DNA from: Pontibacter fetidus
Lineage (GTDB): Bacteria > Bacteroidota > Bacteroidia > Cytophagales > Hymenobacteraceae
Reading direction: 5' to 3'
DNA: 64,000 nucleotides
NCBI RefSeq assembly: GCF_010119545.1
Contig: NZ_JAAEAA010000003.1
Coordinates: forward strand, 186,001 to 250,000
Each line of letters starts with the position of its first letter. Positions within the stretch are counted from its first letter, which is position 1. A program made the position numbers and the translations under genes. Under the pieces are notes generated by a model that was not told where the DNA came from, did no database searches, and saw nothing but the letters and a program-made list of their open reading frames with translations. Shown here one piece after another: positions 1 through 64,000 of the stretch.

Positions 1-593
1 TTGGGCAGGTTGCGGTATGCCTGTATAGTCTCTTCTATTGCAACCATGTTGTCCTGGTCGCCGACGGCTACCTGAACGGGCTGCGGTATGTGCGCAAGTA
101 TAGCTGTAGTTAGTAAAGGCTGGCGGCCAAGCTGCTGCATCATATCTGCGGTTTTATGCATTACCTGTTCCCACAGTTGTGGCGTATGCCGGTCGGCAAG
201 CATGGCTGCAAAACGGGGTACTTTCTCTTTTATCTTTTCAGGGTTCAGGAGCTTTACTTCTTTAACAGCAGCTTCTTCAGACCACGCAAATTTAGTGGCC
301 AGCGTAAAAACGCTCTTAATACGTGTTGGGTGCTGCTGCGCCAGGTATAACCCCACATAACCACCCATACTATAACCAAAAATGTGAGCCTGCTGCAGCT
401 GGTGCTGTTCCATAAAGCTGAGTACATTTTGGGCAAACAGTTCTATACTATAGCCCTGTTCCGGAATAGCCTGCCCGCCATGACCAGCAAAATCTAAGGT
501 ATACACATGGTACGTGCCTGCTAATGCCTGTTGCAGCGCACCAAGGGTAGCCGCTGCGCCCAGCGCCCCATGTAACAGTATTAGGTTCTCCAA
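1..593 (-). CDS. Alpha/beta hydrolase, C-terminus cut by window edge
   Basis: A frame open from about 640 to the window start on the minus strand encodes an alpha/beta hydrolase. Near the N-terminus it has the oxyanion-loop segment LLHGALGA, followed by DFAGHGG and then the nucleophile elbow HIFGYSMGG (Ser nucleophile in G-x-S-x-G). A later stretch reading VAVGDQDNMV fits the acid-loop strand. There is no ATG; I place the start at the TTG at 591-593 because it puts the first beta strand (ENLILLHG) at the usual position. An ATT at 624-626 is an alternative. The C-terminal His lies beyond the window. It is the last of a four-gene minus-strand run with short gaps. Substrate unknown. Confidence 0.8.
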   Translation of the reverse strand, partial: MENLILLHGALGAAATLGALQQALAGTYHVYTLDFAGHGGQAIPEQGYSIELFAQNVLSFMEQHQLQQAHIFGYSMGGYVGLYLAQQHPTRIKSVFTLATKFAWSEEAAVKEVKLLNPEKIKEKVPRFAAMLADRHTPQLWEQVMHKTADMMQQLGRQPLLTTAILAHIPQPVQVAVGDQDNMVAIEETIQAYRNLP

Positions 594-641
594 GGTGTTT
601 AAAGTATAGCCGTTAGTTTCTGTAATGCAAAAAAGCGCAGT

Positions 642-1361
642 TTATTGTTGCACCTGGTAATTATAAACCTGCACTGCCTGCGTAAGCTTATCTTTCTGGA
701 ACAGGTTAATCACGAAATGAGCCCCCACTACACCGGCACCCACATATAACAGCGGCGATAGCTTAACCGAGCCATTAGGCGATTGCTGCGAGTTGATAAC
801 GCCCAGTGCCATAAGCCCTGCACCAACTATAGTAACCCCCGTGCTGATGTATTTTTCGCGTTTGTAGCGTTGTAAAAGCGTTAAGCTGGCAGCATTATCG
901 CCGAGCGCTTCCTGCAGGTTTTCGTGGGTAAACAAGTATAAAGGACCACCATCTTTAGAGAAGTAGTAAATGCGCCGGCGGCTGGTGCGCGGCATACCGT
1001 AACCATAGCCATACGGCGAGTAGCCATAGTTCTCATAGGTAGTGCGCGACGTATAGAATTTTTCGACCCGAGGGCCTTCCAGGATGCGCTTGGCAAATGC
1101 CTCAGAACTGCTGCCTGGCTCTACACGTGCATAGTAGCCGTCTTCGTTCTGGTACGTGCTTACCTGTGCCGGGCTATACTTCAGCGTGTCGTCTACTAAA
1201 AAGTAATTTGATTTAAACAGCGGCGACTTAAACTGTAGTTTGTTGGCTTCTATTACTTCTCCGTTCTGTAGCTTTAAAAAGTAGCGTTGTGTGCGTTGTG
1301 CCGCTGCCTCTGCGCTGGTAAGCAGGCAAAATACAAGCAGCAGGTAAAGTTGTTTTCTCAT
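642..1361 (-). CDS. Exported protein of unknown function
   Basis: 239 residues. The first ~22 are a clear signal peptide (basic MRK, hydrophobic LLLVFCLL, end AEAAAQ). The mature part begins with a stretch on maintaining a polypeptide 'LQNGEVIEANKLQFKS' style that resembles small beta-rich envelope domains, then a Tyr/Gly-rich segment around residues 110-125 (NYGYSPYGYGYG), and near the C-terminus a hydrophobic segment (about 180-215) that could be a membrane anchor. I do not recognise a family. It lies 55 bases downstream of the small membrane protein and 48 bases before the alpha/beta hydrolase on the same strand, so co-transcription is plausible. Likely envelope-located; function unknown. 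Confidence 0.75.
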   Translation of the reverse strand: MRKQLYLLLVFCLLTSAEAAAQRTQRYFLKLQNGEVIEANKLQFKSPLFKSNYFLVDDTLKYSPAQVSTYQNEDGYYARVEPGSSSEAFAKRILEGPRVEKFYTSRTTYENYGYSPYGYGYGMPRTSRRRIYYFSKDGGPLYLFTHENLQEALGDNAASLTLLQRYKREKYISTGVTIVGAGLMALGVINSQQSPNGSVKLSPLLYVGAGVVGAHFVINLFQKDKLTQAVQVYNYQVQQ

Positions 1362-1416
1362 AACATTAAAGTATAAACTATAATCCTTAACGAATATACG
1401 CAGCTATAGTAATATG

Positions 1417-1725
1417 TTAATTAAAAAGCAGGAGAAGCATAACCGGCAAACCGAGCAAAGCCATGTACACCCACCGCATTAGCTGGCCTCTGTGCTTGTT
1501 GGGCACCATGTTGCTTACTACCATAATAGCTATGAGCAGGCTTAGCAGGTATAAAAGTATAAAAACCACAGCTTTAACCCAGTTAGGCACCACTGTGTTT
1601 TCGGCCTGTAGCTGGTTGCTCTCGCCAAGTCCCGACAGCAGGTAGCTCAGCCCCATGTAAACCACTACCTCAAACAGGATAAAGTAAAAAAGCCACACCC
1701 AGAAACTATACTTGCCTTGCTCCAT
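1417..1725 (-). CDS. Small three-segment membrane protein
   Basis: 102 residues with three strongly hydrophobic segments (about 8-32, 49-70 and 84-101) and no obvious soluble domain, so it is an inner-membrane protein of unknown function. Its ATG (1723-1725) shares one base with the stop codon of the upstream acetyltransferase (TAATG arrangement), which implies translational coupling. I recognise no family signature; the assignment as a real gene rests on the overlap, the coherent transmembrane pattern and the lack of a competing frame. Confidence 0.75.
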   Translation of the reverse strand: MEQGKYSFWVWLFYFILFEVVVYMGLSYLLSGLGESNQLQAENTVVPNWVKAVVFILLYLLSLLIAIMVVSNMVPNKHRGQLMRWVYMALLGLPVMLLLLFN

Positions 1726-2153
1726 TACAGTGTTTTGTAAAAATGATAGCCCTTTATATGAAATCCTTCCCTGAAATAAAATTTATGAGCCGCTGCATTG
1801 GTAGCATAGGCATCGAGCATAATGGTTTCGCAGCCTTCCTGTTCAGCTATAGTATGCAACCAATCCGATAGTTGTTTACCCAGCCGCTGCGACCGGTAAT
1901 TTGAGTCCACCACAAAGTTATCTATCTCCAGGTATTTGCCACTGTACAACTTTGTACCTATCCAGAAACCCGATAAGCCAACACACGCATCACCTGTAAA
2001 TACAGCAGCCATGCGGTAGCCGTTCGGCAGCATCTGAAGCAGAAGCTCTTCGTACCGGGCCAGACTCATGGTAGGGTTAAGCTGCTGTATAAGAGCGTGC
2101 TGTGCAAGCATTTCAGGTAGTGTAACAAGCTCTCTTATAGTTGTTTCTGACAT
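1725..2153 (-). CDS. GNAT-family N-acetyltransferase
   Basis: 142 residues, the usual size of a single-domain GNAT. The core is visible: beta4 with a conserved VVDSNYRSQRLGKQL acetyl-CoA pyrophosphate loop (R/Q-x-x-G-x-G/A type, here Q-R-L-G-K-Q) at about residues 80-95, and the C-terminal pattern TNAAAHKFYFREGF typical of acetyltransferases acting on small amines or peptide N-termini. It would transfer acetyl from acetyl-CoA to an unknown amine. First gene of the minus-strand group; overlaps the next gene by one base. The upstream region (2154-2290) carries an AT-rich spacer with divergent orientation to the next gene. Confidence 0.88.
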   Translation of the reverse strand: MSETTIRELVTLPEMLAQHALIQQLNPTMSLARYEELLLQMLPNGYRMAAVFTGDACVGLSGFWIGTKLYSGKYLEIDNFVVDSNYRSQRLGKQLSDWLHTIAEQEGCETIMLDAYATNAAAHKFYFREGFHIKGYHFYKTL

Positions 2154-2293
2154 ATAAGTTGCAAACTGGTATAGTTTATGATTTGTATTAAAAGCAAGGC
2201 AATAGGGTTGCTAATATAACTATATTTAAACGCTAACTATATAGGATTCAGGAGTATAATTATTTTTAGGAATGCCTTGTATATGTATGATAT

Positions 2294-2575
2294 TTGAAAC
2301 AATCTACCCGGTTATACCCGTTTAAAATACCAGATGATAGTAGGGATATGAGATTATTGCGAAATATTGAATTAGATAAATATAATTTTCTTGGAAATAC
2401 AAGTAAGCGGAAGATCTATAGTATCGGCTATGAAGATCTGACGACGCTTATTTATTACCAGGATGCGAAAAGCAAGTTTACCCTGGTAGTTGCTAAAAAA
2501 GACGACCCGCCCCTGATTCTTGAAAAAAAGATATCCAGAGCGGAAGCATTCAGATTAATGAATACCCGGCCTTAA
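2294..2575 (+). CDS. Hypothetical protein, 93 residues
   Basis: A TTG-started frame (2294-2296) encoding a basic, charged 93-residue protein (Lys, Arg and Asp rich; C-terminus SRAEAFRLMNTRP). It has no signal peptide, transmembrane segment or family signature that I recognise. It is supported by the perfect intrinsic terminator that overlaps its stop codon, which implies a transcript ending exactly here, and by lack of a competing frame. Base composition at the 5' end is more AT-rich than that of the neighbours. The non-ATG start is uncertain; an internal ATG (2348) would shorten it by 18 residues. Confidence 0.55.
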   Translation: MKQSTRLYPFKIPDDSRDMRLLRNIELDKYNFLGNTSKRKIYSIGYEDLTTLIYYQDAKSKFTLVVAKKDDPPLILEKKISRAEAFRLMNTRP

Positions 2576-2590
2576 GTGCCGGGTTTTTTT
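2565..2590 (+). terminator. Intrinsic terminator of the 93-aa gene
   Basis: Perfect 6-bp stem CCCGGC/GCCGGG with a 7-base loop, followed by seven T residues. The stop codon of the upstream gene lies within the loop. Confidence 0.85.
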
Positions 2591-2835
2591 ATGATAATTA
2601 AACCAACCTATAGTTCTGGAATTTTAAGCAGTAAAGCGCCCTAACTTATGTCGTTTTATAGTTGTGCCTTTTATAGCTATAGTTTGCCTTTCTAATCCCA
2701 AGCAGTAAGCCTGTTTGCTGATTTTAAAAGCTTGCCTGCTAACCATTTAAACGGAATATTAGGTCTGGATGGCACTATTTTGGCAATTATGGGTTTATAG
2801 TATAAAACTAAAGCCAAAGTAAAAAACAAGTGCCT

Positions 2836-3105
2836 ATGTCTGATCAGGAAATAATGACGGATGTAAACCATGTGCAGCACATGTTCCTGCACGTAGAAAC
2901 CAGCGACTCGATCTGCATCCTGAATGTTGCGGGCCACCCGTATCGCCTGCGCGAGCTGATTTATATGATGGTAAATAATGGTTGCAGGGTATCTCAGACT
3001 ACAGCCGACCAGTACAATACCTTCCCTTACGACCAGGAAACTGTAGAGGTACACGACTACATGACCTCTATTATTAAAGCAAAGTTTATAAAAGAGCAGC
3101 AGTAA
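2836..3105 (+). CDS. Hypothetical protein, 89-91 residues
   Basis: Small soluble protein with an acidic N-terminus (MSDQEIMTDVNHV) and a central segment on the pattern ILNVAGHPYRLRELIYMMVNNG. I do not recognise the family. The ATG at 2836 is preferred to the in-frame GTG at 2830. A stable bidirectional terminator follows 30 bases after its stop and separates it from the convergent Hsp20 gene. The opposite-strand frame over the same bases lacks protein-like composition, so I take the plus-strand reading. Cytoplasmic; role unknown. Confidence 0.6.
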   Translation: MSDQEIMTDVNHVQHMFLHVETSDSICILNVAGHPYRLRELIYMMVNNGCRVSQTTADQYNTFPYDQETVEVHDYMTSIIKAKFIKEQQ

Positions 3106-3133
3106 CTAGAGCAGCACTAACTATAAAAAAGAA

Positions 3134-3162
3134 GGGCTACCAGTTAGGTAGCCCTCTTTTTT
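3134..3162. terminator. Bidirectional terminator between convergent genes
   Basis: Perfect 8-bp stem GGGCTACC/GGTAGCCC with a 5-base loop. It is followed by TCTTTTTT on the plus strand and preceded by an A-run that gives a T-run on the minus strand, so it serves both the 2836 gene and the Hsp20 gene. Confidence 0.88.
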
Positions 3163-3547
3163 ATAGTTGCTTAATTTCAATCTCTTTCGGCCTGATGGCT
3201 GCATTGTGGTAAGGTAACCTTACCTGTATCCGGCCATCCTGGTAAACAGCCTCAATATTGCTGATGTCTACTTGTGGCGGTATTACAAACACGCGGTTAA
3301 ACATAGGCACTGTCAGCTCTTCGTTATCATGGCTATGTAGCAGCGAGTAAATAGTAAGCTGGTTTTTATGTACCATTACCTTAAAAGACTCCGGGCTTAC
3401 GCTGGCAGCCCATACCTGAATTACCGCTCCTTTTCTGTATTTGTCTATAGTTACGTTTGTCTCGCTTATACCGCCTGCAATGGTGTTAAACAGGTTCAGG
3501 TGCTGCGCTACATTCTTCAGGAAATCATTATTATTAATCAGGTTCAT
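3161..3547 (-). CDS. Hsp20/alpha-crystallin family small heat-shock protein
   Basis: About 128 residues forming a single alpha-crystallin-like domain: strand pattern NVTIDKYRKGAVIQVWAASV, then SFKVMVHKNQLTIYS, and the conserved C-terminal segment with FNRVFVIPPQVDISNIEA followed by YQDGRIQVRLP (the usual A-x-x-x-x-G-V-L region is here YQDGRIQVRLP). It ends with a short EIEIKQL tail containing an I-x-I motif as used in oligomer assembly. ATP-independent holdase for unfolding proteins in the cytoplasm. I chose the ATG at 3545-3547 because a strong GGAGGAAGGA purine tract precedes it; a TTG 15 bases upstream is less likely. Somewhat diverged from canonical Hsp20. Confidence 0.82.
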   Translation of the reverse strand: MNLINNNDFLKNVAQHLNLFNTIAGGISETNVTIDKYRKGAVIQVWAASVSPESFKVMVHKNQLTIYSLLHSHDNEELTVPMFNRVFVIPPQVDISNIEAVYQDGRIQVRLPYHNAAIRPKEIEIKQL

Positions 3548-4072
3548 ATCCTTCCTCCTCAAATCTTAATCTTTTAATACTTATACAAACCACGTGCCAT
3601 ACCTTACAAAGCTAATGGTGCTGTAAAGCATTGTCATTATGGCTTGTTAGCGTACAATGTTATCATAATTAAGAGCCATATTGGCAGCATTGCGAAACAA
3701 TATAGTTCAATTTTATTAGAAACTAAACTTGCACCTGATGTTACTTTTATAAATACAATAACAGCTGCATTTTATAGTAAGCTCAGGGATAAAATCTATA
3801 GTTATTCTGGGCAAATCAGTTTTCCCGATTCCCAATCCTATTTCCCAATAATGGAAAAAATGTTTGGTTAGGTTATAACAACTATAGTTGGTTAAAAAGT
3901 TTTAAGGGAATAGTTTATAGTTGATACTTGTAGTTAAGGTGTTGATAATCAATAAGTATAAATTAATATATAGAGAAAAATAGAATTTGAGGAGTTAGAG
4001 AATAGCGCAGCAGTAACTAAAACATGCTGTTGGCACAGTTATTTCATAGTGCGTGGCAGTTAGCAGGTATAT
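3548..4072. other. Intergenic region, AT-rich, divergent promoters expected
   Basis: About 525 bases between the divergent Hsp20 and T9SS-protein genes. A 75-codon frame at 3644-3871 exists, but its composition looks random and no start signal stands out. Several copies of the TATAGTT/AACTATA motif occur (for example near 3776, 3800, 3880 and 3918). Promoters for both flanking genes are expected here but I see no convincing TTG-N20-TAnnTTTG pair. Confidence 0.5.
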
Positions 4073-5791
4073 ATGAAACAACTTTACACTACCCTTCTTA
4101 CATTACTGGTTTTTACTTTTACAGCATCAGCTCAGGTGTTGCTTTACCACGAGAATTTTGTTGAAACTAATGGTAGCATACCAGGCGTCTTTGTAGAGCC
4201 GGCTGGTGCATGGGTGTTTTCAAATGCTGCTCCAACCAGTACATTATCTCAGTCTTCAAAAGGTAATTATGCCAGAACCTCAAACGATGTAACAACCAAT
4301 GAGCGAAGGCTATTTATTGACGTTTCGACGTTGGGCTATAGTGCTGCAACTATAACTTGGGAGCAATTCCGGAATCCATTTAAAACGTCAGGGGCGCTTA
4401 CAGCAGCAGTAGAACTACAGTATAGTATAAACGGTGGTGCAACCCGCACAACTTTTTATACCACCACCAATAACACCAACAACACCTGGAACAAAGTAAA
4501 CAATGGTGCACCAATTGCCTTGCCTGCTGCTATTATGGGCTTGCCAACTGTAAGGCTGTATTGGAGAATAACGTACGCGGCCCAAAATAAGAATGAGACG
4601 GCTTATTACGCTATAGATGACATAACTATAACAGGAACTCCCGAAACCGGCATCTCTACTTTTGACTGGGCCACCCGCCCGCTTGACGAGAACCCTTTTA
4701 CAGTTTCTGGTATAAACGCTGCCACTCCGTACATGGTAGATGGTGTAACCATGCGCTGGTCTTCTTCCCAAAGCGCAGGTGTAGCTTACGAAACGTCTAA
4801 AGTAGACGACAAATCTTATAAAACGAACACCAAATCTTTTACCCTGATCCAGACTGGCGCCTCTTCTACTTCTACTTCAGTAATACAGCTTGACCTTAAC
4901 AAACCGATAGAGGACCTGACCTTTACTATTTTTGATATTGATGTGGCCGCAAACCAGTTCTCCGACAAGTTGGTGATTACAGGATACAATAATGGTACAG
5001 CGGTGCCGCTTGTTAAGAATAAGGTTAAAACAACATCTTATAACCAGTTTGCTTCCTCAACGCTTTCAGGTATCATAGCAAGCGACAATGCATCTAGCGA
5101 AGGCGATGTGACCATAACGTTTTCAAAGGCTGTTACAAAAGTAATTATCCAGTATAGCAACACGGCAACTATTCGTAACGCCAGCGGCCGGCAGGGTATC
5201 GCCATCCATAACCTTACCTGGAGAAAAGAGCAGGTAATTGCGCCGCTTCCGGTTGAGCTGGTATCCTTTAAAGTAGCCAACACAAACGGTACATCGGTGC
5301 TTAGCTGGAGCACAGCTTCTGAAAAGGACAACGAAAAATTTGAGGTAGAACGTAGCGTAGACGGCAAGCATTTCAGTAAGCTGGGTGAGGTTGCTGGCAA
5401 TGGTACAAGCAGCAGAAAGCTAACGTACACCTTTACCGATAAGCGCCCAGCCAGCGGCAAGAACTACTACCGCCTGCGCCAGGTTGACTTTGATGGTACA
5501 TTTGCTTACTCTAAAACAGTTACTGTAAACTTTGCTGCACCTAAAACCGGCGAAGCCATTGCGCAGGTTTACCCAACTATGGCTACCACCCAGGTAACTA
5601 TAGGTTTAACTATAGCAGCCGGCCCCTCAGACATAACCATACAGGATGCAGCCGGTCGAACTATAGCCCGTTATGCACAAGTAACAGAAAGGGAGCAGCT
5701 TGTACCGGTTCAGGGCTTACAGGCAGGTATTTACTTTGTTACCGTAACCAACGGCCAGGTGCGCGAAACATATCGTTTCCTTAAGAAATAA
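4073..5791 (+). CDS. Secreted protein with T9SS type A sorting domain
   Basis: 572 residues. Residues 1-20 are a Sec signal peptide ending TASAQ. The N-terminal two thirds are Thr/Ser/Asn-rich beta-sandwich-like sequence with an ending of the form YYAIDDITITGTPE, common in galactose-binding-like or PEP-CTERM-like surface domains. Around residue 395 the segment PLPVELVSFKVA starts a fibronectin-like module (SWSTASEKDNEKFEVERS ... NYYRLRQVDFDG) that normally precedes the sorting signal. The last ~75 residues (YPTMATTQVTIG ... LQAGIYFVTVTNGQ) form a type A T9SS C-terminal domain. Expected to cross the outer membrane by T9SS and be surface-attached or released. No catalytic motif seen; function unknown. 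Monocistronic, with its own terminator. Confidence 0.85.
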   Translation: MKQLYTTLLTLLVFTFTASAQVLLYHENFVETNGSIPGVFVEPAGAWVFSNAAPTSTLSQSSKGNYARTSNDVTTNERRLFIDVSTLGYSAATITWEQFRNPFKTSGALTAAVELQYSINGGATRTTFYTTTNNTNNTWNKVNNGAPIALPAAIMGLPTVRLYWRITYAAQNKNETAYYAIDDITITGTPETGISTFDWATRPLDENPFTVSGINAATPYMVDGVTMRWSSSQSAGVAYETSKVDDKSYKTNTKSFTLIQTGASSTSTSVIQLDLNKPIEDLTFTIFDIDVAANQFSDKLVITGYNNGTAVPLVKNKVKTTSYNQFASSTLSGIIASDNASSEGDVTITFSKAVTKVIIQYSNTATIRNASGRQGIAIHNLTWRKEQVIAPLPVELVSFKVANTNGTSVLSWSTASEKDNEKFEVERSVDGKHFSKLGEVAGNGTSSRKLTYTFTDKRPASGKNYYRLRQVDFDGTFAYSKTVTVNFAAPKTGEAIAQVYPTMATTQVTIGLTIAAGPSDITIQDAAGRTIARYAQVTEREQLVPVQGLQAGIYFVTVTNGQVRETYRFLKK

Positions 5792-5830
5792 GAAATCATC
5801 CAGAAACTAATCTATTCTATATATGGAAAG

Positions 5831-5857
5831 CCCAGGTTATTTTAGCCTGGGTTTTTT
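5831..5857 (+). terminator. Intrinsic terminator after T9SS protein gene
   Basis: Stem CCCAGG/CCTGGG, loop TTATTTTAG, then six T residues, 40 bases after the stop codon. Confidence 0.82.
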
Positions 5858-6033
5858 GTTCCGGTTAGTTTGTGTGTTGTGGTTGTCGGCAGCACCGTGC
5901 CCTTCCCCCTAAAGGTAAACCTGTTCTGCCGTAGCCTTATATGTTAGCAACTAACCGCATAACTTGTTTACCCGTAAAAGTTTTTAATTTCCCTGATTTA
6001 CGCCATGTAGCCAGGTATAGCCCGATTTAAACG

Positions 6034-6456
6034 ATGATACATACTTATTTCGAAAACGACGCTGCAAAAATAACTTTTGATGATGAGCTGCTGCTGGGGA
6101 GGTTAGTAGCACGTGGTTTTTTGAGTGGCCAATAGTTTCGGGAGGTAATTATAGCTGCGCTTAACGTACTTGAAGAGCATAAACCTCTTAGGTGGGTGGC
6201 TGATAATCGCAAACTAAGAGCCATACGGCAGGCTGACCAGGACTGGTTTTCCGAAACTGTCTTTCCGCGCCTGGCCGTTAGTTCTATCAGGCGCAATGCA
6301 ACTATAGTTTCGGAAGATGTTTTTAATAAAATGGCTGTAGAGCAACTGTTAGAGCGCGCCGGAGACCTGGGTGATATGCTGTTAAAAGATTTTGAGAACG
6401 AAGAAGATGCGCTTTCCTGGGTTTGCGAACCGATTAGTATGCAAAAGCTGGGTTAG
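6034..6456 (+). pseudogene. SpoIIAA/STAS-like protein broken by in-frame amber codon
   Basis: Reading from the ATG at 6034 gives 33 sensible codons, then a TAG at 6133-6135, then 107 more codons in the same frame to a TAG at 6454-6456; total length 141 codons. The conceptual product lines up end to end with the intact 139-residue gene at 20498-20917: both have a KI-x-F/V-x-D N-terminal strand, an F-R/Q-x-E/V region right after the break, a central D-W (QADQDWF versus PETKDWL) and a C-terminal D-F-x-x-E-E-x-A-x-x-W (NEEDALSWV versus SEEEAVRWL). The stop aligns with a Gln of the paralogue, consistent with CAG to TAG. Downstream restart could still yield a fragment. Family placement as STAS/SpoIIAA-like is by overall look and is moderate. 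Confidence 0.7.
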
Positions 6457-6598
6457 TTACACTATAGTTTGTTCGGTTTTAATGCCTGGCCGTTCCTCCC
6501 TTAAAATTATGTTACCTTATAGTTGGCTGCAAACAAGCTGTTGGCGTATTATGTGTGCGCACCTGTAGTTTGCGCACTTAATGCATAACTATAAAACT

Positions 6599-7240
6599 AT
6601 GAAACGAACAGCACTTTGTATGGCATGTGCCATAACTATGGCTTTTACGGCCTGCAATAACGTAGACGAAAAAACTGAAGCTACTCATGATGAAGCTACT
6701 GAAGCAACCGCTGACACCGCTGTAGCTTTCGAAAACGAAAACTCTCCTGACTCTGCAGCGGATGGAACTATAGTTGACATAGATGCCAGTGGCGACGCCG
6801 ACTGGAATAACCTGGACGCAGACCTGCCAACCGTAGACTGGCCCGAATTTAAAGATACCGATGTAGATGTGCGCAGCAACGACAAGTATAGCGTATATGC
6901 CTTAGGCGAAAACGTATTATTTGATACCGACAAAGCAACCATCAGGAAAAGTGCCGAAGCCAACCTGCAAAAGATAAGTGCCTCTATAGCACAGCGCAGC
7001 AAAGATGCCCCAATACGAGTGTATGGTTACACCGATGCCAAAGGCAGCGCCGGATACAACGAAGGCTTAGCCAAACAACGTGCCGAAGCTGTAAAGAACT
7101 GGTTAGTTAAGAACGGTAACATAGATGCATCACGTATTTCTGTTCACCCGGTTGGAGAGGCTAAGCCAGTAAGATCTAATGCAACAGCTGCAGGCCGCCA
7201 GCAAAACCGCCGTGTAGAAATTGCCGTGCGTAATAGCTAA
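6599..7240 (+). CDS. OmpA-family lipoprotein
   Basis: 213 residues from the ATG at 6599 (an in-frame ATG 18 bases upstream would add MHNYKT and is less natural for a signal peptide). The signal peptide ends in a lipobox-like TMAFTAC, so the protein is probably lipidated at that Cys. A 60-residue acidic, Ala/Thr/Asp-rich linker follows. The C-terminal ~110 residues are an OmpA/Pal peptidoglycan-binding domain: NVLFDTDKATIRKSA (strand with F-D-x-x-K), VYGYTDAKGSAGYNEGLAKQRA (the G-x-T-D-x-x-G motif and L-x-x-x-R) and the closing GRQQNRRVEI. Role: tethering the outer membrane to peptidoglycan. Single gene with its own terminator. Confidence 0.9.
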   Translation: MKRTALCMACAITMAFTACNNVDEKTEATHDEATEATADTAVAFENENSPDSAADGTIVDIDASGDADWNNLDADLPTVDWPEFKDTDVDVRSNDKYSVYALGENVLFDTDKATIRKSAEANLQKISASIAQRSKDAPIRVYGYTDAKGSAGYNEGLAKQRAEAVKNWLVKNGNIDASRISVHPVGEAKPVRSNATAAGRQQNRRVEIAVRNS

Positions 7241-7266
7241 GCAAGTATAAAGAGTATAGCTTGCAA

Positions 7267-7304
7267 AAAGGCACTTGGGAGATGTCTTGGGTGCCTTTTA
7301 TTTT
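7267..7304 (+). terminator. Terminator after OmpA lipoprotein gene
   Basis: 8-bp stem AAAGGCAC/GTGCCTTT with a 16-base loop followed by TTTATTTTAT. Confidence 0.75.
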
Positions 7305-7311
7305 ATAGCTC

Positions 7312-7350
7312 AGACGCTAGTAGGAGCTGCGCACGGTGCTAGCGTCTTTT
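7312..7350. repeat. Hairpin AGACGCTAG/CTAGCGTCT
   Basis: Perfect 9-bp inverted repeat (7312-7320 and 7339-7347) with an 18-base loop, followed by TTTT. It comes just after the OmpA terminator, so it may be a second terminator or a dispersed hairpin element. Confidence 0.55.
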
Positions 7351-7415
7351 ATAGTTCGTCGTATTCAACAAGGGGAACTATACTTGCAAAGTCGGCTGCA
7401 TTTTTTTTGCCCGCC

Positions 7416-7439
7416 GCTGTTGGTGTTTTCTCCAACAGC
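7416..7439 (+). repeat. REP-like hairpin, left of RAYT
   Basis: Perfect 8-bp stem GCTGTTGG/CCAACAGC with loop TGTTTTCT, preceded by GCCC. It shares the GTTGGTGTTTTC-CCAAC core with the two hairpins on the other side of the transposase gene. Confidence 0.75.
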
Positions 7440-7452
7440 ACTTCTGAAGAAT

Positions 7453-7971
7453 TTAATCTAAATAATGCGTTAAGAAGCCGAAGTTATCTTTGTTGTTATG
7501 ATAAAATTTGGCAGAAGAGTAAGAATAATCCTCAGGTAGAGCAGCTAATTGCCACTTCTCCTGAATTGGGTTATTATGTATATAAGCTAGCTTTTGCTCC
7601 GTAACAGCAACCGAATAGCAGTAGATTGAAAGTGGATTGCGCTCCCATAGTTGATATTGTCGGTCTTTCGCATTTACCCGGAATTTTTCCAATACTAGTG
7701 GGTGGTTTTTAACTAAATCATACTTTATCAGCTGTGCCGTATACTTTAGAAAATCCCGCTGTACATCTTCCCGCTTGTATGGTTCCTCCATTTTCCAGAG
7801 TAAGTGCAGGTGGTTTGGCATGATTACGAAAGCATAAACTTTTACCCGTTTCTGCTCTACCAGATAGCGTAAGCTATTGATGATGATTTGTTTATACTTG
7901 TCAGGCTTTAGCAGGTGCTTCCATTCAAGTATAGTAGCTGTAAAGAAGGCAATATGCTGTTGCTCATGCAT
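7453..7971 (-). CDS. REP-associated tyrosine transposase (RAYT, Y1/HUH family)
   Basis: 172 residues with the TnpA_REP hallmarks: the metal-binding HUH motif in MPNHLHLLW (His54 and His56) and the catalytic Tyr in the helix EQKLAYIHNNPI (Tyr130), followed by the typical Y-S-x-S-S-A segment near the C-terminus. Such single-strand transposases nick and join REP hairpins and are usually single-copy domesticated genes rather than parts of a cut-and-paste IS. Here the gene is bracketed by three hairpins with a shared core (7416-7439 on one side, 8058-8081 and 8164-8185 on the other). The gene is full length and unbroken, starting at the ATG at 7969-7971, so activity is possible. Plus-strand reading over the same region has no protein-like features. 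Confidence 0.9.
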   Translation of the reverse strand: MHEQQHIAFFTATILEWKHLLKPDKYKQIIINSLRYLVEQKRVKVYAFVIMPNHLHLLWKMEEPYKREDVQRDFLKYTAQLIKYDLVKNHPLVLEKFRVNAKDRQYQLWERNPLSIYCYSVAVTEQKLAYIHNNPIQEKWQLAALPEDYSYSSAKFYHNNKDNFGFLTHYLD

Positions 7972-8057
7972 CTGCTAACATACTGCTAAATATACTTTGG
8001 TGTTGTTTGGCTCTTCCCTGCTTTATTTGATGCTTTTTTCCCTCTATGCCGCTTGCC

Positions 8058-8081
8058 GTTGTTGGTGTTTTCACCAACAAC
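8058..8081 (+). repeat. REP-like hairpin, upstream of RAYT (copy 2)
   Basis: Perfect 10-bp stem GTTGTTGGTG/CACCAACAAC with a TTTT loop, same orientation as the copy at 7416 and preceded by TTGCC. Confidence 0.8.
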
Positions 8082-8163
8082 CACTATAGGGTAGCTTATG
8101 GGACCAACCTATATTTCCTGAGGTGCGGAGTTTGTATGGCTTAGCTTCGTTGCTGGCGTTTAT

Positions 8164-8185
8164 TTGTTGGTGAAAACACCAACAA
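8164..8185 (-). repeat. REP-like hairpin, inverted copy 3
   Basis: Perfect 9-bp stem TTGTTGGTG/CACCAACAA with an AAAA loop, followed by CGGCGG. On the minus strand it reads GCCG-TTGTTGGTGTTTTCACC, so it faces copy 2 about 80 bases away, the head-to-head pair (BIME-like) arrangement known for REP elements. Confidence 0.78.
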
Positions 8186-8252
8186 CGGCGGAAATAGAAG
8201 ACGACGAACTATAGTTGCAACTATAGCCTCTCAGCACCCAAACCATAAATAC

Positions 8253-8283
8253 AAAAAAGGGAAGCCTCGCAGCCTCCCTTTCC
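8253..8283 (-). terminator. Terminator of nrdA
   Basis: On the minus strand: GGGAGGC/GCTTCCC stem (one wobble), loop TGCGAG, then TTTTTT; it lies 30 bases after the nrdA stop codon. Confidence 0.8.
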
Positions 8284-8312
8284 TGTTATCTATAGTTATA
8301 CTTTATACTTTT

Positions 8313-10703
8313 TTACGATCCGCAAGCTTCGCAAGCGTCTGGATTGTCCAGTGAGCAGGCCATGTCGCTTCGGTTCTGGTCCTGGTTGTAAACCGGCGAC
8401 AGGGTTTCGGCGGCTTGTTTCTCTACTGTAAACTTAATGGCATCTACAGCGGCTTTGGTACGCAGGTAATACATACCTGTTTTCAGGCCACGCTTCCACG
8501 CATGGAAGTGCATTGATGTCAGCTTACCGAAGTTCACGTTCATTACGTGCAGGTTCAGCGACTGGCTCTGGCAGATGTAAGCACCACGGTCGGCGCTCAT
8601 ATCAATTACCGTACGCTGGCTTATCTCCCAAACCGTTTTGTACAGATCCTTAATGTTCTGCGGAATGTTCGGGATATCCTGTACCGAACCGTTTGCAGCA
8701 ATGATTGCATTCTTCATGTTATCATTCCACAGGCCAAGCGCGATAAGGTCTTTTAGCAGGTGCTTGTTCACCACCATAAACTCACCAGACAGCACGCGGC
8801 GTAGGTAGATGTTTGAAGTATAAGGCTCAAACGATTCGTTGTTACCCAAGATCTGTGCCGTAGAAGCTGTAGGCATAGGCGCTAATAACAGTGAGTTACG
8901 CACACCGTGCTCCATTACTTCTTTGCGCAGCTCTTCCCAGTCCCAACGGCCCGACTTAGGCGTTACACCCCACATATCGAACTGGAACTGACCTTTTGAT
9001 AACGGAGAACCCGGGAAAGTTTCGTAAGCACCCTGCTTCTTAGCCAGGTCTTTAGAAGCTGTCATCGAAGCAAAGTAGATCGTCTCGAAGATATCCTCAT
9101 TCAGGCGTTTAGCTTCTTCGCTCTCGAAAGGCATGCGCAGCGCAATAAAGGTATCTGCCAAACCCTGTACACCTAAACCAATAGGTCTGTGGCGCATGTT
9201 AGAGTTGCGGGCTTCCTCTACAGGGTAATAGTTAATGTCAATTACCTTGTTCAGGTTAAGCGTAACGTGGTACGTTACATCAAACAGTTTCTGGTGATCA
9301 AATATCTTATGGTTCCCGTTCTCTTTTACATAGCGTGGCAGGGCCAGCGAGGCAAGGTTACAAACAGCTACTTCGTTCTCGTCGGTGTACTCCATAATTT
9401 CGGTGCATAGGTTCGAGCTTTTTATAGTTCCCAGGTTTTGTTGGTTGCTCTTGCTGTTGGCAGCATCTTTATAAAGCATATAAGGTGTACCCGTCTCGAT
9501 CTGCGACTCCAGGATATGGAACCACAGGTCCTGTGCTTTCACCGTTTTGCGGGCACGGCCTTCACGCTCGTACTTCTCATACAGACGCTCAAAATCCTGT
9601 CCCCAGCACTCAGCCAGGCCGGGTGCTTCGTTCGGGCAGAACAGGCTCCAGTCACCGTTCTCTTCCACGCGCTTCATAAACAGGTCTGGTGTCCAAAGGG
9701 CATAGAACAGGTCGCGGGCGCGGTTTTCTTCTTTACCGTGGTTCTTCTTCAGTTCCAGGAAATCAAAGATATCGGCATGCCATGGCTCCAGGTAAATGGC
9801 GAAAGCACCTTTACGCTTTCCGCCACCTTGGTCTACGTAGCGGGCCGTGTCGTTAAACACCTTCAGCATCGGGATAATACCGTTAGATGTACCGTTTGTG
9901 CCTTTAATATAAGAACCAGTAGCGCGAATGTTATGAATGCTCAGACCAATACCACCAGCGCTCTGCGAGATCTGTGCGCATTGTTTCAGGGTATCGTAAA
10001 TGCCTGGTATGCTGTCGTCTTTCATGGCAAGCAGGAAGCACGAAGAAAGCTGTGGTTTAGGAGTACCGGCATTGAAAAGTGTTGGAGTTGCATGTGTAAA
10101 CCACTTCTCCGACATCAGGTTGTAAGTTTCGATAGCAGACTCGATATCTTCTTTGTGTATACCAACAGCTACACGCATCAGCATATGTTGCGGGCGCTCC
10201 ACAATCTTGCCATCTAAACGCAGCAGGTAAGAACGCTCTAGTGTTTTATAACCGAAGTAGTCGTAGTTATAGTCGCGGTCGTAAATTATAGTTGAGTCAA
10301 GGGTAGCGGCGTGCTTACGGATGATCTCATAAACGTCTTTAGCCAGCAGCGATGCATTTTCACCGGTTTTAGGGTCGGTGTAAGTATACAGGCGCTTCAT
10401 TGTATTAGAGAACGACTTGCTGGTAACCTTGTGCAGGTTTGAGATCGCAATGCGTGCTGCCAGTACCGCATAATCCGGGTGCTTGGTAGTAAGCGATGCG
10501 GCAGTTTCAGCGGCCAGGTTATCCAGCTCTACAGTGGTAACGCCATCGTAAATACCATCAATTACCTTTTTGGCAACTTCAATCGGCGATACATAATCAG
10601 CATGTAAGCCATAGCACAGCTTCTCAATTCGGGCTGTGATCTTGTCGAATTTAACGGATTCGCGCCGGCCGTCTCTTTTAACAACTAACATAGTGGTATA
10701 CAA
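8313..10703 (-). CDS. nrdA: Class Ia ribonucleoside-diphosphate reductase, alpha subunit
   Basis: 796 residues. It reduces ribonucleoside diphosphates to deoxy forms using the NrdB tyrosyl radical. Residues 1-90 form an ATP-cone ([16 protein letters not shown] start), the allosteric activity site. Active-site residues are visible: Cys222 (LSSCFLL) pairing with Cys448 (AVCNLASL), and Asn431/Cys433/Glu435 in NLCTEI, with Cys433 the thiyl radical site. The barrel motif [18 protein letters not shown] is present, and the tail ends in CEACGS (Cys791, Cys794), the redox-active pair reduced by thioredoxin. All key residues are intact. nrdB lies upstream on the same strand, but 331 bases away, so nrdA may have a separate promoter or a leader. 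Followed by a terminator. Confidence 0.97.
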
Positions 10704-11034
10704 TTAGCGAGGTTAAAGGCCTCGGGTGTTTAACAGATATATTTTGGAAGCCACTGCCTGTGCAGTAAGCATTAAATATTTAAAGTATAAGATACAGTCA
10801 GCTAATACGCGGAGTGGTATAAGCCGTTGCAATACAATAGTTTATAGGTAAAGCCAAATGCTTCTACTATATAGTAGGGATGAGATTCCCTGTTAGGTGG
10901 CGCAATGGCCAGTTTGGTACCGGTTCAGACGAGCTTTTATACTTTAGCTGATGGCCGGTAAAGTGTAAGTATAGTTAAGCGGCATCAGGAGTGTAGTCCC
11001 TTTGCCACTTAAATATATAGAAGTTCTGATATTA
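10704..11034. other. Long nrdB-nrdA spacer
   Basis: 331 bases without a gene. On the minus strand it holds a small GAGG/CCTC hairpin about 40 bases upstream of nrdA and several AT-rich stretches. I see no terminator after nrdB and no riboswitch that I can name; a cobalamin element was considered but conserved boxes are missing. Confidence 0.5.
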
Positions 11035-11994
11035 TTAAAAGTCTTCGTCCAGCGAAAAAACATTTTTATCAGAGCCACCCAGTACGCCGGCTTTCTGGTA
11101 CTCGCCCACGCGCTTTTCGAAGAAGTTTGTTTTGCCCTGCAGCGAGATCATTTCCATAAAGTCGAATGGGTTGGCTGCGTTGTAGATCTTGTTGTAACCA
11201 AGTGCTACTAACAGGCGGTCAGCTACGAACTCAATATACTGGCTCATCAGCTTGGCATTCATTCCTATCAGGTCAACCGGCAATGCATCAGTTACAAACT
11301 CCTGCTCTATAGTTACTGCATCACGGATAATATCGTGCACGCGGCTTTCAGGCAGTTTATTAACCAGCATAGAGTACAACAGGCAGGCAAAATCGCAGTG
11401 CAAGCCTTCGTCGCGGCTGATAAGTTCGTTAGAGAAGGTTAAGCCTGGCATTAAACCACGCTTCTTCATCCAGAAAATAGAGCAGAACGAGCCAGAGAAG
11501 AAAATTCCTTCCACGGCAGCAAACGCGATCAGGCGTTCTGTAAAGTTCTCGCTCTCGATCCATTTAAGTGCCCACTCGCCTTTTTTGGCAACGGCAGGCA
11601 CGTTCTCAAGTGCGTTAAACAGGAAGTCTTTCTCGCTTTGCTTTTTTACATACGTATCTATAAGGAGCGAATAGGTTTCGGCGTGGATATTCTCCATCAT
11701 GATCTGGAAACCATAGAAACAACGCGCTTCCGGTATCTGCACTTCGTTCATGAAGTTAACAGCCAGGTTCTCGTTCACAATACCATCTGAGGCGGCAAAG
11801 AACGCCAACACGTGGCTAATGAAGTGACGTTCGCCATCGTTCAGGTTTTCCCAGTCTTTCAGGTCTTGACTCAGGTCAATCTCTTCAGCAGTCCAGAAGC
11901 TGGCCTCGGCCTTTTTATACATTTGCCATACTTCATCGTGCTGTATCGGGAACAGTACAAAGCGGTTCGGGTTCTCTTGTAGTATTGGCTCCAT
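11035..11994 (-). CDS. nrdB: Class Ia ribonucleotide reductase, beta (radical) subunit
   Basis: 319 residues. It houses the di-iron centre and stable tyrosyl radical that starts catalysis in NrdA. Visible ligands: Asp40 (AEEIDLS), an E in GIVNENL, then Glu101 and His104 in [12 protein letters not shown], with Tyr108 the radical position as in eukaryote-like R2 proteins, and a later E-x-x-H pair in SRDEGLH. The C-terminus NVFSLDEDF is the acidic/aromatic tail that docks into NrdA. The sequence resembles the eukaryotic/Bacteroidota R2 branch more than E. coli NrdB. It starts at the ATG 11992-11994 and diverges from rplU across a 644-base gap with DnaA boxes. Confidence 0.97.
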
Positions 11995-12575
11995 AATCTT
12001 GTAAATAAGCGTTTTATTGGTTGAAGGGGTAAGCCGTTTAGCTTAGAAAACACCCCGATGTAATTTATAGGTATAGGTCGGTGCCGAACAGGCATCCGGT
12101 AATATCGTGACTTCAAATATAGACAAATGAACTTGAAAGTGGGGGCTAAAGTTGTTCAATTTATGCACAAATTAGTAAGTAGTTGTTGCTGTGTTATTTA
12201 CAAGGAAATTAACATCGTTATGCACATAGTGTTTATACTATATTAGCATGTTAACATATTGTTATCAAACTATAAATAATGTGTTAAGTGCAATGTTTTT
12301 AGGCTTTATAGTGTTTAAACAAGTTGTTTGGCGCTTCAGGTAAAATAAAAGTGCAAAAGATGTTATTTAGTGCCAGGCAAAAAATGGGTCTAACGGGAAG
12401 GTAAAAATTGTTTTGTGGATAAGTGTGGAAAAGTGTTTTTGTCGCAACTGTTTGCCTGTTATGTTGTTATGGCCTTTTTGTGAGGGTGTGATAAGCTGTG
12501 AGTGATGTTTCAACAGTGTTATCCACAGTGTGTAAAATTGCGGCTATAGTTGCAGAACATTTTAAATGACAAGTG
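11995..12575. other. AT-rich gap between nrdB and rplU
   Basis: About 580 bases with no gene. The part from 12120 to 12400 is markedly AT-rich, with several TTAACA/TGTTAA and TTATCAA-type stretches. Three DnaA-box-like 9-mers lie at its rplU side (separate entry). Promoters for nrdB should lie at the left end, but I cannot pick one with confidence. Confidence 0.55.
12414..12527. promoter_or_regulatory. Cluster of DnaA boxes
   Basis: TGTGGATAA at 12414-12422 (a perfect DnaA box on the minus strand), TGTGGAAAA at 12424-12432 (one base off consensus, same orientation) and TTATCCACA at 12519-12527 (perfect, plus strand). Two perfect boxes in inverted orientation next to an AT-rich tract point to DnaA binding, either for control of nrdB or as part of a replication origin. 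Confidence 0.6.
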
Positions 12576-12607
12576 TTTGCATATTTAATTTAAGCACCGT
12601 ACTTTTG
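12576..12607 (+). promoter_or_regulatory. Bacteroidota-type promoter of rplU
   Basis: A -33 TTTG at 12576-12579, a 20-base spacer, and the -7 element TACTTTTG at 12600-12607, matching the TTG-N19-21-TAnnTTTG consensus of the Bacteroidota primary sigma factor. The rplU start follows 32 bases later. Confidence 0.8.
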
Positions 12608-12638
12608 CAGACTAAATTTTAAACATACATTGAAGCTG

Positions 12639-12947
12639 ATGTACGCAATTGTAGAAATCGCAGGTCAACAGACCAAAGTAGAGAGCGGTAAGTTCGTCTA
12701 CGCTAACAAGCTTTCCGGCAATGAAGGTGACGCCGTTGAGTTCGCCAATGTTCTTCTTACAGATGATAACGGTACCATTACTCTTGGTGCTCCTTTCGTA
12801 AGCGGTGTTAAAGTGGTTGGTAAAATCCTTGGCAACGTGAGAGGCGAGAAAGTTCGCATTTTCAAGAAGAAGAGAAGAAAAGGGTATAGAAAGTCGAGAG
12901 GTTATCGTTCTGACTATACGAAAGTTCTGATCGAGAGCATTGGATAA
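12639..12947 (+). CDS. rplU: 50S ribosomal protein L21
   Basis: 102 residues beginning MYAIVEIAGQQ, the invariant L21 start; I use the ATG at 12639 rather than the TTG at 12630. The protein continues with the typical KVESGKF and ends in the basic RNA-binding stretch FKKKRRKGYRKSRGYRSDYT. L21 binds 23S rRNA domain regions together with L20. First gene of the classical rplU-rpmA pair; rpmA follows after 65 bases. A textbook promoter is positioned upstream. Confidence 0.98.
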   Translation: MYAIVEIAGQQTKVESGKFVYANKLSGNEGDAVEFANVLLTDDNGTITLGAPFVSGVKVVGKILGNVRGEKVRIFKKKRRKGYRKSRGYRSDYTKVLIESIG

Positions 12948-13012
12948 GCAGTAAGAGGAAATTTATCGTAGAACCATTTCGGGCCTCGGGCCTGATTAAA
13001 TAGTAAAACAAA

Positions 13013-13285
13013 ATGGCACACAAAAAAGGAGCTGGTAGTTCTAACAACGGTCGTGAGTCGCACTCAAAACGACTGGGCGTTAAGATTTATGGTGGCCAGG
13101 ACATCATTGCTGGTAACATCATTGTAAGACAAAGAGGTACAGCGCACCACCCAAGCAAAAACGTAGGTATCGGTAAAGACCATACTTTGTTTGCACTGGT
13201 TGACGGTGTTGTAGAATTCAAGAAAGGTAAGAAAAACCGTTCTTACGTTTCTGTAATTCCTAACGCAGTAGAAGCTGAGGCTTAA
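13013..13285 (+). CDS. rpmA: 50S ribosomal protein L27
   Basis: 90 residues, beginning [16 protein letters not shown], the conserved N-terminus that reaches into the peptidyl-transferase centre. There is no N-terminal extension of the kind cleaved by Prp protease in Firmicutes. The segment [19 protein letters not shown] is the L27 signature. It follows rplU in the same transcript and ends in a terminator. Confidence 0.98.
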
Positions 13286-13310
13286 TTCGTTAGCTTACAA
13301 AAACAAAAGG

Positions 13311-13340
13311 AAGGGATGCCGCAAGGTGTCCCTTTTTTAT
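13311..13340 (+). terminator. Terminator of rplU-rpmA
   Basis: 10-bp stem AAGGGATGCC/GGTGTCCCTT with two wobble pairs, GCAA tetraloop, then TTTTTT. Confidence 0.85.
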
Positions 13341-13390
13341 TTCAGCAAACTATAAACTATAGTTTAACAACCCACGTATAATAAACTAAG

Positions 13391-13458
13391 AAAGAGTTAT
13401 AGTTAATACAATTAAACTCTTTTTAGGAAAGGGACACTTTATGTGTCCTTTTCTGTTT
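13391..13458 (+). terminator. Two further hairpins before the SAM riboswitch
   Basis: AAAGAGTT/AACTCTTT (13391-13398, 13415-13422) followed by TTT, then AAAGGGACAC/GTGTCCTTTT (13428-13437, 13443-13452) followed by CTGTTTT. With no gene between the rpmA terminator and these hairpins, they may back up termination or end a short non-coding transcript. Confidence 0.45.
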
Positions 13459-13550
13459 TATGGCCATTCCCTCTATAAATTCACAACTATAGTTATATTC
13501 TAATGAAACAAAAATTGGCGTTTTGCCGATAAGTGTAGTAACTTGCAGCT

Positions 13551-13693
13551 TCTTATCAAGAAAGACCGAGGGAAAGGGCCCTGTGACGTCTTAGCAACCT
13601 TGGCAAACTTGGTGCTAACTCCCTTCCGGAAGCGTGCTGTCCGGAAAAGATAAGATAGTCCATCCTTTACTTCGGGTGTCCTTTCTTGATGAG
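13551..13693 (+). ncRNA. SAM-I (S-box) riboswitch controlling metH
   Basis: The element opens with CTTATCAAGAAAG and closes with CTTTCTTGATGAG, forming the P1 helix (one G-U). Inside are the conserved S-box pieces: GAGGGAAAGGGCCCTGTGA (P2/kink-turn side), CTTAGCAACC, and a GGTGCTAACTCC segment that closes P3, then a P4 helix (TCCGG/CCGGA). It ends 35 bases before the metH ATG, so SAM binding could block translation or transcription of methionine synthase. The fold is judged by eye. Confidence 0.87.
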
Positions 13694-13728
13694 CGGTAGC
13701 AAAAAGCAAGCGAGAGAAGGATACCAAC

Positions 13729-16700
13729 ATGAAAAAGAACAACCATCCCATTTACAGTTTATTAAAAGAGCGCGTGCTGGTGCTCGATGGCGCCATGGGC
13801 ACCATGATTCAGCGTTACCAGCTTTCAGAAGCCGATTTCCGTGGCGAGCGTTTCAAAGATCATCCATCCGACCTGAAAGGCAACAACGACCTGCTTTCCA
13901 TTACCCGCCCGGATATTATCAAAGCCATTCATACAGAGTACCTGGAAGCTGGTGCCGATATTATTGAAACCAACACCTTCAGCGGTACAACTATAGCCAT
14001 GGCCGATTATGCGCTGGAGCATATCGTGTATGAGCTGAACTATGAATCGGCGAAGATAGCCCGTGAAGCTGCTGATGAAATAGAAGCCAAAGATCCTTCC
14101 CATAAACGATTTGTAGCTGGTGCCATTGGCCCGACCAACCGTACCGCTTCGCTTTCACCGGATGTAAACAACCCGGGTTACCGCGCTATAACTTTTGACC
14201 AACTGGTAGAGGCCTACTATGAGCAGGTGCGTGGTTTGGTAGATGGTGGTTCTGACTTGCTATTAGTAGAAACGGTGTTTGATACCTTGAACTGTAAGGC
14301 AGCCCTATTTGCGATACAGCAGTTTGTGAATGATGGTGGTAAAGAACTGCCGATCATGATCTCCGGAACTATAACCGATGCCAGTGGTCGAACCTTATCC
14401 GGCCAGACAGTAGAGGCCTTCTACAATTCTATCTCGCATGCGCCAATCCTGAGCGTAGGTTTTAACTGTGCCCTTGGTGCCCGCCAGCTGAAAACACACA
14501 TCCAGGAACTGTCCAGAATATCGGATTGCTATATTAGTGCTTATCCGAATGCCGGCCTGCCGAATGCGTTTGGCGGCTACGACGAAACAGCCCAGCAAAT
14601 GGGTGCTATAGTTGAAGAATATCTTAAGGAGGGTCTGGTAAATATATTGGGTGGTTGTTGTGGGACTACGCCTGTTCATACTAAAGTAATTGCAGACCTA
14701 GTGCGAAAGTATAAACCGCATGTTCCTACCCCGGTTGCCCCACTTCCACGCTACAGCGGCCTCGAACCACTAACTATAACCCCAGAAAGCCTTTTTGTAA
14801 ATGTCGGTGAACGCACCAATGTAACCGGCTCAAAAATGTTTGCGCGGCTTATTGTAAATGGTCAGTTTGAAGAAGCTTTGACCGTTGCCAGACAGCAGGT
14901 AGAAGGTGGTGCGCAGATCATAGACGTGAACATGGACGAAGGCATGCTCGATTCAGAGCAGGCTATGACCAACTTCCTGAACCTGATCGCCTCTGAACCC
15001 GACATTGCTAAACTGCCAATCATGATCGACTCTTCGAAATGGAGCGTAATTGAAGCTGGCTTGAAATGTGTGCAGGGCAAATCTATAGTTAACTCCATCA
15101 GCCTAAAAGAAGGGGAAGAAGCCTTTAAGAAAGTAGCTCGCAAAGTACGCCAGTATGGTGCGGCTGTAGTAGTGATGGCTTTTGACGAAACAGGTCAGGC
15201 TGACACGTTGGAGCGTCGGAAAGAAATCTGCGAACGCTCATACCGCATTCTGGTAGATGAAGTAGGCTTCCCGCCGCAGGACATCATTTTCGACCCGAAC
15301 ATACTGGCCATTGCTACCGGTATAGAAGAGCATAACAACTATGCCGTAGATTTTATAGAAGTAGTAAAGTGGATTAAAGCGAACCTGCCGCACGCACTAA
15401 TCAGTGGTGGGGTAAGTAACCTTTCGTTCTCATTCCGTGGGAATGATCTAGTGCGTGAAGCGATGCATACCGTGTTTTTATACTATGCCGTGCATGCCGG
15501 TATGGACATGGGTATCGTGAATGCCGGTATGCTGGGTGTTTACAGCGAAATACCAACCGAGCTGCTCGATCTGATCGAAGACGTGATCTTTAACCGCCAC
15601 CCGGATGCTACCGAAAAGCTGGTAACCTACGCTGAAACGATAAAAGGCAAAGGCAAAACAGCCACTGCAGCCGACACCGCCTGGCGTGATGCACCAGTAA
15701 AAGAGCGTTTGGAGCATGCGCTGGTGCGTGGTATAGTTGATTACATAGAAGAAGATACGGAAGTAGCCCGGCAGGAAGCAGTAAAAACCCTGGACGTGAT
15801 TGAAGGGCCATTGATGGCAGGTATGACTGTAGTTGGGGACTTATTTGGTGCAGGTAAAATGTTTCTGCCGCAGGTAGTAAAAAGCGCCCGTGTGATGAAG
15901 AAATCGGTGGCCTACCTGTTGCCGTTTATGGAGCAGGAAAAGCTGGCTGGCGATACGTCTAAATCTACAGCAGGAACCATACTGATGGCTACCGTTAAAG
16001 GCGACGTACACGACATTGGTAAAAATATAGTTGGCGTAGTGCTGGCCTGTAACAACTATGAAGTAATAGACCTGGGCGTGATGGTACAGCTGGATAAGAT
16101 ACTATCAGAAGCCGAAGCGCATAAAGTAGATATCATTGGCTTAAGTGGTTTGATCACGCCATCACTGGACGAAATGGTGTATGTAGCGCAGGAAATGGAA
16201 CGCCGTGGTATGAAAATTCCGCTACTGATTGGTGGGGCTACTACCTCGCGGGTACATACCGCCGTTAAGATTGCGCCACAATATAGCGGGCCGGTAGTGC
16301 ATGTGCACGATGCATCGCGCAGCGTAACGGTGGTAAGCAGCCTGTTAAGTAGTGAACGGGATGCGTACATTGCCGAGATCAAAGCAGAATATGATAAGCT
16401 GCGCGAAGATCACTTTGGGCGCATCAAAGAGCGTGCTTTTGCAACTATAGAAGAAGCCCGCGCCAACAAGTATAAAGTAGATTGGAATACAACCCAGCCA
16501 ACCAAGCCAAGCTTTATTGGTAACAAAACATACAAGAATTACCCGTTATCGGAGATTGTGCCTTACATCGACTGGACGCCGTTCTTCCATGCATGGGAAC
16601 TTAAGCGACAGTACCCGAAAATCCTGAACGACCCTGAGTTAGGCGCAGAAGCAACCAAACTGTTTAACGATGCACAGGCGATGCTACAGGAGATTGTAGA

Positions 16701-17445
16701 TAAGCAATTACTGGAAGCGCGCGCTGTGGTTGGTTTTTACCCTGCCAACGTGGAAGCCGATGATACGATTGAAGTATACACCGATGATTCACGTGAAAAC
16801 GTGCTGACCGAATTCCATACCTTAAGGCAACAGGGCAAGAAGGGTGCAAATGTACCAAACCTGGCTTTCTCTGATTTCCTGGCGCCCAAAGAAACCGGCG
16901 TAAAGGATTATATTGGTGGCTTTGTGGTGTCGGCTGGTTTTGGCATTGAGCAATTGCTGGAGAAATACCAGGCAGACCACGACGACTATAAATCCATTAT
17001 GGTAAAAGCCCTGGCTGACAGGCTGGCAGAAGCTTTTGCTGAGCTGATGCACGCTAAAGTTAGAAAAGAACTATGGGGCTATGCACCGGATGAAAACCTG
17101 ACCAATGAAGACCTGATCAAAGAGAACTATAAAGGCATTCGACCTGCGCCAGGCTACCCTGGCTGCCCGGACCATACCGAAAAGATCACGCTGTTTAATT
17201 TGCTGGATGCGGAGAGATCGTCTGGGGTTATACTTACCGAGAACCTGGCCATGTACCCGACCGCAGCGGTGAGCGGTTTATACTTCTCGCATCCGGAGTC
17301 TAAATATTTTGGCTTGGGTAAAATAGGCGAAGACCAGGTGGCCGACATTGCGCAGCGTAAGGGTATGGCAAAAGAAGAACTGGAACGCTGGTTATCGCCG
17401 AACCTGAACTATGACCCGAAGCCTGTAGCACAGCAGGCGGTGTGA
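13729..17445 (+). CDS. metH: Cobalamin-dependent methionine synthase
   Basis: 1238 residues, full four-module MetH. The homocysteine-binding module (about 8-325) has [10 protein letters not shown] at residue 19 and zinc ligands Cys247 (GFNCALG) and Cys310/Cys311 (GGCCGTT). The pterin module (about 350-620) contains [14 protein letters not shown] and [10 protein letters not shown]. The B12 module has the D759-V-H761-D-I-G764 motif whose His ligates cobalt. The C-terminal AdoMet reactivation domain (from about 920) contains [15 protein letters not shown]. It methylates homocysteine with 5-methyl-THF supplied by MetF, which is the next gene. A SAM-I riboswitch precedes it. The organism therefore needs cobalamin. 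No defects seen. Confidence 0.98.
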
Positions 17446-17448
17446 TCA

Positions 17449-17652
17449 AACCACCCCTAGACCCTCCTTGTCTAAGGAGGGGAACTTCGGCATTACTCTT
17501 ATAAAGTATAAGATTTTTAGTAACTGCTTAACCTCCCTTCCACTAAGATCCTTTCAGGATGACAAAAAGGAGAAACAGAAGCTATTGGTATCGCAGTTGA
17601 AGTAGTAAGTAAAAATTCCCCGCCTTAGACAAGGAGGGGTTAGGGGTGGTTG
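17449..17652. repeat. Inverted-repeat element between metH and metF
   Basis: Arms 17449-17484 and 17616-17651 are near-perfect inverted copies (core CCTCCTTGTCTAAGG and ACCACCCCTA). Nested between them (about 17521-17570) is a piece of a second family, CTTAACCTCCCTTCCAC...AGGATGACA, also found at 49.1 and 60.9 kb. No coding capacity. Confidence 0.75.
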
Positions 17653-17713
17653 GACCCGGCGCTGCAAAACCAGCCATGTAACAATTTAACCATCTAACAA
17701 TTTACCAAATAAA

Positions 17714-18670
17714 TTGAAAGTAACAGACCACTTCAAAAATGCGAATGGCAAAACGCTGTTCACTTTTGAAATACTGCCTCCGCTGAAAGGCGAGAACATG
17801 CGCACCCTATTCAACCACATCGACCCGCTGATGGAGTTTAATCCACCGTTTATTGATGTAACCTACCACCGGGAAGAATATGTGTACAAGCAGCGCGAAA
17901 ATGGCCTTTTAGAGAAAATAACCACACGCAAGCGCCCGGGAACGGTAGGTATTTGTGCGGCTATCCAGAACAACTATAAAGTAGATACGGTGCCACACCT
18001 GATTTGCGGAGGCTTTAACAAAGAGGAAACCGAAAACGCGCTGATAGACCTGCATTTTTTAGGCATAGACAATGTATTGGTACTGCGTGGCGACTGCGTG
18101 AAAAGCGAACAACGTTTTGTGCCGGAGCCGGGCGGGCACCATTATGCAACCGAACTGATAGGGCAAGTGGTGAACATGAACTGCGGACGTTACCTGGACG
18201 AGGAACAGGTGTACAATAGTGGCACAGATTTTTGCATTGGGGTAGCTGGTTACCCGGAGAAGCACTTTGAAGCGCCAAACCAGAAATCGGATTTGCGGTG
18301 GCTGAAGAAGAAAGTAGAACTGGGTGCAGAATACATTGTAACACAAATGTTTTTCGATAACCAGAAGTATTTTGATTTTGTGAACCGTTGCCGCGAAGAA
18401 GGTATAAATGTGCCAATCATTCCGGGGCTAAAGCCAATGACTACCAAATCGCAGCTAACCTTATTGCCAAGCCTATTCCATATTGAGGTGCCATGCGAAC
18501 TGGCCGACGCGATTGAAGATTGCGCCGACAACAAAGCAGCTGCACAAGTAGGCATAGAATGGGCTATTAAGCAATCAAGGGAGCTGATGGAATTTGGGGT
18601 GCCGTGCCTGCATTACTACTCGATGGGCAAATCAGAATCGGTTAGAAAAGTAGCTGAGGCTCTATTTTAA
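17714..18670 (+). CDS. metF: Methylenetetrahydrofolate reductase
   Basis: 318 residues, TIM-barrel flavoprotein reducing 5,10-methylene-THF to 5-methyl-THF for MetH. Characteristic segments are FEILPPLKG with the catalytic Glu near the N-terminus, FIDVTYHRE, VLVLRGD (residues ~125), FCIGVAGYPEKH and YIVTQMFFDN with PIIPGLKPMT near the end. The start is a TTG at 17714, as no ATG fits the conserved N-terminus. It follows metH on the same strand after a 268-base repeat-containing gap, and a terminator comes after it. No separate SAM riboswitch is visible, so it may rely on read-through from metH. Confidence 0.96.
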   Translation: MKVTDHFKNANGKTLFTFEILPPLKGENMRTLFNHIDPLMEFNPPFIDVTYHREEYVYKQRENGLLEKITTRKRPGTVGICAAIQNNYKVDTVPHLICGGFNKEETENALIDLHFLGIDNVLVLRGDCVKSEQRFVPEPGGHHYATELIGQVVNMNCGRYLDEEQVYNSGTDFCIGVAGYPEKHFEAPNQKSDLRWLKKKVELGAEYIVTQMFFDNQKYFDFVNRCREEGINVPIIPGLKPMTTKSQLTLLPSLFHIEVPCELADAIEDCADNKAAAQVGIEWAIKQSRELMEFGVPCLHYYSMGKSESVRKVAEALF

Positions 18671-18703
18671 ACTACACACCTACAAACAACTAAACTGCTT
18701 GGG

Positions 18704-18728
18704 GCCGGGGCTAATGCTCCGGCTTTTA
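18704..18728 (+). terminator. Terminator after metF
   Basis: 8-bp stem GCCGGGGC/GCTCCGGC (one wobble), TAAT loop, then TTTT. Confidence 0.78.
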
Positions 18729-18731
18729 AGT

Positions 18732-19664
18732 TTATAGGTGTTCGGGCCTGAATAGCTCAGCTATCATGCAGCGTACGCTACCGCCGCCACATTGCTCTAT
18801 CAGGTGTATCGGCAAGTGCAGCAAGTAGTTGTTTTGCCTTTTGAGTTTGGTAAGCTGCTCATCGGTAAGCGAACGAAAAGCCGCTTCTGACATTACCAGT
18901 AGCGTTTCGTTTTGCTTGTTACGCAGCTGCAGCATGTTTCCGGCAAAATGGTAGTGCGTTTGCGTAGCGGTAAGTTCGATGATCTCTTTGCCGGTGCTTT
19001 CCAGTTGCTGGCGCAGCTTCTCTTTGTCCTGTGCATCCACTACATCCATACCAACTATAGCAAAGCTTTCGCCTAAGCACATCATAACGTTGGTGTGGTA
19101 AATAAGCTCGTTTGTGGGGCCATAAGCACGGAAAGTAACAGGCCTGTAGTTTAACTTGTTGCAAAACTCCTGTAGTGGTTCCAGTTCAGTGCGCGGCGAT
19201 AAAGCGGCGTAGGCAATTTTGTTTACCCGGTCCAGAATCATACTGCCGGTACCCTCCAGAAACTTCGGCTCAGGTAGATTTTCGAAATGCTCCAGATGCA
19301 CATGTTCCTTGTAACTATAGTTCTCTTTCAGGAAATCGGTAATATCCTGCCGGCGCTCTTGGCGACGATTAGCCGGTGCCATCGGGTAGGTTACCAATTC
19401 ACCACTCTGGTGTGTCGAGAACCAGTTGTTCGGGAAGATAGAGTCCGGGGTGCGGGAGTTTTCTACATCCCGGATCACATTTACTTCAACACCCGCTTCT
19501 ATTAAGTGCTGCACCATCTTCCTGAACTCCTGCAACGCCCTGTTCTGAACTTCCGCTGGTGTTAAGCCCTCGGCCTGCTGCTGGAATTTGTTTGTCTCGG
19601 CTGCATCCGGGTTATAGCCAAAACTGGTAGGCTCGATCATCAGAATAGTGTCGGTAGTCTGCAT
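18732..19664 (-). CDS. ctlX: Amidinotransferase-fold hydrolase, citrulline utilisation (CtlX-like)
   Basis: 310 residues with the guanidino-group-modifying (arginine deiminase-like) fold. Visible motifs: TPDSIFPNNWFS near residue 72, EGTGSMILDR near 137 (substrate-binding Glu), HTNVMMCLGESFA with the catalytic His around 190, and GGSVRCMIAE at the end with catalytic Cys299. This arrangement matches CtlX, reported to hydrolyse citrulline to ornithine, carbon dioxide and ammonia. The upstream gene, 11 bases away on the same strand, is a cyclase-family hydrolase; the two are likely co-transcribed. The substrate assignment rests on overall resemblance. Confidence 0.85.
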   Translation of the reverse strand: MQTTDTILMIEPTSFGYNPDAAETNKFQQQAEGLTPAEVQNRALQEFRKMVQHLIEAGVEVNVIRDVENSRTPDSIFPNNWFSTHQSGELVTYPMAPANRRQERRQDITDFLKENYSYKEHVHLEHFENLPEPKFLEGTGSMILDRVNKIAYAALSPRTELEPLQEFCNKLNYRPVTFRAYGPTNELIYHTNVMMCLGESFAIVGMDVVDAQDKEKLRQQLESTGKEIIELTATQTHYHFAGNMLQLRNKQNETLLVMSEAAFRSLTDEQLTKLKRQNNYLLHLPIHLIEQCGGGSVRCMIAELFRPEHL

Positions 19665-19675
19665 TATAACTCAAA

Positions 19676-20446
19676 CTATAGTTGCGGAAATACTGGTGAT
19701 AAACTATAAAGCACAGGTTTACTTGGGCTGGCGTCTAATTGCAGGCTTGCTATCTGCAGATTAAGTAAGTATAGACCGTCGGCAATATGAGTTGGTACAT
19801 AGATGAGTTCGGTAATGGTAGCACCACAGCGGGTGTTTTTCGGATATTGCCAGAACGCGTGGTGGCATAAAAGCTTGCCTTCATCCAGTTCGCGGTCTAC
19901 AGAGGGTAAGTCTAAAAGTAAATGCTGCACGCCTTTCTCTGCCAGGTACTGACCTATAGTATGCTCCAGGTAAGGCGGGTTGGAGCCGGAATAATGACGC
20001 GTAAGTTTAGCATCTGTATTTGGTAACGTACGAAGTATAACTGCCTCACATTTTATACCATCTAATTGCTTTTTTACATCTTCCAGTAGCACCACTCCAT
20101 CGCCATTTTGCTGTTTTTGCGGAGCTATAGTTATAACTTGGGCAACAAATAAAAAGCGCTTCAGGCAGTTGTGGATAGTGGCATGCTCGTCTGCAGAAAT
20201 GTGACCGTAGCACTCGGTGTGGGTGCCGTTGCCGTGTGGGGTTACGTGTACGCGTTTATAGTTGGTGCTGCCGCCTTCCGCCACGCTCCCTACAAAATCC
20301 CCTACTCTTATCACGTCAAACTGAACCGGCTCTGCCCAGAAGCACTCGGGTTGTGGCTCACGGTTATGCAACGGCATCGAAATATCCAGCGGTTGCAGCG
20401 GGTTAAAAGTATAGGTTTGGTCGTGGTAGGTAATGGTGGCTTCCAT
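19676..20446 (-). CDS. Cyclase-family metal hydrolase (kynurenine formamidase-like)
   Basis: About 256 residues from the ATG at 20444-20446; a TTG 21 bases upstream is an alternative. The family metal-binding signature H-x-G-T-H-x-(D/E)-x-x-x-H is present as HGNGTHTECYGH (about residues 71-82 of the shorter form). Further conserved pieces are LDLPSVDRE and ITELIYVP near the C-terminus. Members hydrolyse amides such as N-formylkynurenine or isatin. The bases just upstream of ctlX place it first in a two-gene unit. No other tryptophan-degradation gene is in the window, so the substrate is open. Confidence 0.85.
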   Translation of the reverse strand: MEATITYHDQTYTFNPLQPLDISMPLHNREPQPECFWAEPVQFDVIRVGDFVGSVAEGGSTNYKRVHVTPHGNGTHTECYGHISADEHATIHNCLKRFLFVAQVITIAPQKQQNGDGVVLLEDVKKQLDGIKCEAVILRTLPNTDAKLTRHYSGSNPPYLEHTIGQYLAEKGVQHLLLDLPSVDRELDEGKLLCHHAFWQYPKNTRCGATITELIYVPTHIADGLYLLNLQIASLQLDASPSKPVLYSLSPVFPQL

Positions 20447-20497
20447 AGTTGGCGGACTTTTAGACAAGTATAGCAGAAAATCCTCAAACTATAGTTG

Positions 20498-20917
20498 CTA
20501 TTCTTCCAGCAGCCAGCGCACGGCTTCTTCTTCCGAGGCAAAATCCTGGATGTCGTAATTAAGCGAGCCGGTTGCATCTGCCCTTGCCACCACCGACGCC
20601 AGCGCTAGTTTTTTAAAGAGGTTATCGGGCATAACGCGGGCCATCTTTTTGAGTGCTGTAGCCGAAAACAAACTATAGTAAGTATTAGAAAGCCAGTCTT
20701 TGGTTTCGGGACCAAGTATAGACACCAGTTGTGAATTAACCAGCACCTTTTCGGCCTTTTTGGTGGCAATAGTATGGTACGCCTCCATTGCCTCAGACTG
20801 AAACTGCGCATCAGTTAAGGGGCGCAACCATTCCGTCCTGACAAAGCTAAGGCTGTCGGCAACTTCAATTTTAAGACCATCAGATTTGTAAACCGTAGTC
20901 AGCGGGAGCGTCTGCAT
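20498..20917 (-). CDS. SpoIIAA/STAS-like protein, intact paralogue of the 6.0-kb pseudogene
   Basis: 139 residues, no signal peptide or transmembrane segment. It alternates strands and helices in the style of STAS/SpoIIAA-like domains: KIEVADSLSFVRTEW at the start, KAEKVLVNSQLVS as a central strand, then two helices and a final strand SLNYDIQDFASEEEAVRWLLEE. The conceptual product of the broken gene at 6034-6456 aligns over its full length. Such proteins bind partners or lipids, but no function is assigned. It sits 51 bases upstream of the cyclase gene and may share its transcript. Confidence 0.7.
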   Translation of the reverse strand: MQTLPLTTVYKSDGLKIEVADSLSFVRTEWLRPLTDAQFQSEAMEAYHTIATKKAEKVLVNSQLVSILGPETKDWLSNTYYSLFSATALKKMARVMPDNLFKKLALASVVARADATGSLNYDIQDFASEEEAVRWLLEE

Positions 20918-21007
20918 TTATAGGTACGTATTTGGCAACACTACCCTGTACGGAAACTATAACCGAATGTGTACTGCCACAATAAAGTTTAACCAGTCTT
21001 TATAAAG

Positions 21008-22135
21008 TTACTCCATAAACAGGTCCAGCGTGATCTGGTCGGCGAGCAGTTTGCCTTTGTCGGTTAGGTGCAATACATTGTTTTGTATGGTGGCCAGTTC
21101 TTTTTGCTGTAGTTGCTGCAAGTATAGGTGGTGTGTAGCCAGCACATCGTAGTTATACTTGTTGCGGAGTTGGTTAAGGTCGCAGCCCCAGATCGTGCGA
21201 AGCGTGGTAAGCAGATAATCGTTGGCCTGGTCAGCTATAGTTAGCTCTTCTATTACGGTAGGGATAAGCTGCTGGCTGATGGCCTCGGTATATTTGCGGT
21301 TGTTGGCAACATTGTATTGCCTGCTGTGTCCGTTAAAAGAATGTGCACTTGGCCCTACGCCCAGGTAATGCACGCTGCGCCAGTAGTTGCTGTTGTGCCT
21401 CGATTCGTAGCCCGGTTGGCAGAAGTTGGAAATCTCGTACTGTACAAAGCCATGCTGCGCCATCTGGTCCAGTAAAATCTCGAACTGTTGTGCTGTAAAA
21501 TCATCTTCTGAAGGTATAAACTTACCTTTTTTGCTCCAGCGGCCCAGCGCGGTATCAGGTTCTATAGTTAGTGCATAGCACGATACATGCTGCACCTTAA
21601 GCGCAAAAAGCGTTCTTAGATCCTGTAACCAGATGCTGTGATCCGGCGCCGGAATACCGTAAATTAAATCAACGGTAATGTTGCTGAAGCCGGCAGCCTG
21701 GGCATCTTTTACGCACTGTAAACTTTCGGTAGCGTTGTGGGCACGGTTCATCATGCGCAGGTGCGGCTCATGGAAACTTTGCAAACCTATACTTAAGCGG
21801 TTAATGCCGGCGGCTTTCAACTCCTGTAGTTTTGCTGGTTTCAGGTCGTCGGGGTTAGCTTCCAGGGTAATTTCAGCATCATCCGAAACTATAGCTAATG
21901 ATCTTATAGTTTGCAGTAACAACTCCAGCTCTGCCTGGGTAAGCAACGAAGGGGTGCCGCCGCCAAAGTAAATGGTTTCTATTTGCTGGCCCTGCAGGTA
22001 ATCTTTCCGGAGCTCCAGTTCGCGGGCAATGGCAGCTATAGTTGCCGTTTTGTGCCCCATACTGGTACTGAAATGGAAATCGCAGTAATGGCAGGCTTGT
22101 TTGCAGAACGGGATATGTAGGTAAATTCCGGCCAA
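21008..22135 (-). CDS. hemW: Radical SAM haem chaperone HemW
   Basis: 375 residues. N-terminus MAGIYLHIPFCKQACHYCDF contains the radical SAM CxxxCxxC motif at about residues 11-18, followed by YFGGGTPSLL (the GGE-like/GGGTPS SAM-binding segment), TLEANPDD, NRLSIGLQSF and IYGIPAPDHS, all typical of HemW/HemN-like proteins. HemW inserts haem into respiratory enzymes rather than oxidising coproporphyrinogen; the absence of a fourth near cysteine and the short N-terminus favour HemW. A C-terminal winged-helix-like domain (LADQITLDLFME) is present. Single gene; starts at the ATG 22133-22135. Confidence 0.93.
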   Translation of the reverse strand: MAGIYLHIPFCKQACHYCDFHFSTSMGHKTATIAAIARELELRKDYLQGQQIETIYFGGGTPSLLTQAELELLLQTIRSLAIVSDDAEITLEANPDDLKPAKLQELKAAGINRLSIGLQSFHEPHLRMMNRAHNATESLQCVKDAQAAGFSNITVDLIYGIPAPDHSIWLQDLRTLFALKVQHVSCYALTIEPDTALGRWSKKGKFIPSEDDFTAQQFEILLDQMAQHGFVQYEISNFCQPGYESRHNSNYWRSVHYLGVGPSAHSFNGHSRQYNVANNRKYTEAISQQLIPTVIEELTIADQANDYLLTTLRTIWGCDLNQLRNKYNYDVLATHHLYLQQLQQKELATIQNNVLHLTDKGKLLADQITLDLFME

Positions 22136-22240
22136 GGGTTAATTGCTAAATTGTTGGATTATAAATTGTTGATGAACTATAAATCTGTAAAACAGAACCC
22201 GTTACATTTGTATAATTGCAATGATTATCAGATAACGTAA

Positions 22241-22342
22241 ATCATCCCTTGCCCCCTTCAAAGGGACTTTCCCGAATTACGTAAAACTATAGTTAGAATT
22301 ACGCATTGTGAGTGTCCCCCTTTGAAGGGGGCAAGGGGGATC
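22241..22342. repeat. Inverted-repeat element around an AACTATAGTT palindrome
   Basis: Left arm 22241-22267 and right arm 22313-22342 are inverted near-copies with a CTTGCCCCCTTCAAAGGG core. The loop holds the palindrome AACTATAGTT flanked by two GAATTACG copies. It resembles the arms at 17.45 and 49.0 kb. Confidence 0.72.
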
Positions 22343-22407
22343 AGCTTAGGAGATCATCTATAGCTAAACAATTTAGCCGTTAAACAATTCAACTAGTAAT
22401 AACACAA

Positions 22408-24168
22408 ATGTATAAAATAGCTGCCGTAGTTTGGTGTTTGCTTTTGTGGCTGCCGTTGGCACAGGCCCAATCGCAACCTGCTGCGCCGGCACAGCCCAAT
22501 GTTATACTGCGTATTCATGCCACCCCCGAAGATGCTCCAAGACTACGCAACTATAGTTACCAAAGCACCCACCCAGATTCTGTAGAGGCCAGCGAAGAAG
22601 TGAAAAACCTGGTGTACCAGATGCAGCAGGATGCTTATTTGCTCACATCAGCCGACAGCCTGTATATGCGCAACGACACGCTTCACGTGAAACTATACAT
22701 TGGCCAGCGGTTTGAGTATGCCAGTTTGCGGAACGGTAACTTAAGCGAAGGTATTTTGATAGAGTCCGGGCTCAGGGAGAAATTTTACCGCAATGTGCCC
22801 TTTAAGCCCGCCGAGTATGTAAAACTGCAACAGCGCATACTGGATTATGCCGAGCGCAACGGCTACCCCTTTGCCAGTGTGTGGCTGGATACCATAACTA
22901 TAAAAGACAATAAAATTGAGGCTGCCCTGATGGTAGAAAAAGCTTTTATAGTTACCTATGACTCGGTGCAGGTGATGGGTGGTAGTAAAACAAAGCCAAA
23001 ATTTTTGATGCGCTACCTGCAACTATACCCCGGCCAGCCTTATAACCAGGACCAGATAGAGGCTACCCAGCGCATGCTTACCCAGTTGCCTTATATACGC
23101 GTTACCAGGCCGCCACAGGTACGTTTCGCCCGCGACAAGGCAAGGGTATATTATTTTCTGGAGGATAGGCAAGCAAACCAGGTGGATGGTGTAGTGGGCT
23201 TTTTACCTGACCCTACCCGCAAAGACAAACTACTGATAACTGGCGAGGCCAACCTGAATATCCGGAATATTAAAGGCACAGGCAAAAGTGTGGCTTTGCA
23301 GTGGCGGCGCGTAAATAAAGGCTCGGTAATACTAAATGGCGAATACCTGCACCCCAACCTGTTAGGTACGCCGTTTGAGCTGGGCACGCGTTTTAATTTA
23401 CTTAAGCAGGACTCGTCGTTTATAACCATACAGCCGCGCCTACAATTGGGCTACTATACCTTAAAGTATGGCAAGTTTACTGTTTACGGCGAGTGGCGCA
23501 ACTCCCGCATATTGGGCGATGCCAGCAACCAAAGCCTGCGCAATTTAGACCTGGCCGATGCCCGCACAACCACCTATGGCTTTAACTACCTTTGGAACAA
23601 CCTCGACGATTTTTACTTTCCGAGGCGTGGCCGTTTGGTAGAACTGGAACTGGCAGCTGGTACTAAAAATCTGCTGCGCAACCCTGCCCTCGAGAAAAGC
23701 TTTTACGATACCCTGGATATGCGCACCTCACAATTGCGGTTAGGCCTACGTGCCGAAAACTTTTTCAGGTTAAGTAAAAACAGTGCCCTGCTGGCCCGGT
23801 TACAAGGAAATGCCTTGCTCAACGACCAGATCTTCCTGAACGACATGTACCGCTTAGGTGGGCTTACTTCTATCCGGGGTTTCGACGATTATTTCTTTTA
23901 TGCCTCTTCTTACGCCATCGGAACTATAGAATACCGCCTGTTTACGGCTTCCGACTCATACGTGCTACTTTTCTATGACCAGGCCTACTACCGCAGCGAC
24001 CTGGAGAAATCTAAAGCAAGCGGTTGGCCGTCGGGGTTGGGTGGCGGAATTAGTTTTAGCACCGGCGCCGGAATTTTTCAGCTAGTGTATTCCGTTGGAC
24101 GCTCTGAGCAACAGCCACTTTCGCTTAAATACTCTAAAATACACTTCGGGGTAACCAGCAAATTTTAA
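22408..24168 (+). CDS. BamA/TamA-family (Omp85) outer-membrane protein
   Basis: 586 residues. Residues 1-21 are a signal peptide (LLLWLPLAQAQ). About 90-260 contain POTRA-like modules (RNVPFKPAEYVKLQQRIL ... FASVWLDTI and the next YPGQPYNQDQIEATQRML unit). The last ~310 residues form a 16-strand-type barrel with GLTSIRGF (the VRGF/Y lock motif of Omp85) near residue 487 and a C-terminal aromatic end SKF. It has only about two or three POTRAs, so it is more like a TamA or special-purpose Omp85 than the essential BamA. It may insert or assemble an outer-membrane protein. Single gene, with the initiator tRNA downstream. Confidence 0.88.
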   Translation: MYKIAAVVWCLLLWLPLAQAQSQPAAPAQPNVILRIHATPEDAPRLRNYSYQSTHPDSVEASEEVKNLVYQMQQDAYLLTSADSLYMRNDTLHVKLYIGQRFEYASLRNGNLSEGILIESGLREKFYRNVPFKPAEYVKLQQRILDYAERNGYPFASVWLDTITIKDNKIEAALMVEKAFIVTYDSVQVMGGSKTKPKFLMRYLQLYPGQPYNQDQIEATQRMLTQLPYIRVTRPPQVRFARDKARVYYFLEDRQANQVDGVVGFLPDPTRKDKLLITGEANLNIRNIKGTGKSVALQWRRVNKGSVILNGEYLHPNLLGTPFELGTRFNLLKQDSSFITIQPRLQLGYYTLKYGKFTVYGEWRNSRILGDASNQSLRNLDLADARTTTYGFNYLWNNLDDFYFPRRGRLVELELAAGTKNLLRNPALEKSFYDTLDMRTSQLRLGLRAENFFRLSKNSALLARLQGNALLNDQIFLNDMYRLGGLTSIRGFDDYFFYASSYAIGTIEYRLFTASDSYVLLFYDQAYYRSDLEKSKASGWPSGLGGGISFSTGAGIFQLVYSVGRSEQQPLSLKYSKIHFGVTSKF

Positions 24169-24197
24169 CTTTTTTTGACCTTTTTAGGTATAATCCC

Positions 24198-24228
24198 TTG
24201 CAAGGTAAGTTTAGATGTACTACTTTTG
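24198..24228 (+). promoter_or_regulatory. Promoter of the initiator tRNA gene
   Basis: TTG at 24198-24200, a 20-base spacer and TACTTTTG at 24221-24228, the Bacteroidota consensus, 14 bases upstream of the tRNA 5' end. Confidence 0.78.
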
Positions 24229-24242
24229 TAACACAATAACAG

Positions 24243-24315
<73 letters not shown>

Positions 24316-24321
24316 CCTAAT

Positions 24322-24360
24322 AAGAAGCCTGATTCAGAAATGAGTCAGGCTTCTTTGTTT
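24322..24360 (+). terminator. Terminator of tRNA-fMet
   Basis: 11-bp perfect stem AAGAAGCCTGA/TCAGGCTTCTT with a 12-base loop, followed by TGTTTTAT. Confidence 0.85.
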
Positions 24361-24474
24361 TATAGTTACCTGCCAAACTATAAATAGCTGATAATCATCT
24401 GCAAACTTGGATTTTTACAGTAAGTTAGCCTTTTCTTAATATACTGACGATGTGATAAATCTTCTTTAATAAAG

Positions 24475-24482
24475 TACCTTTG
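24475..24482 (+). promoter_or_regulatory. Possible -7 element of the endonuclease gene
   Basis: TACCTTTG matches TAnnTTTG 25 bases upstream of the start codon, but no TTG sits at the expected -33 distance. Confidence 0.4.
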
Positions 24483-24507
24483 CGGCATCAACCCTTAGTT
24501 ACTTTTC

Positions 24508-27500
24508 ATGAAGAGAATTTTACTCGCTTTCAGTATTTTGCTGTCTGCTACGCTACAGCTTGTAGCACAAACGGCCCCACCCTCCAACCTTTCGGGAGAA
24601 GAATTAAAAGCCTGGCTGCGTACCAACTGGTATGATGGCAAACGTGTTGTGTTAAGTTACGATGCAGCACGTGGCAAAATGTATAACTATGTAGATAACT
24701 ATGATAGCAAGGTAACCTGCGTTTACTCTGGCTATCAGGAAGCAAAGCCTTACAGCGAAAGCAATACATCTACGAGTATGGCCAACATTAACTGTGAGCA
24801 TACGGTGCCGCAGTCGTGGTTTAACGAAGTGGTGCGCATGCGCTCCGATATACATCACCTCTTCCCGACTGTAATACAATGGAACAGCGACCGTGGCAGC
24901 GATCCGTTTGCTGAAATACCTGACAACCAGACCACAAAGTGGATGCGTGGTACAAGCTCACAGAGTACAATTCCGACTTCTAACATAGATGAGTATAGCG
25001 AAGATACCAATACCCAGTTTGAGCCCCGCGAAGACCACAAAGGCAACCTGGCCCGTTCGGTATTTTATTTCTACACCATGCACGCCGGCCAGAGTTTTGA
25101 CAGCGGCAAAGGGGTGATCTCGGCAGTGGCAGATATAAATACCCTTTACCAGTGGCATATTAAAGACCCTGTTGATGACCGCGAACGCGAGCGTAACCGC
25201 CGTGTAGAGATAGCGCAAGGTAACCGTAACCCATATATCGATTACCCGGAACTGGTAGCCAAAGCCTGGGGGCTGGCACCAGTAAACTGCTCTCCTGCCA
25301 CCCAGATCAGCAACCTTAGCGTTTCTCAGAAAACTACATCAACTATAACTTTAAACTGGGCAAACGGCTCCGGCGACAGAAGACTTATAGTTGTGAAAGA
25401 AGGCAGCGCGGTAAACTTTACGCCAACCGGATCTTATAACGGTATTAATTCCGATTTTACGGCTGCCACAGACCAGGGCAACGGCCAGCGTATCGTTTAT
25501 TATAACAGCGGCAACAGCGTAACTATAACCGGCCTTAAAGCAAACACTACCTATTATGTGCAGGCTTTTGAGTCGTGTGCAACAGGCAATACCTATAATA
25601 CAACCAGTGCGCCAACTATAAATGCAACCACTCCGGATTACGCCTGCACAGGTACACCAACTGCTGCTACAGCACTTGCATCAGCTAACATTGCACAAAA
25701 CGGTTTTACCCTTAACTGGACCAATGGCTCCGGCGATGGCAGAATAGTAGTGATCCGTAAAGATGAAGCTCCGGCATTTGTGCCTGTAGCGGGTACGACT
25801 TACAACAGCGCTTCGGCAAACTATAGCTTGGCAGCGTCTTTAGCTGATGGCAGCAAACTGGTATACAGCGGCACAGGCAATAATGTGGCCATTACAGGTT
25901 TGCAGGCTGGCAGTTTATACTTTGTGAAGGTATACGAAAGCTGCTCTAATGGCAACCAGTACGAAACAGCCGCCGCACAAACATTAGCAGTTACAACTAC
26001 AGCAGCCAGCAGCACACCTGTAGGCGATGGCAATGTGTTGGTGATGCAGGATTTTAACGGAACGGCTAACGATGGCTGGGTAGTTACATCTGGTTTCGAC
26101 GACACCAAAATATCAGCTTTAAACACTGGTTACCCGGATGGGCAGCGTTTAAGAAGTGGAAAAAGCTTACAGATTACCGCAGCAGCTACAGCCCACACGT
26201 TAGAACTAAGCGACGTAAATGTTACAGGTAAGCAGGATGTGTACCTGCAACTTTATAACTCATCTGTAGCAACTACCTCAGGTAACGGTATCGAGAATTC
26301 AGATTTGTTTGAAGTATATGTAGCCCTGAACGGTGCAGATTACAGCGCAACTCCTGAGATTAAGATTACCGGTACTACCACATCAAACAACATACAGTAT
26401 GGCATGAACGGTACGGCAACTATAACTACAGCAGCCGGCACGCCTGTCGAAAAGATTTTCTCAGAAACAGGTGCACTTCCTGTTGATAAGGCGCCGTCCA
26501 TACTTCGTGTAACTATACCAAACGGTACTACCTCAGTAAAAGCAAAGCTTGTAATTAAAGCAAACAGCGATAAAGAGATTTGGAATGTGGATGATATAGC
26601 CTTGTTAAGCGCTGCTGCAACTACCCCAACTGACTGCGATGAGTTTGCTTTGGAAGGCCATGCAGGTGAGAGCAAAACATTTTATACGGGCCAGTCGGTA
26701 ACGATAGGTGCCGAAGCAAAGGAAGGTTATAGTTATAGTTGGTCTCCTGTGGCAGGTTTGTCTGATGCTACAGCAGCAAACCCAACACTTACATTAACCA
26801 CGCCAGGCACCTATGTATACACCGTTACAGCAACTAAAAACGGTTGCGCATCTACTGCCCAGGTAACCCTTACCGTACAGGCACTTGCAGCACCGGTGGT
26901 TGCTGATGTCGCAATCTGCTCTGGCCAGTCTGCTACGTTAGAAGTTTCTAATCTGGATCCTGTAATGGTTTACAACTGGTACCAATCGGAAACATCAAAT
27001 ATTGCGGTAGGCAGAGGAGGTGTTTATTATACAGGCCAGCTTACAGCAACAAGATCTTATTACGTAGAAGCGGTAAATCCAGAAGGTATTGCAAGCACTC
27101 GCACAAAAGTAAAGGTAACTGTAGGTGGTCCGGTAGCTGTAGCACTAACAGGCCCAACTACTGCTTGTGCCGGCGAAACTATAACTTACACATCAGCAGT
27201 TCAGGGAGGCGTAACCAACTATACATGGTCAGTACCTGCAAACTGGACGATCGTAGCTGGTGCCGGAACAGCAACTATAACCGTAAAGGCAACCGGTAAC
27301 TCTGGTAATGTGACACTTAACGTAGCCAACAATTGCGGCGAAAGCAAAACTACAGCCTATGCGGTAACTATAAATGAAGTGCCTGCCAAAGCGGTTATCA
27401 CGCAGACAGGTAACCAGCTTACAGCAAGCACTACCGGCACAACGTATGAGTGGAAAAAAGACGGTATAACTATAGCAGATGCCAAAACGCAAACTATAAC

Positions 27501-27861
27501 TATAACTGAAGCCGGCAACTATACAGTAAGTGTGGTGGGTGCAGGTAACTGTGCGTCGGTTGTATCTGATGTGTTTGCGGCAACTTTACAGCCAACAGCT
27601 ATAGAAGATGAAATAGCAGCAGGTGTAGTGGTAGCGCCAAACCCGGCTCGCGGCAAATTCAGCATCACGACAGAAGAACAGTTGCAGCACGCAGAAATTG
27701 TTATCACCAACCTGTTGGGTAGTGTTGTTTACCGCACTTCAATGGCCGTGCTAAACGACAAACTTGAGGTAGATCTGAGCAAGCTTCCGGCTGGTTTATA
27801 CCTGGTGCAGTTGCAGGCTAAAAAGATCAGGTTGGTGCGTAAAGTGCTTCTGACAAAATAA
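24508..27861 (+). CDS. Secreted multidomain endonuclease I with T9SS type A tail
   Basis: 1117 residues. Signal peptide 1-20 (STLQLVAQ). Residues ~25-260 are an endonuclease I catalytic domain of the beta-beta-alpha-metal type: NCEHTVPQSWF (Glu97-His98, general base region), MRSDIHHLFPT, NSDRGSDPF and REDHKGNLARSVFYF. These enzymes cut DNA and RNA non-specifically. Fibronectin-like modules follow (two copies of NWANGSGD/NWTNGSGDGR-type repeats, about 270-500), then a Glu-rich ligand-binding-like domain, Ig/PKD-like repeats (YSWSPVAGLSDATAANP) and a terminal type A T9SS domain (VAPNPARGKFSI ... LPAGLYLVQLQ). The enzyme likely degrades extracellular DNA for nutrients or biofilm remodelling. Domain count well above the usual 300-600 residues. 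Confidence 0.9.
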   Translation: MKRILLAFSILLSATLQLVAQTAPPSNLSGEELKAWLRTNWYDGKRVVLSYDAARGKMYNYVDNYDSKVTCVYSGYQEAKPYSESNTSTSMANINCEHTVPQSWFNEVVRMRSDIHHLFPTVIQWNSDRGSDPFAEIPDNQTTKWMRGTSSQSTIPTSNIDEYSEDTNTQFEPREDHKGNLARSVFYFYTMHAGQSFDSGKGVISAVADINTLYQWHIKDPVDDRERERNRRVEIAQGNRNPYIDYPELVAKAWGLAPVNCSPATQISNLSVSQKTTSTITLNWANGSGDRRLIVVKEGSAVNFTPTGSYNGINSDFTAATDQGNGQRIVYYNSGNSVTITGLKANTTYYVQAFESCATGNTYNTTSAPTINATTPDYACTGTPTAATALASANIAQNGFTLNWTNGSGDGRIVVIRKDEAPAFVPVAGTTYNSASANYSLAASLADGSKLVYSGTGNNVAITGLQAGSLYFVKVYESCSNGNQYETAAAQTLAVTTTAASSTPVGDGNVLVMQDFNGTANDGWVVTSGFDDTKISALNTGYPDGQRLRSGKSLQITAAATAHTLELSDVNVTGKQDVYLQLYNSSVATTSGNGIENSDLFEVYVALNGADYSATPEIKITGTTTSNNIQYGMNGTATITTAAGTPVEKIFSETGALPVDKAPSILRVTIPNGTTSVKAKLVIKANSDKEIWNVDDIALLSAAATTPTDCDEFALEGHAGESKTFYTGQSVTIGAEAKEGYSYSWSPVAGLSDATAANPTLTLTTPGTYVYTVTATKNGCASTAQVTLTVQALAAPVVADVAICSGQSATLEVSNLDPVMVYNWYQSETSNIAVGRGGVYYTGQLTATRSYYVEAVNPEGIASTRTKVKVTVGGPVAVALTGPTTACAGETITYTSAVQGGVTNYTWSVPANWTIVAGAGTATITVKATGNSGNVTLNVANNCGESKTTAYAVTINEVPAKAVITQTGNQLTASTTGTTYEWKKDGITIADAKTQTITITEAGNYTVSVVGAGNCASVVSDVFAATLQPTAIEDEIAAGVVVAPNPARGKFSITTEEQLQHAEIVITNLLGSVVYRTSMAVLNDKLEVDLSKLPAGLYLVQLQAKKIRLVRKVLLTK

Positions 27862-27885
27862 CCATAATAATTTATACTTACCGAA

Positions 27886-27915
27886 GGCCCTGCAGCTAAC
27901 CTGCAGGGCCTTTTT
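27886..27915 (+). terminator. Terminator of the endonuclease gene
   Basis: 10-bp perfect stem GGCCCTGCAG/CTGCAGGGCC with loop CTAAC, then TTTTT. Confidence 0.88.
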
Positions 27916-28249
27916 GCGTTTATATGCTGTACGCCAGACTTTTTATACTTGCTTACCCTTTTTTGGCGTTTTTTAAGTACGTTTTGTAAATATCAAAGCT
28001 GTTGTGCAACCTTTTAGGGCATTTTGCATTAGAGGTAGGTTCGGTGGTGTGCGTATTGCCGGCAGCTAAAACTGGTGCCGGGTATAAGGCCTCCATCTGA
28101 TACTGAAGCTATACTTTTAAACTGCTTTGTGCAGCAAACGAGATGGCTCCGTAGCTACTAACCACGTACCCGGAGAGATATACCTAATGGTAGCTGGCCA
28201 TTGCAGCGCAGTGGCATAGCTGGGAGTTCACCCTTTTAAACCTGACTTG
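27916..28249. other. Intergenic region upstream of the first type B adhesin
   Basis: About 330 bases. I see no gene, no RNA fold that I can name and no clean promoter; a TACGTTTTG near 27977 is one base too long for the -7 consensus. Confidence 0.45.
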
Positions 28250-31200
28250 ATGCGCTTACCTTTATTAACGCACATTTACTGGCCCCTGCTTTTACTGTGC
28301 CTGCTGTTTTCGAAAACCGCTGTTGCCCAGACCCAGCCCGCATGCCAGGTAACTATAGATGCAGAAGGTTCATCCTCACTCTGCCAGGGCGAGTCTGTTA
28401 CCTTACGGGCTGTATCATCAAACCAGCTTTCTTCTTTCCAGTGGTTTTTAAACGGTGCGCCCCTAGCAGGCCAAACCAATGCTACCATTTCGGTAAGTAT
28501 AGCCGGGGATTATACCGTGCGGGTGTCAGGTGCGACTTGCCAGGCTGCAACGTCTACACCATTTCAGGTAACAGTAAGTCCTAGGCCGGCTAATCCCAGC
28601 TTTTTAGTAACCCCAACTACAACACAATGTGCCGGTACACCGCTTGCGTTTCAGGTAAATGCACCGCAGCCCGACATTTTTTATACCTGGATTTTTGGAG
28701 ATGGTGGTTCGGCAAAAGGCGATTCGGTAGGCCACACCTACACCGATAAAGGAATAAACTTTGCAAACTATAATGTAAAAGTAATTGCGACCAGCGCGCA
28801 GGGCTGCCAGTCCGATACCGTAACGCAGCAGGTGCGTGTAGCCCGTATGCCCGAAGCAGCTTTTGCAGATAGCTCCGATTTTCAGACCTGTTTGCCCGAT
28901 ACTATAGAAGATGACGAAATTAAGGTCTTCGCTTACATCGAAAATAAAACCGTAGAACCTTACTTATCTGATATCCGAACTTATATAGTGAACTGGGGCG
29001 ATGGGGGCCCGGATGTACAGTATACCCGCAACGAATTCCCGATCAAAAATCCCAACCCTTATACAAAAGTTGGCGACTACCCGATAACTATACGCGCTGT
29101 TGCCAGCAACGGCTGCGAGTTTGTATTTGAGCAGAACTACAATGTAAGCAAAGAACCGAAAGCCAATTTTACGCTCAGTAAGCAGCCTGCAGCAACACCA
29201 TCGTCCTGTTTGCCGGTTATAGTTGCGCTGGGTGATAGCTCTACCGGTGGCAACCTTACCTACAAATGGACTGTGCAGCCGAGTACAGGCTTTACCATAG
29301 AGTTTGGTGGCCTCGATCAGGATACCCTCTCGCTGTTATTTACTGAAAGCGGTATTTACCAGATAGAACTTATAGTTGAAAATGGCTGCGACGATGATAC
29401 CACTTCTCAATCGGTGGTTGTGGGCTGGCCACAGGTGCAGCTTCCTCCTGATACAACCTCCTGCGGGCCGATAGACTTTAAGTATACAACAGGTGCTATT
29501 CCGGGTACAGGTAACGTATTTGTAGACCCGAACCTGGGCAAAATAAAAACAGCCGTCTGGACAGTGGTAGGCCCCACAGGCGGCACCCGCACGCTCAGCG
29601 GGCAAAACCAGACCATACGCTTTACTGAAGAAGGCGTGCACGAGGTCACGCTCACCGTCGAGAACGAATGCGGCTCTTCTGAAGAACTGGCAGGTACTTT
29701 CCCGGTAGTGCAGCGGATAACGATATTGCCAATCCCCGAAGCCCCAACTATACAGGATATTACCGTTTGTAGCGGCGACTCTGTTACGCTGGAGCCAACC
29801 GGCCCGGGCGGCAACTATAACTTTTACGATGCTGCAGGAACCTTGCTCTCTACAGGGCCAAGCTATACGACCACGGGCATTACCCAAACCACCGATTTTA
29901 CGGTAGAAACAATAGGCGATAACGACTGCCCGAGTGAGCGCGTGCCGGTAAAAGTAACCGTAGTGCCGCCGCTTGCCAACAACACCATACAAGGCGACCA
30001 GAGCCTTTGCCAGGGCGATGCGCCTGCGCCCTTAACCGGCAGCACTCCTACCGGCGGTACTGGCGGCGGCTACATCTATACTTGGCTAAGCAGCACCTCT
30101 GGTCCGGATGGCGGATTTGTGCCGGCAGCGGGTGTAAACAACGATGTAAACTATACACCACAACCGTTAATCCAGCGCACCTGGTTCAGAAGACTGATAA
30201 CGGTAGCCAGCTGTTCCCCAGATACCAGTAATGCCGTGTTGGTAAACGCAGTGCCAAAGATTCAGAATAATACTATTTCGGCAGCGCAGGATATTTGCGA
30301 AGGTCAACAACCGGCTACTTTGGTAGGCACGCGTGTAACGGGCGGCGATGGTGCTGTATATGAGTTCAGATGGGAGGTAAGTACCGAAGGCCCAGGAACA
30401 GGCTTTGTGCCAGCACCTGGCAATAATACCAGCGAGAACTATAGCCCGGGTGTACTAACACAAGCTTCCTGGTTCAGGCGGGTAGTAACGTCGGCGGGTT
30501 GTGTGGTTTTCTCAGAGCCTGTGATGATCGACATTGTGCCACCATTAGATAACAATACCATTGCCTCTGCACAAACCATCTGCGCGGGCAGTACGCCGAC
30601 CCCGCTTACAGGTTCTGCGCCAACGGGCGGTTCGGGGCCGTATACTTACCTCTGGGAAAGCAGCATTACCAGTGCTACCGGTGGTTTCTCGCCGGCTGCA
30701 GGTACCAACAACGGGCAAAGCTACACACCGGGCAACTTAAAAGTAAATACTTGGTTCCGGAGAACAGTAACCTCGCAAGGCTGCGAAGCCGATGTAAGTG
30801 AAGCCATACTTATAACCGTTAACCAGGCTGTAACCAACAACAGTATTGGGGCGCCACAAACCATCTGCGCCGGCGACGTGCCGGCAGCGTTAACAGGTAC
30901 TACGCCTAACGGGGGCAGTGGCACTTATACATATCTGTGGCAAAGCAGCATTTCTGGTCCTGATTCCGGTTTTGGGTCGGCGGCCGGCACGAATACCGGT
31001 ATAAACTATACGCCACAGGCGCTTACACAAAATACGTGGTTCAGGAGAGTAGTAGATTCGCAAGGGTGTAAAACAACTTCAGAGCCTGTACTTATCACCG
31101 TAAACCCGCGGCCATCGCCACCTATACTTACCGTGAAAGATGCCACAACCTGCCCCGGAGGCTCGGCTACCTTATCTATTCAGAACCCGAACGGAGGAAT

Positions 31201-31852
31201 ATATCAATGGTTTGCCGATGCTACCGGTGGAGAGCCGGTCTTTGAGGGACCTGTGTTCCGGACTCCGAACTTAACGCAGCCAACCACCTATTATGTGGAG
31301 GCTGTTAATACCAATGGTTGCTCCAGCGCAACCCGCACCACAGTAGCTGTGCGTATTGTAGAGCCGGTAGCAGATGCAGGCCAGGATGTAACAATTATAC
31401 AAGGCAAAACCGTGGAGCTGCGGGCAACAGGTGGCGATACCTATGTTTGGGAGCCGGCTGAGAGTTTAAGCAATCCGAATGTGGCCAACCCAGTGGCCAG
31501 ACCGAACGAGACCACCACCTACCGTGTAACAGTGAGTACTGAAGAAGGCTGTACCGCTACCGATGAAGTAACTATAACTGTTATTCCGGCTATAGTTGTA
31601 CCCAACGCCTTTACCCCGAACCGCGACAACGTGAACGAAGTCTGGGAGATCCAGAACATCGAGAATTACCCGGATGTGCGTGTAGAGATATTTAACCGCT
31701 GGGGCAATATCGTGTTTACTTCCAATGGCTACGGTACCCCCTGGGATGGCACTCTGAACGGCGAAGACCTGCCGGTGGCAACTTACTACTACATGATTTA
31801 CCTTAACAAGTCAGAGAAACCTATCTCGGGCAACGTTACCATTATCCGATAA
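28250..31852 (+). CDS. Large PKD-containing adhesin with T9SS type B (gliding-motility) tail
   Basis: 1200 residues from the ATG at 28250 (TTG just before is less likely). Signal peptide ends at about residue 27 (TAVAQ). An Ig-like domain comes first (SLCQGESVTLRAV ... SFQWFLNGAPL), then PKD domains (FYTWIFGDGGSAKGDSVGH and TYKWTVQPSTG). Four tandem ~95-residue repeats at about 570-955 share NNTI, TPxGG, W-S/Q-S-S, GFxPAAGTN and TWFRRxVTSxGC. Another Ig-like domain precedes the C-terminal ~90 residues, VPNAFTPNRDNVNEVWEI ... RWGNIVF ... NGEDLPVATYYY, a T9SS type B/CHU_C domain. It is followed by a PorP/SprF gene 2 bases later, its probable export/anchor partner. Surface adhesin by inference. 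Confidence 0.9.
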   Translation: MRLPLLTHIYWPLLLLCLLFSKTAVAQTQPACQVTIDAEGSSSLCQGESVTLRAVSSNQLSSFQWFLNGAPLAGQTNATISVSIAGDYTVRVSGATCQAATSTPFQVTVSPRPANPSFLVTPTTTQCAGTPLAFQVNAPQPDIFYTWIFGDGGSAKGDSVGHTYTDKGINFANYNVKVIATSAQGCQSDTVTQQVRVARMPEAAFADSSDFQTCLPDTIEDDEIKVFAYIENKTVEPYLSDIRTYIVNWGDGGPDVQYTRNEFPIKNPNPYTKVGDYPITIRAVASNGCEFVFEQNYNVSKEPKANFTLSKQPAATPSSCLPVIVALGDSSTGGNLTYKWTVQPSTGFTIEFGGLDQDTLSLLFTESGIYQIELIVENGCDDDTTSQSVVVGWPQVQLPPDTTSCGPIDFKYTTGAIPGTGNVFVDPNLGKIKTAVWTVVGPTGGTRTLSGQNQTIRFTEEGVHEVTLTVENECGSSEELAGTFPVVQRITILPIPEAPTIQDITVCSGDSVTLEPTGPGGNYNFYDAAGTLLSTGPSYTTTGITQTTDFTVETIGDNDCPSERVPVKVTVVPPLANNTIQGDQSLCQGDAPAPLTGSTPTGGTGGGYIYTWLSSTSGPDGGFVPAAGVNNDVNYTPQPLIQRTWFRRLITVASCSPDTSNAVLVNAVPKIQNNTISAAQDICEGQQPATLVGTRVTGGDGAVYEFRWEVSTEGPGTGFVPAPGNNTSENYSPGVLTQASWFRRVVTSAGCVVFSEPVMIDIVPPLDNNTIASAQTICAGSTPTPLTGSAPTGGSGPYTYLWESSITSATGGFSPAAGTNNGQSYTPGNLKVNTWFRRTVTSQGCEADVSEAILITVNQAVTNNSIGAPQTICAGDVPAALTGTTPNGGSGTYTYLWQSSISGPDSGFGSAAGTNTGINYTPQALTQNTWFRRVVDSQGCKTTSEPVLITVNPRPSPPILTVKDATTCPGGSATLSIQNPNGGIYQWFADATGGEPVFEGPVFRTPNLTQPTTYYVEAVNTNGCSSATRTTVAVRIVEPVADAGQDVTIIQGKTVELRATGGDTYVWEPAESLSNPNVANPVARPNETTTYRVTVSTEEGCTATDEVTITVIPAIVVPNAFTPNRDNVNEVWEIQNIENYPDVRVEIFNRWGNIVFTSNGYGTPWDGTLNGEDLPVATYYYMIYLNKSEKPISGNVTIIR

Positions 31853-31854
31853 CT

Positions 31855-32826
31855 ATGAAAAGGCCATACCTATACCTGCTGATACTTTTTTGGGTGGTTT
31901 GTGTGCAGGCAGCTTTTGCACAGCAGCGGCCACAGTATAGCCAGTACATGCTCAACAATTTTATACTTAACCCCGCCATTACAGGTATAGAAGATTACGC
32001 CGATATACGCGTGAGCAACAGGCGGCAGTGGGTTGGCTTAGATGGTGCCCCGGTTACGTATTACCTTACAGCACATACGCCCCTTAATAAAGGCATGGGC
32101 AGTACACAGTACCACCGGGCCCTTGCCCACCACGGTATAGGCGCCACCTTCCATACCGACAAAACCGGGCCGCTGCGCCGCACAGGTGTTAACTTTGCCT
32201 ATGCCTATCATCTGCCGCTTACCAATGTTATCAATCTTTCGGGGGGAGCTTCGGTGGGTATTATCCGCAATGCTATAAATGCCAACGACCTGGAGTTTGG
32301 GAATGGAAAAGGTAACGACCCTTTGGTAGGAGGCGGAACGCTAAACAACAACATATTAGACCTGAACCTGGGGCTTTGGCTTTATTCCCGCAATTTTTCG
32401 GTGGGCGTGGCCGGGGCGCAACTTTTGGAGAATGTAGGCAGCTTTAGTGCTGCCGAAGAGGAACGTGCCGCCATGGACCTGCAACGCCATTATTTTGCCA
32501 CAGCCAGCTACCGTTTCGAACCTACCTCTACCCTGGATGTGATACCTTCTGTAATGGTGAAACTGGCCGACCCGAGTCCTACGTCGGTAGATGTAAGTTT
32601 GCGCACTATTTACGATGAACGGTTCTGGATAGGGGCCGCGTACCGCCATAACGATGCTATAATTGGGATGGTAGGAGTTTATGTCAGCCCGTTGATTGAT
32701 GTGTCGTACTCTTACGATGCCACCACCTCAAACCTAAATAAAGTTAGCGCAGGCACACACGAAGTGGTCATTGGGTTTAAACTGCTTAACGACAGGGGTA
32801 TACTTTGTCCGCAATGGATATGGTAG
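31855..32826 (+). CDS. PorP/SprF-type T9SS outer-membrane protein (copy 1)
   Basis: 323 residues. Signal peptide to about residue 22 (VQAAFAQQ). The N-terminal mature signature RPQYSQYMLNNFILNPAITGIEDY is the PorP/SprF hallmark, with later barrel strands and a final KVSAGTHEVVIGFKL segment. Such proteins capture the type B signal of a specific T9SS substrate and hold it at the surface. The start lies 2 bases after the stop of the 1200-residue adhesin gene, which fits a dedicated substrate/partner pair. A terminator follows, so this two-gene unit is separate from the next. Confidence 0.93.
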   Translation: MKRPYLYLLILFWVVCVQAAFAQQRPQYSQYMLNNFILNPAITGIEDYADIRVSNRRQWVGLDGAPVTYYLTAHTPLNKGMGSTQYHRALAHHGIGATFHTDKTGPLRRTGVNFAYAYHLPLTNVINLSGGASVGIIRNAINANDLEFGNGKGNDPLVGGGTLNNNILDLNLGLWLYSRNFSVGVAGAQLLENVGSFSAAEEERAAMDLQRHYFATASYRFEPTSTLDVIPSVMVKLADPSPTSVDVSLRTIYDERFWIGAAYRHNDAIIGMVGVYVSPLIDVSYSYDATTSNLNKVSAGTHEVVIGFKLLNDRGILCPQWIW

Positions 32827-32859
32827 CAATGTCTGTATATTACAAATAAAAAGCTAAGG

Positions 32860-32886
32860 AGGCGCAGCGTAAGTTGCGCCTTTTTA
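32860..32886 (+). terminator. Terminator after first adhesin-PorP unit
   Basis: 7-bp stem AGGCGCA/TGCGCCT with an 8-base loop, then TTTTTAT. Confidence 0.8.
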
Positions 32887-33301
32887 TTTCCGGTTCCTGT
32901 CCCCAACTATAGCTGCGTAATTGCACCGTTTTCTTCTCTATCTCCGGCTACAAATTTTAAGATTTTTATAACATTCTTTATCAGAATGTTAGGCTGTATT
33001 TATAATTTTCTTATATTAGTGTACATCTATGTACCTTGCCTATGTGGTGTTTATATTATAATGAATACTATAATTTGTATTTATTCAACATAATTGCAAG
33101 CGTGTGAACGATATTTGAAAATTGGATGTAACTTTCTGACAACTAGCATTTGGCGAAAGAAACTGTTGCACTGTATTGACTTACTTATCTGTAGTAAACT
33201 GCCTGTGTAACAACTATAAAGTGGCTTAGGCGGGTGCTGTTAAAATACAATCTATCTACAAACTTAATCAGTCCTATTGTAAAACATTTACTTTTTACTA
33301 A
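32887..33301. other. AT-rich spacer upstream of the giant adhesin gene
   Basis: About 415 bases, strongly AT-rich between 32950 and 33100. No gene or terminator seen. It presumably holds the promoter of the giant adhesin operon, but I cannot assign -33/-7 boxes. Confidence 0.5.
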
Positions 33302-36300
33302 ATGGGGAGCTTAGTAAAGAAGTTACTGCTGTTTACGGTGGTCTTCTTCAGTGTATTTGCCAGTGCTATGGCGCAGGGGCTTTCCCTGGGTTCTGCTGCT
33401 GCGTTTAATTTGTTGGCCAGTCAGAAGGTAATAAACAAAGGCAGCACTATAGTTCAGGGCAATGTGGGTGTTGGTACCGGGGCAGTTATCTCCGGTTTTG
33501 CAGCCGGAAGTATAAAAGGCCAGCAGCACATCAACGACGCAGTAGCACTTAACGCACTTTCAGATCTTTCCGCAGCTTATACTACTTATTTCCAGCGAGC
33601 AGCCACCAGGGTGCTTCCGGCCACCATCGGCAACGAGACTTTTACAGCAGGCGTTTATAAATTTAATGCGGCAGGCACTATCACTGGCTCCGTCGTGCTG
33701 GACGCCAATTACGACCCAAATGCTACATTCATATTTCAAGTAAGTAAAAGCCTGCAGGTAAACGCGAATATCACCATTGCGCTTATAAACGGGGCAAAAG
33801 TAAACAACGTGCTTTGGCTGGTTGCCGAAGATGCCGTTATCGGGCAGGGTGCTTACATGAAGGGCAATATAGTTGCCAACAACAACATTACGCTACAGGA
33901 TGATGCCGCGGTGCTTGGCCGGGTAATGAGCATTAAAAATACCGTAAATCTGAGCAACAGCATTCTGTCGTTGCCAACCGACCTTAGCATTATAAAAACC
34001 AAAGTAGCCGATTCTCCTTCCCAGAAATATGCTGTCGGTGACCTGGTTACCTATAAAATTGAAGCCAGGAACCTGGGCCCGATAGATGACGAGGGCGTGA
34101 TGATACGCGATGTGCTGCCTGCGGGCTTAAGCTACGTTTCGTCTACAACCACCAAAACCGGCACATACTACGACCCTTCTTTCGGCCTCTGGATAATAGA
34201 TCAGCTTAAAGTGGGCGAGGTGCAGTCGCTGACTATAACGGCCCGCGCTACTATGGCTGGCTATATTGTGAACACCGCAACTATAGCAGGCACTACCGTA
34301 GACGAAAACCTGAACAACAATAAATCGGATGCAGACCTGTGCGTGGTGCTTTCGGATGCCGGGCAGATACAAGGCCCTGTAGCCGCCTGTGCCGGCAGTA
34401 CCAACACCTATAACATTAAGCAGATAGCCGGTGCCACCTATACCTGGACCGTTCCATCGGATTGGGTAATAACAGCCGGAAACAGAAACTCATCTGAGAT
34501 AACAGTAAAAGTTGGAAATACATCTGGGTCCATATCGGTAACAGTTAACAATATTTGTGGTGCTAGCCCACCCAGCAGGCTTACCGTAGAGGTAGTGCAG
34601 GATGTACCGCCAAAGCCAGGCCCTATAAATGGTACGCTGGAACTTTGCTCTGGTAAAGCTACCACCTATAGTATAGCCCCTGTAGCAGGAGCCATTGGCT
34701 ACCACTGGACCCTGCCTGCCGGCTGGACCATGGTAAGCGATAACGGCACATCGATAACCGTAACTACAGACGGCGACGCCACCACAAAACGCCTTAGCGT
34801 AGCAGCCTATAATATGTGCGGCGACGGACAACCAAGCTTTTTAGATGTAACACCGGTGCTTAAAGTGCCAAATACACCCGGGGCCATTAGTGGCCCTTCT
34901 GCCGTTTGTGCTACCGTAGCAACCGCCACCTATAGTATTGGTAAAGTAGCCAATGCCAGCAGTTATACCTGGACGGTGCCCACTGGTTGGACCATCCTTA
35001 GCGGACAAGGCACATCAACTATAACCGTAAAGCCAACTGCACAGGCCGGAGACATTACTGTAAAAGCAATTAACGACTGCGGCGAAAGCACAGCACAGAA
35101 ATTAACAGTAACTCCTGTCGAGAATCCTCCGCTGGCTCCGGACGCAATTAAAGGTCCGGATGTGGTTTGTGCCAGCACAGCGGGCAATGTGTATAGTATA
35201 GATGCCGTACCAAATGCAAAAGGCTATAACTGGTCGGTGCCAACCGGCTGGACAATTGTTTCTGGGCAGAACACGCCAACTATAACGGTTACGGCCGGTA
35301 CCGGTAATGGCAAAATAACAGTAGTAGCTTTAAACGATTGCGGCTCTAACGGAAGCAGCTCCAAAGATGTACAGGTAACCAGCGGGCCTCCTGCGGCTCC
35401 GTCAGCTATAAAAGGTACGCCATACGGTTGTGCCACCCAAACAGCTACCTATACTATTGACCCGGTAGCGGGTGCACAAAGTTATACATGGGCAGTACCA
35501 GCAGGTTGGTCTATCGTTTCAGGGCAGGGCACAACAACTATAACCGTAAAAGTAGGTTCTGGCGCAGGTACGATCTCAGTAAAAGCAAAAGGCACCTGCG
35601 GCGAAGGCCCGGCCCGCACTCTGAACGTGCAGCCGCAAGTAACCTTACCAACTGCACCAGCTGCCATTACAGGACCTGCCGAAGTTTGTAAGAGCCAGAC
35701 TGACCTAACCTATAGTGTTGCTGCTATTACAGGCGTAACAAGCTATACCTGGTCGGTGCCAACAGGCTGGGTAATTGTGAGTGGGCAAGGCACTACAATT
35801 ATAAAAGTAACAGCAGGCACAACTAACGGTAACATATCGGTAACAGCAACTAACGATTGCGGCACCAGCTCAGCCACTACCTTACCCGTAAAAGTATCTA
35901 CAGAAGCTCCTGCCACACCGGGCCCTATCTCAGGGCTTGCAACGGTTTGCGGCAACCAGGCAGGTGTAACCTATAGTATCGCTGCCGTTGCAGGGGCAAC
36001 CTCTTATACCTGGAGTGTTCCGGGCTGGACTATTGTTTCTGGTCAGGGTACGACAACTATAACCGTAAATGCGGCAACAACCAACACAACTATAACCGTA
36101 ACTGCCAAGAATGCCTGCGGCAACACAAGCAGCACTACAAAGCCAGTACAGGTAACTACAGCAGTTCCGGCAGCGCCAACTGCTATAAAAGGAACACCTT
36201 ACGGTTGCACCACACAAACGGCTACCTATACAATTGATGCGGTAGCAGGAGCTGAAAGTTACACATGGGCTATACCAAATGGTTGGACAATTGTTTCAGG

Positions 36301-39300
36301 ACAGGGTACCACCAGCATCAACGTAAAAGTAGGCTCAGGATCAGGTACGATTTCGGTAAAAGCAAAAGGCCCGTGCGGCGAAGGCCCTGCGACAACACTT
36401 ACCGTACAACCTCAGGTAACTTTGCCTGCAACTCCTGCAACTATAACAGGCCCTGCAGAAGTGTGCAAGAGCCAAACCGGTTTAACTTATAGTGTGGCTC
36501 CTATAGCAGGTGTTACCACATATACCTGGGCAGTACCAACCGGCTGGACAATAACCGGAGGACAGGGCACTACAACTATAACGGTTACAGCAGGCACAAC
36601 AAACGGAAATGTAAGTGTAACCGCTACCAACGATTGCGGCACGAGCAACGCCCAGACCAAACCAGTAACTGTATCAACGGCAGTACCAGCTAACCCGGGC
36701 ACTATAAACGGAGTAGCAACGGCATGTTCAAACCAATCAAACTTAACTTATAGTATAGCTGCAGTTGCAGGTGCCACCTCCTACGAATGGACCGGCCCAG
36801 GCTGGACAATTGTAAGCGGCCAGGGCACGACAACTATAACCGTAGCAGCAGGCACAGCTAACACAACTATAACTGTAATCGCTAAAAATGCCTGCGGCAA
36901 TGCCAGCAGCAGCACCAAAGCAGTACAGATAACCAACACCCTTCCGGCAGCACCTACAGCTATAAAAGGAACACCTTATGGTTGCGCTACTCAGACAGCT
37001 ACCTATTCGATCGACCCGGTGGCGGGTGCGCAGGGCTATACCTGGGCAGTGCCGGCAGGCTGGTCTATTATAAGCGGCCAGGGCACAACAAGTATAACTG
37101 TAAAAGTAAGCTCAGAACCAGGCACCATATCAGTAAAAGCAAAAGGCGGTTGCGGCGACGGACCAGCTACTACGTTAAATGTGCAGCCACAGGTAACCTT
37201 GCCAACTGCACCAGCAACTATAACCGGTCCCGATGAGGTTTGTAAAGCACAGACTGATCTTACCTATAGTGTAGCAGCCATCACGGGCGTGACAAGCTAT
37301 ACCTGGTCGGTGCCAAGCGGCTGGGTAATTGTAAGCGGACAGGGTACTACTTCCATTAAAGTAAATGCAGGCACTACTAACGGGAACATCTCGGTAACAG
37401 CTACCAACGATTGCGGTACCAGTGCAGCCAAAACTATGGCCGTAAAAGTATCTACAGATATACCGGCCACTCCGGGAGCTATTACCGGTCCGGCTACTGT
37501 TTGCGGAGGCCAGGCAAGTATAACCTATAGCATTGCTGCCGTTCAGGGGGCAACATCCTATACCTGGAGCGCACCAGGCTGGACTATTGTTTCGGGGCAG
37601 GGCACTACAAGCATCACGGTAAATTCGGGCAACACCGGAACAACCATTTCGGTTATCGCGAAGAATGCCTGCGGCAACACAAGTGCTGCGCAGATAGCGG
37701 CAGTTGTAACACAATCGATTCCAGCCAAACCGGGAACTATAACCGGAACTACAGCTGCCTGCGTGGGCAAAGACCAAACTTATACTGTGCCGGTTGTAGC
37801 AGGCGCCACCAGCTATACCTGGGCTGTGCCAACCGGCTGGAGCATCGTATCGCAGAACAATAACAGCATTGTAGTAAAAACAGGAACAACAGCAGGCAAC
37901 ATCAGCGTAACAGCTACAAACGGTTGTGGTACCGGCCCTGCATCAACATTAGCAGTAAGCCCTATAACCGGAGCCATCTCTGGTATAACCGGCATAAGCG
38001 GCAATACTACTACGTGTACGACAGGCAATATAACCTTTACCGTACCAGCAGGCACAAACGTGTCGGGTTATAGTTGGGAAGTACCGGCTGGCTGGGCTAT
38101 TGTTTCGGGGCAGGGCACCACACAGGTAACCGTAAAGGCAGGTGCTACATCCGGAACTATAAAACTGACAGCCTCTAACGATTGCGGTGCTGTAACAGTA
38201 ACCAAACAGGTGGAGGTAAACACAACGGTACCGGCTACCCCGGGCGCTATAACCGGCAACGCAAGCGCCTGTTCGGGCAGCACACAAAAGTATAGCATTG
38301 CACCTGTAAGCGGCGCGGTAAGCTATACCTGGTCGGTGCCGCAGGGCTGGACTATAACAGCAGGGCAGGGAACGACAACGATTGATGTGAAGGCCGGAAC
38401 TACCACAGGCCAAGTTACAGTAACAGCCACCAACGATTGCGGAAGCAGCAGCTCATCATCAACTAAAACCATAACCATAACAAGCAGCGCACCTGTGGCA
38501 GGAAACATTGCCGGGCCAACTGCGCTTTGTAACACAACTACCGGACTGGTTTACAGCATAACACAGGTAAGTGGCGCAACAGCTTATACCTGGGCTGTGC
38601 CGCAAGGCTGGACTATTGTTTCTGGTCAGGGTACTACAAGCATCACTGTAAATGCCGGTGCCAATGGCGGGGAGATAAAAGTAGCTGCAGAAAATGCCTG
38701 CGGTAAAGGAGCTAACAGCGCATTGGCAGTAAGCACAGCTGCGCCACTGGCCGCACCGGGCCCGATAGCCGGTAACATGGATGCCTGCAGCTCGATACCA
38801 ACCACTATTTATAGTATAGATGCCGTGCCGGGCGCGACGGGCTATGCATGGGAAGTGCCGCTTGGCTGGACGCTGATAGCCGGACAGGGATCTACAACAA
38901 TAACGGTTGGCGTAACCAGCGCTCCGGGCACTATAAAAGTAAAAGCAGTAAACGCCTGTAGCCAGAGCACCTTTACCACACTAAATGTAAACCCGGTAGC
39001 AAACACACCATTAAAGCCGGCAACTATAACAGGTCCTAACGAAGCATGCATCGGGCGCAATGTGGTTTACAGCGTGGCTGCCATTCCGGAGGCCTCATCT
39101 TACACCTGGATAGTACCGGCAACCTGGCAGATCATAACGGGGCAGGGCACAAACCACATCACGGTTATGGCAGGTCCGTTGAGCGGTACAGTGGAGGTAA
39201 TGGCCAACAACGGTTGTGGCTCCAGTGCAACCACCAAAATTCAGGTACGGGCTGTAGAAATGGGCTCGATTGGTGAGATAAAAGACCTGAGCTCGCCATG

Positions 39301-39775
39301 CGATGGATTGAAATACATGGTGGACCCTGTAGTGGGAGCTACCTCATATACCTGGACGCTGCCGGACGGCTGGACTATAATTGCCGGCGAGGGGACCAAC
39401 ATTATTATGGTAAACGCCGGTAAATGGGACGGAACTATAAGTGTGGTAGCTGATAACGGAACCTGCGGCACAGTACCTTCAACTATAAAGTCAGACAAAT
39501 CGAAGGCCGAGACCCTGATCGAATTCCCGAATGTGTTCTCACCGAACAACGATGGCAACCACGATACCTGGGTTATCTCCAGCCTCGAAAGATTCCCGGA
39601 TAACGACATTACTATCCTGAACAGGTGGGGTACCGAAGTATTTAAAGCAAAATCATACAAAAATAACTGGACCGGTGATAACTTAGCGGAAGGCACTTAC
39701 TACTATGTAGCGCGCGTGAGGTTATGCGATGGCACCGACAGGACGCTTAAAGGTTACGTGATGATTGTAAGATAA
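33302..39775 (+). CDS. Giant DUF3494 (ice-binding-like) adhesin with 20 Ig-like repeats and T9SS type B tail
   Basis: 2157 residues. Signal peptide 1-24. Residues ~25-225 are a DUF3494/ice-binding-like beta-helix domain: SAAAFNLLASQKVINKG, VQGNVGVGTGAVISGF, FIFQVSKSLQVNANITI, NNVLWLVAEDAVIG and NIVANNNITL are all family-like. Residues ~230-345 are a DUF11 domain (YKIEARNLGPIDDEGV). About 350-2070 comprise 20 Ig/PKD-like repeats of ~86 residues with the pattern YTW-x-V-P-x-GW-x-IVSGQGTT-x-ITV ... NDCG. The last ~85 residues (FPNVFSPNNDGNHDTW ... NRWGTEVF) are a type B T9SS domain. Three supermodules of exactly 777 bp are repeated at 35405-37735. A PorP/SprF gene follows after 20 bases. Likely a long surface filament with an ice- or surface-binding tip. 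Confidence 0.9.
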   Translation: MGSLVKKLLLFTVVFFSVFASAMAQGLSLGSAAAFNLLASQKVINKGSTIVQGNVGVGTGAVISGFAAGSIKGQQHINDAVALNALSDLSAAYTTYFQRAATRVLPATIGNETFTAGVYKFNAAGTITGSVVLDANYDPNATFIFQVSKSLQVNANITIALINGAKVNNVLWLVAEDAVIGQGAYMKGNIVANNNITLQDDAAVLGRVMSIKNTVNLSNSILSLPTDLSIIKTKVADSPSQKYAVGDLVTYKIEARNLGPIDDEGVMIRDVLPAGLSYVSSTTTKTGTYYDPSFGLWIIDQLKVGEVQSLTITARATMAGYIVNTATIAGTTVDENLNNNKSDADLCVVLSDAGQIQGPVAACAGSTNTYNIKQIAGATYTWTVPSDWVITAGNRNSSEITVKVGNTSGSISVTVNNICGASPPSRLTVEVVQDVPPKPGPINGTLELCSGKATTYSIAPVAGAIGYHWTLPAGWTMVSDNGTSITVTTDGDATTKRLSVAAYNMCGDGQPSFLDVTPVLKVPNTPGAISGPSAVCATVATATYSIGKVANASSYTWTVPTGWTILSGQGTSTITVKPTAQAGDITVKAINDCGESTAQKLTVTPVENPPLAPDAIKGPDVVCASTAGNVYSIDAVPNAKGYNWSVPTGWTIVSGQNTPTITVTAGTGNGKITVVALNDCGSNGSSSKDVQVTSGPPAAPSAIKGTPYGCATQTATYTIDPVAGAQSYTWAVPAGWSIVSGQGTTTITVKVGSGAGTISVKAKGTCGEGPARTLNVQPQVTLPTAPAAITGPAEVCKSQTDLTYSVAAITGVTSYTWSVPTGWVIVSGQGTTIIKVTAGTTNGNISVTATNDCGTSSATTLPVKVSTEAPATPGPISGLATVCGNQAGVTYSIAAVAGATSYTWSVPGWTIVSGQGTTTITVNAATTNTTITVTAKNACGNTSSTTKPVQVTTAVPAAPTAIKGTPYGCTTQTATYTIDAVAGAESYTWAIPNGWTIVSGQGTTSINVKVGSGSGTISVKAKGPCGEGPATTLTVQPQVTLPATPATITGPAEVCKSQTGLTYSVAPIAGVTTYTWAVPTGWTITGGQGTTTITVTAGTTNGNVSVTATNDCGTSNAQTKPVTVSTAVPANPGTINGVATACSNQSNLTYSIAAVAGATSYEWTGPGWTIVSGQGTTTITVAAGTANTTITVIAKNACGNASSSTKAVQITNTLPAAPTAIKGTPYGCATQTATYSIDPVAGAQGYTWAVPAGWSIISGQGTTSITVKVSSEPGTISVKAKGGCGDGPATTLNVQPQVTLPTAPATITGPDEVCKAQTDLTYSVAAITGVTSYTWSVPSGWVIVSGQGTTSIKVNAGTTNGNISVTATNDCGTSAAKTMAVKVSTDIPATPGAITGPATVCGGQASITYSIAAVQGATSYTWSAPGWTIVSGQGTTSITVNSGNTGTTISVIAKNACGNTSAAQIAAVVTQSIPAKPGTITGTTAACVGKDQTYTVPVVAGATSYTWAVPTGWSIVSQNNNSIVVKTGTTAGNISVTATNGCGTGPASTLAVSPITGAISGITGISGNTTTCTTGNITFTVPAGTNVSGYSWEVPAGWAIVSGQGTTQVTVKAGATSGTIKLTASNDCGAVTVTKQVEVNTTVPATPGAITGNASACSGSTQKYSIAPVSGAVSYTWSVPQGWTITAGQGTTTIDVKAGTTTGQVTVTATNDCGSSSSSSTKTITITSSAPVAGNIAGPTALCNTTTGLVYSITQVSGATAYTWAVPQGWTIVSGQGTTSITVNAGANGGEIKVAAENACGKGANSALAVSTAAPLAAPGPIAGNMDACSSIPTTIYSIDAVPGATGYAWEVPLGWTLIAGQGSTTITVGVTSAPGTIKVKAVNACSQSTFTTLNVNPVANTPLKPATITGPNEACIGRNVVYSVAAIPEASSYTWIVPATWQIITGQGTNHITVMAGPLSGTVEVMANNGCGSSATTKIQVRAVEMGSIGEIKDLSSPCDGLKYMVDPVVGATSYTWTLPDGWTIIAGEGTNIIMVNAGKWDGTISVVADNGTCGTVPSTIKSDKSKAETLIEFPNVFSPNNDGNHDTWVISSLERFPDNDITILNRWGTEVFKAKSYKNNWTGDNLAEGTYYYVARVRLCDGTDRTLKGYVMIVR
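35405..37735 (+). repeat. Three tandem 777-bp supermodules inside the giant adhesin gene
   Basis: The codons for AIKGTPYGC begin at 35405, 36182 and 36959, exactly 777 bases apart; the third block ends at 37735. Each supermodule is three Ig-like units (about 86 residues each) in the same order: an AIKGTPYGC unit, an ITGPAEVCK/ITGPDEVCK unit and a VCGNQ/CSNQ-type unit with the shortened PGWTIVSGQGTT core. Confidence 0.88.
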
Positions 39776-39795
39776 ACAACACAGCCATATACCCA

Positions 39796-40755
39796 ATGAA
39801 AACAAAACTACCCTATTTACTTACCTTACTCGTTGCATTGGTTGTGCAGGAGGCCACCGCACAGCAGGCCCCGCAATACACCCAGTACATTTTTAACGAG
39901 CTGGTAATTAACCCGGGCTACTCAGGTAGTAAAGACATCGTAAACGTAAATGCTACTTACCGCACCCAATGGACCGGCCTCGAAGGAGCCCCTACCACGC
40001 AAACTATAAGTGTAGACGGCCCCGCTAAAGATGCACGCATAGGATGGGGAGCCCATCTGATAAACGATGTGGCCGGGGCGCAATCGCAGACCGGGGCTTA
40101 TGCCAACATAGCTATGCGCATTAATACCAGCCGCACCTCGCAGTTATCACTAGGCATAGCCGGTGGCATTTCGCAGTATACCCTGGATGGCACCAAATTC
40201 AGAAAAGGCGACGACACACCCGATACAGCGATCCCTGAAAACCGCGAATCGCAGATACTGCCAGATGCCAAGATTGGGATGTTCTTTAACACAGAGCGCT
40301 TTTATACAGGCTTATCTATTGCCAACCTGGTGCCTTTTAAGGATGACAAAACTATAATTGCGACACCGCGCCGGCATTACTTCCTCTCTTCGGGGTACAT
40401 GTTTGACCTGGGGCCATGGGTGCGCCTGAAACCTAGTTTCCTCTGGAAAGAAGACTTTAAAGGCCCTGCCAACCTGGACCTGAATGCTTTTTTGCTGCTT
40501 TATAACCGTGTATGGCTGGGGGGCTCTTACCGCACTGCTGTGCCCGTTTTTACGGATGTGAAAATGGATGATATAAAAAAGCGGAATGCCTGGGCAGCGC
40601 TGGTACAGGTATATGCGACACCTAAGTTCAGGATCGGTTATTCGTATGATGTAAGCCTTACAAAACTGCGCGATTATTCCTCGCATGAAGTATCTTTGGG
40701 CTATTCTTTCTTCAAAAAACAAAACGGCCGTACCATTACGCCGCGTAACTTATGA
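39796..40755 (+). CDS. PorP/SprF-type T9SS outer-membrane protein (copy 2)
   Basis: 319 residues with signal peptide (VVQEATAQQ). The mature N-terminus has APQYTQYIFNELVINPGYSG, the PorP/SprF signature also seen in copy 1 (QYSQYMLNNFILNPAITG); the overall identity with copy 1 is modest, so it is a diverged partner. It starts 20 bases after the giant adhesin and its TGA overlaps the ATG of the next gene (ATGATG at 40752), tying it to both neighbours in one operon. Likely the anchor for the giant adhesin. Confidence 0.93.
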   Translation: MKTKLPYLLTLLVALVVQEATAQQAPQYTQYIFNELVINPGYSGSKDIVNVNATYRTQWTGLEGAPTTQTISVDGPAKDARIGWGAHLINDVAGAQSQTGAYANIAMRINTSRTSQLSLGIAGGISQYTLDGTKFRKGDDTPDTAIPENRESQILPDAKIGMFFNTERFYTGLSIANLVPFKDDKTIIATPRRHYFLSSGYMFDLGPWVRLKPSFLWKEDFKGPANLDLNAFLLLYNRVWLGGSYRTAVPVFTDVKMDDIKKRNAWAALVQVYATPKFRIGYSYDVSLTKLRDYSSHEVSLGYSFFKKQNGRTITPRNL

Positions 40756-42752
40756 TGCACCCTTTTACCCTTAAAAACTGCCTGTCAGCTATCCTGTTAT
40801 GTGTTGTGTTGAGCTTCGCGTTTCAGGTAAAAGCACAGGATACCCAACAGGCCGATAAACACTTTAACGAGTTTGAATTCAGCCTGGCCCTGGACGAGTA
40901 CAAAGCCATACTTGACCAGGGAGAGCCGAGCTTAAATGTAGTGCAGCGCATTGCAGATATCTACCGCATCTTAAACAATAGCAAAGAGGCAGAGTTCTGG
41001 TACGCCCAGGTAATTACGTTTGCCGGCGCCGATCCGTCGGTTTACTATTTATATGCCGAGTCGGCGAAGCGAAACGGGAACTATGCCAAGGCAAAGCAAC
41101 TGTTTATGGAGTATAGCCGCCGCGTGCCGGGGCAGGCAGCGTTGGCGCAGCGCATGGCCGCCTCCTGCGATACGTCGATGAAGTGGATGCGCAACCCCAA
41201 GCCTTACCGAATAAAAAAAGTAAATAACCTGAACTCCAAAGGTGTTGATTTTAGCCCGTTTAAAGCAAAAGACGGTGTATACTTTGCCTCTGACCGCCTG
41301 GAAGGCAACACTAAGGAAAAAGTGGAGCAATACGCCTGGACGGGCAACGGCTACATCCAGATGTACTTTGCACCTGCCAAATCCGATACCTCGTGGGGCG
41401 CACCAGAAATATTGCCATCAGCTATAAACACACGTTACCACAACGGTCCGGGTGTATTTCACGAAAAAGATAAGGCGCTATACTTTACCCGAACCCACGC
41501 TGTACGCCGCGAAGTGAAAAAAAACAGCGACCCTACCAGCTGGTTCCAGGGTACGGAGGGCGGCACACACATAAACCGGCTTGGCATATATATAGCTGCT
41601 AAAAAGGGGAATAAATGGAAAAAGGTAAAAGCATTTAAGTATAACAAAACCGAAGAATACTCGATTGGCCACCCCGCCATAACCGAAGATGGCAACACCC
41701 TGTACTTTGTGTCGGATATGCCCGGCGGCTTTGGCGAAACTGATATATACTATAGCGAACGACAGCCAAACGGCGAATGGGGCCAGCCTATAAATGCAGG
41801 TAATAAAGTTAACACGGCCGGCCGCGAAAGTTTCCCGAGTTTAGGTGCTGATGGGGTGTTATACTTTTCGTCGGACGGGCACATGGGCATGGGCGGCCTG
41901 GACCTGTTTAAAGCGGTAGGTACACACAAAGCCTGGACCGGAGTTGAGAACCTGAAATACCCGTTCAATACCTCGCACGATGACCTAGGCTTTGAAATGG
42001 ACGCAAACGGCAAAACCGGCCTGATCTCGTCTGGCAGATTTTCGGAGGAGGGTTATGATGATATTTTGTCATTTGTAGAGAATCGCATCCCGTGCACTAT
42101 AACAGGTAAAACGATAGAGTATGTGGCGGATAGCCAGAATCGTGGAAAGAAGAAAGAGATGGCGGTTGGCAATGTAAGGCTTACGGTTACCGAAGTTGGC
42201 AGCGATGCCCGTCCTATTGAGGTGATCTCAAACGCTGATGGTACTTTTATGCTGCCGGTATATGGCGGAATGACCTATACCATTCGTGGTTCCAAACCAA
42301 ACTACCTGACACAAACTATAACTGTGCCAGCAGACTGCCGCAAAACCGAAGACTCAGTGCGAGTAGAGATGGTGTTTAACCGCGATACCCCTAACAAACC
42401 AATCGTGCTGGAAAATATCTACTACGACCTGGACAAGTACGATCTGACACCGCAGGCAGCTGCTGAGTTGGATAAACTGGTGCAGACTCTGAAAGATAAC
42501 CCACATATCCGCATAGAGCTTAGCTCGCATACCGATAGCCGACAGACCAACTACTATAACCAGATGTTGTCGGAACTGAGAGCCAAATCGGCGGTAGATT
42601 ACCTGGTAGCAAAAGGCATAGAGCGCAGCCGCGTAGAAGCCAAAGGCTACGGCGAAACCCAGCTGATAAACAAATGTGCAGATGGGGTATCGTGTTCAGA
42701 AGACATGCACCAGGAAAACCGCCGTACCGAATTTAAGATACTGGCACGCTAA
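40752..42752 (+). CDS. PorE-like protein: TPR, propeller, CRD and OmpA domains
   Basis: 666 residues. Signal peptide to about residue 28 (FQVKAQ). Residues ~30-130 have TPR-like helices (NEFEFSLALDEYKAIL). About 145-430 is a PD40-type propeller with repeats of the form SPFKAKDGVYFASDR, GHPAITEDGNTLYFVSDMPGG and SFPSLGADGVLYFSSDG. A carboxypeptidase-regulatory-like segment spans ~446-545, and an OmpA domain ~553-666 (NIYYDLDKYDLTPQA, SSHTDSRQTNYYNQ). This TPR/propeller/CRD/OmpA order matches PorE, the peptidoglycan anchor of the T9SS trans-envelope complex, but there is no lipobox. Start overlaps the stop of the PorP/SprF gene by 4 bases. Ends in a strong terminator. Confidence 0.86.
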   Translation: MMHPFTLKNCLSAILLCVVLSFAFQVKAQDTQQADKHFNEFEFSLALDEYKAILDQGEPSLNVVQRIADIYRILNNSKEAEFWYAQVITFAGADPSVYYLYAESAKRNGNYAKAKQLFMEYSRRVPGQAALAQRMAASCDTSMKWMRNPKPYRIKKVNNLNSKGVDFSPFKAKDGVYFASDRLEGNTKEKVEQYAWTGNGYIQMYFAPAKSDTSWGAPEILPSAINTRYHNGPGVFHEKDKALYFTRTHAVRREVKKNSDPTSWFQGTEGGTHINRLGIYIAAKKGNKWKKVKAFKYNKTEEYSIGHPAITEDGNTLYFVSDMPGGFGETDIYYSERQPNGEWGQPINAGNKVNTAGRESFPSLGADGVLYFSSDGHMGMGGLDLFKAVGTHKAWTGVENLKYPFNTSHDDLGFEMDANGKTGLISSGRFSEEGYDDILSFVENRIPCTITGKTIEYVADSQNRGKKKEMAVGNVRLTVTEVGSDARPIEVISNADGTFMLPVYGGMTYTIRGSKPNYLTQTITVPADCRKTEDSVRVEMVFNRDTPNKPIVLENIYYDLDKYDLTPQAAAELDKLVQTLKDNPHIRIELSSHTDSRQTNYYNQMLSELRAKSAVDYLVAKGIERSRVEAKGYGETQLINKCADGVSCSEDMHQENRRTEFKILAR

Positions 42753-42780
42753 GAAACTGACTTCAGTAGCATAAAAATAA

Positions 42781-42814
42781 AAAGAGCGGCACTATACCAG
42801 TGCCGCTCTTTTTA
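42781..42814. terminator. Bidirectional terminator
   Basis: 12-bp perfect stem AAAGAGCGGCAC/GTGCCGCTCTTT with a 7-base loop and T-runs in both directions; serves the PorE-like gene and the convergent dehydrogenase gene. Confidence 0.9.
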
Positions 42815-42834
42815 TTGAAACTATAGTTTATAGT

Positions 42835-43602
42835 TTACTGCGCCGACCAACCACCATCTATAGGCAACATAGCGCCGGTAAGCTGGCTGGCAGTATCTGT
42901 GGCCAAATACAAAGCCAAGTTGGCAATAGCATCTATCGTTACAAACTGCTTTACAGCCTGCTTTTTCAGCATTACTTTCTCTATCACCTCCGACTCCGAC
43001 ATTTGGTGGGCTTTGGCCTGGTCAGCTATCTGGGCTTCTACTAAAGGCGTACGTACATAACCAGGGCAGATAGCGTTGCAAGTAATGTTGTGCGGTGCAC
43101 CTTCCAGGGCCAGTACTTTTGTTAAGCCGGCAATGCCGTGCTTGGCTGTTACGTAAGCAATTTTATACTCTGACGCACGCAAGGCATGCGCCGATGCTAT
43201 GTTGATGATACGGCCAAAACCTCGGGACTTCATACCAGGCCATACTGCCTTAGCCGCATGAAATGACGCCGACATGTTAACTGATATTATCGCATCCCAT
43301 TTGTCTTCCGGAAACTCATCTACAGGTGCCACATACTGTATGCCTGCATTGTTGACAAGGATATCTACCTGGCCAAGTTCCTGCTCGGCTAAGCTTACCA
43401 TTTCGCGTATCTGCTCCGGCTTCATCAGGTTGGCAGGGGAGTGTAGTACCTTAACGCTGTGCTCGGCAGCCAGTTCTTTTGCTATTTCAGGCCCGTTTGG
43501 CTCGAGGCCGTTAAGTAACAGGTTGTAGCCTTTTGCTGCAAAAGCCCGGGCAATGCCTAAGCCAATGCCGCTGGTGCCTCCGGTTATCAAAACATTTTTC
43601 AT
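42835..43602 (-). CDS. D-3-hydroxybutyrate dehydrogenase (SDR family)
   Basis: 255 residues. NAD-binding GGTSGIGLGIA at the N-terminus, NNAGIQ at about residue 88, catalytic Ser in IASAHALRAS with YVTAK (Tyr and Lys four apart) and PGYVRTPLVEAQI. The run PHNITCNAICPGYVRTPL is typical of the 3-hydroxybutyrate dehydrogenase branch, which interconverts 3-hydroxybutyrate and acetoacetate. Its start is 78 bases from the TonB-receptor gene end, with a terminator between them on the same strand. Assignment to this enzyme rather than another SDR is probable. Confidence 0.85.
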   Translation of the reverse strand: MKNVLITGGTSGIGLGIARAFAAKGYNLLLNGLEPNGPEIAKELAAEHSVKVLHSPANLMKPEQIREMVSLAEQELGQVDILVNNAGIQYVAPVDEFPEDKWDAIISVNMSASFHAAKAVWPGMKSRGFGRIINIASAHALRASEYKIAYVTAKHGIAGLTKVLALEGAPHNITCNAICPGYVRTPLVEAQIADQAKAHQMSESEVIEKVMLKKQAVKQFVTIDAIANLALYLATDTASQLTGAMLPIDGGWSAQ

Positions 43603-43624
43603 ATGCTGGTAATCTATAGTTGGT

Positions 43625-43659
43625 GTAAAAAACCAGAGCGCCCTATAAGAGCGCTCTGG
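43625..43659 (-). terminator. Terminator of the TonB receptor gene
   Basis: On the minus strand a 9-bp stem CCAGAGCGC/GCGCTCTGG with a 9-base loop, followed by TTTTTTA. Confidence 0.82.
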
Positions 43660-43680
43660 ACAAATCTAACTTTAACTGAT

Positions 43681-46170
43681 CTACTTATTTTCTTTCTTTC
43701 CACCAAAATTGAAGAGTAACTCTACAGAGTACAGGCGACCGATATTTGGAGAATACACATACTCGCGCTGCTCATCATCAAACAGGTTAGATACGCTTGC
43801 ACCCAACGTTACCCAGTCTGTAAACTTATAGCCACCGCTCAGGTCTACAGATGTAAAACCACCCAGCGGGCCGTAGTTATAGTTTGAGCCCAGCACACGA
43901 GTACCGGCACCTTTTTCGGCTGCTATCTGCTGGCCGGAGTAGAAGTTGAACTCAGGCAACCAGCGCACATTAAGCGACATGAACAGCTTTTCGTTTGCCA
44001 GGTTGCGGGCCGTAAAGTTAAAGTTAGCACGGTGCTTGGCGGCGTTCAGGCTGCTCTCTGCATCCGATACCTTACCATCTCTGTTGGCATCGTTATCCAG
44101 GTTGTCCTGGTCTGTAATGTCGGAGTTGAAGTAAGAGTATTTTACCCCGATGCTATAGTTGTCGTCGATGTAATAGTTAAGGCCAAGGTCAGTACCCCAC
44201 GAGTTTACTTTACCATAGTTCAGGTAGGTCAGGTAGTAGTTCAGCACAGTTGCTGCTGACTCGGTTACATCTACATCTCCTTTTTTGATCACACGCTCTT
44301 TACCCATAATTGGTGTTATAGCGGTAAGCGGCGAGATAAAGTCTTTTGACTTAGAGTACCAGCTGCTGATGTCGAAATACAGGTTTTCAACTGGAGTGCC
44401 TTTGTAACCTACTTCAAACGTCTGCACTTTTTCTACTTTCAGCTTTTCTATTGTTCTGATATCGCCTGTTTCGGTGTTCTTTATAGTTAGGCCGGCACCG
44501 TTACCAAGTATGGCCAGCAAACCGGTGTTGGCATAAAACTCCTGGAACTGGATAGACGGAGCCGAGAAAGCTTTGCCATAAGTAGCTCTGAACGTACCGC
44601 CCAGCGCGTTGTAAGTTAAAGCTGCTTTAGGGCTGAACTGTGTGCCATAGTTGTCGTGGTTATCTACGCGGCCACCCACCAGGGCGCGGAACTTGTCTGT
44701 CAGGTTACGCTCTATCTGCAATACCCCGCCATACTGGTTCAGGATAATGTTGCCGGCTTTGTCGTCGAGGTACGTCTGGCGGCTGTAAGCTACATCGCGC
44801 TGGTAGTTCAGGCCAGTTACAATGTCAAAACCTGCAAAATTGTTGTTGTACTGTAGTTCACCATTCAGGCGGTGGCTCAGGTCAATAAATCCCGGGAATG
44901 CAACTGCTGGAGAACCTTCAAATATCTCGCCTGCTTTGGCGCCTGTTCTTGAGTATTTGTGTGCCTGCTCTTGTGTAGCACCCTTGCTAAGTAAAGTATA
45001 GTAGTTGGTGGTACGGGCGTTTATCTGGTAGGTATCGCCGGCATCGTTCCAGGTGGCGTATAGTTGGCCAAATACTCTAGGCGTTACAATACGGCCCTGC
45101 AGGTACTGGAATGTCCAGTCGTTGATCTGGTTACGACCGTTGTTAGTTACGCCAAGGTTAGAGCCCTGCCCGAAGCCATAGTCTGCAATAAGGTCTATTT
45201 TATCGGTTGGGCTATAGTATAACGCCGATCCAAAACGCTTCGACTCAAACTTATAATCTACATCATATTCCGGTACGCCCACGGTGCCTATATAAACCGA
45301 ATCCTGGAACTCGAAGTCATTTCCGGTGGTGTATTCGCCGGTTACTTTAAACGCAAATTTCGGGCTGATAACGCTGGCATGGCGAACGCGGGTGCTTAGT
45401 ACATCCTGGTTACCGGCACTTAAGGCAACTGTTGTGCCTTGGTAGCGGCGTGGGTCTTTTGTAATAGTGTTGATGATACCGTTGTGGGCATTCGGGCCAT
45501 AAAGCGCCGAAGACGGACCAAGAATAACCTCTACACGCTCGATGTCTTCTTTTATAGTTGTGTTGTAGAAACCGGCTGGCAAGCCAGTACCGCCCGGCAG
45601 CATCGAGTTACGGCCATCCGTCATCTGGTACATTTTCACGTTGAAGGCATTGTTAAAACCACGTGCGTTTATACCAACCCCGATCACACCAGAACGAACC
45701 ACTTCCACGCCCTGTACCTTATTCAGCACTTCGCCAATGTTGAACGAAGGAAGCTCAGTTAAGTCACGGGAAGAGATAACACCAATGGCAGCAGGCGCTT
45801 CGGTAATTTTTTCCGGGCGACGGGTTGCTGACACCACGATCTCATCGCTCACCAGCGACGAAGCTTTCATGGAGATGGTGCCTACGTTAGCGGAGCCGCT
45901 GGCGTCAACTGTAATAGCAATTTTAGGATAAGAATACCCCACATAAGTAATGCGCAGGTTATAGTTACCAGCCGGCACGCCGGTAATGGTAAAATCGCCG
46001 GATGCGTTGGTAGTTGCTCCTTTAGATGTGCCCTCTACCAGCACCGAAGCGCCGATCAAAGGTTCCTGTGTGTCAGCGCCCAATACCCTACCGGTAATGG
46101 ATCCGCTTTGTGCCAGCGCCATCTGTGTAATACAGAAAAGCGACAGCATGAGTAAGTAAAGTTTTTTCAT
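43681..46170 (-). CDS. TonB-dependent outer-membrane receptor
   Basis: 829 residues. Signal peptide 1-20 (ITQMALAQ). Residues ~22-110 are the carboxypeptidase-regulatory-like extension common in Bacteroidota receptors (GRVLGADTQEPLIGASVLVEG). The plug starts near 112 (EIVVSATRRPEKITEAPA) with LPSFNIGEVLNKVQGVEVV and IERVEVILGPSSALYGPNA. The rest is a 22-strand barrel with AVSTATE-like alternation and a C-terminal LLFNFGGKK. Transport is powered by TonB-ExbBD. The ligand is unknown; it sits downstream of a hydrolase and a sodium symporter in one operon, with no SusD-like gene, so sugars are less likely. Confidence 0.94.
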   Translation of the reverse strand: MKKLYLLMLSLFCITQMALAQSGSITGRVLGADTQEPLIGASVLVEGTSKGATTNASGDFTITGVPAGNYNLRITYVGYSYPKIAITVDASGSANVGTISMKASSLVSDEIVVSATRRPEKITEAPAAIGVISSRDLTELPSFNIGEVLNKVQGVEVVRSGVIGVGINARGFNNAFNVKMYQMTDGRNSMLPGGTGLPAGFYNTTIKEDIERVEVILGPSSALYGPNAHNGIINTITKDPRRYQGTTVALSAGNQDVLSTRVRHASVISPKFAFKVTGEYTTGNDFEFQDSVYIGTVGVPEYDVDYKFESKRFGSALYYSPTDKIDLIADYGFGQGSNLGVTNNGRNQINDWTFQYLQGRIVTPRVFGQLYATWNDAGDTYQINARTTNYYTLLSKGATQEQAHKYSRTGAKAGEIFEGSPAVAFPGFIDLSHRLNGELQYNNNFAGFDIVTGLNYQRDVAYSRQTYLDDKAGNIILNQYGGVLQIERNLTDKFRALVGGRVDNHDNYGTQFSPKAALTYNALGGTFRATYGKAFSAPSIQFQEFYANTGLLAILGNGAGLTIKNTETGDIRTIEKLKVEKVQTFEVGYKGTPVENLYFDISSWYSKSKDFISPLTAITPIMGKERVIKKGDVDVTESAATVLNYYLTYLNYGKVNSWGTDLGLNYYIDDNYSIGVKYSYFNSDITDQDNLDNDANRDGKVSDAESSLNAAKHRANFNFTARNLANEKLFMSLNVRWLPEFNFYSGQQIAAEKGAGTRVLGSNYNYGPLGGFTSVDLSGGYKFTDWVTLGASVSNLFDDEQREYVYSPNIGRLYSVELLFNFGGKKENK

Positions 46171-46207
46171 GAGTAGGTCAGTTAATTTATGTTTTATAGG
46201 TTAGGTG

Positions 46208-47209
46208 TTAATTATTTTTTTCATTTATAAACTCCCGGACAGCTTTATTAAAGGCCGCGGCTTGCTCGTACTGCACAAAATGTCCCGCTTGTGGCAACAA
46301 CAGCACTTGGCTGTTCTTTATGCGTTCTTTGCCTATAGTTGCCACTGCCTGGGTCGTTAAGGTCGGGTTCAGGTATTTGTTTGGTATCAGGGCATCTTGT
46401 TCCCCGAATATGATCAGGGTTGGGGTTTGTAGTTGCGTCAGCTTTTCGTGAACCGGTTCGTCTACCATAGCGGCTACACTGGCTGCTACCGCCTTACTAT
46501 AGTTTGCAAAGTCCGGCGAGGTAGCCATCTTCATTCTGTCATCCACCATAAACTGCGCATCGGCAGGCATCTGGTAAAAGTTGATTTTAATGTTAGCTGC
46601 GGCTTTTTCGGGACTGGTGTTCTGTACACTTTCCGGCGTTACCGTCATTTTAAACAGTTGCTTCTGCTGCTCGGTAAATGTCTCTAATCCGGCAGGTGCT
46701 GCCAGTACCAGTTTCTTTACCCGCTCCGGGGCCTGCAGTGCAGCGGTAATGGCAATCTGCCCACCCATCGAATGGCCAACTAAGGTCGCCTGCTTTATTT
46801 TCAGCTTATCCATTAACTGCAGCACGGTTTGCGCGTAAGCGGCCATGCCTACCTCTATGTTCTCTTTCGATGATTTTCCGTAACCCGGCAGGTCTATGGC
46901 TATAGTTCTATAGTTTGTGCTGAGGTCTTCAATGTTCTTGTTCCAGGCGGGCAGGTAGCTGCCGAGGCCGTGTATAAAAATAAGTGTTTCGGAGCCCTTG
47001 CCCTGGTCGGTGTAAGCTATAGTGGTGCCGTTGGCCAGCCTCAGTTTTTGAGTCGGGTATTTATAGTTCAGGTTCTCGAATGTGGGGTCTGTGGCCGGGT
47101 TTGCTATAGTTGCGCCGGTGGCTATAGTTGCCGGCGACTGGCATTGGGCATTAAGGCCAGCCAGGGAAAGCAGCAACAGCAGTGCCGGAGTTTTATACTT
47201 CGTTCTCAT
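46208..47209 (-). CDS. Exported alpha/beta hydrolase
   Basis: 333 residues from the ATG at 47207-47209. A signal peptide ends around residue 22 (LNAQCQS); a Cys near the cleavage site leaves lipidation possible but the lipobox is poor. The hydrolase core has IFIHGLGSY, AIDLPGYGKS, the nucleophile elbow VGHSMGGQ, GEQDALIP (acid) and LLPQAGHF (His), a complete triad. Likely an esterase or lactonase in the periplasm. It starts 17 bases inside the symporter gene and its stop is 37 bases before the TonB receptor, so these three genes form a translationally coupled operon. Confidence 0.88.
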   Translation of the reverse strand: MRTKYKTPALLLLLSLAGLNAQCQSPATIATGATIANPATDPTFENLNYKYPTQKLRLANGTTIAYTDQGKGSETLIFIHGLGSYLPAWNKNIEDLSTNYRTIAIDLPGYGKSSKENIEVGMAAYAQTVLQLMDKLKIKQATLVGHSMGGQIAITAALQAPERVKKLVLAAPAGLETFTEQQKQLFKMTVTPESVQNTSPEKAAANIKINFYQMPADAQFMVDDRMKMATSPDFANYSKAVAASVAAMVDEPVHEKLTQLQTPTLIIFGEQDALIPNKYLNPTLTTQAVATIGKERIKNSQVLLLPQAGHFVQYEQAAAFNKAVREFINEKNN

Positions 47210-48746
47210 AAGCAACAGGTTGTTTTAAAGCGTTAGAAGTTACCATTTCTTTGGCAGGTTCTGGCTTCCGGAAGGCATAATAAAGGGCAAGGCCAACTAT
47301 AACCGAAGCAAGTATAGCCAGTGCGGCGGCAATGCCGGGGTTGCGCACCGGCGCATCCATGTAAGATGTAAGGCCACCGTAATAAATAGCAAAATGTACC
47401 ACCACCGATGTAAGCGAAGCCGCGACCGGCGCAACAAGCGGCACGCGCTTCAGGAACATGCCAAAAAGCACCGGCACAAAGGCAGCAGAAAAATAAGCAT
47501 ACACCCCGTTCTGGGCAAAAATACCAACGCTCAGGTTCGGGTTCTGCAGCTGGTCGAAGGTGAGCAGAATGGTAACTATAGCCAGCACAACAATTACAAG
47601 CCGGTTTATCAGTACGCTTTTAGTTTCTGAGTTTATGCCGAAAAGTGGTGTGATGATGTCAGAAGTGATGGTGATGGAAAGCGACTGAATAAGCCCTTCC
47701 AGCGTAGAAAGCCCCGCCGAGATAAGGCCCATAACAACCAGCAAGCCCATGTATACCGGAAACTCCTGCACCACATACGCTGACATAATGCCATCTACAG
47801 GTATGGCAGTGCCGTTTATAGTCAGGTCTGGGAAGGTAAGGCGGGCATAGAGGCCGGCGATAACCACTAGGAAGAACAGCGCCTGTACGATAATGCCTAC
47901 TAGCAGGTATTGGTTTACATCCTTGGCGTCTTTCAGCAGCAGCGATTTGGTAATGATGTGCGGCTGGCAAACAATGGCTACCCCTATAATGATCTGGCAA
48001 AAGATACTTTCAAAGCTATCCCTGAACAGGAAACTGTCGGGGTTGGTAACAGTGGTAAGTGCCGGGTCTATGGCAGCAAGTTTATCCAGGAAGCCATGCA
48101 CGCCGTTGCTGAAATGCTCGTAACCCGAACCTAGCAAGATTACAGCAACAATAAGCATCAATACAGCCTGCACCAGGTTGGTATATACCATAGAGTTGGC
48201 ACCGCCAAACATCATGTACCCGAACACAAACACCACAATGCCCACACAGGCATACAGTTCGTTCAGGTTAAGCACGCTGGCCAGCACTTTGGTCAAGCCC
48301 ACACAGATCAGAACTATAAACGTGATCAGCAGCAACGACAGAAAGGCAAAGAACAAGGTGTAGCCTTTGCTTTTGTAAACAGCTCCCATCCACTGGGCCA
48401 TAGTTTGTGCTTTTACTGCTGTGCCCATCGCCCGGAAGCCTTTGGTAAGTATTACCAGCGACACCAGGGCGGCGGCAGGCAACGCAATACCCATCGAGAT
48501 GACACCGCTGATACCGTAAAGGGCTACAAAACCGGGATTGATAATAAAAGTGGCAGCGCTCGTCATGGAGGCAGCCAGCGCCAGGCCAACAGCTACCGGT
48601 GAAAAGGTAACACTGCCAAGCGCATAATCAGCGATGGAGCTGGTACGCAACGCACCGCGTATCACGAAAAACAGGATAACAGCAGCATAAGCAATTACCA
48701 GTATCCAGCCTGCTGTTACAAGTTCAGAAGACGCTAAGGTGTTCAT
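47193..48746 (-). CDS. Sodium:solute symporter (SSS family)
   Basis: 517 residues from ATG 48744-48746 (MNTLASSELV). About 13 transmembrane segments, with SSS family features: the VTFSPVAVGLALAASMTSAATF segment in TM2, the GFRAMGTAVKAQTMAQWMG motif, and the GLISAGLSTLEGLIQSLS segment in the middle. SSS proteins take up solutes such as monocarboxylates, amino acids or sugars with sodium. Alignment by eye points to the monocarboxylate/ActP-like side. First gene of the symporter-hydrolase-TonB operon. An alternative longer N-terminus has no membrane logic. Confidence 0.87.
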   Translation of the reverse strand: MNTLASSELVTAGWILVIAYAAVILFFVIRGALRTSSIADYALGSVTFSPVAVGLALAASMTSAATFIINPGFVALYGISGVISMGIALPAAALVSLVILTKGFRAMGTAVKAQTMAQWMGAVYKSKGYTLFFAFLSLLLITFIVLICVGLTKVLASVLNLNELYACVGIVVFVFGYMMFGGANSMVYTNLVQAVLMLIVAVILLGSGYEHFSNGVHGFLDKLAAIDPALTTVTNPDSFLFRDSFESIFCQIIIGVAIVCQPHIITKSLLLKDAKDVNQYLLVGIIVQALFFLVVIAGLYARLTFPDLTINGTAIPVDGIMSAYVVQEFPVYMGLLVVMGLISAGLSTLEGLIQSLSITITSDIITPLFGINSETKSVLINRLVIVVLAIVTILLTFDQLQNPNLSVGIFAQNGVYAYFSAAFVPVLFGMFLKRVPLVAPVAASLTSVVVHFAIYYGGLTSYMDAPVRNPGIAAALAILASVIVGLALYYAFRKPEPAKEMVTSNALKQPVAYENEV

Positions 48747-49271
48747 AGGGGTGGGGCTATTTGTAATAAAATGTTCTATTAATTTAGATAATATTACACA
48801 TAGCTCCACAGCTATACTTGCCAACTTCGCTTTTTTCGAGGTGAAATCGGGAAGCTGTGAGGTGAGGCTGTTTAATAGTTTCGGGTACTGAGTTAAAGGT
48901 AAGGCGGGTATAAGTGGCTGTAGGCTGGCGCTGATCTTCGATTCGTGATTTACGCTGTTGCCGGATTTGCAATTCTACCGGGCCAGTTCCCAACTATAGT
49001 CGTATCTGCTGATGAACTCATCCCTTACCCCTACAAAGAAGGACTCGCTGGGAATTAAATCTGTTCTATCCTCTTTTTTGTCATCCTGAACGTGTTACAT
49101 CCTGAACTTGATTCGGGAAATCTTGTAGCCTATAGCGAGAGCTTAACTTCCCTTCCACCAGGTTTCTTTACAGAATGACAGCAAATTCTTAAAGCTTATG
49201 CTTAGCCTTAAAAGTCCCCTTTAAAGAGTGCAGGGGCGATAATCGTTTTCTGAACCTGAATACAGTGTGCT
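48747..49271. other. Long spacer with decayed dispersed repeats
   Basis: About 525 bases between the symporter gene and the LytTR regulator. Within it are outer arms of the 17.45/22.2-kb type (49018-49052 and 49213-49240) and a nested TGTCATCCTGAA ... AGAATGACA element (49079-49180). The symporter promoter should be near 48760-48800 but I cannot assign it. Confidence 0.6.
49018..49240. repeat. Composite dispersed repeat (two nested families)
   Basis: Outer arms start TCATCCCTTACCCC and end GCAGGGGCGAT, related to the 22.2-kb arms. The inner piece starts TGTCATCCTGAA at 49079 and ends ACAGAATGACA at 49180, with GCTTAACTTCCCTTCCACCA just before the end, shared with 17.52 and 60.97 kb. Confidence 0.62.
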
Positions 49272-50039
49272 CTAAATTATCTGCAGCCGCTTGAGCAATG
49301 CATCTTTATGTGTGTTACCGATCGGGATGCTTTTGCCGCCGATCAGGATGTTATTGTCTTCGATAGCCTCGATGGCCGTGAGGCGTACAATATAGGAACG
49401 ATGAACCCGCATAAAATCTTTGGCAGGCAGGTGCTGTTCCAGGTTTTTCAGGCTTTGGCTAACCAGGTACAGGTGCTGTTGCGTTTTAATATTGCAGTAG
49501 ATATCCTGTGCTTCTGCCCAAACTATATCTGCTAAGGCCACTTTCTCCAGGCGGTTGCGCACCTTCAGGAACAGGGTATCGTGGAGCAGGTAATTATCAG
49601 TTATCTGATTAGTTGGCGCTTCGGGTGTAGTTTCTATAGTTGCAGCTGTGGGTGGTTGCTGTCTTAAGCTAGCGTTGTGGATGGCTACCTCTATGCTGCT
49701 TTGCAGAGTGCGCACATCAAAAGGCTTTACCAGGTAAGCGTGCGGGCTGGTGAGTTTGGCGCGGTCAATGGTCTCTTTATCCGACAGGGCCGTCATAAAA
49801 ATAAATGGTATTTTACTCACCTTAGCAAGTATAGCTGCCGTGTCAATCCCATCCAGTTTACCATCCAGGGTAATGTCAAGTATAGCCAGGTCGGGGTTGT
49901 GCTCATGTATCTGCAGCAGCAGCTCTTCGCCAGAGCTCACAATGGTGCACACTTCATAGCCCATTTCCTCCAGCGAAAACGCCAGGTTCTGAGCGATCAC
50001 CACATCATCTTCCGCTATCAATAACTTTACGTTGGCCAT
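49272..50039 (-). CDS. LytTR-family response regulator
   Basis: 255 residues. Receiver domain at 1-120: acidic pocket EDD at 10-12, phosphoacceptor Asp55 (AILDITLDG), Thr in FMTALSD, Lys in YLVKPF. A Thr/Pro-rich linker leads to a LytTR DNA-binding domain (~150-250) with DIVWAEAQDIYCNI, FMRVHRSYIVRL and a final KDALLKRLQ. It probably binds direct repeats near its own and other promoters. It is divergent from the 7TMR-type histidine kinase gene 275 bases away, which lacks its own receiver, so the two may be a pair, but the MITE-like element in the spacer separates them. Confidence 0.94.
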   Translation of the reverse strand: MANVKLLIAEDDVVIAQNLAFSLEEMGYEVCTIVSSGEELLLQIHEHNPDLAILDITLDGKLDGIDTAAILAKVSKIPFIFMTALSDKETIDRAKLTSPHAYLVKPFDVRTLQSSIEVAIHNASLRQQPPTAATIETTPEAPTNQITDNYLLHDTLFLKVRNRLEKVALADIVWAEAQDIYCNIKTQQHLYLVSQSLKNLEQHLPAKDFMRVHRSYIVRLTAIEAIEDNNILIGGKSIPIGNTHKDALLKRLQII

Positions 50040-50082
50040 ACCAGCTGCTTTTACCCGATCAAGATAGAAAATTTACTTTTAA

Positions 50083-50243
50083 GAGCATGTTTAAAATTCA
50101 TTCTTTGCGCTGCAAATCATCCAAATAAAGACCTGCCTTCATCTTTTTCTTACCTCGTAGCACTGCTATGCGGCTCACAAAACATTTCGCCAGAGCCTTT
50201 TCTGTCTGATTTTACCTTGCAAAAACGAAATTTAAACATGCTC
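50083..50243. mobile_element. 161-bp MITE-like element with TAA target duplication
   Basis: Terminal inverted repeats begin GAGCATGTTTAAA (left 50083) and end TTTAAACATGCTC (right, to 50243), with further matching bases inward (imperfect over about 21 bp). TAA stands at both sides (50080-50082 and 50244-50246), a 3-bp target duplication of the type produced by ISL2-group IS5-family elements. It has no coding frame, so it would need a transposase in trans. Confidence 0.72.
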
Positions 50244-50314
50244 TAACTAAGAAGCCACTACAGCTTGTGTTAACTATAAGTATAGCTTTTTGCTTATTTT
50301 TTGTAAATTGATGA

Positions 50315-52486
50315 ATGCATTTGCCCTACACGCTACAGTATAACCACCGCTGCAACTGGCTTTTTTGCCTGCTGCTGTGGCTGCTGTGCCTGCCGGTGCT
50401 GGCTGCCCAATCGCACCCGGATACCGTAGCGCTACAACCAGGGCAACAGGTGCTGGCGCACCAGCTACAGGTCTACCACGATGCAAGTGGCAAACGTTCG
50501 GTGCAGGAGGTGGAGCATTTATACTTCGGGAAGCTGGACACGGTAGCTACGTTGCAGGCCGGTAAAACAGTGCATTGGGTACGGGTGGTGCTGCAAAACA
50601 ACAGCAAAAACGAGCAGGAACGATACCTGTACGCCGGTGACTGGAGCAAACTGCAACTATATACGCTACAACCTGAGGGCAACTATACAACCCTGCAAAC
50701 AGGGCAACTTGTGCCGGTGCAGGAGCGGGACGTGCCGCAATATAAACCGTACCTGCGACTTAAACTGATGCCCCAAAGCCACACACTGCTTTACCTGCGC
50801 CTGCAAGGCGACCTGAACCTGTACAAACCACAGCGCCTGAGCCTGGAACTATACACCCCGGAGCAAGTGATAAAGCAAAACAACAACCGCTTACTGGTGC
50901 AGGGCCTGTTTATGGGTATTATTTTAGTGATGACGCTTTATAACCTGGTGCTGTTCATATCAGTGCGCGACCGTAGTTATTTATACTATGTACTGGCGCT
51001 GCTGGGCACGGGCTTATACTTTATGTTTTACCACGGCTTTGCCCTGGAGCTGCTCTGGCCAAACGCCCCTTACTGGAACGCTCATAGCTTTGCGTTTATA
51101 GTTACGTTCAATGGCCTCTTCCGGCTGCTGTTTACCCGTAGTTACCTGGGCACCAAACAAAACCTGCCGCTCTGGGACAAACTGCTGTTACTGCTGGCTA
51201 TACTTTATGCGCTGCCTATAACCATGGGTTTACTGTCGTACTTTACACCGCTGGACCTGTTGCAGCCTTGCGTAGATTTGATAGGCATTATTGGCGGGGG
51301 CGTGCTGGTAGTGATGCTGCTGGCAGGCATTGCGTCGCTGAGGCAAGGGTACAGGCCGGCTTTCTACTTTCTGGTTGCCAACGTGTTTTTTGTGGCAGGC
51401 GCACTGCTGTTTATACTAAAAGAAACACACCTGGTACCCGATAATTCTTTTACCGTGTACTCGGCACAGGTAGGCGTGGTAGCGCAGGTGGTGTTATTCT
51501 CGCTGGGACTTGCCTACAGGCTAAACACCGTAACCAACAAACTGGCTACGGAAGTGCTGGAGAAAAAACGCCTGGAACTGGAAAAGGAAACCGAACGCAA
51601 ACGCTTAATAGAGCGCCAGAAAAAAGAACTGGAAGTAACCGTAGAGAACCGCACCGCCGCCCTGCGCCTTAAAACACAGGAACTGAACCAGACCGTACGC
51701 CAGTTGCGGGCATCAGAGCACAAGCTGCGCCGCCTTAACCAGCTAAAAGACCGTTTTTTTTCGATCATCTCCCACGACTTGCGCACGCCGCTAGCCACTT
51801 TAGATTCTTTCCTGAACATCCTGCTTAACTTCTCTGACCGCATGAAACCGGAGCAAATGCAGAAACTGGCCAACCACACACAACTATCGGTGCGTAACCT
51901 GCAGGCCCTGCTCGAGAATTTGCTGCAATGGGCCGCCTCCCAAACCGCTTCCGATCACTCCATGCGCTTCGAGCCGGAACCCCTAAACCTGCAGCAACTG
52001 GTACAGCGCAACATTACCCTGCACCAGGATACCGCCGCAAACAAGCAACTGCAATGGCAGCTACAGGAGCCGGAGCAGATGCAGGTTTTTGCCGACGCTA
52101 ACATGCTTGATTTTGTATTCCGGAACCTGCTGCACAATGCTATTAAGTTCTCTAACCCCGGCGGCGAGATAAAAGTAAGCGCAAAAATAAAAGCCGGCCG
52201 ATTTGCCGAAGTGTATATTGAAGACAATGGTATAGGCATGAGTGCCGATGTAGTGAAATCGCTTTTCCATACAGACCAGCCTGCCATTACAACCAAAGGT
52301 ACCGCTAACGAGAAGGGCACTGGCTTAGGGCTGCTGCTGTGCCGCCTGTTTGTAGAGCGTTGCGGTGGAAGCATCAAAGTAAAAAGCGAAGAGGGCAAAG
52401 GCTCCTGTTTCTGGTTTACGATACCATTAGTGCCTGTTAAACCCAACCGTACTATAGCCCGCGAACTGGAAGGAGAAATTTGCTAA
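50315..52486 (+). CDS. 7TMR-DISM sensor histidine kinase
   Basis: 723 residues. Signal peptide 1-30 (LLCLPVLAAQ), then a 7TMR-DISMED2 extracytoplasmic domain (about 35-185), seven transmembrane segments (about 190-410), a coiled coil ~418-470 (KKRLELEKETERKRLIERQKKE), HisKA with SIISHDLRTPLA (phosphoacceptor His487), and an HATPase domain with the N box NLLHNAIKFSNPGG, G1 box EDNGIGM and G2 box GTGLGLLLC. The sensor domain recognises an unknown extracellular, often carbohydrate-like, signal. It probably phosphorylates the LytTR regulator encoded divergently, or one elsewhere. Base use is like its neighbours; no defects. Confidence 0.94.
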   Translation: MHLPYTLQYNHRCNWLFCLLLWLLCLPVLAAQSHPDTVALQPGQQVLAHQLQVYHDASGKRSVQEVEHLYFGKLDTVATLQAGKTVHWVRVVLQNNSKNEQERYLYAGDWSKLQLYTLQPEGNYTTLQTGQLVPVQERDVPQYKPYLRLKLMPQSHTLLYLRLQGDLNLYKPQRLSLELYTPEQVIKQNNNRLLVQGLFMGIILVMTLYNLVLFISVRDRSYLYYVLALLGTGLYFMFYHGFALELLWPNAPYWNAHSFAFIVTFNGLFRLLFTRSYLGTKQNLPLWDKLLLLLAILYALPITMGLLSYFTPLDLLQPCVDLIGIIGGGVLVVMLLAGIASLRQGYRPAFYFLVANVFFVAGALLFILKETHLVPDNSFTVYSAQVGVVAQVVLFSLGLAYRLNTVTNKLATEVLEKKRLELEKETERKRLIERQKKELEVTVENRTAALRLKTQELNQTVRQLRASEHKLRRLNQLKDRFFSIISHDLRTPLATLDSFLNILLNFSDRMKPEQMQKLANHTQLSVRNLQALLENLLQWAASQTASDHSMRFEPEPLNLQQLVQRNITLHQDTAANKQLQWQLQEPEQMQVFADANMLDFVFRNLLHNAIKFSNPGGEIKVSAKIKAGRFAEVYIEDNGIGMSADVVKSLFHTDQPAITTKGTANEKGTGLGLLLCRLFVERCGGSIKVKSEEGKGSCFWFTIPLVPVKPNRTIARELEGEIC

Positions 52487-52563
52487 GGGTAACAAACCAA
52501 CTATAGTTTCACTTTCTCAAATATTCCGATAGCTTTGCCAGATACCTACACATAAAACCTGCC

Positions 52564-53379
52564 ATGAAACACACCTTACCCGACGGACTACAGCTATACT
52601 ATGAACTGCACGGCGATGTAAATGCTACGCAGGCTATTGTTTTCCTGAACGGACTTTCGCAGTCTACGGCGGCCTGGGGCGGGCTGGTACCGGTGCTGGG
52701 TAAAAAGTATAGGTTAGTGCTGATAGACCTTCTGTTTCAGGGGCAGAGCGATGCAGCGCCAAAACACCGCAGCTTTGAAGGCCACGCCGCCGATGTAGCC
52801 GACTTGCTAAAAACGCTTGATTTACCGGACACCTTGCTGGCTGGCATATCGTATGGCGGGGCGGTGGCGCAACGCTTTTTAGTGAACTACCCGGATCTGG
52901 CGCAGGCAGGGGCATTGCTTTCAACGTTCCCGTACAAGGATGCTTTTTTTGATGCCATAGGCTATAGTTGGGAAGCTGCTTTAAAAGCCGGAGGTTATCC
53001 GCTGATGCTGGATGTGATGCTGCCAACGGTGCTGGGCCGTAGCTATTTCCTGAACCCGATTATCACGATAGAGAACCTGAAGAACGCTAAAACTACCCAA
53101 AGCCCGACACCTGAAAAAATCCTGAACCTGACACAGGCTACCAAGGAAAGCAGCAATTACCTGGAAGAATTGAAAAAAGTAGAAGTACCTGTATTAGTGG
53201 TGCAGGGCGAAGAAGATTATTTGTGCACTATAGAAATGGGCAAAGCCATGTACCAGGCACTTCCCAACGCCAAGCTGGAGATACTGCCAAACGTAGGCCA
53301 CACGCTAAACCTGGAGTGCATCCCGGACCTGATACAGTTGCTGGATACTTTTGCTACAAAGGCGAGGCAGACGGTATAG
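52564..53379 (+). CDS. Cytoplasmic alpha/beta hydrolase
   Basis: 271 residues with no signal peptide. Family motifs: IVFLNGLSQSTAAW (oxyanion loop), VLIDLLFQGQSDAAP, nucleophile elbow AGISYGGAVAQ, acid loop VQGEEDYLC, and His in NVGHTLNLE. Resembles the 3-oxoadipate enol-lactonase/haloperoxidase group, but several different substrates are possible. It follows the histidine kinase gene on the same strand by about 77 bases; whether it belongs to that transcript is unclear. A convergent terminator-like hairpin lies just after it. Confidence 0.86.
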   Translation: MKHTLPDGLQLYYELHGDVNATQAIVFLNGLSQSTAAWGGLVPVLGKKYRLVLIDLLFQGQSDAAPKHRSFEGHAADVADLLKTLDLPDTLLAGISYGGAVAQRFLVNYPDLAQAGALLSTFPYKDAFFDAIGYSWEAALKAGGYPLMLDVMLPTVLGRSYFLNPIITIENLKNAKTTQSPTPEKILNLTQATKESSNYLEELKKVEVPVLVVQGEEDYLCTIEMGKAMYQALPNAKLEILPNVGHTLNLECIPDLIQLLDTFATKARQTV

Positions 53380-53393
53380 CTTGATACTTTAAA

Positions 53394-53449
53394 AAAGCAG
53401 CACTGGCTTTTAACCCATTCCTGGTTTGGTAGTAAGCCAGCGCAGCTTT
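53394..53449. terminator. Convergent hairpin between hydrolase and HExxH genes
   Basis: Long imperfect stem (14 of 16 pairs) of AAAGCAGCACTGGCTT with AAGCCAGCGCAGCTTT; T-runs are short, so only probable as a terminator. Confidence 0.55.
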
Positions 53450-53456
53450 ACAGTAG

Positions 53457-54362
53457 TTATTTCACGGTTTCCCGATCCCAGTTCCGGATCATATCTGCTA
53501 TACTCTTATCGGCCTTTTCTGCTAGCAGCAAGGTCAGCTGTTCATCGGTTAGTTTTTCTTTATTGCTTTTAAAGGCATCCCACCATCTTTTGCTTACCTG
53601 TTTGCCACCAGCCTCATAAATGTTTCCGGCGGCTATATGCCAGCGGCTCTGGTACCAGCCATAATTCTTCGGGTGCTTCTGCCCTATTTCGTTGTAGCGC
53701 TGGTCAGCATCCTGCAGGCTGGTATAGGTATACTCGCTGGCCCCGCTGCTTACCACCATGCGCGGAAATAGCGTGAGTGCGGGTAACGCAGCAGGTTCTT
53801 TCTCGGCAATGTAAGTGTGCAAAAGTGTATTTGTAAACAGCTCGCCCAGCCATTTGCGCTGCATATTTAACCCAGCTTGGAAATGGAAAGCATGGCCCAG
53901 TTCATGCAGGGCTAGTAAATCGAAGAAAGGTTGCATGCTCAGGTTACCCGCGTCGTCCTGATATACTTCCCGGATTTGCTTACTTAAATCTTGGGGTAGC
54001 TGGTTTAGTGGAGGTATAAAACTTTTCCAGAATGGATTGTCTTCAGCTGCTACTATAAGTGTTTGGTCGTCAGTATAATGCGGCATGCCATATACCATGG
54101 GCCCTTTCGTATACCTGGTCCAGTCGTCCGGGCTCAGAATGAGGAGTGTTACGGCCGGTTTAAACCCCAACATCTGTTGGTAATAAGCCATGGCTTCGTC
54201 TATACGGTGGGCTATGGTTTCTGCACGTTGCTTGTGACCAGTGCTATAGTGCACCTGTGAAGTATGGCCCTGCAGGGCGTGGAGCTGACTGTAATGCTGT
54301 GCCCCGGCAGGCTGTGCTGACAGTAAGGCAAATGCTAATAAAAGTAAGATATACGGCTTCAT
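53457..54362 (-). CDS. Exported HExxH protein, probable zinc peptidase
   Basis: 301 residues. Signal peptide 1-21 (LLSAQPAGAQ). The zinc-binding motif HELGHAFHF is at residues 153-161 with a possible third ligand Glu174 in KWLGELFTNT, the spacing of a gluzincin. A Tyr/Asp-rich stretch precedes it. The C-terminal part is helical and ends WDRETVK. No protease family is recognised further. It is single, between convergent and divergent neighbours. The opposite-strand frame (plus) is a shadow. Function: probable secreted peptidase by motif only. Confidence 0.75.
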   Translation of the reverse strand: MKPYILLLLAFALLSAQPAGAQHYSQLHALQGHTSQVHYSTGHKQRAETIAHRIDEAMAYYQQMLGFKPAVTLLILSPDDWTRYTKGPMVYGMPHYTDDQTLIVAAEDNPFWKSFIPPLNQLPQDLSKQIREVYQDDAGNLSMQPFFDLLALHELGHAFHFQAGLNMQRKWLGELFTNTLLHTYIAEKEPAALPALTLFPRMVVSSGASEYTYTSLQDADQRYNEIGQKHPKNYGWYQSRWHIAAGNIYEAGGKQVSKRWWDAFKSNKEKLTDEQLTLLLAEKADKSIADMIRNWDRETVK

Positions 54363-54430
54363 AAATCTGTGTTTTTAGTTTACCTAAAGTTCAGATAATG
54401 TACCGACGGGAAATAGTATAAAAACGACAA

Positions 54431-55252
54431 CTATAGGCGCAATTCGGCCTGCAGGCGCACCGGGGCTTTTTGCAGGTCTTTTTCGATGGTGCCCGGTGCC
54501 ACACCAGCAAACTGTTTAAAATCACGGATAAAATGCATCTGGTCGAAGTAACCACAACTATAGGAAATGTGAGTCCAGCTTAGTTCCGGGTAATTTTCGT
54601 GCATGCGGTAGGCTTTAGAGAAGCGGACAAGACGGGCAAAGAATTTAGGCGTAAGCCCGATCCGCTCTTTACTCACCCGCTCAAACTGGCGCAGGCTAAG
54701 GCAGGCAAGTGAGGAAATTTGCTCTATCGGGGCGTTTCCATTATGCCGCATCAGTTCCAGCATCGCCCTGTCAAAAGGGAGCGCTTGTTTCAGGGTCTTT
54801 ACTTTGCTTAGCAAAAACTCCTCGATCACAATCTTTATCTCATCAAAGCTTTGCGCTTCCTGCAGCCGCTCGTTTACCAGTGCCATTTCGTTGCCATACA
54901 CATCAGTCGCGTCAAAGTGGCTATCGATCATCTCACACATTGGTATGCCCATAAACCGATGCAGCCCACCCGGATGAAAGCCAACCCGCACAGCTTTGTG
55001 GCTTCTGTTGATATCGAGCATTACGCGGCTAACCTGCGGCCCTACAATTACGCTGCGGGGCTGTTCTACAAACTCAGTAGTACCTTCCTTTTTTACTTTG
55101 ATGCGATCGTTGATATAAAAGAAAAGGGAATTTTGCGGGGCAGGAGGATAAGGGCAGGCGGACGAGGTCGGACCTACTTCGGCATGAATCACCATAATGC
55201 AGTTAACGAATTCCTGCAACAGAATGTGCGGTGTGTAGAATTTAGTCTGCAA
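54431..55252 (-). CDS. AraC-family transcriptional regulator
   Basis: 273 residues. N-terminal DUF6597-like ligand domain (about 1-140; starts MQTKFYTPHILLQEFVNCI, with RVGFHPGGLHRFMGI). C-terminal AraC/XylS double helix-turn-helix (about 170-265): IEQISSLACLSLRQFERVSKERIGLTPKFFARLVRF, then WTHISYSCGYFDQMHFIRDFKQFAGV, which is the conserved second HTH. The target genes are unknown; it has no operon partner. It stands alone between the HExxH gene and the next cluster. Confidence 0.93.
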   Translation of the reverse strand: MQTKFYTPHILLQEFVNCIMVIHAEVGPTSSACPYPPAPQNSLFFYINDRIKVKKEGTTEFVEQPRSVIVGPQVSRVMLDINRSHKAVRVGFHPGGLHRFMGIPMCEMIDSHFDATDVYGNEMALVNERLQEAQSFDEIKIVIEEFLLSKVKTLKQALPFDRAMLELMRHNGNAPIEQISSLACLSLRQFERVSKERIGLTPKFFARLVRFSKAYRMHENYPELSWTHISYSCGYFDQMHFIRDFKQFAGVAPGTIEKDLQKAPVRLQAELRL

Positions 55253-55421
55253 GGCGCTACTTTTTAAAGTTTAATACACAAGTTGCTATTGCCCGGATTA
55301 TAAGATAATGTATGCTTTTGTTTATGCTAAGTAATTTGCTGTCAGTAGCTTATGCTGGGTTGGTGTTTGTGGGTACGGATGGCTATAGTCAAAGTTTTAA
55401 TGAGTGAAGCTGACCGCTATA

Positions 55422-57224
55422 CTATAGTTTCTCTTCCAGCCACAAAAAACCGCTGCTAAGAGTAAACAAAACAAAAAACCAGATCAGCGAAACGGGCTCA
55501 TCTTTATAAGCTATAGCGCTTTCGGTTGCTTTTATAGTTTGCCTTGCGATAAATTCTTCCGTAGCCATTTTACGGTTAGCTATAGTTTCAAACTCCCAAT
55601 CCGAAGGTTGCTGCACATAAAAAAAGTATGGCGCAGCGTCCGGGGTTTCTACTTTATGCCAGCCAGATTTTCCAGGCCAAAAAGTGCCGCTATACTTTTC
55701 GGGTTGATGCACGTTTTGGGCCAGTGGCAGGTTTATAGTTGTGGAGTCGGTTAAGCTGGTTATAGTTGCAGTTGGCGGGGTTGCGCCTGTAGTTAAAGTA
55801 TAATCTGTAAACGAAAGTATAGCTGGCTTGCGGGGCTGCGGTACCTGCGGCTTTTCCAGTTGCCAGAACTTATCCCTAACCTCTTCTTTAACGATAGCTG
55901 CCAAAATGGTAGCCCAATAACTGGCATATACGTTTTTGTTACCCTCCAGCTGCCACTGAAAAGTTTGCGGCACATAGCTCATGGCTACTTTTCCCCAGCC
56001 GGCTTTTTTGGCTGCAACCAACAGGTTGTTGCCTTGCGCGGCTACCAGGCCTGTAACTGCCTCAGTGGGTGCCAATGCATAAGCCGATGCGTTTATAGTT
56101 GCCTGGTTTCCGGGCCAGCTGGCGCGCGTGCTGCGGCTACTATGCTGCGAGAGGCGTTTGCTCCGGAAGCCGGTAAAAAAGCCCGTAGTTTTACCTGAGG
56201 CCGGCTCCGTAACTATAGTTAGTACACCCAAACCATCTTGGGTTACGGCTCTTTGTAAAGTTGCTCTTTCACGGGCGCTTAAATTTTGGAGCACCTGCTC
56301 GTCTGTTATTACCACATCAATGTTTTGCAGCAGTTTAGGGGTTAGCTGGCTCAGGTCGGTTTTGGGTGTATTCACAAATTCGGTCTGGCTGATGTTGCGG
56401 CTAACGGTAGCGCGATAGGCCACTTTGTGCTGTTGTGCGGCCAGGTGGTTTTTCAGAAATTTAAATTCGAAGGAAGGAGTTGCGGCAAGCAAAAGTATCT
56501 GCAACTGCTGCTGCTCTTTTACCTGCACCGGGACATGGCCCAGCGTATCCTGCTGCCCGTCGGTTTTGGCCAGTAAAGTATAAACCCACCGCCCGGTTTG
56601 TTTAGGTGCGTAGCGTAGGTTAAACGTAAAGGTACTATCCGGTTGCAGTTCTACGGAATCGCGGAGCTGGCCTGCTGCTTGCAGGTATAGTTTGGTTTCT
56701 GATGCTGTTTTATACTTGCCGGCTATAGTTACAGTCTCTCCCAGGTTTACGCTCTCTGGCCATTGCACAGCACTTATGCCCGCCGGTGAGGCAGACAGGT
56801 GCGGTACAAGTTTGATTCCTTCCAATGTTTTTAGTTGGGCCTCGTCCAGGCCATATCCAAGTAAATGCAGTGTTTTAAGGTTGGGTTGCTGCTGGCGTAG
56901 GGTATGCAGATCTGCTAAAGAAATGGCATGTTCTGCTTCGGCCTCTAAACTATAAATTACAGGTTTTGCGGGCTGCCGGTTGAGCAAAGCATTTAGCGTG
57001 TCGGTGTGGTAGCCTTTGGTTAAAAGTGTAGCTGCGCCCGGGTTAATGGCATGTTGTATAGTTGGCGGAAAAACGATCAGCACCAGACATATGCCTGCTA
57101 CCAGGCTTGCCAGTAAACGCCAGGCCAGCCGCTTCCGGGCAGGTCTGCGCCATGCCAGCCATAGCAGTAGCCCCACAACCAAGGTTGCTAAAAGCCAGGG
57201 TAAATATGCCGGAGTTGTATACAC
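55422..57224 (-). CDS. Membrane protein with class I glutamine amidotransferase-like domain (BatA-cluster member)
   Basis: 600 residues. Two N-terminal membrane segments (about 8-27 and 34-53) and one near the C-terminus (SLIWFFVLFTLSSGFLWLE). In between, after an Ig-like portion (NLGETVTIAGKYKT), is a stretch LQILLLAATPSFEFKFLKNHLAAQQ ... VVITDEQVLQNLSARERATLQR that looks like the Rossmann-type domain of GATase1-like proteins seen in DUF58/MoxR-linked membrane proteins. No catalytic Cys seen. The start follows the previous gene by 3 bases, so it is the last gene of the MoxR-type cluster. Function unknown, envelope-located. Confidence 0.75.
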   Translation of the reverse strand: MYTTPAYLPWLLATLVVGLLLWLAWRRPARKRLAWRLLASLVAGICLVLIVFPPTIQHAINPGAATLLTKGYHTDTLNALLNRQPAKPVIYSLEAEAEHAISLADLHTLRQQQPNLKTLHLLGYGLDEAQLKTLEGIKLVPHLSASPAGISAVQWPESVNLGETVTIAGKYKTASETKLYLQAAGQLRDSVELQPDSTFTFNLRYAPKQTGRWVYTLLAKTDGQQDTLGHVPVQVKEQQQLQILLLAATPSFEFKFLKNHLAAQQHKVAYRATVSRNISQTEFVNTPKTDLSQLTPKLLQNIDVVITDEQVLQNLSARERATLQRAVTQDGLGVLTIVTEPASGKTTGFFTGFRSKRLSQHSSRSTRASWPGNQATINASAYALAPTEAVTGLVAAQGNNLLVAAKKAGWGKVAMSYVPQTFQWQLEGNKNVYASYWATILAAIVKEEVRDKFWQLEKPQVPQPRKPAILSFTDYTLTTGATPPTATITSLTDSTTINLPLAQNVHQPEKYSGTFWPGKSGWHKVETPDAAPYFFYVQQPSDWEFETIANRKMATEEFIARQTIKATESAIAYKDEPVSLIWFFVLFTLSSGFLWLEEKL

Positions 57225-57227
57225 GCT

Positions 57228-59387
57228 TTACTTCTGATTCAGTTGTTTTAAATATTGCTGCGATAACCTGCTTCTGACTGCTTGCTGCGACTGCGGCGTT
57301 GGTGTAGCCGGCGGCAGCAGGTTAACCCAGGCGCGCTCCACAGTAACCAAACAGGTTTTGCACAGCGTTTTGCCAGCCTGCATCGCTGTAAGTATCATTC
57401 GCAGGTCACGTAGCGCTTTCAGGTTGCTGCCGGGCTTCTGCAGTGTTTGCCGCGCCAGCTCCTGACCAGCTTTTTCAAGTATGGCCGCATCGGTAGGCTT
57501 GTATTTGCCGGTTTGTTTATAGGTTGCCAGCCATTGCAGTGCAGCTTTGGTTTGTGGCAGCTGCTTTTCGGTAACTATAGTTTTGCTTTCTGATGGGGCT
57601 GTTATCTTGTTTAGTTCACCTGTCAGGCGTAGTTCAGGCTCTTTAAGCGGTGGTGCCTCAAAGCCGGTTTTAGCTACATACGCCCGTTGCGATTGCTGCA
57701 CTTCTTTTAACATGCGCAGCGCTTTGTACTCGTAGGGCAGGGCATCTTTGGGTTTGTGCGTGCGCAGGCGCAGTTCGGCATCCCACATCTGGGCCAGGGC
57801 TCCTTTTAGTTTGGCTTTCACGGCGGGCTCAAAAATGGTAGCTTCGCCTTCCTGGTCGTGTTTGTGCATGTAGGGGTCAAGCAGCGCTTCCGGGCTGTTC
57901 TTGTCTTCAAACTCCTTGTGGTCGTGGCCATCGCCTTTGTAGTGTTCTTCGCCTTCGGGTATGCCGCCACCCGGCCCGATGCCGCTTTCAAACTCCTCAC
58001 CCAGAAATTTACCATACCGCAGCCTTAACAGTTTCTGGTCTACGCCCAGGTTGTTGGCACGTTCCTCAAACTGAGCGCGGGTTATAGTTTTCTGCTCTTT
58101 CAGTAGTTTTTCGGTGTCTATAATGATCTGGCGCTGGCTCCTGAAATACTCCGGCACCGGGTTCACGCCCATCGACAGGTCAAAGGAATTGTCAACTATA
58201 GTGGTATCTTCTATCTGCACAAAATAGGTTTCGGAGCGGGTATAGCCACGGTGGCGGTCCCAGGCCTGCAGGTAAAAGTATAGTTCATCGCCGTAGGTCA
58301 TGCCCAGTTTTTGCAGGTCCAGGGTTTGTTTTACCGCATAGTTTTTAGGGTTGCCATTCAGGTTTAGGTTGATCTTTTCTTCCCTGAACTTCACAGCCTC
58401 GCCGGTTCCTTTGGCTACGGTAGCCACCATGTTCGCTTCCCGGATGCCGTAATCGTCGGTTAGCTGGGCCTGTAAGGTTACGCGCTGCGGCTGCCCAAAC
58501 AGTATCTCGGTATACTGTTCAGGCTTCTGTATGGCTATAGTTGGTGCCTCGTCGGGGATGATCTCTAACGTATAAAACGCTGATCTCTGCCCGTTCAGGT
58601 TAATCGTGTAAAGTCCCGGAGTAGTAAAGCTGCGCGACAAACTATAGCTGTTGCCTTGTTTTTTGAAGTTGATGGGTTGCTGTTCGTTTAGCTGCAGCTG
58701 TAATATTGCAGGTTTAGTTGTGCTGATGCGCCAGGAAACGGTGGCTCCTTGCTCTATTAGCAAATTGGGGTTCTGGGCACGGTAAGTGCCTTTGCCGGTG
58801 TAAGCAGGTGGTGTTACCGTTATTTCTGTTTTCTCAATTTTAACAGCTGTATCTGCAGCGGTAACCGGATTGTCAGGAAAATCAACTTTTATAGTTTCGG
58901 GCTGAGGTGCGGTAAGCGGTGCGGCCGGCAGATATAAAATACCCGCCGAAAACAGTAAGCCTACACCCAGTAAAGTATAAGTGGCAGTGCTGCGCAGAGT
59001 AAATATCTTTTCGTTCTCCGGGTGAAGCTGCTGTAGCGTTGCTGCAACGCGTTGTTGCTGTAGTTGCTGAAGCAGGTTTTCGGGTGCCTTCAAAAGTAAT
59101 TCGGTGCTGTCCTGTAGCTGCGGATATTGCCTGTTTAGGTGCCGTGCAACCTGTTGTAAGCTTGTTTTAGTAACTGCCCTCCAGCCAAGTACAAAGTATA
59201 AAACTGCCGCCACAACTATAGTTACAGCCGTTGTAGCTAATAACGAAACTTCTAACTGCCAGCGCCAAAGTATAGCCAGGCCTACAACTATAGCCGCCAA
59301 TGCCTGCAGCGCATACAGCCACAGCTTTGCCCGCACGTACCGCCCGCGAATTTGGTGTAGAATATGGATGCTTTCCGGTGTGCTCAT
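57228..59387 (-). CDS. DUF4175-type membrane protein
   Basis: 719 residues. Two N-terminal transmembrane helices (about 20-40 and 45-68), a third near 138-155, then a large soluble region beginning KVDFPDNPVTAADTAVKIEKTEITVTPPAYT and a long coiled, Lys/Glu-rich C-terminus (about 400-715). This layout matches the DUF4175-type proteins found beside BatA-like and DUF58 proteins in Bacteroidota. It starts directly adjacent to the BatA gene (the ATG lies in the base after that gene's stop). Role unknown, probably part of a membrane stress or envelope complex with MoxR. Confidence 0.82.
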   Translation of the reverse strand: MSTPESIHILHQIRGRYVRAKLWLYALQALAAIVVGLAILWRWQLEVSLLATTAVTIVVAAVLYFVLGWRAVTKTSLQQVARHLNRQYPQLQDSTELLLKAPENLLQQLQQQRVAATLQQLHPENEKIFTLRSTATYTLLGVGLLFSAGILYLPAAPLTAPQPETIKVDFPDNPVTAADTAVKIEKTEITVTPPAYTGKGTYRAQNPNLLIEQGATVSWRISTTKPAILQLQLNEQQPINFKKQGNSYSLSRSFTTPGLYTINLNGQRSAFYTLEIIPDEAPTIAIQKPEQYTEILFGQPQRVTLQAQLTDDYGIREANMVATVAKGTGEAVKFREEKINLNLNGNPKNYAVKQTLDLQKLGMTYGDELYFYLQAWDRHRGYTRSETYFVQIEDTTIVDNSFDLSMGVNPVPEYFRSQRQIIIDTEKLLKEQKTITRAQFEERANNLGVDQKLLRLRYGKFLGEEFESGIGPGGGIPEGEEHYKGDGHDHKEFEDKNSPEALLDPYMHKHDQEGEATIFEPAVKAKLKGALAQMWDAELRLRTHKPKDALPYEYKALRMLKEVQQSQRAYVAKTGFEAPPLKEPELRLTGELNKITAPSESKTIVTEKQLPQTKAALQWLATYKQTGKYKPTDAAILEKAGQELARQTLQKPGSNLKALRDLRMILTAMQAGKTLCKTCLVTVERAWVNLLPPATPTPQSQQAVRSRLSQQYLKQLNQK

Positions 59388-60881
59388 TTATAGGTTGCTG
59401 CGCCTGTTGGCGATAATCCGTTCTATCAAAAATAAAATAAAAGCTGCCAACACAAACCACTTCAGTAATGGGATTTGTGCTGTGTTTAGTTTGGGTATAG
59501 TTGCGGCTTTTATAGTTTTGGCTGGTAACAATTGCTGGTCATCTACAGCGCTATAGTTGTAAGTTGGCTGCGGTTGCGGTAAAAGTAAAGGAAGCAACAT
59601 TTCCGGGAGCTGCGCACTCTGCCCCAACTCACTCCAGGCAGGCGCAAACCCACTCCGGAAAGTATAGATTTTGCCCTTGCCATAGTTGTCGGAGTAAAGT
59701 ACAGGTTCTCCGTTGGCTGTGGCCCAGAGTTGGTTCTGTTGCTGAGGTTGCAACTGGCTAAGCTGGTGTACTTTTATAGTTGTGCTGCCTATCCCTGTTA
59801 TATGAGTTGTTACAGGTTGCGGTTTTTGACCTGGCTGCACCCATATGTTTAGTCCGTTATTAACTTGCTGCGCTATACTTTCAGGCAGTTCGTCTTTTCG
59901 AAGCCAGAAAACCCAATCCGCCTGTGTCGTATCTGCCTTAAATTGAAAAGGAAAACCTGTATAGTTGCTGATTGCCTGCAACGCAGCTTTCAGGTACTGC
60001 ACTTCAGGTTGTTGCGCTTCATCGGTGAATATAGCTACCTGCAAAGCGCTGGTTCGTATTTTTACTTTATTACTGCTACCAGATATGATAGCTTCTAAAC
60101 TGTCCTGCTGGTGTTTTAACTGTAGTTGCTGGTTGCGGGGCAGCGCTATAGTTTGTGCCGATGCAGCTGTTTTGAACTTGCTGTAATGGGTACCTTCTCG
60201 GGAACTATGGCCAAGTATAAGCAGCAGACTGTCGGGTTTAATTTGAATGGCCGCCTGTAGCCAGGTTATACTTTTATCAGTAGCCACCGGAATCCATTGT
60301 ATATGCTGGGAAATACTTTCGGGACGGGTGCCTGCAAAATACTGCTGCTGGTCTGAAGTGAAAAGCAATACGCTATCCTGTGGTAATTTATACTTTGCTG
60401 CCAATGCCGGCAAAAGGCCCCAGTAGTTATAGTTACTATTCACCAAACTGTCCTGTGTGCGGTTGCTGATCTGTTGCCATTCTTCCTGTGATAGCTGTTT
60501 GAAATCCGGAGTATAGCTATGCAAACTATAGCCGCGCTGCAACAGCGAATCTATAGTTGGTTTGATGGGTTTTAGGGCAGAAGTATAAAGCAACTCTTCA
60601 CCGATAACTATAGCCTTAGCTTCTTTTTGCTTTTGTGCCTGATGCTCCCAAACTGGTTGCGCCAGCGCCACGGCCAGAAGTATAAGTATAAGGCAGCGCA
60701 GCACCAACAGCCAGAAGTTGGTCAGCTTTATACTGCTCCAGCGGTTACTCGCCGACGCCTCCAGCCAACGCAGACTACCCACCTTTACCGTCTTCCCCTG
60801 CCGTTTATTCCACAGATGAATAGCAATCGGTATAACTATAGCCGCCGCTGCGAAGAGAAAGTATGGTGCGAGAAAAGACAA
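59388..60881 (-). CDS. BatA-domain membrane protein
   Basis: 497 residues. The N-terminal ~90 residues are the BatA_N signature: MSFLAPYFLFAAAAIVIPIAIHLWNKR, then GSLRWLEASASN and LLVLRCLILILLAVALAQPVW (two transmembrane helices). The rest is periplasmic without a clear vWA metal site, ending in a membrane helix (LLKWFVLAAFILFLIERIIANR). It belongs to the aerotolerance (Bat) type cluster, with DUF4175 immediately after and DUF58/MoxR upstream. It contacts neither by overlap. Start at the ATG 60879-60881. Confidence 0.88.
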   Translation of the reverse strand: MSFLAPYFLFAAAAIVIPIAIHLWNKRQGKTVKVGSLRWLEASASNRWSSIKLTNFWLLVLRCLILILLAVALAQPVWEHQAQKQKEAKAIVIGEELLYTSALKPIKPTIDSLLQRGYSLHSYTPDFKQLSQEEWQQISNRTQDSLVNSNYNYWGLLPALAAKYKLPQDSVLLFTSDQQQYFAGTRPESISQHIQWIPVATDKSITWLQAAIQIKPDSLLLILGHSSREGTHYSKFKTAASAQTIALPRNQQLQLKHQQDSLEAIISGSSNKVKIRTSALQVAIFTDEAQQPEVQYLKAALQAISNYTGFPFQFKADTTQADWVFWLRKDELPESIAQQVNNGLNIWVQPGQKPQPVTTHITGIGSTTIKVHQLSQLQPQQQNQLWATANGEPVLYSDNYGKGKIYTFRSGFAPAWSELGQSAQLPEMLLPLLLPQPQPTYNYSAVDDQQLLPAKTIKAATIPKLNTAQIPLLKWFVLAAFILFLIERIIANRRSNL

Positions 60882-60928
60882 GAGAGTTTAGGAGTTAGAG
60901 AGTTAAAAAGTTAAAGAGTTGTTTTTTT

Positions 60929-61004
60929 CTGTCATTCTGGAAGAATCTTGAGTGCAAATAGCAAAGGCTTAACCTCCCTCTTACCAAGATCTTTCCAAAA
61001 TGAC
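60929..61004. repeat. TGTCATTCTGG inverted repeat
   Basis: Left arm 60929-60949 and right arm 60984-61004 are inverted with 18 of 21 matches. The spacer carries GGCTTAACCTCCCT. The same sequence family occurs at 17.52 and 49.1 kb. It lies between the BatA and DUF58 genes. Confidence 0.75.
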
Positions 61005-61069
61005 AGGTGCGTGCCTGAGCTTTATTTTTTGAGTAAACAATCAACAATTTAACATCAGTAATTAAACCA

Positions 61070-61963
61070 TCACCCATACAGCAGCCGTTTTTGCAGGAAT
61101 GTTCTCAGCGCCTTATCTAGTGGCTCGTCGGTAACAAACCTGTCGTAGGCGATCTGACGGTTGCGCATGTCTTTTTCTATGTCCTGCAGCCACTCCTGCT
61201 GTTTGGCTAAATAGGTTTGCTTTTGAGCGGCGCTGCTTACCTGCAGCGTTTGCCCCGTTTCCAGGTCCTCAAAGGTGAGGGTGCCGTTATAGGTAAACTC
61301 CAGCTCGTTACGGCTCATGAGGTGTGCCAGCAGCAGCTCGTGCCCCTGTGCGCCCAGTTTGTATAGCAAATCTTTTATCTCATGCTCATGCTCATACAAA
61401 TCCGACAGAAAAACGGTAAGCTCTTTCTGCCGGCGGGCCGCAAATAGGTTAGCTGCCACCTCCATGCCCGGAAACTTACCTTGCGGCTTTACCTCGGCCA
61501 ACTGGTGCCAGAAGCGCTGCAGGTGCATGTTGTCTGATCGCGGCGTCAGGTTAATGAGTTGGTTCTCGTGCAGTACATACAGTCCCACCGCATCGCCCTG
61601 CGTAGTCGCCAGGTAAGCCAGCGAGGCCACCATAAACCGCGCGTAATCCATCTTGCTGATACCATTTACATCTTCGTGTGCCATCGAGGCGCTGCCATCC
61701 AGAATAAACCGCACCGTGATGTTGGTGTCTACCTCGGCCTCCCGGATGTAATAGCGGTCGGAGCGGGCAAACATCTTCCAGTCGAGTTGCCGCAGATCGT
61801 CGCCGGGCTGGTAGCTGCGGTACTGGCTAAACTCCAGCCCCGCCCCACGCCGCAAACTCTGGTTCTGCCCCGCCAAAAAGCCCTCCACCACCGTTTTAGC
61901 CAACAGCGGCAGGTCTTTTATGGTAGCCAATACCTTCGGGTCGATGAATTTATGGGTGGTCAA
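61070..61963 (-). CDS. DUF58 domain protein (MoxR partner)
   Basis: 297 residues, no transmembrane segment. Contains the DUF58 signature GLEFSQYRSYQPGDDLRQLDWKMFARSDRYYIREAEVDTNITVRFILDGSASM, with a vWA-like D-x-S-x-S metal site in LDGSASM and a downstream VASLAYLATTQGDAVGLYV. It is the short cytosolic form used with MoxR ATPases. It lies upstream of BatA on the same strand, separated by a 188-base spacer with a dispersed repeat, and after two unfamiliar genes. Function: chaperone-like complex with MoxR, exact role unknown. Confidence 0.92.
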   Translation of the reverse strand: MTTHKFIDPKVLATIKDLPLLAKTVVEGFLAGQNQSLRRGAGLEFSQYRSYQPGDDLRQLDWKMFARSDRYYIREAEVDTNITVRFILDGSASMAHEDVNGISKMDYARFMVASLAYLATTQGDAVGLYVLHENQLINLTPRSDNMHLQRFWHQLAEVKPQGKFPGMEVAANLFAARRQKELTVFLSDLYEHEHEIKDLLYKLGAQGHELLLAHLMSRNELEFTYNGTLTFEDLETGQTLQVSSAAQKQTYLAKQQEWLQDIEKDMRNRQIAYDRFVTDEPLDKALRTFLQKRLLYG

Positions 61964-61999
61964 GGAGTAGGATTTTAGAGTTTTATGTGATGGATGGGC

Positions 62000-62638
62000 T
62001 TATCTAATTGTATCAATTGCAACTAACTCATTATTTTGCCATACTTCCTCAATTTTGTAATCATCTTTATAAATTATCTTCTTTCCTTCAGCAACACCAT
62101 TTACATAATCCATTTCAATAAAAAGCTCTTTTCGGGGATGATAAACTGTAAACTTCCCGTGTGGTTTTCTATTTACTAAATCAGCTAAACTATAACTGTA
62201 TTGCTCATAAAAGCTGCTGGCAAAAGCACGGGCAGGTGGTACAATATTAGGGGCTTTCATGTATACTGCTTCTTTCCAGTTCTTTTCAATTACTTTGTCA
62301 CGTTGAAAGAATATTAAAGTATAGCAGTAATTAAGCGACTTAAAGTTTTCTAAAAACTCAATGATAGAATTCCGATCAGTTGAACTAACATAAAACAGAT
62401 ATAGATTTTCATTTTCATGCCCATGCCAACATCTATTTGGGCTCTGTTGATAATCAAGTAGCTCAAAAGTTGTACTGCCTATTTGAGTTAACCTCTTTAC
62501 AGCAGGTTGGCTCCAATAGACAGTATAGTTTGTTAGATAATGAAAAGAAGAAACGATTAAAAGCAAAACCGCTACAACCAGAAAAATATACAGATTTGTC
62601 TGATTTTTAAATATCTTATATGGTTTTCTATGCTTCAT
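62000..62638 (-). CDS. Membrane-anchored hypothetical protein, low GC
   Basis: 212 residues with an N-terminal transmembrane helix (IFLVVAVLLLIVSSFHYL, about 16-34). The outer part is rich in aromatics (CWHGHENENLYLFYVS, QYSYSLADL). C-terminus has FTVYHPRKELFIEMDYVNGVAEGKKIIYKDDYK, resembling MORN-like repeats. Codons are conspicuously AT-rich compared with the flanking BatA-cluster genes. It is 5 bases downstream of the next gene and 36 bases before DUF58, so it lies in the same transcript. I recognise no family; the composition suggests acquisition. Confidence 0.7.
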   Translation of the reverse strand: MKHRKPYKIFKNQTNLYIFLVVAVLLLIVSSFHYLTNYTVYWSQPAVKRLTQIGSTTFELLDYQQSPNRCWHGHENENLYLFYVSSTDRNSIIEFLENFKSLNYCYTLIFFQRDKVIEKNWKEAVYMKAPNIVPPARAFASSFYEQYSYSLADLVNRKPHGKFTVYHPRKELFIEMDYVNGVAEGKKIIYKDDYKIEEVWQNNELVAIDTIR

Positions 62639-62643
62639 AAAAC

Positions 62644-63183
62644 CTATACCAAACTCTGCCGCAACTTCAGATCCACCAACTCAGCCTCAATAGCTGCCTC
62701 ATCAAGTATAATATCTACCCCACCGATTAACTCTTCACGTACTTTGAGCATATACTTTCGGGTGTCGGTATAGAGTACAATGGCTGCGTCGTAGTGTATA
62801 GTTTCGTAGAACTCCTGATTCCAATCCTGGTACACTTCCAGCATCAGCACCTGCGACGACAGTACCTTTATCTCTGAGTATTGCCCTGACTGCAGCAGCT
62901 TTTCGCAACGGAGCGGCATTTTACTTTCTTCTATGGCAAACTCGTAGTAAGTGGTGCTTGTATCAGGCGTAAGTTTATAGTCTGCGCTGATGTTGATGAA
63001 AGTGAGGTCGCCGCGGTTGGTTTTAAGGCCAAGCGCAAACTCCGGAGCCCAGTACAGCAGCTTATCGCCATTTGCTTCAACTTTTAGTCTGTCAGTGAAG
63101 AAGTAACAGATCCTTTCTCCCACAATTTTCCTCAAGAGTTGTGTGCTCGTCTCTGTCAGTTTTATAGTTGCTACTTCTTCCAT
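62644..63183 (-). CDS. Hypothetical soluble protein in the MoxR cluster
   Basis: 179 residues, no signal peptide or membrane segment. Rich in alternating hydrophobic and charged segments, for instance YYEFAIEESKMPLRC and EIKVLSSQVLMLEVYQDW. No family recognised. It starts at the ATG (63181-63183), just after the 117-bp inverted repeat, and its stop is 5 bases before the membrane-anchored gene, so the pair likely moves together. Position between MoxR and DUF58 suggests a regulatory or accessory role, but that is only inferred. Confidence 0.7.
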   Translation of the reverse strand: MEEVATIKLTETSTQLLRKIVGERICYFFTDRLKVEANGDKLLYWAPEFALGLKTNRGDLTFINISADYKLTPDTSTTYYEFAIEESKMPLRCEKLLQSGQYSEIKVLSSQVLMLEVYQDWNQEFYETIHYDAAIVLYTDTRKYMLKVREELIGGVDIILDEAAIEAELVDLKLRQSLV

Positions 63184-63201
63184 CTGTTTCTTTTTGTAAT
63201 T

Positions 63202-63318
63202 ATGGCGCGAGCGTCTTCGCTCGTGCTTATTATAGTGTGGCCTCTGGCCACTTTATGACAGATCTACACGGGCCAGAGGCCCAGCTATAGTTAGTCACAG
63301 CGAAGACGCTCGCGCCAT
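63202..63318. repeat. 117-bp element with perfect 20-bp terminal inverted repeats
   Basis: ATGGCGCGAGCGTCTTCGCT at 63202-63221 is exactly inverted at 63299-63318. Inside are GGCCTCTGGCC and GGGCCAGAGGCCC-like copies, also mutually inverted. No coding frame; sits between MoxR and the 179-residue gene. Confidence 0.8.
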
Positions 63319-63324
63319 GATTTA

Positions 63325-64000
63325 CTACACCAACACTGCTTTTGGCAGCTTTATACTTTGCAGCAGCTCGTCTACTACATTATCCGGGGTAATGCGCTCT
63401 GCTTCGGCGGCAAAGTTTACCAGTACGCGGTGGCGCAGGACAGGATAAGCCATTGTTTTTATATCATCTATAGTTACAGCAAACCTACCATGCAGTAAAG
63501 CTCTGGCTTTGGCGGTAAGTATAAGTGCTTGGCCGGCTCTTGGACCTGCTCCCCAGCGGCAATAGTTTTTTACGAAATCTAAAGTTGTGCTGTCGGGGCG
63601 GGTAGCACGTACCAGTTGGTTTACAAAGCTCAACAGGTCTTCGTTTATGCTTACCTCGCGTACCATTTGGCGCAACAGCATTACTTCTTCACCGCTAAGT
63701 ATAGGTTGTACCTGTGCCTGCCGTGTGCCGGTGGTGCTGGATAGTATATTTAGCTCCTCCTGCTCGGTTGGGTACTTTATTTTGATGAAGAGCAGAAAGC
63801 GATCGAGCTGCGCCTCCGGTAGCGGGTAGGTTCCGGCCTGTTCTATCGGGTTTTGGGTTGCCAGCAGAAAAAAAGGTTTCGGCAACGAATATGTTTTACC
63901 GGCATAGGTTACTTCGTGCTCCTGCATGGCTTCCAGCAAAGCGGCTTGCGTTTTAGGTGGCGTCCGGTTAATCTCATCGGCCAGCACAATGTTCGAGAAT
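63325..64000 (-). CDS. MoxR-family AAA+ ATPase, N-terminus cut by window edge
   Basis: About 225 C-terminal residues are present; the N-terminus with Walker A lies beyond 64000. The Walker B segment reads SNIVLADEINRTPPKTQAAL, followed by ATQNPIEQAGTYPLPEAQLDRF (sensor 1 and arginine finger area) and GAGPRAGQAL (sensor 2), all MoxR signatures. MoxR ATPases act as chaperones that load or remodel proteins, typically together with DUF58/vWA proteins. It is the first gene of the cluster running to 55.4 kb. Confidence 0.95.
   Translation of the reverse strand, partial: FSNIVLADEINRTPPKTQAALLEAMQEHEVTYAGKTYSLPKPFFLLATQNPIEQAGTYPLPEAQLDRFLLFIKIKYPTEQEELNILSSTTGTRQAQVQPILSGEEVMLLRQMVREVSINEDLLSFVNQLVRATRPDSTTLDFVKNYCRWGAGPRAGQALILTAKARALLHGRFAVTIDDIKTMAYPVLRHRVLVNFAAEAERITPDNVVDELLQSIKLPKAVLV

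Follow-up and report, generated by a model that had tools for sequence, protein, structure and literature searches.

Does a DUF3494 domain that caps a long stalk hold its cell to ice, or has the fold been turned to another ligand? Ice-binding proteins are described as typically small and soluble (PMC5014055), whereas in the Pontibacter fetidus ORF at 33302-39775 (+ strand, ATG start, 2157 aa) the DUF3494 domain forms the tip of a 20-domain stalk that ends in a type IX secretion system (T9SS) tail. All positions are those of the window, i.e. the whole stretch of 64,000 nucleotides that was analysed.

Domain architecture and predicted tip fold

The original prediction described a 2157-residue protein joining DUF3494, DUF11, 20 Ig-like repeats and a type B T9SS tail, and this composition was confirmed with Pfam and NCBIfam. 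The Ice_binding profile PF11999 matched residues 38-220 (137-144.5 bits against a cut-off of 28.7; profile positions 2-205 of 208), DUF11 (PF01345) residues 227-345 (95 bits), PKD_6 (PF19408) 20 stretches with 1670 bits spread over them, and CHU_C (PF13585) residues 2073-2155 (84 bits). The NCBIfam type B sorting domain TIGR04131 scored 47.2 bits (cut-off 35). An independent repeat search also gave 20 repeats, from R1 (353-429) to R20 (1994-2061). Gln25 (Q25) is invariant across 12 aligned relatives. The features of the gene are as follows:

33302..33376, + strand: Sec signal peptide, residues 1-25, ending AMAQ (N-terminus MGSLVKKLLLFTVVFFSVFASAMAQ, judged by eye)
33374..33985, + strand: DUF3494 / Ice_binding beta-solenoid tip, residues 25-228 (Pfam, AlphaFold2, structure comparison)
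33980..34336, + strand: DUF11 domain, residues 227-345 (Pfam)
34358..39484, + strand: stalk of 20 PKD_6 Ig-like domains, residues 353-2061 (Pfam and repeat search)
35375..37702, + strand: three-domain unit ABC repeated three times, R5-R13, residues 692-1467 (repeat search)
39518..39766, + strand: type B T9SS C-terminal signal, CHU_C / TIGR04131 (Pfam, NCBIfam)

As far as domains can tell, the DUF3494 domain would form the distal end of a long stalk on a T9SS type B surface protein, as had been proposed. The identical 20-domain layout with the same flanking genes occurs in seven Pontibacter genomes including P. fetidus, so the architecture is not due to chance. Nor is it uncommon, as the original prediction had supposed: it is common within the sampled GTDB family (Hymenobacteraceae), and long DUF3494 frames are a minority among the sampled Bacteroidota outside the family. 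Its parts are named in a survey of fibrillar adhesin-like proteins (PMC8286594), which combine an adhesive domain, a tandem stalk and an anchor, as here. Ice_binding is given there as an adhesive domain, PKD_6 (the profile PF19408 was built in that study) as a stalk and CHU_C as an anchor, and the P. fetidus protein carries Ice_binding, 20 PKD_6 domains and CHU_C. Pontibacter, Hymenobacter and Rufibacter are absent from the main text of the survey, and no account of this protein was found in open-licence literature on ice binding with type IX secretion or in Pontibacter.

The AlphaFold2 model of the tip (pLDDT 96.2) is a three-faced beta-solenoid with a long alpha-helix (57-74) alongside, as DUF3494 requires. 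Structure comparison, which had been suggested as a check, gave a list headed by 25 DUF3494 entries (Z 28.8-35.2), with the next fold at Z 13.9. AnpIBP1a of Antarctomyces psychrotrophicus (PDB 7BWX) reached Z 35.2 (1.1 A over 201 residues, 36% identity), and SfIBP_1 of Shewanella frigidimarina (6BG8), also a DUF3494 protein, Z 28.8. A true DUF3494 beta-solenoid, common to these ice-binding proteins, is thereby predicted for the tip. Among other Pfam families at E up to 10, just sub-threshold Bactofilin (16.3 bits, cut-off 27.9) and Peptidase_S58 (11.3 bits, cut-off 23.9) matched it. PF20597, an ice-binding-like adhesive domain according to PMC12337378, was absent among these matches, an absence that does not amount to exclusion.

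The predicted ice-binding face of the tip

The predicted ice-binding face (b-face) was scored by the share of Ala, Gly, Ser and Thr (small residues) and the share of charged residues over 21 outward positions in columns 1, 2 and 4. The columns were set from the DSSP assignment of the model and the AnpIBP S153 and T156 mutants; the choice fits the FfIBP motif T-A/G-X-T/N and also the reported TisAFP7 T20 and A214 mutants, which were seen after the first counts and before the final ones. Final counts are limited to rows that cover at least 14 of the 21 positions, which removed one row, in the group of other stalked proteins. Early Mann-Whitney values were not relied on, as they came from seven solved rows, three of them partial. 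Pontibacter orthologues of the window gene are called class A and its paralogues class B.

The small-residue share of the b-face was 0.38 in the window tip and averaged 0.40 in its clade (7), 0.49 in the other class A proteins of Pontibacter (35) and 0.46 in class B (50). The mean was 0.77 (range 0.52-0.95, 10 rows) for solved DUF3494 domains, 0.74 (0.62-0.86) for 20 classic short homologues and 0.81 for 11 short Pontibacter DUF3494 proteins. Mean charged shares were 0.23-0.28 in the three stalked groups versus 0.05-0.07 in the comparison groups. The window tip itself has a charged share of 0.19 (4/21), which equals that of the highest solved rows (SfIBP_1 and 9lhr, 0.19; others 0-0.10) and thus lies within the solved range; the small-residue share alone falls below. 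In contrast to DUF3494 ice-binding proteins, the tip therefore has a b-face poor in small residues; a face made mainly of them is typical of ice binding, not strictly defining. The ranges overlap, single class A tips reaching 0.80 small residues, and four Adhaeribacter tips (L048, L049, L174 and L177) are mild, with 0.62-0.67 small and 0-0.05 charged. Changing S153 and T156 of AnpIBP to Tyr reportedly cut activity to 17% (PMC7277481); these residues align with Glu176 and Val179 of the window protein. Conservation of the outward b-face was uninformative as a test of constraint; mean pairwise identity was 0.30 in class A, 0.37 in class B and 0.31 in the classic and other-taxa proteins taken together.

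The tip, with its antifreeze fold, has probably lost the ice-gripping face, so its ligand is most likely something other than ice. Against this stands the view that it keeps the cell attached to ice or to frozen soil water, as do the tethered ice-binding proteins of S. frigidimarina and Marinomonas primoryensis, with T9SS replacing their export routes. The ice-binding domain of M. primoryensis MpIBP is not known to be DUF3494, and no T9SS tail or PorP partner is known in SfIBP_1 or MpIBP. In both, Ig-like repeats distance the ice-binding domain from the cell, as they would here, and such an Ig tether with an ice-binding tip is a described hold of cells on ice, even if the sea-ice data in the same source give minimal evidence for tethering (PMC9957290). 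The predicted DUF3494 fold, nearest to proven ice binders, suits this view, as does SfIBP_1, a hyperactive ice binder (PMC7966756) that is itself low in small residues and near the border of the face test (0.52 small, 0.19 charged), and the charged share of the window tip, which lies within the solved range. We nevertheless regard a hold on ice as unlikely: the small-residue share of the window face is under that of every solved or classic short row, and the short Pontibacter DUF3494 proteins keep theirs. According to PMC12337378, column 2 of SfIBP holds alanines only, an observation that is not reconciled with the face mapping used here.

Neighbouring genes and proposed anchoring

The gene lies among others that bear on its export:

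28247..31852, + strand: a further type B (CHU_C) protein, encoded upstream, that has Ig_7 and PKD domains (Pfam, NCBIfam)
31855..32826, + strand: PorP/SprF partner of the 28247..31852 protein (Pfam, NCBIfam, clade membership)
39796..40755, + strand: PorP/SprF-family outer-membrane protein, 20 bases downstream of the adhesin gene (PF11751, 248 bits; TIGR03519, 259 bits, cut-off 90.55)
40752..42752, + strand: TPR-PD40-OmpA protein of the PorE / CHU_0125 type, 4-base overlap with the PorP gene (OmpA PF00691)

The last protein scored below the NCBIfam cut-offs for CHU_0125 (440 bits, cut-off 620) and PorE (NF052230, 391 bits, cut-off 600) and is therefore named PorE-like only. The PorP genes of class A form one clade of 42, and a member of the clade of the upstream PorP gene (31855..32826) precedes 42 of the 42 Pontibacter class A genes. 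The cassette, i.e. a stalk with a CHU_C tail and PorP and OmpA neighbours, was found at all 114 distinct long loci (127 in all, less 12 duplicates and L189, a locus at a contig end that has no cassette feature). The genome has SprA (2443 bits), by which the presence of T9SS was judged, together with 11 type B tails above cut-off and nine PorP/SprF genes. A C-terminal TIGR04131/CHU_C domain, an adjacent PorP/SprF gene and SprA in the genome mark the protein as a putative T9SS type B substrate.

A like set of a type B substrate, a PorP/SprF shuttle and PorE or a PorE homologue, proposed to be a static wall anchor, is described for Fjoh_3952-3951-3950 of F. johnsoniae and PG1035-PorP-PorE of P. 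gingivalis (PMC12618676, PMC9143113). The function of PG1035 is given as unknown (PMC12618676), and the comparison with both sets covers the cassette genes. A complex of PorE, PorP and a type B protein, as well as SprF bound to SprB, is reported in PMC9143113. That the protein might be a mobile adhesin, moved along the cell by a gliding motor as SprB is, would agree with the case of SprB, likewise a type B substrate with a PorP-like binding partner (PMC9143113), and with the presence of SprA, the one gliding gene looked for. However, the PorE-like gene overlaps the PorP gene at this locus, and in F. johnsoniae an operonic PorE-like gene accompanies the static type B substrate but none of the mobile ones, type B substrates of this kind being proposed static anchors (PMC12618676). 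A gliding adhesin is thus quite improbable here.

We consider it fairly probable that the protein is a fibrillar adhesin fixed to the cell wall, in which the ice-binding fold has been repurposed for a predicted non-ice ligand. It would be exported via Sec and then by the T9SS translocon, and its type B tail would be handed to the adjacent PorP/SprF protein. The latter, as shuttle and anchor, and the PorE-like OmpA protein would fix it statically to the outer membrane and peptidoglycan. Each of the 20 PKD_6 domains has two Cys residues, one towards either end, which are putative disulphide partners. An Ig-like domain is about 4 nm long, and the twenty domains would hold the solenoid perhaps 80 nm from the cell. 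The solenoid would keep the antifreeze fold without the typical small-residue ice face in this lineage, and may act as an adhesive tip that diverges fast and binds something else, such as a glycan, a mineral or a neighbouring cell.

Distribution, divergence and stalk length

A stalked DUF3494 gene was found in 50 of 50 Pontibacter genomes (class A in 42); in the phylum sample, by comparison, DUF3494 occurs in 47 of 395 genomes. The short DUF3494 protein with an intact face is patchy (11 of the 50, 94% identical). Adaptation to icy habitats was set aside as a general explanation of the gene, because the stalk is in every genome, while the intact-face short protein is not. A 17-repeat form is carried by Rufibacter ruber and R. 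roseus, both Antarctic isolates, and this would favour ice. Described Pontibacter species, however, have habitats such as desert soil, salterns and sediment, and three of them grow at 20-35 C (PMC4511580, PMC12281811).

Over the 42 syntenic class A loci the tip diverges faster than its anchor: identity is 41.5% for the tip and 41.4% for DUF11, compared with 70% for the tail, 65% for the OmpA neighbour and 66% and 75% for the two PorP proteins. Tip identity of just about 41% at one syntenic locus also speaks against ice; yet DUF11 is as divergent as DUF3494, and tip divergence need not be ligand-driven. Class A tails form no single clean clade (36 of 42). The original prediction had proposed binding to ice or another surface; the ice part is disfavoured by the few small b-face residues, the genus-wide core gene and the fast tip, and the other surface is favoured.

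The equally fast divergence of cap and DUF11 would also suit a spacer or steric regulator, in which stalk length matters and the solenoid is a cap without a specific ligand, like the periscope proteins that mask adhesins; steric masking is described for SasG (PMC9210967), and stalk length differs between species here. This we think unlikely, as the stalked solenoid is kept in all 50 Pontibacter genomes, seemingly beyond the need of a mere cap. Periscope proteins (PMC8201768, PMC9704523) likewise carry an adhesion domain on a tandem array of varying length, but here the stalks differ between species, and mostly by three domains at once.

The stalk repeats are spaced 79-91 residues apart. Within R5-R13, equivalent domains (lags 3 and 6) share 66-88% aa identity versus 47-62% between others, and the model of the first ABC copy has pLDDT 92.3. 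The sole PDB sequence match to the ABC unit at E <=0.01, a weak one (E 0.0014), was GhpA, grappling hook protein A of Aureispira sp. CCB-QB1 (PDB 9FLP, 9FLY), which also ranked first in structure comparison (Z 12.1, rmsd 11.7 over 247 residues). GhpA has 5898 residues and a different function, and the match indicates at most a related Ig-like stalk domain. The three-domain spacing of GhpA matches is expected from tiling with a three-domain profile and was not counted.

Orthologues carry 11, 14, 17 or 20 repeats, and all six inferred changes of repeat number in class A, which are differences between species with one genome per species, are multiples of three. The mapping covers near pairs only; the 14- and 11-repeat proteins of distant species, and L049, L174 and L050 against L048, mapped noisily. 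A period of three was rejected as a general law, since 4 of the 10 changes in class B break it, two genomes have a 33-repeat form with similarity at lag 2, and one 50-repeat protein has no clear period. Stalks thus seem to gain or lose domains mostly in threes. It is a tentative idea, which we rate as rather less than even, that an antifreeze fold once used on ice now forms a fast-diversifying adhesive tip on the core fibre of a mesophilic genus, with a stalk quantised by three-domain modules because only changes of three keep register (tip orientation or fibre packing). If so, fibre length would be quantised in steps of about 258 residues. Should the steps of three hold, such stalks could not gain or lose one domain at a time, a constraint that matters for how the fibres are assembled and their length is set.

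PF11999 is taken to mean ice binding wherever it is found, and the adhesive-domain list of PMC8286594 assigns it to ice, unlike our preferred reading of a fibrillar adhesin with a non-ice ligand. If this reading is true, the stalked form with its atypical face, found throughout a genus that lives in warm and dry places, would show plainly how that label can mislead, and the stalked and short DUF3494 proteins of the same genomes would offer a matched pair for finding the residues behind ice binding.

Architecture and distribution of the stalked proteins

The open reading frame studied encodes a protein of 2157 residues, and the domain set that the original prediction had assigned to it was confirmed with Pfam and NCBIfam. 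Its features, its neighbours and its paralogue are as follows.

33302-39775, forward strand: gene of the stalked protein
N-terminus: signal peptide, read by eye
Residues 38-220: Ice_binding domain, PF11999 (Pfam), the tip
Residues 227-345: DUF11 (Pfam)
Between DUF11 and the tail: stalk of twenty PKD_6 domains (Pfam)
Residues 2073-2156: CHU_C/TIGR04131 type B T9SS tail (Pfam and NCBIfam)
20 bases 3' of 33302-39775: PorP/SprF gene (profile matches)
Overlapping this PorP/SprF gene by 4 bases: TPR-PD40-OmpA gene
28247-32826, upstream: another type B protein, paired with a PorP/SprF of its own; no OmpA/PorE-like gene directly 3' of the pair
24508-27861: 1117-aa protein next to the type B genes, probably a secreted nuclease; Endonuclease_1, Ig_7 and PKD_6 domains, type A T9SS tail
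55422-57224, reverse strand: 600-aa ORF adjoining a DUF4175 protein; no Pfam match at 1e-8
L032:6146-12319, contig C8 of the same genome: class B paralogue, 1079 aa; DUF3494, two DUF11, six PKD_6 and a type B tail, followed by PorP/SprF and OmpA

The closest named relatives of residues 1-346 were found in an uncultured Pontibacter (75% identity), P. populi (75%) and P. burrus (64%), followed by Adhaeribacter, Rufibacter and Botryobacter. We use "the genus" for the GTDB genus of the window's genome (4.07 Mb), which we call Pontibacter and whose code also covers P. silvestris and Botryobacter ruber. DUF3494 was present in 50/50 genomes of the genus and, in samples which overlap one another, in 99/200 of the family, 53/291 of the order and 47/395 of the phylum. 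The genus holds two stalked classes: class A, the orthologues, whose syntenic locus also has two PorP genes (42/50 genomes), and class B, the paralogues (50/50). Classes were assigned by domain counts (class A, one DUF11 and at least 11 PKD_6), and the assignment was borne out by the PorP clades. A 33-repeat form was found in two genomes of the genus without class A, and a short DUF3494 protein (frames of 470-586 aa) in 11 of the 50.

The architecture had been thought uncommon; this is not supported, as the stalk cassette is common in the sampled GTDB family of the window. The 127 long loci read with their flanks took in every long locus of the genus (94 including the window's), with some read twice, together with selected loci of the family. 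After removal of 12 duplicates and of L189, a contig-end locus with no stalk, tail or neighbours visible, all 114 remaining loci showed a stalk that has a CHU_C tail, with genes for PorP and OmpA next to it. Outside the family, judged by frame length only, DUF3494 frames of at least 1000 aa were a minority of the matches listed: 1002 aa in the order sample, with partial or weak matches in frames of 1509-2053 aa, and 1077, 1171, 1217, 1225, 1255, 1369 and 1439 aa in the phylum sample. Two loci of Bacteroidetes MAGs (L086 and L092) carry four and eight tandem DUF3494 domains, respectively. DUF11 (4-11 copies) instead of PKD_6 is expanded in some loci of class B and of the Rufibacter code, namely L138, L141, L159-L161, L163-L166, L168, L102, L112, L180-L182 and L185.

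Anchoring and PorP pairing

Type B substrates are described as each pairing with a specific shuttle of the PorP/SprF family; substrates whose operon includes a PorE homologue were proposed to be static, and mobile ones such as SprB lack it (PMC12618676). PorE and PorP have also been reported to form a complex with a type B protein (PMC9143113). The TPR-PD40-OmpA protein resembles PorE and CHU_0125, with scores below the NCBIfam cut-off for both. Besides SprA, the window's genome has 9 PorP/SprF genes and 11 type B tails that score above the cut-off. By analogy, the PorP pairing, the PorE-like operon rule, the PorE-PorP-type B complex and SprA make static anchoring the likeliest mode for the window protein, while by the F. 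johnsoniae rule the type B protein of 28247-32826 could be a mobile adhesin.

The PorP sequences formed clean clades: class A downstream (42 rows, support 98), class B downstream (50, 91), the upstream neighbour (42, 100) and Adhaeribacter/Rufibacter downstream (12, 72). This is as expected if each PorP stays with its own substrate. A member of the upstream clade, that of the PorP of 28247-32826, lies 5' of every class A gene in the genus (42/42). Tails of class B (50 rows, support 100) and of Adhaeribacter/Rufibacter (12, 83) also formed clades, and only 36 of the 42 class A tails fell into one (support 76).

Fold, b-face and divergence of the tip

The tip model, built from 37 sequences, had a mean pLDDT of 96.2. 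DUF3494 entries ranked first (Foldseek, VIA-align): AnpIBP 7bwx with Z 35.2 (rmsd 1.1 A over 201 residues, 36% identity), FfIBP with Z 31.9 and SfIBP_1 with Z 28.8. The next fold, a pilin, followed at Z 13.9. The model thus bears out the predicted DUF3494 fold and argues against an unrelated one.

The ice-binding face of DUF3494 proteins is the b-face (PMC7277481; PMC7966756). According to these sources, S153Y and T156Y took AnpIBP activity down to 17% and a T-A/G-X-T/N motif is repeated in FfIBP (PMC7277481), and T20 and A214 belong to the ice-binding site of TisAFP7 (PMC7966756). S153 and T156 of AnpIBP align with Glu176 and Val179 of the window protein. We counted residues at 21 positions that point outwards: columns 1, 2 and 4 in each of seven rungs, taken from the short strands of the model. 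The share of small residues (A, G, S, T) was 0.38 in the window's tip, on average 0.40 in its clade (n=7), 0.49 in other class A of the genus (n=35, range 0.25-0.80), 0.46 in class B (n=50), 0.53 in stalked Adhaeribacter and Rufibacter (n=12) and 0.50 in other stalked proteins (n=9). It was 0.77 in solved ice-binding domains (n=10 rows, fewer independent proteins, 4nu3 and 7ehk being one protein and 9lhs, 9li0 and 9lhr coming from one genus), 0.74 in classic short homologues (n=20), 0.81 in short proteins of the genus (n=11), 0.79 in those of family genus codes labelled Hymenobacter, a name inferred by us (n=4), and 0.86 in other taxa (n=44). The charged share was 0.04-0.07 in groups without a stalk; among stalked proteins it was 0.23-0.28 for the three groups of the genus, 0.11 for Adhaeribacter and Rufibacter, 0.17 for the remaining ones and 0.19 for the window's tip. 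Counting against a loss of the ice face, SfIBP_1, a hyperactive ice binder, has 0.52 small and 0.19 charged residues, and 9lhr and the window's tip likewise have 0.19 charged, so the test separates groups, not every protein; four Adhaeribacter tips also look milder. The short proteins L004-L014 of 11 genomes of the genus have the domain at the C-terminus and a small-residue b-face; they are candidates for true ice-binding proteins, patchy and perhaps recently transferred.

Mean pairwise identity at the 42 syntenic class A loci was 41.5% for the tip and 41.4% for DUF11, as against 70.2% for the tail, 65.2% for OmpA and 66.3 and 74.9% for the PorP genes. In the 11 genomes with all three kinds, identity was 94.0% among the short proteins, 40.2% among class A tips and 43.5% among class B tips, a contrast which does not gauge constraint alone because the short proteins may be recent acquisitions. 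Habitats described for Pontibacter species include desert soil and salterns, and growth at 20-35 C is given for three species (PMC4511580; PMC12281811). The divergence fits better with a tip that tracks changing targets than with one that binds ice, although relaxed constraint would look alike.

The stalk and its steps, mainly of three

Each of the 20 stalk repeats has two Cys, one close to either end, a pairing which suggests one disulphide per domain. A unit of three domains occurs three times over in repeats R5-R13, with 66-88% identity between equivalent domains and 47-62% between others. The model of the unit has pLDDT 92.3 and pTM 0.64, which makes the single domains reliable but not their placement relative to one another. 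In structure searches the unit matched best to fragments of GhpA, the grappling hook of Aureispira, with Z up to 12.1 (rmsd 11.7); titin, fibronectin and further Ig-like chains scored little lower. GhpA was also its sole sequence match in the PDB (E 0.0014). Lag-3 similarity was prominent in lineages that are separate from one another: the window protein's clade, L049 and L174 of Adhaeribacter, L039, and L105 of class B. Other lags, apart from lag 6, a multiple of three, were prominent in fewer proteins, most of all lag 2, which takes the place of lag 3 in the two 33-repeat proteins. The giant relatives L170, L171 and L186 have 33, 33 and 50 PKD_6 repeats (3193, 3204 and 4781 aa).

The 54 class A rows (42 of the genus and 12 of Adhaeribacter/Rufibacter) have 11 (16 rows), 14 (24), 17 (5) or 20 (9) repeats. 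Changes were inferred by parsimony on one FastTree tree of PorP, OmpA and tail, with tip and stalk left out. Multiples of three accounted for 6/6 changes in class A and 6/10 in class B, together 12/16 against one third expected if the step size were free (binomial p 8e-4, a rough value given parsimony, a single tree and a crude null). The tip tree recovered the same six class A changes; four Rufibacter-code proteins (15 and 18 repeats) added three more, one of them a multiple of three (7/9), and class B gave 5/8. Near pairs show the block itself: repeats 7-9 of L041 are absent in L042, 6-8 of L044 in L107 and 5-7 of L039 in L152, while L110 versus L041 and L105 versus L097 differ by a three-repeat block plus a one-domain shift. 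Exceptions are the 33-repeat proteins, the 50-repeat protein and the remaining class B changes. Misassembly is an unlikely cause because several class A counts come from one- or two-contig assemblies (G083, 20; G071, G049, G129 and G087, 14; G002, 11). In-register unequal recombination or a structural register of the fibre are possible causes.

The window protein is probably a fibrillar adhesin, of a kind already known (PMC8286594), and belongs to a T9SS cassette which has likewise been described and is common in the family. The apparent change of its stalk mainly in threes is a new finding. Across this mesophilic genus, an "ice-binding" domain of the window's type has probably been turned to another ligand, which would be a new case. 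Taken jointly, that an antifreeze fold would now be a fast-diversifying adhesive tip, core in a mesophilic genus, on a stalk that keeps its register in threes, is a reading we offer tentatively and regard as somewhat doubtful.
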